Shown here in pieces: positions 1 to 30,252 of a DNA stretch of 30,252 nucleotides. This DNA comes from a virus. Made by a program: the position numbers and the translations under genes. The notes under the pieces are model-generated. The model ran no database searches. It saw only the letters and a program-made list of their open reading frames with translations, and had not been told where the DNA came from. Numbering within the stretch: the first letter of the stretch is position 1; every line of letters begins with the position of its first letter. The stretch spans positions 1 through 30,252 of IMG/VR virus record IMGVR_UViG_3300049216_000270; one strand, given 5' to 3'.

Positions 1-83
1 CGCCGCGCGATTCTCCCCCCCGCGTTCCTGCCAAGATCGTCGAGTTTGCTTCTCAATTCGGAATAGCCTTCAAGCCTGCTCAT
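1..83 (-). CDS. HK97 gp10-like tail/neck protein, N-terminal fragment (cut by window edge)
   Basis: An ATG at 83-81 overlaps the stop of the upstream head-closure gene (ATGA), and the frame stays open to the window edge. It gives about 27 residues beginning MSRLEGYSELRSKLDDLG. Short N-termini of this kind, with a leucine-rich helix right after the head-tail joining gene, are typical of the HK97 gp10 family, which helps complete the tail tube and its attachment to the head. Position after gp6-like and head-closure genes agrees with that. Only the first residues are visible, so the family assignment rests mainly on gene order. Confidence 0.55.
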   Translation of the reverse strand, partial: MSRLEGYSELRSKLDDLGRNAGGRIAR

Positions 84-409
84 TGGCCCACAACCTCCGT
101 CAGGTCGAGGTTCAGTTCTGCGTTCATTTCGTCGATGTTGAGCACGCTGTTGATGAGGAAATTTCGCCCCTTGTATTGCACGCGGCATTGCACATCGACA
201 TCGGGGCGATAGCGCATCTTTGCCCTGTGGGTCTGTGTGGCCGTGGTTCCCTTCCCGCGTTCCTGCTCTTGCCCACTGACGCTCTTGAGCCCCATCCATG
301 TGGTGGCAAAAGTGGTCCAGGTGGGCGTGCGTTCGCCATTGCTCGTCGGCGTCGTAGTCTTGCGCTGCAGCGCCACCTGCCTATTCAGTTCTCCCGCCTG
401 AATTGCCAC
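80..409 (-). CDS. Phage head-tail joining (head closure) protein
   Basis: A 109-residue protein starting at GTG 409. AAAGGAC lies nine bases upstream and overlaps the end of the gp6-like gene; a TTG at 415 is also in frame but too close to that site. The sequence begins with AIQAGELNRQVALQRKTT and contains TWTTFATTWMGLKS, followed by an RAKMRYRPDVD strand and YKGRNFLINSVLNIDE. This is the usual pattern of the SPP1 gp16/HK97 head-closure family (Phage_H_T_join), a small beta-barrel that plugs the connector and docks the tail. It sits in the expected order: capsid, gp6-like connector, head closure, gp10. Length is normal for the family. Confidence 0.8.
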   Translation of the reverse strand: MAIQAGELNRQVALQRKTTTPTSNGERTPTWTTFATTWMGLKSVSGQEQERGKGTTATQTHRAKMRYRPDVDVQCRVQYKGRNFLINSVLNIDEMNAELNLDLTEVVGQ

Positions 410-411
410 GG

Positions 412-1101
412 TCAAAAGTCCTTTACGCGGTCGAGGAATACGAGCGCCTTTGTGCCCATCGGCACTTCCACCATGGTGCCCGGTGCCACCGATGCCCGGT
501 TGGTGTACCAGTGGGTGGCGAGTTGCAAGATGGCGACGTTGTACGTTTGGGGGACGGCGGATCCGTCGTCGCCATAGCCGGCGGTGTAGGTGAGCTGCAC
601 CGCCTCGATGGCCACTTGAGTGTCGGGCCAGTTGGTTCCCACCACCGGCACCACCCGCGCTGGTTCCGAATCCGTGTCGACGGTGTAGAGGGAAGGGTCG
701 AGGGTCTGCAGAGTGCCGTTCGGGTCGAGGTATTGCAGGGAGGAAACAGCCTGTGCCGGCGGGTACGGCAATCGGAACGCGGAGCGGTCGGGGTCGAACA
801 CGTTCCACCCCAGAATCGGCTGCTGGTCGACGCCGGCGACCGCCCCGACGCCGTAGCCGTAGGGTCGGCAGAATGGCGACGGGAAGCGGTCGACGCTCAA
901 ACGGTATGTGGCGGTGATGAGTTGGCGGTCCGAGGCTTGTTCTACCCATTTCCGGGCGGCGGTGATGTAGGCGGCGATCAGGGTATCTTCCGTCGTCACG
1001 TCGGGGTCAATGCGGGCCTGCAGCTTCACCAGCGACAACGCAACCGGCTCAACGGCCGGTTGCGTGATGATCTTGAGCGACTGGTGACTGCGAGGCCACA
1101 T
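412..1101 (-). CDS. gp6-like head-tail connector protein
   Basis: A 229-residue protein starting at ATG 1101, with ACGGAG six bases upstream. The N-terminal half contains LVKLQARIDPDVTTEDTL, then IAAYITAARKWVEQASDRQLI. This is the helical signature of the HK97 gp6 / phage DNA-packaging connector family, whose ring sits under the portal and joins head to tail. The C-terminal half (PSLYTVDTDSEPARVVP, then VQLTYTAGYGDD and ATHWYTNR) matches the longer gp6-like proteins that have an added beta domain. It is translationally coupled to the head-closure gene. The family call is firm; exact stoichiometry and partners are from family knowledge. Confidence 0.85.
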   Translation of the reverse strand: MWPRSHQSLKIITQPAVEPVALSLVKLQARIDPDVTTEDTLIAAYITAARKWVEQASDRQLITATYRLSVDRFPSPFCRPYGYGVGAVAGVDQQPILGWNVFDPDRSAFRLPYPPAQAVSSLQYLDPNGTLQTLDPSLYTVDTDSEPARVVPVVGTNWPDTQVAIEAVQLTYTAGYGDDGSAVPQTYNVAILQLATHWYTNRASVAPGTMVEVPMGTKALVFLDRVKDF

Positions 1102-1137
1102 GATGACTCCGTGGGGCGGCTGGGGGCCGCGCCCGGT

Positions 1138-1575
1138 TTACAACTGGACGTTGCTGCCGCTGGCGAGGACGGTGGTGCCCTGGGCGGTCGGGAGCGAACG
1201 GGCGCGGTACAGGATGGCGGTGATGGAGCTGATGGCAAGATTGGCCGTCGCCCGGACAAGCTGCGGGCGCACATACCGGCTCTTGGGCTGGTACACATCG
1301 AGCACGAGTGCCGACTTATTGACGGTTGCACCGCTGCCGTTGGTGTAGGCGGCGGTGTTGGCCAAAGCCGCGCCCCACGTCGCGTTGTCCGCACTTTCCT
1401 GCGCCTGCAGGGTGCCGACGGCGGTGCTGAGAGCGCCGGTGATGTTGGCGATGAAGAGCACGCCGTCGTAGCCGGACGTGTCCACGCCGGTGCCGCTCTG
1501 CGTGTCCCCGGTGCCGGCGGCAACCGCGTCCGCGGAGACCACCACACTGATCACATCCAAAAGGGTCGTATACAT
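1138..1575 (-). CDS. Putative virion protein between capsid and connector genes
   Basis: A 145-residue protein with AAAGGAACGGTC before ATG 1575. It is rich in Ala, Thr, Gly and Val, has no membrane segment or signal peptide, and reads as an all-beta protein: VDTSGYDGVLFIANITGA, then QESADNATWGAALANT, then SRYVRPQLVRATANLAIS. The last part, on positions along a chain that must be ordered (KSRYVRPQLVR), is typical of phage structural proteins that measure deviations in a beta sandwich, but I cannot name the family. The gene lies just after the capsid gene and before the gp6-like connector, where decoration, head-fibre or capsid-stabilising proteins are often encoded. Function is inferred from position only. 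Confidence 0.6.
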   Translation of the reverse strand: MYTTLLDVISVVVSADAVAAGTGDTQSGTGVDTSGYDGVLFIANITGALSTAVGTLQAQESADNATWGAALANTAAYTNGSGATVNKSALVLDVYQPKSRYVRPQLVRATANLAISSITAILYRARSLPTAQGTTVLASGSNVQL

Positions 1576-1646
1576 GACCGTTCCTTTTCAAGGGGGTGAC
1601 TGAATTTTTTTTGAGGGCCATCGGTTGGCCGGTGTTGTTCGGTGCC

Positions 1647-1850
1647 TTACTTGGCGGGCGGTTTCGCGGGTGCCGCGGGTGGCTTCGGAGATTCGGGGAT
1701 GACGCGGACGGTGTCGGCGGGTTTATCGGCGGCAACTCCCGCACCCGCGGCAATGAATCGGGCGGCGTCTTTGTCGCTCATTTCGATAAGCTCGCCTGGC
1801 TTGATCGAAAAACGGTCGCCAGCGAAAGCGTGAATAGCCTTGACCTTCAT
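1647..1850 (-). CDS. Small hypothetical protein downstream of the major capsid gene
   Basis: A 67-residue protein. Residues 1-45 form a compact beta-rich module (MKVKAIHAFAGDRFSIKPGE, then MSDKDAARFIAAGAGVA). Residues 46-67 are a low-complexity Pro/Ala/Lys tail. Short proteins with a K-V-K-A start, a GE(L/I)-I/E-M strand and a DKDAARFIAAGAG helix are frequent between capsid and connector genes in HK97-type phages, where their role is unknown. The ribosome site is weak (CGCGGACTCCCC). Codon use matches its neighbours and it fills the space between capsid and the next virion gene, so I regard it as real. Confidence 0.6.
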   Translation of the reverse strand: MKVKAIHAFAGDRFSIKPGELIEMSDKDAARFIAAGAGVAADKPADTVRVIPESPKPPAAPAKPPAK

Positions 1851-1918
1851 GGGGAGTCCGCGGAAAACGGAACACGCGGGCCGGCTCGAGGGCGGCCCCC
1901 GAGCCGGCCCGCCGTGGT

Positions 1919-3217
1919 TTAGTTCTGGAGGTACTTGACGGGGTGGGTGCCGGCGTCGAGCAGGTTGCCGTCGTAACGCTGATACGCCATGAAGCCGATC
2001 TGCAGGCTGTCGGCATACCGCTCGGTGAGACGCATCATCGCCACATCTCGCACCCGGCGAATCATGTACTTTTTCAGAGCGCCAAACAGGGCGATCTTGT
2101 TGCCGGCCGAAAACGTGCTGGGCATGTCCTGGTTGATCGTGAAGGGGAAGCCGTTGATCGTGTCCGGCGATTTGTTCTGAATGCCTTCCGACACGCCACC
2201 GGCGATGAAGAGCGGACGGCCGTTGGAATCGACCAGCAGTTTCAGTGCCTTGAGCACGTTGTCGTGGAACATATAGCCGACGCCCGGCAGTTGGCGGTAA
2301 CCGGGGTCGATGGAGTGCTCAAGATTGATGAGGTCGCTGTACGCGATGCCGGAGTTCGATGCGGCGGTTTGCCCGAGCGTGGCCGCGTTCAGGATGCCAT
2401 TGGGCTGAGAAGCGCCGGTGCCAGTGGTGGTTTCCTGATTGACAATGCGACCGATACGCATCCCGAGCATGTCGGCCAGAATCGGTTCGATGTCAATCGC
2501 GGAATCCTGCACGAGGGCGATGGGCAAAAGCACGATCTTCGAGGTGTACATGTAGGCGTTGAAATTGACAGCGCCGAAGCCCGGATCAGCGCCCGTGCTG
2601 GCCACCTGCTGGTTTTCGCCGATACGTGCTCCAAGATTGGTCGTGTCGTTACTGGTCGGCCACGGGAGCTGCTCACCATTTTCGGTGGGCATCACGGTGC
2701 AGCCCTGCAGCATCCCGCCAAACCACTTGATGGCGATTTCGAGAGTATTGATGAAGCCCACGGGCACCGTGTAGGCCGCCGCCGAACCGATGATGGACGA
2801 AAGTGCCCGTTGTTCCTTGGTGGTCGTTTGCGCCTTGCGCATGAACTTCTGATCTTCGGGACTGAGGCCGGATGGCCCTTCGCGGAGCCATGTCCGGAAA
2901 ATTCGAGATTCCTGTTTGGTCCGCTTCTCTTTGACCTCGGGCGTCTCTTCACCTTCATCACCGACATCTTCGCGCCCGGCCGTGCGGGTGTCGTGGCGGG
3001 TGGCGTTTAGTTCGCGCTCCGCGTCAATCTGCCGCTCGATGCGCTCGATCTCCACCTTAAGTTCGTCGCCTCGCTTATGGCGTTTGTCGAATTCGGCGTT
3101 TTCCTCGGTGGTGAGCCCGCGCTTTTCGGTGGAGGCCTTGGTCAGAATCGCACCAGCGCCATCCAGCGCCTCTTTGCGTTCCTGGCACTTTTCTTTGAGG
3201 GTGTTGAGCAGGGACAT
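1919..3217 (-). CDS. Major capsid protein, HK97 fold
   Basis: A 432-residue protein. I chose ATG 3217 because ACGGAG lies eight bases upstream and the sequence then opens MSLLNTLKEKCQERKEALDG; the longer frame reaches into the terminator hairpin. Residues 1 to about 110 are a charged coiled coil (EENAEFDKRHKRGDELKVEI), the delta/scaffold domain of HK97-type capsids that the prohead protease removes. The rest has the conserved features of the Phage_capsid family: VPVGFINTLEIAIKWFGGM, a PWPTSNDTTN loop, GTGASQPNGIL (the usual GTG-x-x-QPxGIL) and the C-terminal YMIRRVRDVAMMRLTERYAD followed by YQRYDGNLLDAGTHPVKYL. Length is typical. It lies downstream of the protease gene, behind its own apparent promoter and a terminator-like leader. 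Confidence 0.97.
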   Translation of the reverse strand: MSLLNTLKEKCQERKEALDGAGAILTKASTEKRGLTTEENAEFDKRHKRGDELKVEIERIERQIDAERELNATRHDTRTAGREDVGDEGEETPEVKEKRTKQESRIFRTWLREGPSGLSPEDQKFMRKAQTTTKEQRALSSIIGSAAAYTVPVGFINTLEIAIKWFGGMLQGCTVMPTENGEQLPWPTSNDTTNLGARIGENQQVASTGADPGFGAVNFNAYMYTSKIVLLPIALVQDSAIDIEPILADMLGMRIGRIVNQETTTGTGASQPNGILNAATLGQTAASNSGIAYSDLINLEHSIDPGYRQLPGVGYMFHDNVLKALKLLVDSNGRPLFIAGGVSEGIQNKSPDTINGFPFTINQDMPSTFSAGNKIALFGALKKYMIRRVRDVAMMRLTERYADSLQIGFMAYQRYDGNLLDAGTHPVKYLQN

Positions 3218-3263
3218 GGCAATTTCTCCGTAAATCGCCGACGCCCTATAGTGCGAAGCCCCC

Positions 3264-3319
3264 AAAAAAAGCAGCACGGGCTGTCGGCAAGGTTTTTGAC
3301 CTTACGAACAGCCCGTGCT
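3264..3319 (-). terminator. Rho-independent terminator or attenuator in the capsid-gene leader
   Basis: AGCACGGGCTGT (3273-3284) and ACAGCCCGTGCT (3308-3319) are perfect 12-base inverted repeats. A second stem, AAGGT/ACCTT, is nested in the loop at 3289-3303. Read on the minus strand the hairpin is followed by GC and seven Ts (3270-3264), the layout of an intrinsic terminator. It lies about 50 bases upstream of the capsid start, so it would stop or attenuate transcription arriving from the protease side. Confidence 0.8.
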
Positions 3320-3420
3320 TGTCTCTGCAATGCCTCGGGTCTGTGTCTCGCGCTTCCCTGTGTCGTCGTCTCTGCGCCGTTCACCGGGGCGTGGTGGGGA
3401 TAAGTTTTTCAGCAGCCGAA

Positions 3421-3450
3421 ACTATATCTATGCTGCCGTCTATTTTGCAA
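3421..3450 (-). promoter_or_regulatory. Candidate sigma70-type promoter upstream of capsid gene
   Basis: On the minus strand TTGCAA (3450-3445) and TATAGT (3426-3421) are separated by 18 bases inside an AT-rich island (3421-3472) unlike the GC-rich surroundings. Predicted start is near 3414. A transcript from here would meet the terminator at 3319-3264 after roughly 150 bases, before the capsid gene. The match to the consensus is moderate, and there is no experimental support. Confidence 0.4.
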
Positions 3451-3472
3451 CAGATAAATTATTGACACAATT

Positions 3473-4090
3473 TCAGTGACCGATTTCCGCCCGGCGCTGG
3501 CGCAATTCCTGTTCGTAGGTTGGCCCGGTGGCGGGCGTCTCCTTGCCGCCCTGCCACATACGCAGCTCGCGGATGGCGGCGGAGGTGTCGGGGTATGCCG
3601 GGAAGGTCACCACCGACACGTCCCCCCCATCAAGATCAACCTCGAGCAGGGTGCAGATCGTCTGGCCATTGACGTCATCCCACCGCTGATTGACCACGCT
3701 AAAACCGAAGCTCATTTGGTCAACGTCGCCGCGGTCCATGCTGGCCATTAAGTCGGTGGCGTAGCTGGTGTCGGGCGGGTCGATTTCGACGCGCAGGCCG
3801 TTGTCGTCCTGGGAGAGGCGCAGGGTGTTGGCTTTCGTCCGCCCCAAAATCTTTCCGCTCTCGTGGTCGATCAGCGCCCGCACGTCCGGGTTTTTGATGA
3901 GGGTGTTGGTGAATGCACCGGCGGCCACGCGCTCGATGAATCCGCCGAGGTCGAGGGAGTTGCTGTTGAACACGCTGGCGTATCCCTCGATCACCGGCGG
4001 TTTGTCCTTGTCGCGCCTTACCTTCAATTGTTTGATGGCATAGGAGCGGCGTTCTTTCGTAACCGGGGTTTCAATAGGCATGAGCCTCAT
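3473..4090 (-). CDS. HK97 family prohead (capsid maturation) protease
   Basis: A 205-residue protein starting at ATG 4090, which overlaps the portal stop; ATG 4081 (MPIETP) with AGGATGAGG upstream is an equally good start. Residues 16-60 read YAIKQLKVRRDKDKPPVIEG then YASVFNSNSLDLGGFIERV, the standard opening of peptidase family U35/S78. The catalytic pair is visible: His76 in ALIDHESGKILGRT and Ser127 in DVDQMSFGFSV. The VSVVTFPAYPDTSAAIREL segment near the end is also family-typical. It cleaves the capsid delta domain during head maturation. Gene order portal, protease, capsid is canonical, and length is normal. Confidence 0.95.
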   Translation of the reverse strand: MRLMPIETPVTKERRSYAIKQLKVRRDKDKPPVIEGYASVFNSNSLDLGGFIERVAAGAFTNTLIKNPDVRALIDHESGKILGRTKANTLRLSQDDNGLRVEIDPPDTSYATDLMASMDRGDVDQMSFGFSVVNQRWDDVNGQTICTLLEVDLDGGDVSVVTFPAYPDTSAAIRELRMWQGGKETPATGPTYEQELRQRRAEIGH

Positions 4091-5865
4091 CCTTTCGTTT
4101 TCAGGGCGACAATATCCACGATTCGTTGGGACAACTCTGTGGCGACCGCCGCCGGCCAGACTGTTTCCCGTTGCTGCAGGGTTTCTTTCATCGACCCCGC
4201 GCCCACGGCGACGCGCAGGGATTGCCGGGCGTTGGTGATGACACCTTCGACATACAGGGCGACGGCGTTGCGAACGTCCGCGCCAAGGTCGAGGGCGAGG
4301 CCGTCGGCGTCGGCGGCCGCCTCGGCTAGTGCCTCCGCCGGCACTGTGAAGGCGCTCCGCATGTGGTCCCGGTGCTCGGCGTAGAACCGCTCGGCCCATT
4401 GCTCAAGCGCCGCGGCATCGCGGCCATCGAACCGCTCGGCGGCTTTCACTTCCTTCCGCACCAACCGCTCTGCGGCGTCGGCGAAGAGCCGGGCGTGCGC
4501 CTTGGCCATCCTCCTCATGCGCACCGCCTTTGCTTCTCCCCCCCCACCCACCCCACCCCCCGCCTCCGGTGCCTTCTTTTTCTTTTTGGCCGGCGGCGTT
4601 GGATCCTCCTCCCCTTCTTTCGTCTTCACATCCTCTCCGTCTCCCGTCTCCAACGCCGGATCATCCTCGGGCTTCTCCTGAGGATCGGCGGCGTCGGCCA
4701 TGTTTACGGGCGTGAGGTAGATGTCTCCGTTTTGGATGTCGTTCAAGTCCTCCATTTCGCGGATGTCGTTCACGGAGAGATAGCCCCACTGGCGGCCCCC
4801 GTTGTAATAGGCCATCCGGGTTTTGATGTCGCCGCGCAAAAGTGATCGCTCGTTAAAGCTGGTGTAATACTGATTGCCCGGCGGAAGCAATTTGGCATCA
4901 CATTCCTGCTCAAATTTTGCGATGTAGGTGGCGAGCGTGTTGGTGAGGAAGTCCAGCGATTGCTGTTCAATGTTGTTGTTCGTCGAGCGGTCGAGGTCCG
5001 CCATCATGTGCGGCGGAATGCGATAGATGCGGGCGATCTCCTGCACCTGGAATTTTCTGGTTTGAAGGAACTGCGCATCTTCGGGGGGAATGCCGATCCG
5101 GTTGTAGGTCATGCCCTCTTCGAGGATCGTCATTTTGTTGGCGTTGGCCACGCCTTGGTGGCGCATGTTCCAACTCTCCGTCAATCGCTTATGCGCCTCA
5201 TTGCTGAGGGTTCCCGGGTGCGTGAGCGTTCCGTTGACGGTGGCACCATTACCGAAGAATGCCGCGCCGAAGATTTCCGCCGCCTTCCCCATCGCCACCG
5301 CCTCCCGGCAGTAAGCGATCGGTGACAGCCCCTCCAGCCCATTCAGCGAGAGGCCCGGGACGTACAGAACCTCCTCCATCTGAAAATCATTGTTCCCGTT
5401 GGGCGTCTCGACGCGGATGAGCATTTGGCCATTGATGCGGATCGGGCGCATCAGCCGCGACTGAAACGGGATGAGCCGGCAGGGCCGCCCTGCGCCGTCA
5501 TATTCGATCTTGGCCGCCGCGCGCCCCCACAGCACGAGATTGGCGAAAAACGTCTCCTTGAACGTCGCGGCGGTCATGTATTCATTGGCCTGGGTGCTGA
5601 GGAGGCGGTGGGCGGGCATGGCGGTCGCAACTTCCTTGCCCTTGGCGAGTTGCTTGTACACGTTGATTTCCATGCTCCCGAGCGCTTCCGACAGGATCCG
5701 GACGGCGGAGAAAACAGCGCTGAACGTGAGGGCAGTCTGTTCGTTGACCTGCACACCCGATTTAGTGGGGCCAAACGATGACAGCAGCGCCAACTGCTCG
5801 GCCGTGATCGGTACGTTGGGGTTCTCGATGGATCGGGTGTCCCGCAATAATCCGAGCAATCCCAT
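4087..5865 (-). CDS. Portal protein, HK97 type, with long C-terminal extension
   Basis: A 592-residue protein from ATG 5865, which overlaps the upstream stop as TGATG; a GTG one codon earlier is also possible. It forms the dodecameric DNA channel at one capsid vertex. Residues 1 to about 400 match the Phage_portal family: TALTFSAVFSAVRILSEALG near 46, GRAAAKIEYDGAGRP, GLEGLSPIAYCREAVAMG, then FQVQEIARIYRIPPHMMADL and the C-terminal GYLSVNDIREMEDL. Most members end soon after that motif. Here an acidic linker, a KKKKK run and a glycine run (about 420-445) lead to about 145 further residues, mostly alanine-rich helix. The extension is in phase and ends cleanly at the protease start, so it is not a frameshift artefact. 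Confidence 0.95.
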   Translation of the reverse strand: MGLLGLLRDTRSIENPNVPITAEQLALLSSFGPTKSGVQVNEQTALTFSAVFSAVRILSEALGSMEINVYKQLAKGKEVATAMPAHRLLSTQANEYMTAATFKETFFANLVLWGRAAAKIEYDGAGRPCRLIPFQSRLMRPIRINGQMLIRVETPNGNNDFQMEEVLYVPGLSLNGLEGLSPIAYCREAVAMGKAAEIFGAAFFGNGATVNGTLTHPGTLSNEAHKRLTESWNMRHQGVANANKMTILEEGMTYNRIGIPPEDAQFLQTRKFQVQEIARIYRIPPHMMADLDRSTNNNIEQQSLDFLTNTLATYIAKFEQECDAKLLPPGNQYYTSFNERSLLRGDIKTRMAYYNGGRQWGYLSVNDIREMEDLNDIQNGDIYLTPVNMADAADPQEKPEDDPALETGDGEDVKTKEGEEDPTPPAKKKKKAPEAGGGVGGGGEAKAVRMRRMAKAHARLFADAAERLVRKEVKAAERFDGRDAAALEQWAERFYAEHRDHMRSAFTVPAEALAEAAADADGLALDLGADVRNAVALYVEGVITNARQSLRVAVGAGSMKETLQQRETVWPAAVATELSQRIVDIVALKTKG

Positions 5866-6062
5866 CACTTCTCCTCTTCGGGTTTGGCGGCGGCTGTGCC
5901 GCGTTTCGTCGTGATCACTTCGGCGAGAATCAGCACACCCGCGGCGATGGAACCGGCCGGGAAATAAATTCGCCCCACCCCATAAACGATCAGCCCCGCG
6001 CCGAGAATGGCGAGGATGGTGACCGCGTCGACGCTGGGGAGTTTGATTCGGGTAATTTTCAT
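5865..6062 (-). CDS. Small two-helix membrane protein between terminase and portal genes
   Basis: A 65-residue protein. Start ATG 6062 overlaps the TerL stop and its own stop overlaps the portal start. It has two hydrophobic segments: about residues 13-30 (AVTILAILGAGLIVYGVG) and 37-49 (GSIAAGVLILAEV), with charged ends (KITRIK at the N-terminus, KPEEEK at the C-terminus). Tiny membrane proteins in this position are common in HK97-like phages but have no assigned role; holin-like activity cannot be excluded. I do not recognise a named family. Confidence 0.75.
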   Translation of the reverse strand: MKITRIKLPSVDAVTILAILGAGLIVYGVGRIYFPAGSIAAGVLILAEVITTKRGTAAAKPEEEK

Positions 6063-7756
6063 GTGGTCAACATCCCTCTCGTTTCGTAAACGCTCTGTTT
6101 GTTGGAATCGCTGAACATTGCCCGCGCCAGCGCTGTCACCGTGGCGGCGATGCCGTCAATTTTCTCGGTGCTTTTGGATTTCGAGGGTTTGATGTTGCCC
6201 GCGGCGTCCGTCTCGGCGGCGACGTTGCTGGCCATCCAATCAAAAACCGGGTTGCCGTCGTGGGCAAAGTCCCCGCACACGATCTGCTTTTCCAATTCCT
6301 TCGACGGCGAGTTGAGGGTTTTGAATCCCTGCTGAACCTCCACCACCGTCATCCCCTGCGCCTGCAGTTGCAAAACCAACTGCGTGGCGTTGAAAGGGTC
6401 GTACCCGATCTCCTCCACCTGCCACACCTTGGCATCCGCCTCGATCTGCGCCCGGATGTAGTCGTAATCGATCACATTGCCGGGGGTGAGGAACAAGTGC
6501 CCCTGATCCCCCCACGTCTTGTAGGGCACCTTGGCATCTTCCTCCCGCTGCAGCGCCGTCTCTTCCGGCACCCAGAACCGCCCCTTGTACCTCCAACGCC
6601 GATCCGTCTCGATCGGTGGGAAACAGTACACCGCCGCGGTGATGTCCAGTTTGGTGGATAGGTCAACGCCCAGGAAACACCGCCGGCCCGCAAGGTCGGC
6701 ATCGGCGACGGGGTTGGCGCACTGCCGCCACTTCTCCATGCGGATCCACCGTTTGGCCTGTTCGGTCCAGCGGTTGAGGTGCTTGCGCAGGAATTCGTTC
6801 TGGAAACTCGGCATCTGGTCGGCTTTTTTGGCCTTCCGCTCCAAGTCGTCCAGTTTGACCGATATCCCCAGCCCCGGATTCGCTTTCTGCCAGTTTTTCG
6901 GATCGCGCCAGTCGTCCTCTTCGTCGATGGCGAAAACCATGCAGAAAAACGCATCATCCTCAATAATCCCCTCTAAAATCTTCTCGCTGTAGGCGTGCTG
7001 ATCCCAACACACCCCGATGCGCCCCGAGCCGGCGGTGGTGATGATGAGGATCATCGGTTGGCGGCGGGCACCGGTGGCGGAGTCGAGAACGTCCAGCAGT
7101 CCCCGGGTTTTATGGGCGTGCAGTTCGTCGACGATCGCGCCATGCGGGTTGAGTCCATCGGTGGTGTCGCTGTCCGCCCCCAGCGGGACGAACTTGGCCG
7201 CGGTCTCCTCCAAAAACAGATTGTCCTTGAGGACGCTGATCAGCGTTTTGAGCTCGGGGCTGGCTTTGACCATTCGGACGGCTTCAGAATGGACGATTCG
7301 TGCTTGGTCCCGTTTCGTGGCGGCGGTGTAAACTTCGGCACCCGGTTCGCCGTCTCCCGCGAACAGTTCGAGCCCGACGCCGGCGGCAAATGTCGATTTT
7401 CCATTTTTCCTTGCAACCTCCACATAAGCCATCCGGAATCGGCGCAGCCCATCGACGATCCGCCGCCATCCGAACAGACACCACAGAATGAATTGCTGCC
7501 ACGGTGACAGCTCGAACGTCTGGCCCGCCCACTCACCTTTTGAGTGCTTCAAGAACCCAAAGAACCGGATGGCCCGCTCTGCCTTCGCACGATCAAAGCG
7601 CAGGCCTCGCTTGTGCCCATTGCGCAGGTCGTTTACATGGCGCTCCACCGCCAACCGCGCCCACTTGCCGGTAGTGATCTTGCCGGACAGCACATCGTGG
7701 ATGTATTGCTCTGCCGGGTGCATGGTGGAGGCCAATTTTCGTTTCGTCCTGGTCAT
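6059..7756 (-). CDS. terL: Terminase large subunit (packaging ATPase/nuclease)
   Basis: A 565-residue protein of normal length for the Terminase_1 family. The ATPase domain has a variant Walker A, ARKNGKS (115-121), a Walker B with catalytic acid, AIVDE (207-211), and the coupling motif LIITTAGSG (237-245). The C-terminal nuclease domain starts FLGVDLSTKLDITAAV (361-376), where Asp365 is the first metal-binding residue of the RNase H-like fold; the IDGIAATVTALARA helix closes the domain. It cuts concatemeric DNA and pumps it through the portal. It overlaps the TerS stop (ATGA) and is followed without a gap by the small membrane protein and the portal gene. Confidence 0.97.
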   Translation of the reverse strand: MTRTKRKLASTMHPAEQYIHDVLSGKITTGKWARLAVERHVNDLRNGHKRGLRFDRAKAERAIRFFGFLKHSKGEWAGQTFELSPWQQFILWCLFGWRRIVDGLRRFRMAYVEVARKNGKSTFAAGVGLELFAGDGEPGAEVYTAATKRDQARIVHSEAVRMVKASPELKTLISVLKDNLFLEETAAKFVPLGADSDTTDGLNPHGAIVDELHAHKTRGLLDVLDSATGARRQPMILIITTAGSGRIGVCWDQHAYSEKILEGIIEDDAFFCMVFAIDEEDDWRDPKNWQKANPGLGISVKLDDLERKAKKADQMPSFQNEFLRKHLNRWTEQAKRWIRMEKWRQCANPVADADLAGRRCFLGVDLSTKLDITAAVYCFPPIETDRRWRYKGRFWVPEETALQREEDAKVPYKTWGDQGHLFLTPGNVIDYDYIRAQIEADAKVWQVEEIGYDPFNATQLVLQLQAQGMTVVEVQQGFKTLNSPSKELEKQIVCGDFAHDGNPVFDWMASNVAAETDAAGNIKPSKSKSTEKIDGIAATVTALARAMFSDSNKQSVYETRGMLTT

Positions 7757-8220
7757 CCTGCCCCCCCGCCGAGAAACTGCGCCAGCTTGCTCGGCGCTTC
7801 GGGATTCTCAATGCGCAGCCCCGTCCGGCTGGATGGCGTCAACCCGAACTCCGCTCCCAGTTTCCGCATTTGCTCCATGGCTTTGTTCACGATCGGCAGA
7901 TAGGGATTCGGCTGCGGTGATCCGCCGACGTTCACCACCTCCCCGCCCTCCGCGACCTTGGCCTGCGCCCGCACCAGCCGAGAGAACGCGAGGCAGTACA
8001 TCACCAGCGCATCGCGGTCGGTCTTGGCCAGCACATTCATGGCCTTGAGTTCCGCCACCAGCGAAAACCACCGTTGCTGGGCCAGCGTGTCTTTGATCTC
8101 CGTCGGCCACACCGGATCGCCCGCCACCGGGATCGGCTCGGACGTGGTGATCTTGCGCTTGCCGGGATTTCCCTGGGCGAGCTTCAAGGCGGTCGGCTTT
8201 GGCTTGGGTCCGCGCTTCAT
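7753..8220 (-). CDS. terS: Terminase small subunit, P27 family
   Basis: A 155-residue protein from ATG 8220, which overlaps the PLD-like gene stop; upstream codons in frame are not family-like. The opening MKRGPKPKPTALKLAQGNPG is the diagnostic start of the P27-type small terminase, followed by the helical LAQQRWFSLVAELKAMNVL and DRDALVMYCLAFSRLVRAQ. The conserved PQPNPYLPIVNKAMEQMRKL motif and the end RTGLRIENPE complete the match. It recognises the packaging site and activates the large subunit. Confidence 0.95.
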   Translation of the reverse strand: MKRGPKPKPTALKLAQGNPGKRKITTSEPIPVAGDPVWPTEIKDTLAQQRWFSLVAELKAMNVLAKTDRDALVMYCLAFSRLVRAQAKVAEGGEVVNVGGSPQPNPYLPIVNKAMEQMRKLGAEFGLTPSSRTGLRIENPEAPSKLAQFLGGGAG

Positions 8221-8879
8221 TTCGTGTCCCCCGCCGCCAACACCACGTCCATCCATGCGGTGTGGAATTCGTACAACGCTTGGTCGTTGGTCATGGCAAA
8301 TTGTTCGATGTTCCGGCAACTGCGCAGGTTGGCGGAGCCTTCAATGGTGATGTGCTGGCCGTCGGTGGTGCGCATCATGATGATCTTGGCGTGATTGCGC
8401 ATGGCCACGATCTGCTGGCCACGGGATTTCAGCCCCGCCGTCATGTGCTCGAAGATGGTGGCACTGGTGGAGCGGAAGTAGCAACTGCAAACGATTTTGG
8501 CGGCGTGGATCTTGCCGGCGTCCATCATCCCGAAAAGATCGTTGGCGTTTTTAACGCTGAACCCGAGCGTGGCAATGCGCAGCTCCGCGATGGTGGCGGG
8601 GGCGATGAGGGCGATGGTGGTGGGCACGATGTCGAACATGGAATAGTTGCCGCGGGTGATGCAGTGGAGTGTTTGCCCGACGGCGGGGAGTTGGCGGATA
8701 TGGTCGGTGGCGTTGGCGACGCGCAGGGAATCGAAAAACTCCCGCTTGCCGGGTGATCGGCGGAAGGCGACATTCTGGATTTGCTCTGGCGTCGGGTCTC
8801 CGGCCACGTCTTTGGTCATCGCGGATTCAAAGCCTGGCAACTCGGCCACGCTGGTCATGTCAAAATCTTTCACGGTCAT
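8217..8879 (-). CDS. Phospholipase D-like (single HKD motif) protein in the packaging operon
   Basis: A 220-residue protein from ATG 8879 (ATGA overlap with HNH gene). The C-terminal half has one HKD-type motif: H163 and K165 in RNHAKIIMMRTTDGQ, then IEGSANLRSCRNIEQF with the conserved G-S-x-N at 181-184. In the PLD superfamily such single-motif proteins act as dimers and include the bacterial nuclease Nuc. The N-terminal half is unremarkable; there is no signal peptide or membrane helix. It sits between an HNH nuclease gene and terS with overlaps on both sides, so a nucleic-acid role in packaging or genome protection is more likely than a lipase role. The fold call is good; function is inferred. 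Confidence 0.75.
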   Translation of the reverse strand: MTVKDFDMTSVAELPGFESAMTKDVAGDPTPEQIQNVAFRRSPGKREFFDSLRVANATDHIRQLPAVGQTLHCITRGNYSMFDIVPTTIALIAPATIAELRIATLGFSVKNANDLFGMMDAGKIHAAKIVCSCYFRSTSATIFEHMTAGLKSRGQQIVAMRNHAKIIMMRTTDGQHITIEGSANLRSCRNIEQFAMTNDQALYEFHTAWMDVVLAAGDTK

Positions 8880-9190
8880 CGGCCAAATCCCCCATCTTCG
8901 GTGGCGGTCTTGTGGTTGTGGCACCCCTCACAAAGCGGCTGGTGGTTGGCGGGATCCCAAAAAAGTTGCTCATTGCCGCGGTGCGGCGTGATGTGATCGA
9001 CCACCGTGGGCGGCGTGGCTTTGCCTTCCGCCTTGCACCGGACGCATATGGCATTCTGCGGCTGGCACAGGAACCACCGCCGATACTTCTGCCACCGCGC
9101 CCCGTAGCCACGCTGCGCCGCCGTCCCCCGGCGCTCGTCATGGTGCCGGGGGCGTTCTGCAGGGCGGTGAATGGGGGGGCGGGTGGGCAC
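8876..9190 (-). CDS. HNH endonuclease associated with packaging genes
   Basis: A 104-residue protein using GTG 9190, with an excellent GGAGGTGAG site seven bases upstream. The zinc and catalytic elements are all present: C49xxC52 (CVRC), the DH pair in VVDHITPH (64-70), N82 in WDPANHQ, C87xxC90 (CEGC) and HNHK (91-94). HNH proteins encoded next to the small and large terminase are needed for cos-end cutting in HK97-like phages. That suggests, but does not prove, cos packaging here. It overlaps the PLD-like gene by ATGA. Confidence 0.93.
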   Translation of the reverse strand: MPTRPPIHRPAERPRHHDERRGTAAQRGYGARWQKYRRWFLCQPQNAICVRCKAEGKATPPTVVDHITPHRGNEQLFWDPANHQPLCEGCHNHKTATEDGGFGR

Positions 9191-11053
9191 TCAACTCACC
9201 TCCTGGGCGATGGACTGAATTTCCAGCGATCCTTTGGCGAGCGGGGTTTCGTCGGTCACATCCCACAACGAATAGGAGAGTAGGCGGAGCTTCGCAGTGT
9301 CCTCTGCCTCGAGGGTAACGGTGACGGTGCTGTTGCCGGTGCCGCTGATGCTGAGGCCGCCGGCGGTGGCGTTGTCCTTCACGATCACCGGATCATTGAG
9401 GGCCTGACGAGGCGAGGCGGCGAAACGTACCGTCTTGCCCGCAAGGTTGATCGGCGTGCCGGTCGCATCGGCCACACTGAACGCGAAAACGGCGATGGCA
9501 TTTTGATAGGCGACGATCGATCCGCCGATCACCTCTCCGGTGGAGACGGTGGCAGATGTGGGGGTGATGGTGATGTTGGCGCTTCCGCTGGGGGCGAGGG
9601 CGAGGGAGCCGGCGGTGAACGAGGCGTTGGCGTGTCCGCTGTTCAAGGTCATGTTGTGCAAATCGGATAGCGTTTGACCCTGTGTCCCGCCGAGCGACAC
9701 ATTGCTGATCGAGATATTGCCGACGGCGGCCATGGTTTCGTTGGCCGCGTCGCTGACGTTCTGGCCCGTGGCCAAACCACTGCGCACTGCGGACAGAGAG
9801 GCGTTGCTGAGGGCGACGTTGCCGATCGCGGTGAGAATGGCAGTCTCCGCGGTTGTGACGTCGCTGGTGGATGCGGGAACGGCGGGTAGATTGTCCGTCT
9901 TGGCTTTGATCGCGGCGAGCGTGGCTGTGGTGTCCACGGCCACTATGGCGCTGGAGAGGATGGCCACGCGGTTCGTGCTGTCGCTGGAGGCGGTGCCGGT
10001 GCCGGTGATGCTGATGCCTTCCTGAGCGGCGGCCGAGGCGACGGTGTAGGTGAACGTGTATTGACCAGTGGCGGCGTGGGTGACGGCAGAGAGGTTGCCG
10101 CTTCGGCTTGTGCCAGCGGCGTTGGCGGCGGTAATCGTCGGAGAAGCTGACAGGTCCAGAAGATGCCCCTCGGCGTCTTTGACGAGCATGGTGAGCGGAT
10201 ATGCGATCGACCCGCTGGCCGGAACCTCCATTTGCGTCGGGCCGTAGATGACGGCGATGGCGGAGAGGTTGTTGAAGTTGGCGATGGCGGTGGCGACCGC
10301 GGAAAGGGATGACGCGTTGGCGAGTGCGGTCAATCCCGCACCGGCAGTGCCGACCGTGGTGGTAAGGTTGGCGAGGTTCGTTGCGTTAGCGAGCGTGGTC
10401 AGGCCCGAACCTGTTGCCCCAATTCGCGCAAAGCTGTCCCCTGTCTGGGACACTGACGAAACACCATTGACGCTGAATGCGCCGGTCACGGTGAGGGTGG
10501 TGAAAGTAACGCCGGGTTGAGCACTATTGAGGGTGACGTTTCCCGTTACTGTGCGAGTTGCTGCCCCCCACACGGCGCTGGCAATCGCAGACAGCCCGCT
10601 CGCATCCGGATCGGCGGCAGATGCCAGCGTCGATTCGTTGTAGTAGTCGGCGTCGAATTGGGTGAGGCCGCGGCCACTCACCCCGCCGGCGAGATTGTTG
10701 AAGCCGATTTGCAAGATGTTGACCTGGGGAGTTTGCACGTCCAAGAACGGGGCAATCAGATGTTTGCCGCTCGCATCAGCGATAATGGTGACGCGCCCGG
10801 CTGCGCTGATCGCTGCGTTCGGCATGTCGAGGCGGTACCAACCTCCTGATCGTTCTTTGATCCCACCCGACGTGAATGCTGTGGTGATGGCGGAGATATC
10901 GCTGAGTGTGACGCTGGTGGCGGCTGCATTAGTTCCCGTCGAGTAACTGACGGACGGAAAAGTTGATGCGACCAAGCCGGTAACGGCAAGGCCGGTGTCA
11001 TCGACGATTTGCACGTCGATGGAAAGCGCGGTTGTTCCAGGGGCCACAATCAT
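9191..11053 (-). CDS. Large Ala/Thr-rich virion surface or fibre-like protein
   Basis: A 620-residue protein starting at ATG 11053 and overlapping the LamG gene. It has no signal peptide and no long hydrophobic helix. The N-terminal 110 residues look like a beta domain (GGWYRLDMPNAAISAAGRVT). Residues about 200-270 are repetitive, with several variants of LTTLANATNLANL, as in trimeric fibre shafts. A second beta region near 280-360 resembles an Ig-like fold (DAEGHLLDLSASPTITAANA). The C-terminal about 110 residues (PINLAGKTVRFAASPR, then STVTVTLEAEDTAKLRLL) match the style of baseplate/receptor-binding support domains such as BppU. It is a probable adhesin or virion decoration protein, oddly placed before the packaging genes. 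Confidence 0.6.
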   Translation of the reverse strand: MIVAPGTTALSIDVQIVDDTGLAVTGLVASTFPSVSYSTGTNAAATSVTLSDISAITTAFTSGGIKERSGGWYRLDMPNAAISAAGRVTIIADASGKHLIAPFLDVQTPQVNILQIGFNNLAGGVSGRGLTQFDADYYNESTLASAADPDASGLSAIASAVWGAATRTVTGNVTLNSAQPGVTFTTLTVTGAFSVNGVSSVSQTGDSFARIGATGSGLTTLANATNLANLTTTVGTAGAGLTALANASSLSAVATAIANFNNLSAIAVIYGPTQMEVPASGSIAYPLTMLVKDAEGHLLDLSASPTITAANAAGTSRSGNLSAVTHAATGQYTFTYTVASAAAQEGISITGTGTASSDSTNRVAILSSAIVAVDTTATLAAIKAKTDNLPAVPASTSDVTTAETAILTAIGNVALSNASLSAVRSGLATGQNVSDAANETMAAVGNISISNVSLGGTQGQTLSDLHNMTLNSGHANASFTAGSLALAPSGSANITITPTSATVSTGEVIGGSIVAYQNAIAVFAFSVADATGTPINLAGKTVRFAASPRQALNDPVIVKDNATAGGLSISGTGNSTVTVTLEAEDTAKLRLLSYSLWDVTDETPLAKGSLEIQSIAQEVS

Positions 11054-11775
11054 GCCGATGCCGCCTTTCTGCGAAGTCTGAGGAGGTGGGAGAATGCTCC
11101 GGTGTAGGCATAGAGAGCGGCGACTTCGGTGGAGGAGAGGGCGCGGCTGTAGACGCGGACTTCATCGAGCGAGCCGGTAAAAAATCTTTGAAACGCGCCG
11201 TTAATTGAGGCCGCACCAACGCTGAAAGGAGCCGAGGCGTGTATCGGTCCTTGCGAGTCGGTCACAGATGCGAATGCGGCACCATTGATGTAAATGTTCC
11301 ACGCCGATCCATCATAAGTGCCACACACATGCGTCCAAGTGTTGACGGAGATGCTGGTACCGTAAGACGTTTTCATCCCATGAATGAGGTTGGTGCTACC
11401 GCCATAGGTGTACCAGCCTATGTTTCCCCCCTGTAAGCTCATCGCATATTGTTCGTTCAACCCGTCATATCCTTTTTCGATGATATTGGCGTAATGACTG
11501 GGCGTGCCGTCATCACCACCGGTGGGCAGGCTGGTTGGATAAATCCACGCTGACACTGTGATAGCACCGGTGATGTCCAAAGCGGTTGGCGTGCCTGCCG
11601 TCACATACTGACTCGACCCATTGAAGGTTAGCGCCTGCTTAATTTTCCCTGTGGCAGATCCCGGAGAGCCAGCGAGCGTGCCGTTGTTGCCGCCGCTGCC
11701 GCGATCCGTGATCGTGCTGCCAATGGTGTCTGCGGAGTCGCAGGTGTAGTAGAGGATGGGATCATTGATCGGCAT
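11050..11775 (-). CDS. LamG / concanavalin-like domain protein
   Basis: A 241-residue protein with GGGAGG before ATG 11775. Residues 1-215 are a single Laminin_G_3-type jelly roll: ILYYTCDSADTIGSTITDRG, ALTFNGSSQYVTAG, ITVSAWIYPTSLPTGG, TWTHVCGTYDGSAWNIYING and the closing FTGSLDEVRVYSRALSSTEV. Such domains bind carbohydrate and occur in phage fibres and head decorations. There is no signal peptide, consistent with assembly into the virion. It shares a 14-base overlap with the upstream gene and 4 bases with the downstream fibre-like gene, so the three are probably translated together as a surface module. Target sugar cannot be read from the sequence. Confidence 0.85.
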   Translation of the reverse strand: MPINDPILYYTCDSADTIGSTITDRGSGGNNGTLAGSPGSATGKIKQALTFNGSSQYVTAGTPTALDITGAITVSAWIYPTSLPTGGDDGTPSHYANIIEKGYDGLNEQYAMSLQGGNIGWYTYGGSTNLIHGMKTSYGTSISVNTWTHVCGTYDGSAWNIYINGAAFASVTDSQGPIHASAPFSVGAASINGAFQRFFTGSLDEVRVYSRALSSTEVAALYAYTGAFSHLLRLRRKAASA

Positions 11776-12352
11776 TCAGCGATGCCTCCCACGTCGTAAG
11801 CATCGCATCAATCGACGCCGGCACAGTCACGGCATTCCCCGCCAAGAGCGATGCGAGCATGGGGGCGAGCACTTCATTCATCGCGTTTCCAAAAAACTGG
11901 GGGAGTTGGGTTTGGAGCGAGACGATCTGCTGATATTGAGCCAACACCGCCCGTGCGGCCGTCACGTCAGCGGTCGCGACGACATAGCCGAGCGGGTACG
12001 ACACGCTGCACGTCGCTGCGTTCGCTTCGTCCTGGGTGCAAATTCCAGCCGTCACCAGTGCGGCAATTGTCTCTGCTGCGTTGGCGTTCGAGGGGAGAAA
12101 TCCTTTTCCGCTGAGGATCGTAAGGGCGTATCCCGCCAACGCATTCCCCGCCGCCGATGCCGCCTGCAATGTCTGCTGCACCTGTGCCGCTCGCGTTGCA
12201 CCCCATGCGGCTCCGAGTTCAGTAAACGTAACGAAGGTGTTCAGGGACGTGTACGTGGGCGCGCTCAGTGCCGTAGCCGCAGCCGTGTCGTCGGCAATAG
12301 CAACGATGGTCGGGTTGGCGAGGGCGTTGAGCAGGAAAGGGGAAATGGCCAT
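11762..12352 (-). CDS. Ala-rich helical protein of unknown function, surface-protein module
   Basis: A 196-residue protein with CGGAG ahead of ATG 12352. It is about one quarter alanine and mostly predicted helix, with no membrane segment. Notable stretches are AQVQQTLQAASAAGNALAGY (56-75), AETIAALVTAGICTQDEANA and ARAVLAQYQQIVSLQTQLPQ. The pair of cysteines is not in a metal-site pattern. Its stop lies inside the start of the LamG gene. I do not recognise a family. Location between the papain-fold protein and the LamG gene suggests a virion or chaperone role, which is guesswork. Confidence 0.65.
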   Translation of the reverse strand: MAISPFLLNALANPTIVAIADDTAAATALSAPTYTSLNTFVTFTELGAAWGATRAAQVQQTLQAASAAGNALAGYALTILSGKGFLPSNANAAETIAALVTAGICTQDEANAATCSVSYPLGYVVATADVTAARAVLAQYQQIVSLQTQLPQFFGNAMNEVLAPMLASLLAGNAVTVPASIDAMLTTWEASLNADQ

Positions 12353-12364
12353 GGGGAAACTCCG

Positions 12365-12535
12365 TTACTTTTTTGACTTTGCGGCGAGGCGTTGTCTCGC
12401 TGCCTCGATGTCTGCATTGGCCATTTCGTGAACCAGCCTGCGAAAATTGGCGGCCACTTCTGTCTGGCTGATCACCACGCCCCGCGGTGGTGCCGGTGTG
12501 TAATCCTTGACCATGCTCTCGGGCCGATCGCGCAT
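12365..12535 (-). CDS. 56-residue hypothetical protein
   Basis: A small charged protein from ATG 12535, overlapping the preceding stop as TGATG. It starts MRDRPESMVKDYTPAPPRG and ends with a basic helix, IEAARQRLAAKSKK. The tight coupling on one side, the 12-base gap to the next gene and typical codon use argue that it is real despite its size. A longer frame (to 12601) would run into the papain-fold gene and lacks a ribosome site. No family is recognised; the pattern of a proline-rich start plus amphipathic helix suggests a small accessory or scaffold peptide. Confidence 0.6.
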   Translation of the reverse strand: MRDRPESMVKDYTPAPPRGVVISQTEVAANFRRLVHEMANADIEAARQRLAAKSKK

Positions 12536-13335
12536 CAAGCCGCCTTTGAAATGGAGGCCAGATACGAATTCAGCGCCGCCTGGTTGAATCCTGCCGGGCA
12601 CACACCCGTCGGCAGCAGCATGTCCGTTGAGACGATGGCGTAGGCCTCATCGCAATATGCCGCGATGAATGCCCACGTCACGCGGATCAACTGCCCCCAC
12701 GAAATGACGAGCAACCCGTCGAGGTCATACCCCACCACCGTCGTCCGCGTGATCGGGCCATAGGTGGACCCGGCCACACAATGGCCGCCCCACGATCCCG
12801 GCTTGCCCTTGCCCTTCAAGCCGCCATTGGGCACGTCCCACACGGTGGCGTTCTCGACGGAGGCAGGAAGCTGAAAGCCGAGCACCAAACCCTCGAAGAG
12901 CCACAGTGCGGTTTTCATTTGGAGTTGGTTGGTGGGTTCAACGGCGGCGAAAGCACCGATCTTGTGGCCGGCGATGCCGGAGGTGCGCCAATACTTCATC
13001 ACGTCCAGCAGAACGCACCCGTTGTCGTTCGCCCCCGTCTTGGGGTTGTATCCGCTGACCGCGCTGTAGGCCTTTACGATCTGCGCATCCGTCGGCACGA
13101 ATTCGGTGCCGGCGTTCGCTGTCCGCATCATGATGAGGTGGCCGGGCCCGGCAATGGCGCAATCCCCCAGTGTGTCGTTTTTCATCATCCCCCACGAATC
13201 CCCGACCTTGGCGCTGTAGTCGCACGTGGGCGGTGCCGCGGGGAGCGTGGCGGCGGTGAGGATGGCGGCGAGCATGAGGGTGCGGGGGTCATGCTTGGCG
13301 GCGAGCTTTCCAAGTTTGCGGCTGATCGGGGGCAT
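12535..13335 (-). CDS. Papain-like cysteine peptidase-fold protein
   Basis: A 266-residue protein with CAGGAG before ATG 13335. The opening KLGKLAAKHDPRTLML and the block SWGMMKNDTLGDCAIAGPGH are typical of a phage- and prophage-borne C1-like family. Cys59 in GDCAIAG sits where the papain nucleophile is expected, His185 in SWGGHCVAGS is the likely base, and ISWGQ (211-215) matches the closing SWG strand. YNPKTGANDNGC and DVMKYWRTSGIAGHKI are also conserved in that family. It lacks a signal peptide. It may act as a lysin-type peptidase (it follows two membrane proteins) or as a virion protein; the sequence does not decide. Confidence 0.75.
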   Translation of the reverse strand: MPPISRKLGKLAAKHDPRTLMLAAILTAATLPAAPPTCDYSAKVGDSWGMMKNDTLGDCAIAGPGHLIMMRTANAGTEFVPTDAQIVKAYSAVSGYNPKTGANDNGCVLLDVMKYWRTSGIAGHKIGAFAAVEPTNQLQMKTALWLFEGLVLGFQLPASVENATVWDVPNGGLKGKGKPGSWGGHCVAGSTYGPITRTTVVGYDLDGLLVISWGQLIRVTWAFIAAYCDEAYAIVSTDMLLPTGVCPAGFNQAALNSYLASISKAA

Positions 13336-13381
13336 GGCGGCGGCTCCTGTTTGATTGACGGTGATCGGAAGTTGGTGGCGA

Positions 13382-14194
13382 TTAGGTGGACTGCGGTGCG
13401 GCCGACGTTCCCTTCCACCATGCCGTGATCTCTGGCCAGTACCGCCGGACCACGATCACCACGATGAGGGCGGCGACGGAAATGCCAGTCCACAAAATGA
13501 TTTTTTCTATTGGGTCGAGAAATCTTGCGATCGTCAGCAGCGCCAGCCCCCCGCCTCCGATGATGGCCGCCAGTTCATATGCGAAGTCGCCCAGCTTGCT
13601 CACCCACGCGCCCACCACGGGGATTGATTCGGCGAAGAACGCCAGCAGCGCCAGACCGACGGCGGCGACGATGCACGAGACACCAATCACCTCGAGCTCA
13701 GTCTTGGCGGGGTTGGCGGCCTTGAGGGTTTTATTTTCCGCCTCAGTTTTTGTGAACTTCTTGGCGTCCTTTGTCGCGGACTTCTGCGCCCCGGTCAGGG
13801 CGGTGGTGGCGGCGGCGGTGTGGACGGCGGCGGCGTCGAGGTGAACGCCCAGCGCCGTGCCCGCGGTGGCGAGGCCGGTGCTGGCATCGTCGAGGTTCTT
13901 GCTGATCTCGGCTTTCTGGGTGGTGGCGGTAGTCGGCAATGTGGCCAGCGATTCCTTGGCGGCCTGCACTTTCTGCTGTGCCACCGCAACGCCGGCGGCG
14001 TCCGATTTCGCCGCGGCAACGTCAGTGGCGATGCTTCCCGCGGCGGCCTGAGCGGTGGCGATCTGCTGGGGCGTAGTCGGGAGAGTGCTCGGATTGTCCG
14101 CGTTCTCGGATGCACATCCGCCCAGGGCAAGTAGGATTGCCGAAATGCCGATGAGGGTCAGCACAGCACAAAGACTCCAGAAAATGATCTTCAT
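13382..14194 (-). CDS. Lipoprotein with coiled coil and three C-terminal membrane helices (lysis/spanin candidate)
   Basis: A 270-residue protein with CTGGAG before ATG 14194. Residues 1-26 are a signal peptide ending in an LGGC lipobox with Cys27. Residues about 40-165 are Ala/Thr/Lys-rich helix of coiled-coil type. Three hydrophobic helices follow near 168-188, 205-223 and 232-250, then a short basic tail. A lipid anchor plus a long helix plus membrane spans is unlike ordinary o-spanins, which lack the extra helices; a unimolecular spanin-like or envelope-spanning role is possible. It lies next to a second membrane-anchored coiled-coil protein and upstream of the papain-fold gene, so a lysis cassette is the best guess. 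Confidence 0.65.
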   Translation of the reverse strand: MKIIFWSLCAVLTLIGISAILLALGGCASENADNPSTLPTTPQQIATAQAAAGSIATDVAAAKSDAAGVAVAQQKVQAAKESLATLPTTATTQKAEISKNLDDASTGLATAGTALGVHLDAAAVHTAAATTALTGAQKSATKDAKKFTKTEAENKTLKAANPAKTELEVIGVSCIVAAVGLALLAFFAESIPVVGAWVSKLGDFAYELAAIIGGGGLALLTIARFLDPIEKIILWTGISVAALIVVIVVRRYWPEITAWWKGTSAAPQST

Positions 14195-14207
14195 GGGGAA
14201 GCTCCAG

Positions 14208-14597
14208 TTATTTTTTTTCGCGCAGTGCGCCGATGAGTGACGCTGTCTGCAGTTTGATTTCTTGCTGCACCAGACTGAGTTGGCTCACCAGTTCTCGCCC
14301 CGACATGCCGTGCGCCTCTCGCTCTTTCGTGAGCGCTTCAAGGAACTCAATACGCTGGGATTGCAGGGATTCGGTGATGTGGCGGAGCTGCACACCGTGA
14401 TCGATTTGAATCTGCTGGAGCGCCGTGAAAAAATCTTTTGCCTGCTGCTGATTGAGCCGGTGTGATTCCTCGAGGCATTCCCGAAAATCCTTCTCCCGGT
14501 CCGGCAGATATTTCCACAGCACATATGTCAGAATCGCGGAGACGACGCCAAGAGCGCCGAGGTCGAGCATGAGCTTGAGGATCGTTGCGAAATCCAA
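14208..14597 (-). CDS. Single-pass membrane protein with long coiled coil (holin/lysis-associated candidate)
   Basis: A 129-residue protein. I place the start at TTG 14597 because AGGGAG lies eight bases upstream and the sequence then opens MDFATILKLMLDLGALGVVS; the longer frame to 14654 runs through the terminator hairpin. Residues 7-29 are one membrane helix, followed by KYLPDREKDFRECLEES and a long charged coiled coil to the C-terminus. This is the first gene of the late block, immediately behind a strong terminator with only about 30 bases between them. Such one-helix-plus-coil proteins accompany holins or act as virion/tail-associated membrane proteins; no family is identified. Confidence 0.65.
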   Translation of the reverse strand: MDFATILKLMLDLGALGVVSAILTYVLWKYLPDREKDFRECLEESHRLNQQQAKDFFTALQQIQIDHGVQLRHITESLQSQRIEFLEALTKEREAHGMSGRELVSQLSLVQQEIKLQTASLIGALREKK

Positions 14598-14628
14598 GGC
14601 GGCACTCCCTGAGTTGGTCGATCCCAAA

Positions 14629-14681
14629 AGAAAAACGCCCGTCCCTGATCGCACTGCATGCAGTCAGGCGGGCGTTTTTCT
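14629..14681. terminator. Strong bidirectional intrinsic terminator at early/late boundary
   Basis: AGAAAAACGCCCG (14629-14641) and CGGGCGTTTTTCT (14669-14681) are perfect 13-base inverted repeats. The stem continues inward with CCTGA/TCAGG, and the loop holds a perfect 12-base palindrome, ACTGCATGCAGT (14653-14664). A-runs and T-runs at the outer ends give a U-tract in both directions. It separates the early operon from the late genes. Confidence 0.9.
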
Positions 14682-14743
14682 TCTACCCCCCTGTCGAGAC
14701 TGGCCAGAATCGATAGGGAGGCGGGCTATTCGTGATGCGTCAG

Positions 14744-15034
14744 CTAGTTTCGCCGCGGATGAGCTTGAAATGCAACCATAAATTCGTTCCATGTCAATAA
14801 TTGTTCGGCAGAGCTGCACGCTTTGCGGACGCTGGCCGGGTTAATCGTCCACTTCCGCCGCTGGCCGGCGGGGTTGCCGTCTTCGGCCTCCAGCTCCCCG
14901 CATTCGCACCGCCGCCCCACCGTCCGCACCGACACTTTTAAGACTCGCGCGGCCGTCTTGGGATCCCACCATTCGCTCCGATCATCCATGGTTGATCTCT
15001 TTTCATCTGCCATCCATGTCAGGTCAATGTGCAT
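14744..15034 (-). CDS. Small helix-turn-helix DNA-binding protein
   Basis: A 96-residue protein. ATG 15034 follows a G-rich GGGGGGGTGAACG site; ATGs at codons 8 and 16 are also possible. The core reads WWDPKTAARVLKVSVRTVGR then RRKWTINPASVRKACS. This is a MerR/excisionase-like helix-turn-helix (DPKTAARVLKVSVRTV) with a wing. Its place as the last gene before the late terminator makes it a candidate regulator of late transcription, but that is inference from position. It lacks any enzyme domain. Confidence 0.7.
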   Translation of the reverse strand: MHIDLTWMADEKRSTMDDRSEWWDPKTAARVLKVSVRTVGRRCECGELEAEDGNPAGQRRKWTINPASVRKACSSAEQLLTWNEFMVAFQAHPRRN

Positions 15035-15123
15035 CGTTCACCCCCCCCTTGATTTAATTCGCGGAAAAACGTGCGAGGTTGGCATGCGGTCTGGAGCGCG
15101 AAGGCCCTGAGGATTTTTACCCC

Positions 15124-15669
15124 CTATCCCCCCGGCACATACGTCACATTGTCCGCTCCATCCCTACGCACCCGCTGCCGCATCCTGCCCGGTTGCAAGG
15201 CATTCATGTACCAGCGCCCCAGCCCGATGGCGTCGGCAACATCTCCGCCTGGGTCGGTGGTCGGCTTGTACTGTCGGAAGGCTGAGGCGATGAGGGTGCT
15301 GCGGTCGGCTTTGCTCACCCCCCGCGTCCACACGTTCTCCTCCAGCGTGGTCACGCCCTCCGGCAACAACACCTCGCACGTTCTCCACAGATAACCCACC
15401 GCCATTCCATACACGCCAAGCCCGGCACCGTTCATGCCCCGCTGTCGTCCGCGGCGTGCCACCTTGCCGCTCGTGATCTCAATGACGATCTCCGTCGGCT
15501 TGGCTTCGGTAATCAGCGCGGCGAGGTCGCGGCCGAAGCTGGCGATGCGGACGATGGCGGCATCACTCGACTTGCCGGGCTTGAGCAAGCCGGCCTCGGC
15601 GAGGTGGTTGGCACTGTGCATGAGCGCATAGCCGACGCGCGTGGATGATGGATCAATCGCAAGAATCAT
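15124..15669 (-). CDS. RuvC-like Holliday junction resolvase
   Basis: A 181-residue protein from ATG 15669; the start lies within the last codons of the zinc-ribbon gene. The RNase H-like fold shows the four expected acidic sites: Asp6 in MILAIDPSSTRVGYALM, Glu64 in EIVIEITSG, and Asp143/Asp146 in DPGGDVADAIGLGRWY. The block YGMAVGYLWRTCEVLLPEGV also fits. Length is close to bacterial RuvC (about 170). In phages such enzymes resolve branched DNA before packaging. There is no ruvA or ruvB neighbour, as usual for phage resolvases. Confidence 0.88.
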   Translation of the reverse strand: MILAIDPSSTRVGYALMHSANHLAEAGLLKPGKSSDAAIVRIASFGRDLAALITEAKPTEIVIEITSGKVARRGRQRGMNGAGLGVYGMAVGYLWRTCEVLLPEGVTTLEENVWTRGVSKADRSTLIASAFRQYKPTTDPGGDVADAIGLGRWYMNALQPGRMRQRVRRDGADNVTYVPGG

Positions 15670-15916
15670 TTGTGTTTGTGGGTTCCGATTCGAGTATGAG
15701 AGTGTTTCCATCCGTCCCCAACTGCACCAACGCTGCGCGCACCGCTGCGGTGTAACCATCTGCCAACGGTCGATACAAAGCCGCCTGCACCCGCTTCGGC
15801 AATCGCTTCCAGCACACGATGCACACCGTCTGCTTGGCGATCTTCCGCCCAGCGCATGCCGGGCATGTGGTGGAGCGCAGAGACACCAGCACGTTTTTGA
15901 TGGTGAATGCGCTCAC
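15653..15916 (-). CDS. Small zinc-ribbon protein
   Basis: An 87-residue protein using GTG 15916 with GAGGTGAAGCC upstream; the start overlaps the preceding stop (GTGA). Two CxxC pairs, CPAC at 18-21 and CIVC at 32-35, define a zinc ribbon. The next segment (WKRLPKRVQAALYRPLADGY, then TAAVRAALVQLG) is helical and basic, typical of small phage nucleic-acid-binding proteins. It runs into the RuvC-like gene by 17 bases. A partner or substrate cannot be named. Confidence 0.75.
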   Translation of the reverse strand: MSAFTIKNVLVSLRSTTCPACAGRKIAKQTVCIVCWKRLPKRVQAALYRPLADGYTAAVRAALVQLGTDGNTLILESEPTNTNDSCD

Positions 15917-16302
15917 GGCTTCACCTCAGGCAACGGCGCGGGCGTGACATATTTGAATTCGATGCGGTTAACAAAACTATCGGGCGTCGCGCCAACATGA
16001 TGTGCGCAGAACATGAGCAAAAAATCTGCTGGCGTCATGTTCGGAAACCCTTCGGCGATCATTTCTCCCCGTCCATAGCCACCCGCGCCTTCAATAATTC
16101 GATGAAGGCGTTCGCGCCTTACCGAGACGATCTCAATCTCTCGAATTTTCTCAATCTTCCCACCCCTGCCGAGTCCTTGGCACTTCACGCACGCCATCAC
16201 CCGATCACCGGGCTTCAAAAACCACCAGCCATTGCGGCGCGTGACCGTTTTGGTGCCGTCGCGCACTTGCTGGGTTGTGAGCATAAAAGACATATTCCTC
16301 AT
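15913..16302 (-). CDS. ASCH-like (PUA-fold) protein
   Basis: A 129-residue protein, ATG 16302 overlapping the upstream stop; ATG at codon 4 (MSFMLTT) may be used. The pattern MLTTQQVRDGTKTVTRRNGW, KPGDRVMACVKCQGLGRGGK, IEIVSVRRERLHRI and EGFPNMTPADFLLMFCAHH is a well-known phage protein type assigned to the ASCH/PUA-like superfamily, which binds RNA or modified nucleosides. It has a single CVKC pair. The exact biochemical role is unknown. Its gene lies in a run of nucleic-acid enzymes and overlaps both neighbours. Confidence 0.75.
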   Translation of the reverse strand: MRNMSFMLTTQQVRDGTKTVTRRNGWWFLKPGDRVMACVKCQGLGRGGKIEKIREIEIVSVRRERLHRIIEGAGGYGRGEMIAEGFPNMTPADFLLMFCAHHVGATPDSFVNRIEFKYVTPAPLPEVKP

Positions 16303-17366
16303 AGCTTCACCCCGCGCGGCATTTCATCCCATGTGCATTCATCGAGAGCCCGACCGGCGGCAATCTTTCCCACGCGCGCCATTTGATGACCTGGTGCATC
16401 CATTTGGCAGTAGGGTGTGATCATTTTCCCATCGGGTTTGATGAGGCACACCGGGGTTTTCGGTGGGCCGGCGGGGATGTCGCGGTTATTGGGGAACGGC
16501 AACCATTCCCCCCACTGTTTGAAGAAAAACGCAACTCCGGCGGCTTGGCACTGATCGCGCAGGGATCGTGCCCAGTTGGGGTGCATCGGGCGGGCGTCGT
16601 GGCCGCTCTCTCCGCCGACGATTACCCAATTAAGGCGCTGTGCAAGCCACGACATCCATCCGTGAGGTGATTGGTGAAAATAAGGGGGCCTTGGCAACAA
16701 ATTCAAATCCACCGGCCCCAACAACGGCTCACATGAGAGAAAACGCACCGCGGCGGGAATTTTGAGAAGATGCGGAATGCGGTCCTGGGCGGCGGGCTGA
16801 TTTTCGACGCTTGTGCCGATCCAAACATTTGCAGCCGCATCACCGCCGATCCATGCGTTTAGCCAAAATGAAAGATCGTTTTTCTCAAAATCACCGTCGT
16901 GGTCTGCGAAGTAGTTTTTGTCATCTGGGTTACCACCTTGGGACAGGATGAGCGTTTCTTCGATGATGTTCCGCCAGTGCTGGGGGCGCTTCGTGAGCAA
17001 CAGCCAATCCAGGTGGGGCGTCTGCCGAATCAAATCAAACAGCCTCACCCGCGCCGCCCTCACCATTGGCAAAGCTTCCGCCGGCATCGTCTCTGGCCCC
17101 TCAAAAACGTCTGCTAAAGACGCGCAGAACACGCGGTGACGCTCTCCTGCAGCATCCGCCGCGGCATTCCATTTCAGCGGTTCGCGCCAATACGCATCCG
17201 CTGCCACCACCCGTGTCCCCTTCGGTCCCCACACACCCAACACCTTGGGATTGCGGTTGCTGAGGGTGTCGGCGTAGCAGTTTTTGCAGCCTTCCGAGAC
17301 TTTGGTACACCCGCGCCAAGGGTTGAAGGTGTGGTGCGTCCATTCGATTTTGCTGTCAGCGGCCAT
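16299..17366 (-). CDS. Gp37/Gp68 family protein (DUF5131, three-Cys motif)
   Basis: A 355-residue protein from ATG 17366 (GAAAGGATCGAAA upstream). It opens SKIEWTHHTFNPWRGCTKVS then EGCKNCYA, giving Cys20, Cys27 and Cys30, a C-x6-C-x2-C motif characteristic of PF07505, the phage Gp37/Gp68 family. The pattern is reminiscent of radical SAM iron-sulphur sites, and downstream blocks (LDWLLLTKRPQHWRNI; WIGTSVENQPAAQDRIPHLL; RFLSCEPLLGPVDL; WVIVGGESGHDARPMHPNWA; FFFKQWGEW) all match the family. Length is normal to long because of a 25-residue insertion near 165-190. The reaction is unknown. The partner protein TcmP often found next to members is not seen here. Confidence 0.9.
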   Translation of the reverse strand: MAADSKIEWTHHTFNPWRGCTKVSEGCKNCYADTLSNRNPKVLGVWGPKGTRVVAADAYWREPLKWNAAADAAGERHRVFCASLADVFEGPETMPAEALPMVRAARVRLFDLIRQTPHLDWLLLTKRPQHWRNIIEETLILSQGGNPDDKNYFADHDGDFEKNDLSFWLNAWIGGDAAANVWIGTSVENQPAAQDRIPHLLKIPAAVRFLSCEPLLGPVDLNLLPRPPYFHQSPHGWMSWLAQRLNWVIVGGESGHDARPMHPNWARSLRDQCQAAGVAFFFKQWGEWLPFPNNRDIPAGPPKTPVCLIKPDGKMITPYCQMDAPGHQMARVGKIAAGRALDECTWDEMPRGVKL

Positions 17367-17377
17367 TTTCGATCCTT

Positions 17378-18016
17378 TCAAGAAATGCTGTGGTGTTTTT
17401 TGAGGACTTCCGCCGCCGCGTTCACCTGCGCCCATTTCGTTGGCGTGCCCTTGGCGTCCGGGTGGTGTTTTAGTGCCGCGGCTCGGTAAACAGTGCGGAA
17501 TGTGTCGACGGCGGCGATCATCGGTTGCCACCGATCCGGTATTCCCGCCAAGTCGGAAAGCAGCATTGCCGCCTCTTCCACCGTCATCGTGGCGGGTCCA
17601 ACTTCAATTCCCGATGGCAAGGCACGGAAGCCCGTGTACTGCTCTCCCCGGCTGATAATCCCCGTCTCTTCCACCAGTCGGAGGCGCTGCATTCCCAAAG
17701 CGATCGCGCGGATGTTGTCCGCCCAGTCGCAAAACTTGTCACACGAATACGTCATCGGCCCGTATTTCTGAGAGGTGAACGCCACGGCCACTCGGGGCGA
17801 GCGTGGGCGAGCGTTGGAATAAGGCGTCCCGTTTCTGCTGATATGTTCCTCGGAAATGTCCATCTGAATGACGACATCCCCTTTGACCTGCAGGTGCATT
17901 ACCTCGCGCTCAAGATCGTTGAGCGTCCGCGCATAACCAACGCTGTACGGGCTGGCCTTGCGGTTCCGTGTCTCCTGGCGAGACCATTTTTCGAGTGGTC
18001 GGGTGATAAATTGCAT
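17378..18016 (-). CDS. Phage protein with C-terminal J-domain
   Basis: A 212-residue protein with AAGGAATCGTAG before ATG 18016. The N-terminal 100 residues resemble a phage family with a TRPLEKWSRQETRNRKASPY start and an RNGTPYSNARPRSPRVAVAF core. The C-terminus (about 172-210) is a short J-domain: FRTVYRAAALKHHPDAKG, with the HPD triplet at 185-187, followed by the third helix WAQVNAAAEVLKKHH. HPD motifs stimulate DnaK ATPase, so this protein probably recruits the host chaperone, for replication-complex assembly or remodelling. The link to DnaK is inferred; the motif is seen. Confidence 0.8.
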   Translation of the reverse strand: MQFITRPLEKWSRQETRNRKASPYSVGYARTLNDLEREVMHLQVKGDVVIQMDISEEHISRNGTPYSNARPRSPRVAVAFTSQKYGPMTYSCDKFCDWADNIRAIALGMQRLRLVEETGIISRGEQYTGFRALPSGIEVGPATMTVEEAAMLLSDLAGIPDRWQPMIAAVDTFRTVYRAAALKHHPDAKGTPTKWAQVNAAAEVLKKHHSIS

Positions 18017-19267
18017 CTACGATTCCTTGTGTGTTCCGAACAATCCAACCGCCTCCGGCTGCAGACAGCCGGGGCTGAACCAAATCCGCTCCCGCGCGGC
18101 GTTGGCCTTTCCTTCCTCTGTGCGATTCCCGTAGCCCCCGCGCGACTTCCACGGCACCTTTTCCCATCCGGCGGCGTCGATGGCGGGATACTCCCCCTCC
18201 AGCCCGCACAACGCGAAGCGAATTTCCCGATCACCGCCCCACTTGAGGCACCACGCCGACACTTCATCACACAGCGCCCCCACGTCCTGGGTTTTATCGT
18301 TGGCGTAGATGTGGCTGGAGCGGTTCTTGGTGCCATCGGCGAGGTGTTTGCGGTAAGGCGGATCAAGGAAAACGCCAGTGGTGCCGAGACGGGTCAAGGT
18401 CGAATCCGAATCGCACACCCGCGCCCAATGGCCACAGCACACGCGGACGGGGCGCAGACGGTCCTGCAGGCGCTGCATCCAGTCGGTTAGCCACCGGCGG
18501 CGGGTTTCGCACGTTCCGAGAGAGTCATTGCTGTTCACGCCGCGCCCGCGCGTAAATTCATCAGTGATGGCGGGGCGGTGGGTGTCATAGGTTCCTATTC
18601 CGTTGACGCCTTTGCCGCCACCCACGACACGCTCGAGGGTAGGCACTTTTTCACCCGTCGATTTCATCTGCCCATTGACACCCAAGCCGTAGGCGGAGCC
18701 GTCGGCGGAGATAACGGGGCGTTTTTGGTCGAGCGCATTCACGCTTTGGTTCGGCCGCATGGTCGGACGGGTCTGCCATGGATCGCTTCCCGAAGGTTGG
18801 CACACGCCTCGGTCATTTCGCTGGCCAATGCCGCTACGTCCTTCCCATTCCGGATTTTCGCACCACCCGCTTCCGATCCAGCTGCAAGCCCCCCAGCACC
18901 ACCACCCGGCAATCTTGGCGTCAAAATGCTCCGGATCCTCGCGCACCCGCTGCAGCTCCGCGTTGGCGGTTGCGGATTGCACGAGCCAGCGGTGGCGGGC
19001 ATGGAGGTCGGTTTCGTTCACTGGCCAGTCGGCGTGCCTGGCGACGGCTTCGGGGTCCGCCTGCACCGCACGCCAAAAGTTCGACACGTAGGCGTTAAGG
19101 TCGTTGATGGTTTCGATGGCACCGACGACGGGCCGGCGGAGAAGAATGGCCGCGCTGAAGGCAAACGGCTCGATGTAATTGCGAGGATTGCCCAACCGCG
19201 CCCACACGAGGTCGGCAACTTGCGATTTTCCGCCAAATGCGGGGAATGGGGCTTTGAGGGGTGTCAT
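18017..19267 (-). CDS. DNA N6-adenine methyltransferase, D12 class
   Basis: A 416-residue protein; ATG 19267 puts the SAM-binding motif right at the N-terminus as in the family, while the frame is open to 19357. Motif I is APFPAFGGKSQVADLVWARLG, followed by YIEPFAFSAAILLRR; the catalytic motif IV is DPPY at 302-305. A region of about 130 residues (135-265), rich in Gly, Trp and Cys, is inserted relative to Dam-type enzymes of 270-300 residues. It would methylate adenine in a specific site, as defence against host restriction or as replication mark. Target sequence cannot be deduced. It is followed directly by the J-domain gene. Confidence 0.88.
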   Translation of the reverse strand: MTPLKAPFPAFGGKSQVADLVWARLGNPRNYIEPFAFSAAILLRRPVVGAIETINDLNAYVSNFWRAVQADPEAVARHADWPVNETDLHARHRWLVQSATANAELQRVREDPEHFDAKIAGWWCWGACSWIGSGWCENPEWEGRSGIGQRNDRGVCQPSGSDPWQTRPTMRPNQSVNALDQKRPVISADGSAYGLGVNGQMKSTGEKVPTLERVVGGGKGVNGIGTYDTHRPAITDEFTRGRGVNSNDSLGTCETRRRWLTDWMQRLQDRLRPVRVCCGHWARVCDSDSTLTRLGTTGVFLDPPYRKHLADGTKNRSSHIYANDKTQDVGALCDEVSAWCLKWGGDREIRFALCGLEGEYPAIDAAGWEKVPWKSRGGYGNRTEEGKANAARERIWFSPGCLQPEAVGLFGTHKES

Positions 19268-19337
19268 CGTCACGAGACACCCCGCGAAAATATCGGGCGA
19301 CGGTGGAGCGTCCCGGCATAAATTAAATAGTGATGCG

Positions 19338-19568
19338 TCAAGCTCCGCCCCCTTCACCGATCATGTTCATCGGCGCATAAAACGTCATGAATTCTTCACC
19401 GCCAGCCAAATCCACGACCTCGTGATCTTGGACAAGCTTCATGAGAGCCGGCGTGCCGTCGGCGTGTTTCGTGTGAATCATTGCGAGGCAGAGCTTGTAG
19501 GAATGCCGATCGCCATTGCGGGCCATGATGACGACGTGTTCGCGCAGATTGCCTTTTTTATCTTTCAT
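19338..19568 (-). CDS. 76-residue hypothetical protein between two methyltransferase genes
   Basis: A small protein from ATG 19568 that overlaps the cytosine methyltransferase stop (ATGA). It begins MKDKKGNLREHVVIMARNGD and has a regular strand pattern (HSYKLCLAMIHTKHADGTPA, then LMKLVQDHEVVDLAGG), suggesting a compact alpha/beta fold. No membrane segment, no metal site. No family is recognised. Coupled translation suggests that it works with or was acquired with the methyltransferase. Confidence 0.6.
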   Translation of the reverse strand: MKDKKGNLREHVVIMARNGDRHSYKLCLAMIHTKHADGTPALMKLVQDHEVVDLAGGEEFMTFYAPMNMIGEGGGA

Positions 19569-21394
19569 GCCGTTTTCCTTTTTTCTTTCACGATCAATTC
19601 GGGCACGTTCGCGCGGACGATGGCGGCGGCGACAAGCGGGGCGACGGAGTTGCCGATCTTGGCGACGGCGGCACTGGCGGTGCGCGGGAGGATGTAATCG
19701 GCGGCAAGTTCCGGGCCGAATTGGGCGCGGAGAAGTTCACGCGGGGTGAGCATTCGCAAGCCGATGTCGGCGATGGCGTATTCTTGGCCACCGATCTGCA
19801 CGAGTCCGAAACGGTCCTTGGTGGTGATGGTGTGGAGCGGTTCGGTGACGGGTTGTCCCACGCCACAGCCGAAGTATTTGATGAGGAAGGCGCGAACCTC
19901 CCCGATGTGGCCTCCGCCCGCGCCCGCTGTCACTGTGGGCATGGGTTCATCGAGCGACGATCCCGTGGCGGTTCCGTAAAATTTTGTGAGGTGGGCGACG
20001 GAGAGGCCGAGAGCGTGTGCTGCACCTGCCGGCCTCGCTGATCCTCCACCGGAGGTGATGGTGGGCAATGGATCGGCCGGGTGCGTCCCGGCGCTGTCAC
20101 CGCGGTATTTATTCAGGAACGCGGCAACTAAAGCGGTATGCCGTCCACCGGCGCATATCGTCTGCATCGGGCGATCCACGCTCACGGCGTCCTGTCCCCC
20201 TGTCCTCATCCGAGCCAGCAACGGTGCCGCCACCGCCCACGATCCGCCCTTCGGGTTGGCCGTCACCGTCGCCATCGGTTCATCCGCCGGCCGGTGCCCC
20301 TCGCTCCAATTGGAATTGGCGATTTCCACAAGGTGGGGAGTGACGAGGGCGCGGTCGTTCTTGGCGGTGATCGTCCCTACCGGCGAATCCGCCCCCGTGG
20401 CTGGGGACTGTCCGGCCCGGCCGCCAACTCCAGCGACGTAGGGCGTCACGATGCCGTAACCGTGTTTGGCGGTGACGGTGCTGAGGGGAATGTCGAGCGG
20501 CTGGCCGCGGAAGTGCTCCCCGCCGTGCTGCACGTTGACGATGAAGGGGTGGGGGTTGTCGATGACGTACCGCTTGAGCCCCATGGCTATCCGGCGGAGA
20601 GTTTTTTCGGCGAGAGGGCGCTTTCGCTCGAAGATGCTGGGGCAGGGAATGCTCCAGTCGATGCACTCGGCGGCGGTACGAAATGGCAGTAGGCGGGGAT
20701 TTTTCTCCCGCGCCTTTTTACTTCCGTGAGTTGGTTCCGGCCAAATAATCGGCTGGCCGTCGCAACGAAATATGACGAACAGCCGCTTCCGGTGGGTGCA
20801 GGCTGCGATTACTTTCTCATCAACCTCCAGCCCGCACTCTGCGGCGTCAATGTCCTTCCATTCACTGATGTACCCCAACTTCCTCATCATGCCAATGAAT
20901 CGCATGAACGTCTGGCCCTTTTTGGATTTGATGGGCATGTTGCCAGCGTCGATCGGCCCCCAATCCTTAAACTCCCGCACATTCTCAAGGAAAATCACGC
21001 GGGGTTTTACCAGCTTGGCCCACTTCACTGCCACCCATGCCAGCCCTCGGATTTTCTTGCTCACCGGCTTCGCGCCCTTCGCGCGGCTGAAATGTTTGCA
21101 GTCGGGGCTGAACCACGCCACCCCCACCGGCCTCCCCGCGCACACCTGCACCGGATCCACATCCCACACCGATTCACAGAGGTGCCTGGTCTGGGGATGG
21201 TTCCGTGCGTGCATGTCGATGGCTTCGGGATCGTGGTTGATGGCGACATCGACGCTGCGGTGCAAGGCGAGCTCGATGCCCGTGCTGGCCCCGCCGCCGC
21301 CGGCAAAGTTGTCGATCAGCAACTCTTCCCCGGCAATGGCGGTTCGCCGCGCGCTTGGCCGCATGAAATTCGGGATGAGGGGGGTGTTTTTCAC
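19565..21394 (-). CDS. DNA cytosine-5 methyltransferase with internally repeated recognition region
   Basis: A 609-residue protein from GTG 21394 (GTGA overlap). Family motifs: I, LIDNFAGGGGASTGIE (26-41); IV, SPDCKHFS with catalytic Cys99 (PDC rather than PPC, common in phage members); VI, FLENVREF (135-142) with ENV; VIII, HRKRLFVIF (201-209); X, KIGNSVAPLVAAAIV (579-593). Between VIII and X, residues 303-528 hold seven copies of a P-(L/V/M)-x-T-(V/I)-x-(A/S/T) unit spaced 33-42 residues apart. The enzyme should methylate a specific cytosine to evade restriction. It is longer than the roughly 330-420 residues of simple C5 enzymes because of the repeats. Confidence 0.95.
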   Translation of the reverse strand: MKNTPLIPNFMRPSARRTAIAGEELLIDNFAGGGGASTGIELALHRSVDVAINHDPEAIDMHARNHPQTRHLCESVWDVDPVQVCAGRPVGVAWFSPDCKHFSRAKGAKPVSKKIRGLAWVAVKWAKLVKPRVIFLENVREFKDWGPIDAGNMPIKSKKGQTFMRFIGMMRKLGYISEWKDIDAAECGLEVDEKVIAACTHRKRLFVIFRCDGQPIIWPEPTHGSKKAREKNPRLLPFRTAAECIDWSIPCPSIFERKRPLAEKTLRRIAMGLKRYVIDNPHPFIVNVQHGGEHFRGQPLDIPLSTVTAKHGYGIVTPYVAGVGGRAGQSPATGADSPVGTITAKNDRALVTPHLVEIANSNWSEGHRPADEPMATVTANPKGGSWAVAAPLLARMRTGGQDAVSVDRPMQTICAGGRHTALVAAFLNKYRGDSAGTHPADPLPTITSGGGSARPAGAAHALGLSVAHLTKFYGTATGSSLDEPMPTVTAGAGGGHIGEVRAFLIKYFGCGVGQPVTEPLHTITTKDRFGLVQIGGQEYAIADIGLRMLTPRELLRAQFGPELAADYILPRTASAAVAKIGNSVAPLVAAAIVRANVPELIVKEKRKTA

Positions 21395-22008
21395 GATGCC
21401 ACCTTCCCGACTTTTCCAATCATGATCTGATGAGTGACGGGGTCAATCCGAAAAGCCAGGTCGTTTTCCTTTTCCAACCCCGCCACCAGCAGCATCCGCG
21501 TGCTGATGCCGATTTTCCCGTAGCCACAAAATTCTCCCGTGTCGCTGCGTCGTATCGGGCTAACGGACAATGTCCCGGTGAGCCGCTGACCCGCGGGGCG
21601 AATCGCTGCCAACAACTTCGCTTCGTAGGCGATTTTCTGGATGTAGCTCGGTTTCGCGTTCAGCTTTTCGGCCCATTCATGGGTGGTGAGTGTGCGGTGC
21701 TCTTTGATTGCCCACTCAAGCGCGACAATCACGGCGAACTTTGCGGTTGGCCGTGGCGCGGGAATTACTCTGTGCCTCTTCATGAAATTCCGCATGGTGC
21801 TTTCGGCTGTTTTAAAGAGCCGCGCCCACTGCGCGACGGGGCGAGGGTCGTCGTTGCGGATTGCCTCCAGTGTTTTGGCGATGGGGAGCCGGCGACACAC
21901 CCGCTTCGGCGGTGCCAAGAGTGCGGCGATGATCGGGCTGGCCGGCATGTCAAGGTTTTGGCCTGGCGGAACTTGGTGGGATTTGCGTTGTTGAGCGGTG
22001 ATGGTCAT
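21391..22008 (-). CDS. Helix-turn-helix protein of unknown function next to the replication initiator
   Basis: A 205-residue protein from ATG 22008, overlapping the initiator stop (ATGA). Residues 40-75 (RLPIAKTLEAIRNDDPRPVA, then QWARLFKTAESTMRNFMKRH) form a helix-turn-helix resembling AraC/Ada-type turns, and 85-125 (VIVALEWAIKEHRTLTTHEW, AEKLNAKPSYIQKIAYEAKL) a second. The C-terminal part includes basic and strand-forming segments. The pairing with an O-like initiator suggests a helicase-loader or replication regulator, but there is no Walker motif, so a DnaC-like ATPase is excluded. No family is recognised with certainty. Confidence 0.6.
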   Translation of the reverse strand: MTITAQQRKSHQVPPGQNLDMPASPIIAALLAPPKRVCRRLPIAKTLEAIRNDDPRPVAQWARLFKTAESTMRNFMKRHRVIPAPRPTAKFAVIVALEWAIKEHRTLTTHEWAEKLNAKPSYIQKIAYEAKLLAAIRPAGQRLTGTLSVSPIRRSDTGEFCGYGKIGISTRMLLVAGLEKENDLAFRIDPVTHQIMIGKVGKVAS

Positions 22009-22829
22009 TTGGCCTCCGTGGGCATGTTCTGGTTCAGGATGGAATTGAAGAGTGCGGCCTTGTCCCGCACCTTCGGCTTGTCCAGCATTTTTTTCCAAAG
22101 CGCCTGCACCCCTTCCAGCGTGTAGGCGGCGGCGTACCGGCGGGCTGGGTGCAGGTGAATTCCCCTCACCGATAGGAAGTTCAGCACCGCGGGGTCGTGG
22201 GGTGCCGGTGCCGCTGGGAGCGTTGAGGGGGTGGGTGTGGGGGGCGATGGGGGTGTGGGGGTGGGTGGGGGTGTTTTTTTCAAAGGCACAGCACACACCT
22301 CCACGCCCCGTGAAATGTGCTGTGATTTTTGTGAATACTGTGAGTGGGGGACGCTGAGCGTCCCTGTTTCCGACGCTGAGCGTCCCTGTTTCCTATCGCT
22401 GAGCGTCCCTGTTTCGAGACGCTGGGCGTCCCTGTTTCCGTCCGATACCGGGACGGTGCCGGTCCCTGTTTCCTCCTCTGAAACTAGGACGCTGGGCGTC
22501 CCTGTTTCAAAGAGGGGCGTGGCGGGGCGTGGGGGTGGGGTGAGGAGCTCCCATTCGTTCACCAGCCACCTCCCCCCGCCTTGGCATACCTTGCGTATGA
22601 GGCCCTTGGCCTCGAGCTGCTGTGCCGTCTTGCGAGCGCGGTTGACGTTGGCCGTCCCGCTGTTGCGGGCGATTCGCTCTGTGCTGACAGCGACACGGCA
22701 TGTCCTTCCGTCCGCGTCGTGGTAAAGGCTGATGTACACTTTTGACTCCAACTCGCTCAATCCGGCGAGGTGTCCGCCGTCGATGACTGCCCTCAGGCAA
22801 TGGAATTTGTAATGCTGCTCTTCCGCCAC
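22005..22829 (-). CDS. O-like replication initiator with iterons inside its gene
   Basis: A 274-residue protein; start GTG 22829, just behind tRNA-Phe, with a poor ribosome site. Residues 20-95 are a winged helix (LSELESKVYISLYHDADGR, VSTERIARNSGTANVNRARK, GGRWLVNEWEL), the DNA-binding domain. Residues 107-158 are encoded by the iteron array and carry four ETGT copies. A Pro/Thr linker follows (184-212), then a helical C-terminal domain (ARRYAAAYTLEGVQALWKKM) like those that contact helicase in phage initiators. Layout (N-terminal DNA binder, origin in the middle of the gene, C-terminal partner domain) parallels lambda O. Function is inferred from this architecture; no enzymatic motif is present. 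Confidence 0.75.
   Translation of the reverse strand: MAEEQHYKFHCLRAVIDGGHLAGLSELESKVYISLYHDADGRTCRVAVSTERIARNSGTANVNRARKTAQQLEAKGLIRKVCQGGGRWLVNEWELLTPPPRPATPLFETGTPSVLVSEEETGTGTVPVSDGNRDAQRLETGTLSDRKQGRSASETGTLSVPHSQYSQKSQHISRGVEVCAVPLKKTPPPTPTPPSPPTPTPSTLPAAPAPHDPAVLNFLSVRGIHLHPARRYAAAYTLEGVQALWKKMLDKPKVRDKAALFNSILNQNMPTEAK
22227..22271 (+). repeat. G-run tract with G-quadruplex potential
   Basis: The plus strand has at least seven runs of three or more Gs within 45 bases, separated by one to four bases. The minus strand codes the Pro/Thr linker of the initiator. The tract ends in seven Ts and lies 80 bases from the iteron array. Confidence 0.7.
22351..22508 (+). repeat. Iteron array: probable phage replication origin
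   Basis: Six direct copies of ACGCTGAGCGTCCCTGTTTC start at 22351, 22373, 22396, 22419, 22453 and 22489. Copies 1 and 2 are identical; 3, 4 and 6 differ by one base; 5 has ACGGTGCCGG at its left. Each begins with an inverted core (ACGCT-G-AGCGT). Steps are 22, 23, 23, 34 and 36 bases, so they fall in all three reading frames of the initiator gene. To the left lies a modestly AT-rich stretch (22317-22345). This resembles the lambda ori within gene O. Confidence 0.85.
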
Positions 22830-22863
22830 CTGATTCGGTGCTCCGGGGGTTTGCTTTTCAAAA

Positions 22864-22935
22864 TGCGTGGGGTCGGGATCGAACCAACGGCCTCGGCGTT
22901 TTCACCACCGCGCTCTTCCACTGAGCTACCCACAC
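22864..22935 (-). tRNA. tRNA-Phe (anticodon GAA)
   Basis: All arms fold. Acceptor GTGTGGG pairs with CCCACGC (one G-U), the D stem is GCTC/GAGC, the anticodon stem CGGTG/CGCCG encloses GTGAAAA with anticodon GAA, and the T stem GTTGG/CCGAC has loop TTCGATC. The discriminator is A and no CCA is encoded. It lies between two leftward early genes and would be cut out of their mRNA. Confidence 0.92.
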
Positions 22936-22982
22936 GAAAGCCCGAACCGCGGCACACACACGCGGCCCGGGCTGCGCCAGCG

Positions 22983-23417
22983 TTATCCCCCTGCCCCCCC
23001 AAGATCCCCCCCACCCCTCTCCTCCACCTCCCCAGTGTCGGGATTCACCTTGCGGCCGTCGGCGGTGGTGATGACGCCTTGGGCCGGCGTTGCCTTGCTC
23101 GATCCGCTCTTGCGCACGAAGAGTGCGGGTTCGTCGTCGTAGCCTTCATCCGCCATCGCCATCGTCATGCTGGCTGGGCGGTTCGGCACCACCATCTTGG
23201 TTGTGGCTTTGATGTTGAAGTGCATGTCGTGGGGCGACATCACGGAAAGCACGATGTCCACGCTGAGCTTGGCCTTGGCCTTGAGCGAGGCTTCACCGTG
23301 CTGTTTGACGTACTTCACCAGGACGGACTGCAGCTTGCGCATGTCCTCATTGATCTGTTTCTCGAAATTGCCCTCGTCAATCAGGCCGATTTCGAGTGGT
23401 ACCAGTTTCGTTGCCAT
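22983..23417 (-). CDS. Hypothetical early protein, 144 residues
   Basis: Starts at ATG 23417 with a weak CGGAACGAACCC site. The N-terminal 70 residues look like a folded alpha/beta domain: LVPLEIGLIDEGNFEKQIN, DMRKLQSVLVKYVKQHGEAS, LSVDIVLSVMSPHDMHFNIK. The C-terminus is acidic and glycine-rich (EERGGGDLGGAGG), probably disordered. Similar short proteins sit beside DUF2303-type genes in other phages, and I infer that the two act together, but the role is unknown. There is no catalytic or metal-binding pattern. Confidence 0.65.
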   Translation of the reverse strand: MATKLVPLEIGLIDEGNFEKQINEDMRKLQSVLVKYVKQHGEASLKAKAKLSVDIVLSVMSPHDMHFNIKATTKMVVPNRPASMTMAMADEGYDDEPALFVRKSGSSKATPAQGVITTADGRKVNPDTGEVEERGGGDLGGAGG

Positions 23418-23477
23418 GGGTTCGTTCCGATCTGCCCCCAGTGGGGGCGGGTGTGTGTTGTGAGTTGCCTTGACGGA

Positions 23478-24359
23478 TTAGCCGGCCAGTGTTTTCCAGT
23501 CGGTGTGAGCCGGATGGCCCGTGGTGACGGTGATGCCTTCCTTGAGGCCGTTTTTGAGTTGCACGAGCATCTGGTCGAAAAGGTCAGATTTCTTTTGGAT
23601 GAGGTCCCCCGCCGACAGCTTCACCACCACCCCGGTTTGCTCGTTACCGCCGAGGGTGATGTCGATTTCGACGTGCTGAATGTCGGTGTTGAGGTAGATG
23701 GGAGAGTGAACTTTGATCGTCTCCGGCACCTCCACAAAGTCGTTCTCGGTTTTGCCCTGAATGCTCGTCTCCACCAGAATCCCGTTGACGCTGGTGCTGC
23801 GGTCACCTTGGTGAATCTCGACCTTGCGGCTCAATCGCACCTGAGAGAGGAGGAACACGAGTTCCCGCCCCGGCGGCTCGACGATGGCGCGGCGGTTGTT
23901 GGCGAGGAAGTCGACAAAATCTTTGATCTTGATCCCCCCCACCACCGACAGCGCGGTATTCCACGGGGCAAAGATCGGGTGGATCTGGGGAATGAACTTG
24001 ATGGCCTCAAAACCGGTGGCGGCGAGTTCGTCAATGATGGCCGTCATTTCGCCATTGCCGGGGTCGGCGAACACCACCGTGTTCTCGCTGCCGAACTTGG
24101 CGAGGTAGTCGCGGAATCCTTCGATGTCGTAAACGATGTGCGACCGCTTTGGGCTCGGGGATTTCACAGGTGCCACCGGCGGCTCCGGATTCACGTTCCG
24201 GCTGGTGATGACCAGGGTGCGCTGCGTGCGGCCATCCTCCAAAAGCTTGTCGGCCACGTCGATCGCGGATTCTTTACCCGGCGGCACGGTGCGAATCAGG
24301 TGATCGATGGCGACGGACGTGGGCGGTTCGGAGGTGGTTGCGTAGTTTCCTGGGGGCAT
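23478..24359 (-). CDS. DUF2303 (YfdQ-like) family protein
   Basis: A 293-residue protein with CAGGAG before ATG 24359. The centre has the family signature: HPIFAPWNTALSVVGGIKI, then KDFVDFLANNRRAI. FRDYLAKFGSENTVVFADPG upstream and KVHSPIYLNTDIQHVEIDIT downstream also agree. The first 70 residues are more variable. The family is common in prophage early regions (Escherichia coli YfdQ is one member) and has no known function; length is normal. It precedes the 144-residue gene on the same transcript. Confidence 0.85.
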   Translation of the reverse strand: MPPGNYATTSEPPTSVAIDHLIRTVPPGKESAIDVADKLLEDGRTQRTLVITSRNVNPEPPVAPVKSPSPKRSHIVYDIEGFRDYLAKFGSENTVVFADPGNGEMTAIIDELAATGFEAIKFIPQIHPIFAPWNTALSVVGGIKIKDFVDFLANNRRAIVEPPGRELVFLLSQVRLSRKVEIHQGDRSTSVNGILVETSIQGKTENDFVEVPETIKVHSPIYLNTDIQHVEIDITLGGNEQTGVVVKLSAGDLIQKKSDLFDQMLVQLKNGLKEGITVTTGHPAHTDWKTLAG

Positions 24360-24430
24360 AGGGTTTCTCCTGAGTTTGTGTGCATGTCACCGACAATTTC
24401 GATCCGCAGTCGGCAAGGCGGGTTTCGGTT

Positions 24431-24640
24431 TTAGAGTGCCCAGCCGCCCGGGTTGCGGCCGGCCGCACGCGCTCGCTTCCAGCGGCGGCGTTTTGTCATC
24501 CGCGACGGCAAGAAGGCTTGGCCGCGGCTTGCACCGATATGCCTCCCCACCATTTCAGGGTTTCCCCCCATCGCACCGAGCAATGAGGCGTACATGAGAC
24601 TGATGCTCATCATGCGATCGCTTTTGCTGGGGATGTTCAT
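24431..24640 (-). CDS. Small hypothetical protein, 69 residues
   Basis: ATG 24640 is preceded by ATGGAGTAACCGTC, a fair ribosome site. The protein has a methionine-rich helical start (SDRMMSISLMYASLLGAMGG) and a very basic tail with RKRRRW-like residues (MTKRRRWKRARAAGR), consistent with nucleic-acid binding. Codon use in the tail is unexceptional. No family is recognised. Reality is moderately supported by the ribosome site and by filling the interval between the initiator tRNA and the DUF2303 gene. Confidence 0.5.
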   Translation of the reverse strand: MNIPSKSDRMMSISLMYASLLGAMGGNPEMVGRHIGASRGQAFLPSRMTKRRRWKRARAAGRNPGGWAL

Positions 24641-24711
24641 GACGGTTACTCCATGCGCGCACCTTCCCCGGCAATGACGGCGTCACTTTCTTTCGGGGAT
24701 GTTGCGGATAA

Positions 24712-24785
24712 TGGCGGGGGCCGGATTTGAACCGGCGACCTTCGGGTTATGAGCCCAACGAGCTGCCTGACTGCTCTACCCCGCT
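24712..24785 (-). tRNA. Initiator-type tRNA-Met (anticodon CAT) in the early operon
   Basis: Acceptor AGCGGGG pairs with CCCCGCC except at 1-72, which is A against C. The D stem is GAGC/GCTC with A11-U24. The anticodon stem has three G-C pairs (GGG/CCC) next to loop CTCATAA, and the T arm is GCCGG-TTCAAAT-CCGGC. An unpaired 1-72, A11-U24 and the GGG/CCC block are the hallmarks of bacterial initiator tRNA; elongator tRNA-Met lacks them. The discriminator is A; no CCA is encoded. In E. coli tRNA-fMet the 1-72 mismatch is C-A, so this version is reversed. Confidence 0.9.
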
Positions 24786-25018
24786 GTGTGCAACGAATTG
24801 CGCGCGTCGTTGCTCGCGTCTGGGCGGTGTGTCCCAGAAACCGTGGCATCTATTGGTGCGTCACGACTTTCAAACTCTTTGGCGACCAGCATCCCACGGT
24901 GGAAAAGGCCGGCAGCAACCGCATCGGGACGCATCGAATTCCCTTGGCGTGCGTACTCATCGACCCGGCGGCGCACGAATTCCTCCTCTTCCTTCATCAA
25001 CTCAAAGCAAACGATCAT
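24776..25018 (-). CDS. Hypothetical early protein, 80 residues, ending inside the initiator tRNA
   Basis: ATG 25018 overlaps the stop of the 35-residue gene (ATGA) and follows a strong CGGAGGTCCGC site. The protein begins MIVCFELMKEEEEFVRRRVD and continues with a charged helix (EYARQGNSMRPDAVAAGLFH), then a Ser/Asp-rich tail. The last codons and the TAG stop (24778-24776) lie in the tRNA; the stop is formed by its bases 8-10. No family is recognised. The good ribosome site and tight coupling support it. Confidence 0.7.
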   Translation of the reverse strand: MIVCFELMKEEEEFVRRRVDEYARQGNSMRPDAVAAGLFHRGMLVAKEFESRDAPIDATVSGTHRPDASNDARNSLHTAG

Positions 25019-25122
25019 GCGGACCTCCGAGAACTGCGTTGCGGTTCACCCATCATCAACACTTCAAACCCGGCGACGGCGGCGATGAGGAGGAAGCGGG
25101 TGATTTCGCGGATCGTTTTCAT
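25015..25122 (-). CDS. 35-residue membrane peptide
   Basis: ATG 25122 has CGGGAGCCAC upstream, and the TGA stop overlaps the next start. The peptide begins MKTIREITRF, then LLIAAVAGFEVLMM forms one hydrophobic helix, and it ends EPQRSSRRSA. Short single-helix peptides with basic ends can be holin-like, regulators of membrane enzymes or simply leader peptides that couple translation of the next gene. Small size limits confidence, but two independent cues (ribosome site and start-stop overlap) agree. Confidence 0.6.
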   Translation of the reverse strand: MKTIREITRFLLIAAVAGFEVLMMGEPQRSSRRSA

Positions 25123-25146
25123 GTGGCTCCCGTGTGAGAGTGACAT

Positions 25147-25380
25147 TTATTTTTTGACGTGTGCGGTGCCCCGCATCGACGTTTGAACGGTCTGCTGATC
25201 CAAGAACGCCTCAAGATCGGACGGGCGATAGCGAACGTTTTTCCCGATCTTCACGAACCTCGGCCCGCGACGGATAAGCCGCCACCGCGCCAGCGTCTCC
25301 GGCTCAAGGTCCAGAAACTTTGCCGCCGCCGGCGTGTCGTAAAGATTCTTCGGCGGTGTCGGCGTGATCGGCTTCGGCAT
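25147..25380 (-). CDS. Excisionase/AlpA-like helix-turn-helix protein
   Basis: A 77-residue protein; ATG 25380 has GACGAAAGATC upstream, and ATG 25395 is an alternative. The sequence has a MerR/excisionase-type fold (HTH_17): NLYDTPAAAKFLDLEPETLA, then RWRLIRRGPRFVKIGKNVRY and RPSDLEAFLDQQT. The wing (GPRFVKIGKNVRYR) is typical. It may act as recombination directionality factor for the integrase or as an early transcription regulator. It is separated from the integrase by the lysogeny region, which is somewhat unusual for a classical xis. Confidence 0.85.
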   Translation of the reverse strand: MPKPITPTPPKNLYDTPAAAKFLDLEPETLARWRLIRRGPRFVKIGKNVRYRPSDLEAFLDQQTVQTSMRGTAHVKK

Positions 25381-25461
25381 GATCTTTCGTCCCATAACTC
25401 ATGTAGATGAAAATACTTCTGGACAACTAAGAAAACGGTGATAGGTTGTGGGTGGAGAAAA

Positions 25462-25713
25462 TCAGTGGGCAATGCGTTTTTCGAAGGCAGTAGGCCTGCG
25501 GCGAGTCATGGCCATCTTGGGAGAAACGGGCAAAACTGTAGGAATCGCTGCAACGTCGGCATATTCGACGAGTTCGTATTTCCCTACGCGTACCGCGCCG
25601 GGTTCACCCTCAAGGGCATCGGCAGCGTTTGCGACTACGCGCATGGTGTCTACGCCTTCGTCGTACTGCTTGACGTAAACGAACACGGTTTTAGGAAGGC
25701 GCTTTGGCATCAT
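25462..25713 (-). CDS. Hypothetical early protein, 83 residues
   Basis: ATG 25713 with CTGGAG five bases upstream (ATG 25710 is just as likely). Residues 5-60 form a compact beta-rich unit: LPKTVFVYVKQYDEGVDTMR, VVANAADALEGEPGAVRVGK, YELVEYADVAAIPTVLP. The C-terminus is basic. Short proteins with a VFVYV-x-x-DEG-x-DT pattern recur in phage early regions, with no assigned role. No metal site or membrane segment. Confidence 0.65.
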   Translation of the reverse strand: MMPKRLPKTVFVYVKQYDEGVDTMRVVANAADALEGEPGAVRVGKYELVEYADVAAIPTVLPVSPKMAMTRRRPTAFEKRIAH

Positions 25714-25739
25714 GAACTCCAGAAGTGAAGTGAAGAAAA

Positions 25740-25925
25740 TCAGTGGGCAATAACGTCGAGGTTGTTTCCGAGGGGTGTGCGGCGTGATTCGCGGTAGCGG
25801 TCGATGATCGTCGCCAGCGTGGTGGCTGGGTTTTTGTCCCCGCCCGCGCGCTGCTCCTCCAGAATCTTCCGAACAACATCTTGCCGGGTGATGCGAATCT
25901 CTTTCCGACTGCTGGCTTTTGACAT
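25740..25925 (-). CDS. First gene of the early operon, small putative regulator
   Basis: A 61-residue protein; ATG 25925 with GAGGAGCC seven bases upstream, and about 25 bases from the predicted transcription start. The sequence (MSKASSRKEIRITRQDVVRK, ILEEQRAGGDKNPATTLATI, IDRYRESRRTPLG) is basic and helical. Its place directly under the repressor-controlled promoter is that of a Cro- or antirepressor-like gene, but it does not show a clear helix-turn-helix, so function is open. Confidence 0.65.
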   Translation of the reverse strand: MSKASSRKEIRITRQDVVRKILEEQRAGGDKNPATTLATIIDRYRESRRTPLGNNLDVIAH

Positions 25926-25951
25926 GTTATAGGCTCCTCAAAGATACCTCC

Positions 25952-25979
25952 TTTTTACCACACTTTTACCGCATGTCAA
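25952..25979 (-). promoter_or_regulatory. Leftward early promoter
   Basis: A perfect -35 box TTGACA (25979-25974) is followed after 16 bases by TAAAAA (25957-25952). The spacer carries two of the four TTTTACC operator boxes, so repressor binding would block RNA polymerase. The first early gene starts at 25925. The -10 box is a modest match. Confidence 0.6.
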
Positions 25980-26010
25980 GATAATTGCCGCACTTTTACC
26001 ACATTTTATC
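25953..26010. promoter_or_regulatory. Operator array between repressor and early operon
   Basis: TTTTACC occurs at 25953, 25964 and 25994, and TTTTATC at 26004. Two copies share the longer CACTTTTACC. Start-to-start steps are 11, 30 and 10 bases, about one, three and one helical turns, so all boxes face the same side of DNA. The tracts lie in the intergenic AT-rich space and two fall inside the leftward promoter. The repressor at 26054 is the obvious ligand. Confidence 0.75.
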
Positions 26011-26053
26011 CATTATTATTGACCTAATTGCTACGCCAGAGCAGACTTAAGTG

Positions 26054-26716
26054 ATGAACAGATTTTCGGAAATGATGATAAAACTTCGCAAAGACCGGAG
26101 CATGAGCCGAAGGTATGTTGGTGAGAAAGTTGGCGTTGATTCGGAAACAATTTTGCGACTTGAAAAACGACGGTCCCCTCCCGCTGGTGACACATATCGG
26201 AAAGTCTTAGAACTCTATGGCACCACGCCAGAGAAACAGTTGCGGGTGTGGCGCGACTCCGGCGAGCCGCTCGACAACAACGCTGAGCCATATTCCCGCG
26301 TCGAGGTTTCGGACATCCCCACTTTCGACCTGCCGGTGGCCGCCGGCCCTTGGATGGAGCTGCCGGAAGTGTTGGAGGATGACGAGCGCCAGAAGCTCGC
26401 GCACAAAACGGGCCGGTTCCGAATCCGAATCCGGGGGGATTCGATGGAGAAAAAATATCCAGACGGCAGCCTGATCGAGTTTTGCTGCCTGAGAGTCGAG
26501 GCGGAGGACGATCCGCGATCAAAGATGATCGTGGGGGCGGATTACTACATTCAAAAAGCATCGGCAGCGACATTCAAGCGGCTTGAATCCTTCGACGACG
26601 GCGTGCTGGTGTTCCGCGCACTCAATCGCAAAAAGTATCCGGCGAAAATTGAAGTCCTCCGCGATGACCTGGTGCAGATGTCCAAAGCGGAGTTCATTCT
26701 TGTGAAGGCCAGTTAA
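26054..26716 (+). CDS. CI/LexA-type prophage repressor (HTH + S24 peptidase)
   Basis: A 220-residue protein from ATG 26054 (a GTG precedes it; ribosome site is poor, so low-level expression is plausible). Residues 1-65 are a helix-turn-helix: SMSRRYVGEKVGVDSETILR. The C-terminus is an S24 self-cleaving domain: the FDLPVAAGPW segment gives the Ala97-Gly98 cleavage bond, Ser130 is in GRFRIRIRGDSM, and Lys168 in DYYIQKAS is the likely partner. That set suggests RecA-stimulated cleavage and SOS induction. It diverges from the early operon across the operator array. Residue numbers count from ATG 26054. Confidence 0.92.
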   Translation: MNRFSEMMIKLRKDRSMSRRYVGEKVGVDSETILRLEKRRSPPAGDTYRKVLELYGTTPEKQLRVWRDSGEPLDNNAEPYSRVEVSDIPTFDLPVAAGPWMELPEVLEDDERQKLAHKTGRFRIRIRGDSMEKKYPDGSLIEFCCLRVEAEDDPRSKMIVGADYYIQKASAATFKRLESFDDGVLVFRALNRKKYPAKIEVLRDDLVQMSKAEFILVKAS

Positions 26717-26725
26717 GGTGCCACC

Positions 26726-27154
26726 ATGGAAAAATGTGCAAATTGCGATGCAGTGATCGGGGAACTCGAAACGCCCCACGTTTGGCGCGGCGAGGTGGTG
26801 TGCGAGACTTGCCACCTTCGTCTTTCGATGCGTCGAGCCATTGTGAAATCCGAACCTCAGCCAGTATTGAACAAGACACCAACCGCTTCTGATGCCACGA
26901 TGTGGGGCATTCTCAAAGCCGGTGCCGTTGTGCTGTTGACGTTGTTCATATTGGCAGCCTTGGCGTTTGCTTTTTACAAACGATCTGAGGCGGGTGATAG
27001 GTATTTAACCGAGCATACGGATGACTGGAAAGAATCTCAGAAAATAGTGGCGGAGCAACAGAGGGCTATGGACACTTCCGCCGCCATCAAGCGCGATGGT
27101 GAGGCCGCAAATGCCGAATTTGAAGCCGAAATATACAATCACGATCATCCCTAA
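26726..27154 (+). CDS. Zinc-ribbon membrane protein downstream of repressor (cargo candidate)
   Basis: A 142-residue protein; AAGGTGCCACC precedes ATG 26726, nine bases after the repressor stop, so expression from the prophage is likely. Residues 1-35 have two CxxC pairs (CANC 4-7 and CETC 26-29), a zinc ribbon. One membrane helix follows (about 60-85: WGILKAGAVVLLTLFILAAL). A charged coiled-coil segment ends the protein. This cytosolic zinc ribbon plus tail-anchor-like layout is common in lysogenic conversion or superinfection-exclusion genes, but no family is recognised. The gene is flanked on both sides by copies of the repressor's last 18 codons. Confidence 0.75.
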   Translation: MEKCANCDAVIGELETPHVWRGEVVCETCHLRLSMRRAIVKSEPQPVLNKTPTASDATMWGILKAGAVVLLTLFILAALAFAFYKRSEAGDRYLTEHTDDWKESQKIVAEQQRAMDTSAAIKRDGEAANAEFEAEIYNHDHP

Positions 27155-27155
27155 T

Positions 27156-27209
27156 GATGACCTTGTGCAAATATCGAAGGCGGAGTTTATTTTGTTGAAG
27201 GCAGGGTAA
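27156..27209 (+). pseudogene. Remnant of a second repressor gene (3' end only)
   Basis: These 54 bases encode DDLVQISKAEFILLKAG and a stop. They match the repressor's last 18 codons at 26663-26716 in 42 of 54 bases and 14 of 17 residues. Most differences are at third positions, so both were under protein-level selection before they came to lie here. There is no start or upstream portion. Confidence 0.85.
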
Positions 27210-27233
27210 CACTCTATTTTTCGGAGAAAAATT

Positions 27234-27785
27234 GTGACGCATCGGATTATAGCTGCTTTATTGTTGGTTTCGGTTGTGGCCCCTACTCTGTGCCGCGCCG
27301 ATTCAATCGAAGAAACCGAAGCAAAACAGCGAGGCGTGAGCGTAGAGACGGTCCAGCTTGAGGATGCGAGGGCACATATTGCCGAATTGGAAAAACGGTT
27401 AGCTGATCTGAAAAAGAAAAACGATGAACTCACTATCGAAAACTCAGCCATGGCTACACAAATCAAAGCGCAGTCAGACGCGATAAATAAGTTGAAGCCA
27501 ACCACGTTACCGTCCAGCCAATTTGAAGAAAAAATTAAAAATCACGGAATTGCAAACGGAATGTCTCTCGACGAATTGAATCAAGCTTTTCCGGCAAAAA
27601 CATATCTGGTCAATAAGGTTGGGGAAAATGACGATGAAAAATTCTATGAAATTTGGGGGCCTCAAATGAGCCAAATTGCCGTAGGCAACAGGGTAATCGG
27701 CACCTCCAGGCAAGTGCTTTTTTACAAAGCGACCATTGTCAATGGAAAAGTTACGCAATGGCGAGAGGTACCCCTGACAAATTGA
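27234..27785 (+). CDS. Secreted coiled-coil protein, AT-rich (probable lysogenic cargo)
   Basis: A 183-residue protein using GTG 27234 with CGGAG seven bases upstream. Residues 1-22 are a signal peptide (IIAALLLVSVVAPTLCRADS). Residues 40-85 form a coiled coil (EDARAHIAELEKRLADLKKK). The C-terminal 90 residues are a small domain (GMSLDELNQAFPAKTYLVNK, EIWGPQMSQIAVGNRVIGTS, VTQWREVPLTN). GMSLDELNQAF-type segments resemble the repeat seen in BamE/SmpA-like outer-membrane proteins, but this is weak. The base composition is distinctly more AT-rich than the surrounding phage genes, suggesting foreign origin. Confidence 0.75.
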   Translation: MTHRIIAALLLVSVVAPTLCRADSIEETEAKQRGVSVETVQLEDARAHIAELEKRLADLKKKNDELTIENSAMATQIKAQSDAINKLKPTTLPSSQFEEKIKNHGIANGMSLDELNQAFPAKTYLVNKVGENDDEKFYEIWGPQMSQIAVGNRVIGTSRQVLFYKATIVNGKVTQWREVPLTN

Positions 27786-27833
27786 GGTATTCCGCGCGTT
27801 TTTTCGCTTACTCCCCCGCCAAGGCTGGATGAC

Positions 27834-28034
27834 TCACGCCAGCAGGTCATCCACCCGCACCCCCACAAGCTCCGCCATGGCCGCTGCAGCATCCACGCCG
27901 GGGATGCGCTCACCCTTCTCCCACCGCTGGAGGTTCGCTGGCGTCACGCCCAGGGCACGTGCGGCATCACTGGCCACGGGGTATTTCTTCTCGCGCCGGC
28001 GACGGAACTTTTCGGGGGACCACTTCTTGGCCAT
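27834..28034 (-). CDS. XRE-family transcription regulator, 66 residues
   Basis: ATG 28034 with a weak AAAGTAG site. Nearly the whole protein is one HTH_3 domain: MAKKWSPEKFRRRREKKYPV, then ASDAARALGVTPANLQRWEK and GERIPGVDAAAAMAELVGV, ending DDLLA. The R-W-E-K-G-x-x-x-P-G motif is the standard XRE turn. It is convergent with the cargo gene and follows two tiny genes leftward from the promoter at 28591. A candidate ligand site is the palindrome in that promoter; it may be a Cro-like or integrase regulator. Confidence 0.88.
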   Translation of the reverse strand: MAKKWSPEKFRRRREKKYPVASDAARALGVTPANLQRWEKGERIPGVDAAAAMAELVGVRVDDLLA

Positions 28035-28061
28035 GGGTACTACTTTCGTAAATTCAAGAAT

Positions 28062-28093
28062 CCCCGCCCCATGCCGAAGCGATGGGGACGGGG
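28062..28093 (-). terminator. GC-rich hairpin after the 43-residue gene
   Basis: CCCCGCCCCAT (28062-28072) pairs with ATGGGGACGGGG (28082-28093) with one bulged base; the loop is nine bases. Read leftward it is followed by ATTCTT, a poor U-tract. It lies between the small gene at 28104 and the XRE gene, and could be an attenuator or mRNA-stability element. Confidence 0.55.
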
Positions 28094-28103
28094 AGGTTAA
28101 GGC

Positions 28104-28235
28104 TCATTTGAGGGCCAGAAAATTCCAACCCTCATACGCATTGGGGAACTCAGCGGCGTCTCGCAAATGAAAAAGGTAATCCGCTGCTGAGATTTTGATC
28201 CAGTCTCTATCGTCGGGGTTGAATGCGAAAAACAT
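28104..28235 (-). CDS. 43-residue hypothetical protein
   Basis: A short but well-formed gene: TTGGAGACGCACC before ATG 28235, stop TGA at 28106-28104. It begins MFFAFNPDDRDWIKISAADY and ends with AEFPNAYEGWNFLALK. The composition is aromatic and acidic, with a regular alpha-helical middle (DYLFHLRDAAEF); there are no membrane segments. Codon use is normal for the region, and hairpins bracket it on both sides. I cannot assign a family. It may be a small protein-binding regulator. Confidence 0.65.
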   Translation of the reverse strand: MFFAFNPDDRDWIKISAADYLFHLRDAAEFPNAYEGWNFLALK

Positions 28236-28246
28236 GGTGCGTCTCC

Positions 28247-28281
28247 AAAAAAGGAAGCCCCGCCGATGAGGTGAGCGGGGC
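28247..28281 (-). terminator. Intrinsic terminator after the 71-residue gene
   Basis: GCCCCGC (28257-28263) and GCGGGGC (28275-28281) form a perfect seven-base stem with an 11-base loop. Leftward it is followed by TTCC and six Ts (28252-28247). It separates the 71-residue and 43-residue genes, allowing partial readthrough since no other promoter is evident for the latter. Confidence 0.7.
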
Positions 28282-28291
28282 GGTTAAGACG

Positions 28292-28507
28292 TTATTCGCT
28301 TGTAATTTCTCTCGCAATAACCTTCTCTGTTTGCTCATCTTCAATACGATATTTCCCAGAATAATCCCCACCGGCACAGAGAACCGGCATGATCTCATGT
28401 CCGGCCAGTTTTTCGACGAGTTCGGGGTAAGAAAAAGCCTTTTCCATCTCTTCCCGAGGCAAGTATCCGCTTCGAATGACGCGAAACATTCTTCCGTTCA
28501 TGCCCAT
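28292..28507 (-). CDS. 71-residue hypothetical protein
   Basis: ATG 28507 with a near-ideal TTAAGGAGATTAAAA site; the longer frame to 28591 extends into the promoter. It starts MGMNGRMFRVIRSGYLPREE and continues MEKAFSYPELVEKLAGHEIM, then LCAGGDYSGKYRIEDEQTEK. The pattern looks like a small alpha/beta protein; there are no membrane or metal motifs. It is first in a leftward unit controlled by the palindromic operator at 28568-28583. No family recognised; a regulator or toxin/antitoxin-like part is possible but unsupported. Confidence 0.7.
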   Translation of the reverse strand: MGMNGRMFRVIRSGYLPREEMEKAFSYPELVEKLAGHEIMPVLCAGGDYSGKYRIEDEQTEKVIAREITSE

Positions 28508-28563
28508 TTTTAATCTCCTTAACCTTGTTTCCCGATCAGGCTTCGGCCCGATCAACTGGATGA

Positions 28564-28591
28564 AGTATACTCCATTTGGAGTAATACGCAA
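28564..28591 (-). promoter_or_regulatory. Promoter with palindromic operator in its spacer
   Basis: TTGCGT (28591-28586) and TATACT (28569-28564) with 16 bases between. The spacer and first -10 bases hold the perfect inverted repeat TACTCC-ATTT-GGAGTA (28568-28583), so a dimeric regulator would shut it. The predicted leader begins near 28557 and folds at 28553-28534 (GATCGGGC-CGAA-GCCTGATC, one G-U). It drives the 71-residue gene. Confidence 0.65.
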
Positions 28592-28622
28592 GCAAATAAT
28601 GGTAATAATTTTCGGATTATTT

Positions 28623-29984
28623 TTACCCCGCCCTTTTCTTTGCGGCAGCTTCCTCCCCCGCCTCTGCCGCCGCCGCCAACATCCCCGCCACCCCCGCCAC
28701 CACGCCCTCCCTCACCTTTTCCTGCCGGGCGATGGCGTAGTGCTTCTGGGTCGTGGTCATGGTTTTGTGCCCCATGGCGGCGGAGACATGCGGCATGGGC
28801 ACCCCCGCCTCCAGCATCGCGGTGCAGAATGTGCGGCGGAGGTCGTGGAGCGTGGTGCGGGGGACGATGCCGGCGGCGGCAAGGATTCGTTTCATGGCCC
28901 TCGTCACCCCCACGATCGGCTTCACCTCCCCCGCGACGAAGCCGGGGGCCAGCATCCGCATCGCGGTCGATTGGGATATGCCGACCTCCCGCGCAATACC
29001 CCTCGTCGTCATTCCCTCGGAGGCCAGTGCCGTGGCGCGGGCGTGCTGTTCGCTGGTGAAGCGTTTGGCTGCAAATACGTAGGGAGAGTCGTCCGCGCGT
29101 TTTTCGAGCAAGGCGACGGCCTCCGGGGCGAGCTGGATCACCAACGGCTGGCCGTTCTTGTAAATTTCCCCCGGGATCCGCCAGGTGCAGCGCTGGAGGT
29201 TGATGTCTTCCCATTTCATGGCGGCGACGTTGGATCGCCGCGCGCCCGTGTAGAGGGCGATGAAGAAAAAATCCCGCAAGGTTTCATTGGGCTCGGCGGC
29301 GAGAGCGGCTAGGAAGCGGGAGAGTTCATCCGGGGACAGCAGGCGGTCCCGGGCGTTCTCTCGGTAGCGATCGACGCCGGCGGTGGGCGTGTAGAGGGCG
29401 GCGAGGCCGAAGAATTTGCCGCGCTTGCGGTACATGCACGACAGCAGGGCGAGAACGCGGTTGGCAGTGGTGGTGCTGGTGGCACCGATGCGTGTCTTCA
29501 GCAGGTCGACATCGGTGGAGGCGATTTCGCTGATGAGGCGATTCCCCGCCCATGGCTTCACGTGCGATTCGTAGAGCCGGGTATCCTCGGCGATGCTCCG
29601 CGGCTTCTTGTGCTGTTTGGCATGGCTGTCGAGGTAGCTTTGCCACAGGTCGGCGAGGGTGGCGGCTTCGCGCTTGGCGACCTTTTCGGCTTGCGGATTC
29701 TCCCCCCTTGCGATTGCACTGTTGATTTCGCCTGCACGGTGCCGGGCTCGTTCGACTGTCCATTCCGCTGGAGTCCCCAGCTTCATCCGCTGATATCTTC
29801 CCCCCACCCGACGGCAGAAATAGAAATTCCGCACGCCGCCTTCGGTGACGCAAAACGCCAGCCCTGGCACCCGGGTATCGTACACGTACACCCGGCCGTC
29901 CCCATCGTCGCGCCCGCTGGGTTCGCATGTGACGGCGGATAGAGAATTTACAGTGAAGTTGAACCGGGTGAGTTGTTTCGCCAT
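28623..29984 (-). CDS. int: Tyrosine-family integrase with inserted resolvase-type HTH
   Basis: A 453-residue protein from ATG 29984 (GAAGGGTATCGGC upstream). Residues 30-95 are a DUF4102-like arm-binding domain (VYVYDTRVPGLAFCVTEGGV, RNFYFCRRVGGRYQRMKLGT), 108-200 the core-binding domain, and the rest catalytic: Arg249 (YTGARRSN), Lys276, His380-x-x-Arg383 (LHDLRRTF), His406 (AMGHKT) and Tyr416 (QKHYA). Between the lysine strand and HxxR lies an extra segment, about 312-346, reading RATALASEGMTTRGIAREVG then ISQSTAMRML: a helix-turn-helix of the type seen in serine recombinases and transposases. Integrates phage DNA at the adjacent tRNA-Lys site. Confidence 0.95.
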   Translation of the reverse strand: MAKQLTRFNFTVNSLSAVTCEPSGRDDGDGRVYVYDTRVPGLAFCVTEGGVRNFYFCRRVGGRYQRMKLGTPAEWTVERARHRAGEINSAIARGENPQAEKVAKREAATLADLWQSYLDSHAKQHKKPRSIAEDTRLYESHVKPWAGNRLISEIASTDVDLLKTRIGATSTTTANRVLALLSCMYRKRGKFFGLAALYTPTAGVDRYRENARDRLLSPDELSRFLAALAAEPNETLRDFFFIALYTGARRSNVAAMKWEDINLQRCTWRIPGEIYKNGQPLVIQLAPEAVALLEKRADDSPYVFAAKRFTSEQHARATALASEGMTTRGIAREVGISQSTAMRMLAPGFVAGEVKPIVGVTRAMKRILAAAGIVPRTTLHDLRRTFCTAMLEAGVPMPHVSAAMGHKTMTTTQKHYAIARQEKVREGVVAGVAGMLAAAAEAGEEAAAKKRAG

Positions 29985-30005
29985 GCCGATACCCTTCGAT
30001 TAGTT

Positions 30006-30027
30006 CCGTGCAGCGCCCGTGCAGCGC
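30006..30027. repeat. Tandem 11-bp repeat upstream of integrase gene
   Basis: CCGTGCAGCGC occurs twice in immediate succession (30006-30016 and 30017-30027), 22 bases before the integrase start and about 125 bases from the tRNA-derived core. It may be an integrase arm site or an autoregulatory operator. Eleven bases equals one helical turn, so both copies face the same side. Confidence 0.7.
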
Positions 30028-30152
30028 TTTTTATCAAGCCAAGTGATACATGAGCATACAGTCGATGGGTCGGCGTGCAAGTTAAAGGGCTTAAAATAGA
30101 GGGTTTGGCGTATATCGTGATACTGTATGATGCTACGGAGGATATACTGCTT

Positions 30153-30199
30153 TCTGACTCTTAATCAGCGGGTCCATGGTTCGAATCCATGCTGGTGCA
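30153..30199 (+). other. Partial tRNA-Lys (CUU), attachment-site core
   Basis: From the anticodon stem on, this is a regular tRNA: TCTGA-CTCTTAA-TCAGC (anticodon CTT), variable GGGTC, T arm CATGG-TTCGAAT-CCATG, acceptor strand CTGGTGC and discriminator A. The required 5' partner GCACCAG and the D arm are absent upstream, where AT-rich phage DNA lies. A 3' tRNA fragment beside an integrase gene is the classic tRNA-type att core. It may be attP or one prophage end. Confidence 0.85.
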
Positions 30200-30207
30200 T
30201 AACAAGA

Positions 30208-30229
30208 GGCCGAGAAATCGGTCTTTTTT
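30208..30229 (+). terminator. Terminator after the tRNA-Lys fragment
   Basis: GGCCGA (30208-30213), loop GAAA and TCGGTC (30218-30223) form a stem with one G-U, followed by six Ts (30224-30229). Its place nine bases after the tRNA end suits the original tRNA transcript and suggests that the carried homology or the host flank includes it. Confidence 0.8.
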
Positions 30230-30252
30230 CGTTTGATGGGGTTCCCCTCAAA

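Follow-up and report, generated by a model that had tools for sequence, protein, structure and literature searches.

Short direct repeats inside a gene of an uncultured phage raise two questions: whether the repeats are kept as DNA or as peptide and, if as DNA, whether they form the origin from which the phage replicates. The repeats lie in a fragment of 30,252 bp that is catalogued as viral (IMGVR_UViG_3300049216_000270), the whole of which is called the window here. The phage is of the HK97-type temperate kind, with recognised genes for terminase, portal, capsid, protease and integrase, and the recognised genes of the window are carried on its minus strand. The gene order is integrase, HTH_17, DUF2303, a 144-aa gene, a tRNA, the array gene, a 205-aa gene, and cytosine methyltransferase. 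The array gene is an open frame at 22005-22829 (minus strand) that starts with GTG and encodes an initiator-like protein of 274 aa, P0001. It shares an ATGA overlap with the next gene, that of 205 aa (21391-22008, minus strand), which occupies the position that P has in λ. This neighbour has no NCBIfam match up to an E value of 10, and neither a helicase nor a known loader is recognised among the proteins scanned. The phage has tRNA genes for Phe-GAA (22864-22935) and Met-CAT (24712-24785), the former ending about 35 bp before the start codon of P0001. Downstream of the initiator gene, a DUF5131 (Gp37/Gp68-type) gene is grouped with two genes for DNA methyltransferases (16299-21394).

The array spans 22348-22508. 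The initial annotation had placed six direct copies at 22351, 22373, 22396, 22419, 22453, and 22489, with steps of 22, 23, 23, 34, and 36 bp, and all the starts and steps are reproduced. As 23-bp units on the minus strand, the copies are copy 1, the AT-proximal one (GAAACAGGGACGCTCAGCGTCCC; 22348-22370), copy 2 (22370-22392), copy 3 (22393-22415), copy 4 (22416-22438), copy 5, the most diverged (22450-22472; 34 bp from copy 4), and copy 6 (22486-22508; 36 bp from copy 5). Read along the gene strand, the unit is GAAACAGGGAC-GCYCAGCG-(TCCC). Its 11-mer GAAACAGGGAC is invariant, with 0/66 positions differing across the six copies, against 14/72 differences in the other 12 columns (Fisher p = 7e-5, a value that treats the copies as independent, which they may not be). 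With up to one mismatch allowed, the 11-mer GTCCCTGTTTC occurs six times in the window, where 0.64 occurrences are expected from whole-window shuffles (largest count, 3), and all six are exact and lie within the array. There is no seventh copy in the window: on the same strand as the array, the closest match to the 23-mer outside it has eight mismatches.

The varying part of the unit is its palindromic half, whose stem is full in one copy of the six. Each repeat had been described as carrying the inverted core ACGCT-G-AGCGT; the description holds for the copies at 22351 and 22373, where the core is perfect, and fails for the other four. In the copies at 22419 and 22489 one pair of the core is broken (ACGCTGGGCGT), the copy at 22396 has lost the outer pairs, and the copy at 22453 reads ACGGTGCCGGT. 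Between copies 5 and 6, an inverted pair GTTTC...GAAAC (22468-22484) repeats the iteron end in reverse orientation and, as RNA, folds together with the adjacent sequences.

Are these copies conserved for their DNA or for the peptide that they encode? Four of them share one frame, in which they encode ETGT, one encodes GNRDAQR and another KQGRSAS, so that the reading in all three frames is reproduced. Along the gene the frames of the copies run 0, 0, 1, 0, 2, 0, copy 4 being in frame +1 and copy 2 in frame +2. The spacers between the copies are unrelated in sequence. As a yardstick for peptide repeats, 122 viral-contig arrays of three or more near-identical ACAGGGAC words were used; ordinary peptide repeats keep one frame, as 105 of the 122 do, whereas the window array uses three. 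The scan for ACAGGGAC triples gave more than 120 matches, mostly simple or single-frame peptide repeats, and, having fixed the word in advance, is uninformative on how common the word is. The use of three frames, the unrelated spacers, and the single invariant 11-mer support the proposal that selection has acted on the DNA and not on the peptide. Several direct repeats conserved as DNA within an initiator gene are a feature of in-gene iteron origins such as λ ori and SPP1 oriL, and the window array shows this feature.

The protein encoded around the array is divergent. Its N-terminal part, residues about 23-98 (22536-22763, minus strand), is likely a winged-helix DNA-binding domain, as suggested by a weak HTH_36 resemblance and by a profile of our own. 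P0001 scores 12.7 bits against HTH_36 (PF13730) over residues 23-78, below the curated cut-off of 25. A profile built from array-bearing HTH_36 initiators aligns to residues 29-98 and gives P0001 the top rank against about 700 decoys; the E value of 0.029 is weak and close to that of the second-ranked protein, a terminase small subunit frame (0.032). In profile searches P0001 passes no family cut-off, and it does not match Phage_rep_O (PF04492), to which λ O itself scores 5.7e-36. The single-sequence AlphaFold model is poor (mean pLDDT 49), at which level structure matches are meaningless, and a fold for the N-terminal domain from this model was rejected. The C-terminal domain, residues about 211-274 (22008-22199, minus strand), is delimited by position and has no family match; from that position, contact with a helicase loader is possible.

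Searches for relatives returned little. No homolog of P0001 is found in viral contigs, phages or plasmids, even with a patterned scan, and scans of viral contigs for the exact repeat unit found no other occurrence. Across about 85,000 species genomes there is one chance-like match to the unit, a 21-mer in Clostridia, which resembles an intergenic terminator and was rejected as an iteron. The neighbouring DUF2303 gene as query gives no relatives. The terminase search recovers the same phage in a second viral contig (L235), plus distant relatives without arrays. This second contig is 99.96% identical to window positions 1-16895, extends about 2.5 kb beyond window position 1, and stops short of the array. 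Among phages that share the cytosine methyltransferase, 7/8 are without an array. A human gut phage (L141) has a short multi-frame ACGCATA cluster at 8310-8414, near a homologous methyltransferase gene.

An origin would be expected to lie beside DNA that melts easily. By nearest-neighbor stability, the least stable 36 bp of the gene are at 22310-22345 (64% A+T), a candidate unwinding element that starts 6 bp behind the array, on the 3' side of the gene. When the same scan is applied to λ O with its annotated iterons, the corresponding 36-bp minimum begins 5 bp after iteron 4. Relative to the whole contig, the candidate element is modest: it ranks in the lowest 1.6% of all 36-bp stretches, at least 25 other sites are less stable, and it is therefore a local and not a global minimum of stability. 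Just behind the candidate element, a tract at 22224-22271 encodes a Pro/Thr-rich linker; it is G-rich on the plus strand, with many runs of 3-6 G and loops of 1-4 bases, in which a G-quadruplex could in principle form.

How does this arrangement compare with origins already described? In λ, the iterons are in the middle of gene O, behind the DNA-binding domain, as they are in the window gene, where that domain is a probable one, and the least stable DNA begins 5-6 bp behind the array on the 3' side of the gene in both. The steps of the λ iterons are 20-24 bp; those of the window are 22-23 bp, with two extra copies at 34 and 36 bp. Unlike λ, the window has a different repeat, no match to Phage_rep_O and no recognisable P gene. 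An 8-mer, AAACAGGG, is common to the window unit and λ iteron 4; 35 of 3000 shuffled units equal it, and the sharing, having been noticed post hoc, is not counted as evidence. In the Stx phages P27 and 933W there are six iterons, of which the four beside the A+T rich region bind O strongly, while the two distal ones are bound weakly yet are needed for plasmid transformation (PMC7466680). The window likewise has four tight AT-proximal copies and two further out. In SPP1, gp38 binds direct repeats inside gene 38, beside an A+T rich unwinding element (PMC6316719). This origin, oriL, thus combines direct repeats in an initiator gene with A+T rich DNA as the window does, a likeness of layout. SPP1 differs in having another origin, oriR, at a separate site, and in that its loader and helicase are known (gp39 and gp40).

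Four other explanations of the repeats have to be weighed. Under the first, they serve as an operator through which the encoded protein regulates its own gene or handcuffs DNA copies, and the origin is elsewhere. Iterons often serve both as origin and as operator or handcuffing sites, and here the repeats are inside the gene of their likely binder. However, their place is not that of a promoter, being more than 300 bp behind the start codon, a scan of 21900-23100 gave no promoter-like site, and the adjoining least stable DNA is a feature of origins; an operator in place of an origin is thus unlikely. In the second, the repeats act as RNA, with hairpins in the mRNA tuning translation or decay of the initiator message. 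The 191-nt transcript indeed folds better than every shuffle (z -5.8). But λ iterons are also palindromic, so folding does not separate RNA from origin, and it is the palindromic half that varies (full in one of six copies), while the 11-mer on the opposite side is invariant. A role as RNA is very unlikely.

The third possibility is that the repeats have no function as DNA, being a recent neutral duplication or a peptide repeat; it might be suggested by copies 1 and 2, which agree at 21 of 23 bases. Recent duplication is unlikely because the spacers share no sequence, and this explanation as a whole is highly improbable, given also the three frames, where peptide repeats mostly stay in one, and the confinement of differences to one part of the unit. 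Finally, a mobile palindromic repeat of the REP or Rickettsia palindromic element type, inserted in the gene and then multiplied, is scarcely credible: the palindrome is short, such elements can insert in genes, and a CGTC-tagged REP class exists (PMC3733652), but REP elements have many dispersed copies in both orientations, whereas the window, contigs and genomes scanned hold a single cluster of six direct copies, apart from the one terminator-like match, and the conserved part is not the palindrome. All four explanations fit less well than an origin; what weighs most against them is that the invariant part, an 11-mer, is not palindromic and that the copies are gathered in one direct cluster.

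The array is thus very likely the theta-replication origin of the phage, a putative origin of the in-gene iteron type known from λ and SPP1 and presumably bound by the protein that the gene encodes. The order of elements in the gene (probable DNA-binding domain, iterons, least stable DNA, C-terminal domain) is like that of λ and supports the proposal that the array is an origin. The GC skew, suggested as a check, has neither a peak nor a switch at the array, in a contig that is a fragment. The array is probably a further example of a known origin design, one whose repeat word is new and whose initiator is divergent.

By analogy with these systems, we infer a sequence of events at this origin. 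The N-terminal domain of P0001, probably a winged helix, would in each copy bind GAAACAGGGAC together with part of the half-palindrome that follows. The four copies at 22-23 bp, about two helical turns, would face the same side of the helix and make up the main complex of initiator and DNA, and the outlying pair, with steps of 34 and 36 bp, may be auxiliary sites. Binding to the iterons would bend and stress the weakly paired DNA at 22310-22345 behind copy 1, which would open and admit the helicase loader and the helicase.

Is the layout peculiar to this phage? For a motif-blind sample, HTH_36 matches were taken from 299 genomes, all of the phylum to which the genome labelled Clostridia belongs; 91 loci were read, with the window as the 92nd. 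Besides the window, 13 HTH_36 loci were flagged, among them a low-complexity false hit (L215) that was rejected, and 12/92 genes have multi-frame arrays just behind the DNA-binding domain. The steps in the 12 HTH_36 arrays are mostly about 22-23 or 33-45 bp, and their words are mutually unrelated (for example, ACAGAACC, CCCTAGCCG, and GACAAAAAT). A universal GGGAC origin core was considered and dropped, the motif-blind samples having yielded other words. The initiators of this kind from Bacillota (for example, L156, L158, L161, and L175) have the same gene layout as the window gene and a similar spacing, the steps in L175 being 25, 33, 33, 23, and 22 bp against 36, 34, 23, 23, and 22 in the window; their repeat words differ from that of the window, and P0001 resembles HTH_36 weakly. 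Among viral contigs, an HTH_36 gene with GTCCCCAAAACAGGGAC iterons in two frames is found in L009 (541-800), and also in L010 and L015; the word resembles TCCCTCAAAACGAGGGA of λ, and these genes are a true parallel to the window array.

Multi-frame arrays were also counted in open frames of at least 200 aa from phage and HTH_36 neighborhoods. They are present in 8 of 361, and 8/8 are initiator-like; because HTH_36 genes were deliberately over-represented in the set, the count measures false hits and not prevalence. P0001 is absent from this tally, probably removed by an overlap filter, and was found directly in the 92-locus scan. Two of the eight (L244 and L254) were reached only through a methyltransferase neighbor and have other DNA-binding regions. 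The least stable DNA is within 100 bp on the 3' side of the array in 11/15 array genes, or in 10/13 when the near-duplicates L161/L162 and L221/L228 are merged, with the caution that linkers of such proteins may be A+T rich for other reasons. The presence of the same signature in other initiator genes also supports the window array as an origin. On balance, we lean towards the view that in-gene iteron origins are a general design, at which phages and other mobile elements of many phyla have arrived with repeat words that are unrelated and with initiators whose DNA-binding regions are unrelated too, and that the design has a signature readable from sequence, namely, a repeat that spans several frames, placed behind the DNA-binding domain and ahead of the least stable DNA of the gene.

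In the present case, the likely origin of an uncultured phage without a close relative is located from sequence alone. The signature selected initiator genes without a false hit among the 361 open frames tested, and with it origins and initiators could be located in metagenomic phages even where the initiator has no family match.

Follow-up and report, generated by a model that had tools for sequence, protein, structure and literature searches.

A diverged second repressor end in the lysogeny region of a temperate phage: probable trace of recombination between related phages

Results

The repressor-integrase region of the phage

The window analysed here, meaning the whole stretch of DNA under study, is the 30,252-base IMG/VR virus record IMGVR_UViG_3300049216_000270, a single metagenomic contig. 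Terminase, portal and major head protein genes are encoded in it, together with a tyrosine integrase; the phage is a tailed, temperate one. The best terminase match among sequenced genomes (53%) lies in a Phycisphaerales MAG, which points to a host that is probably planctomycete-like. A second contig, L002, carries terminase-region sequence identical to that of the window; the repressor was not matched in L002, whose coordinates stop short of the joint described below. The phage also carries a tRNA-Phe (GAA) at 22864-22935 and a tRNA-Met (CAT) at 24712-24785, both on the reverse strand. Scans of the window for sigma-70 promoters and terminators returned signals at or below the level of shuffled sequence. 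The features of the repressor-integrase region are as follows.

26051-26716, forward strand: phage repressor A, with an XRE-type HTH domain (about residues 1-70) and a Peptidase_S24-like C-terminal domain (about residues 74-221)
26663-26716, forward strand: tail A, the closing 17 codons of the intact repressor plus its stop (sequence alignment)
26726-27154, forward strand: cargo 1, 142 aa, with an N-terminal CxxC...CxxC zinc-ribbon-like domain and one hydrophobic segment (residues 57-84, from hydropathy)
27120-27155, forward strand: probable upstream extension of the remnant, LKPKYTITIIPN (broad tail profile), which shares its DNA, in a different frame, with about the final 11 codons of cargo 1
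27156-27209, forward strand: tail R (the remnant), a second and diverged version of the repressor end, stop included (sequence alignment)
27234-27785, forward strand: cargo 2, 183 aa, with a signal-peptide-like N-terminus, a coiled coil and a C-terminal alpha-beta part
27834-28034, reverse strand: small HTH_3 protein of 65 aa, the next gene, on the opposite strand (Pfam HTH_3, E 1.6e-9)
28623-29984, reverse strand: tyrosine integrase (Pfam Phage_integrase, E 4.7e-24)

Repressor A matches Pfam HTH_3 (E 2.1e-6) and Peptidase_S24 (E 6.4e-6), both above cut-off, as well as the PHROG 4 transcriptional repressor (E 3.4e-14). By domain content it is classed as an S24-type (CI-like) phage repressor, and its position and domains are what suggest a role in immunity. 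When its two domains were compared separately with those of other loci, the HTH scored best with ten loci between L078 and L102 (117-130), followed by L101 (86), and the S24 half with L110, L076, L103 and L112 (348-202). The two lists do not overlap, and neither group leads in the other half. As judged from these resemblances, repressor A is chimeric, the HTH being like that of Phycisphaerae-class regulators and the S24 half like that of a phage clade.

Both cargo genes sit between the repressor and the integrase. Cargo 1 starts 9 bp after repressor A, and cargo 2 begins 24 bp after the remnant. Third-position GC content (GC3) falls along this stretch, from 0.65 in the repressor body to 0.54 in cargo 1 and 0.46 in cargo 2, the structural genes standing at about 0.77. 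Further along, the integrase gene shows an unusual pattern: two Phage_integrase stretches, with HTH_23 and HTH_7 matches in the middle of the protein (residues about 312-345), as if an HTH had been inserted into the catalytic domain.

A second, diverged copy of the repressor end

The end of repressor A recurs behind cargo 1. As originally predicted, and with exactly the coordinates and identities then given, tails A and R share 42 of 54 bases and 14 of 17 residues; the peptides read DDLVQMSKAEFILVKAS (A) and DDLVQISKAEFILLKAG (R), each followed by TAA. The best local DNA alignment of the repressor with positions 26726-27233 scores 52, the maximum in 1000 first-order Markov shuffles being 37. 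At the protein level the tail match scores 71, and 60 shuffled versions of the downstream 3 kb reach 34 at most. The match is far above chance. In a second-tail test done alike on 59 other repressors (each with at least 300 bases of downstream sequence, in differing lengths up to 3 kb), the next best score was 42 and none of the 59 had a clear second tail downstream. The segments immediately 5' of tails A and R differ.

Inspection of the codon list bears out the earlier statement that most of the changes are silent (8 of the 12 base differences). By the NG86 method, dN is 0.12 and dS 1.92, giving a dN/dS of about 0.06, values that are rough since they derive from 17 codons. The two copies thus appear to have diverged mainly as coding sequence; such a predominance of silent differences is not what would be expected of an in-place copy that had simply decayed. 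The claim that the repeat is no fresh duplication holds on the same figures. Tail R is a gene fragment homologous to the intact gene and diverged from it as coding sequence, although the main signal comes from 17 codons only.

The frame of the remnant is open from 27048 to 27206, over 53 codons. When the window was searched with a broad profile of 51 family tails, from which its own sequence was excluded, the best segment after the repressor itself was the remnant frame, ungapped over PKYTITIIPNDDLVQISKA (E 0.47). Of 3000 random window translations placed 5' of the same core, eight reached the real score with this profile, and four of these eight were pieces of the intact repressor. An ungapped comparison with 30 tails gave p 0.029 (best score) and p 0.032 (summed score); tails with an unplaceable core (score under 10) had been dropped, and the window's own repressor was among the 30 kept. 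A narrower tail profile, which held one wrong row (a Cro-like protein of L111), gave no support for an extension, 1074 of 3000 random upstreams scoring at or above the real one, and comparison of the upstream part with repressor A alone was unremarkable (p 0.07; 0.43 ungapped). Upstream the remnant reads LKPKYTITIIPN-DD, and other family repressors read comparably, such as LNDKYPAEIYDR-DD. The loop from KY to DD counts seven residues in the remnant, as it does in L096 and L081, and eight in repressor A. It is likely, but not proved, that the repressor homology of the remnant reaches back to about 27120. In that case the zinc-ribbon gene would owe about its final 11 codons to repressor DNA in a different reading frame, which would put the joint within the 3' end of that gene.

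An exported-protein gene in the slot after the repressor

Single-protein scans with the repressor (viral and genome contigs) and with cargo 1, cargo 2 and the integrase (viral contigs) gave no confirmed relatives. Relatives of the repressor came from a class-wide genome search and from alignment-based scans, the nearest being those of L110, L076, L103 and L112 (38, 39, 33 and 32% identity over the alignment, respectively). The four loci and the genes that follow their repressors are:

L110 (IMGVR_UViG_3300049571_000389): repressor 49% over residues 74-217; slot gene for a protein with a signal peptide and a weak match to DUF4177, below cut-off
L076 (a genome in the class of G007): repressor 45%; slot gene for a 315-aa protein with two hydrophobic segments
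L103 (IMGVR_UViG_3300045051_001503): slot gene for a GYF_2 and membrane protein (GYF_2, E 7.2e-7)
L112 (IMGVR_UViG_3300037231_000288): slot gene for a 173-aa anchored protein

In all four, a gene on the same strand starts within 8 bp of the repressor stop, on either side (-8 to +8), and encodes a strongly hydrophobic segment; the baseline for such an exported or membrane neighbor is 103 of 551 comparable pairs in 84 long loci. The window repressor likewise has, within about 10 bp, a gene with a hydrophobic or signal segment. "Exported" here stands for a 17-residue window with a mean Kyte-Doolittle value above 1.7, used in place of a signal-peptide predictor. Among more distant repressors, an exported neighbor was counted for 4 of the 16 viral ones and for 7 of the 38 from genomes; most of the others have no adjacent gene. 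These last counts were made with a crude gene caller allowing a gap of up to 30 bp, which misses, for example, the overlapping signal-peptide gene of L113, so that L113 was scored negative. L077 was dropped as a close relative: a non-membrane gene follows its repressor, and the match is confined to the S24 half.

Among the two cargo proteins of the window and those of the four relatives, only the L076 and L112 proteins are similar, and weakly so. The weak resemblance of these two (L076:1188-2135 and L112:5660-6181) is in the C-terminal region, with E 4e-8 when searched one way and 0.45 the other way; their N-terminal parts differ.

The two cargo genes

The first 33 residues of cargo 1 are 55% identical (E 1e-12) to a protein encoded directly after the HTH/S24 gene of L101. 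The latter is an HTH relative of repressor A, and the zinc-ribbon homologue follows it directly, with a 23 bp overlap. This single case could mean that HTH type and zinc-ribbon cargo travel together. A general tie of the zinc-ribbon domain to repressors was considered and dropped, the domain being a common N-terminal one in the class of G007 (51 of 377 genomes); of the 30 loci examined, the only one near a repressor of the window repressor's family was L160, which is the place already known as L101. The zinc-ribbon-like domain (CxNCxxxIGxLExPxxWxxxxVCxxC) precedes many different proteins, many of them with hydrophobic segments (L101:1495-2623; L160-L189). Its Pfam match is only a weak one, to DUF4428, and cargo 1 has no match among the PADLOC models.

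Cargo 2 starts with a GTG codon preceded by GGAGAAAAATT; the CGGAGAAAAATT found before this GTG is much like the AAGGAGAAAAAAC that precedes the GTG of the L110 signal-peptide gene. No relatives of the coiled-coil gene were found in 397 genomes of the class of G007, in viral contigs, in the phage collection or at the DNA level. The single-sequence structure model of the protein is weak (pLDDT 65.6) and has no PDB match with E at or below 0.001; on both counts a BamE/SmpA-like C-terminus was dropped. One weak PADLOC match, to LmuB (E 0.0017, residues 33-164), is taken for a coiled-coil match.

Discussion

Temperate phages are known for gene swapping, and phage genomes are mosaic. The joint described here is a mosaic joint of known kind. 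We consider it probable (about 0.68) that positions 27156-27209 are the leftover end of a second repressor, in an arrangement produced by offset recombination between two related temperate phages. In one parent, the zinc-ribbon membrane gene would have stood behind repressor A; in the other, the secreted coiled-coil gene and the integrase arm would have stood behind a different repressor, R. Through a crossover out of register (unequal or illegitimate), the zinc-ribbon gene would have been fused at its 3' end to the final 18-30 codons of repressor R. Repressor A would have stayed intact, R would have shrunk to a tail scar, and the two genes for exported proteins would have come to lie one behind the other, between repressor and integrase. 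The best reading places the joint within the 3' end of the zinc-ribbon gene, which was probably formed by it. Both parents and the single-crossover route are inferred, yet one such event would account for the intact repressor, the tail scar and the tandem exported genes, and also for the L110-like ribosome site and GTG start of cargo 2 and for the drop in GC3.

The original prediction that the remnant comes from a different repressor allele gains from the coding divergence and, upstream, from what is probably a one-codon loop change fitting other family repressors; the parent itself is deduced. The original wording, in which an older repressor lost its body when another one was spliced in before it together with cargo, describes one direction of the same crossover. 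The data are compatible with either side as the resident one, and with the arrival of a whole repressor plus cargo or of its tail plus cargo. A search for a relative in which a remnant-type tail (...NDDLVQISKAEFILLKAG) is followed by the coiled-coil gene found none, an empty result that is no proof of absence.

A different route, which we regard as unlikely, would be the insertion of a cassette, consisting of tail A and the zinc-ribbon gene, into the end of a resident repressor, whose own 3' end would have been replaced and displaced as tail R; the repressor body would then be resident and only its tail new. A gene end, a cargo and a displaced gene end form the anatomy that such an insertion leaves, and variable cargo occupies the same spot in 4 of 4 close relatives. 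Some integrative elements do insert in gene 3' ends and bring a replacement end, and the window resembles them in this order of parts. Unlike them, however, its insert is only about 490 bp long and has no integrase: the one ORF between the tails lacks similarity to recombinases. The only repeat noted here that could flank the insert is the tail pair itself. Moreover, GC3 is the same in the repressor body (0.65) and in tail A (0.67), and the segments just before the two tails are unlike each other.

Quite improbable, too, is a local tandem duplication of the repressor 3' end, in which the zinc-ribbon gene would have entered between the copies and the second copy would then have decayed. This would need one genome only, and the 17 core codons do align best with repressor A itself. 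A decaying non-coding copy should nonetheless lack the predominance of silent changes seen in the remnant, and the segment 5' of DD differs in length from that of repressor A and resembles other repressors. A metagenome assembly chimera of two phages is highly improbable. The joint is present in a single contig, and L002, with its identical terminase region, ends before reaching it; but the tails are 78% identical without a long exact repeat, so that an assembler would have had no shared long word to join them by. Hardly credible is the idea that the remnant is still used, either through a +1 frameshift at CCC-TAA that would give the membrane protein a repressor peptide end or by translation of the remnant frame alone: the zinc-ribbon ORF ends CAT CCC TAA (27142-27154), a +1 shift enters the remnant frame exactly and that frame is long, but such a codon pair readily arises by chance before a stop, and a ribosome site for a separate start was not identified.

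The suggestion that the repressor 3' end may be a general docking point for swapping immunity and cargo fits the variable slot, whose exported gene differs between all four nearest relatives. Because no clear second tail was seen downstream of the 59 other repressors, this suggestion rests on cargo variability and not on repeated scars. A broader scheme can be put forward only tentatively. The S24 half of the repressor might, in temperate phages whose hosts are of planctomycete type, serve as a constant block of homology, the immunity HTH domain upstream of it and an exported, host-style gene downstream being exchangeable; crossovers might swap these separately or together, with tail scars recording such events.

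Their position in the lysogeny region, on the repressor strand, and their predicted export suggest that both cargo proteins are made by the lysogen and act at its envelope. The two genes would presumably be transcribed together with the repressor, and by analogy a part in superinfection exclusion or another form of lysogenic conversion may be envisaged; no family match in Pfam, PHROG or PADLOC links the window's cargo proteins to exclusion. Exported superinfection-exclusion genes occur in lysogeny modules, as does Sie2009 of Lactococcus phages. In the cI-rexA-rexB operon of lambda an accessory gene lies directly after the repressor, as in the window, and RexB is a membrane protein; the likeness meant here is one of arrangement, and the content of the slot, unlike that of lambda, changes here from phage to phage. 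Lambdoid morons and mosaic joints show cargo of odd base composition at a gene boundary, with a gene fragment left at the joint. The fragment in the window differs from these in being a second copy of the end of the neighboring gene, so another repressor allele would have been involved. In Streptococcus thermophilus phage TP-J34, Ltp is a lysogeny-module protein that is transcribed in the prophage and blocks DNA injection (PMC3952083). As in the window, its locus has a gene for an exported protein beside the repressor; unlike the presumed host of the window phage, that of Ltp is Gram-positive, and no sequence relation between Ltp and the window's cargo is implied. What is described of the Ltp locus includes no repressor-tail scar (PMC3952083), a contrast drawn from a narrow literature search, so that such scars may have been reported. 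The exclusion gene of phage Fc02 is described as part of the repressor transcript, lying upstream of the repressor (PMC9936078).

Mosaic joints rarely reveal which neighbors were exchanged. Here, the diverged repressor tail behind a cargo gene suggests that the gene downstream of it was formerly associated with another immunity type, and that exported proteins expressed by lysogens, possibly exclusion factors, are worth seeking immediately behind the repressor in the phages of poorly studied bacteria.
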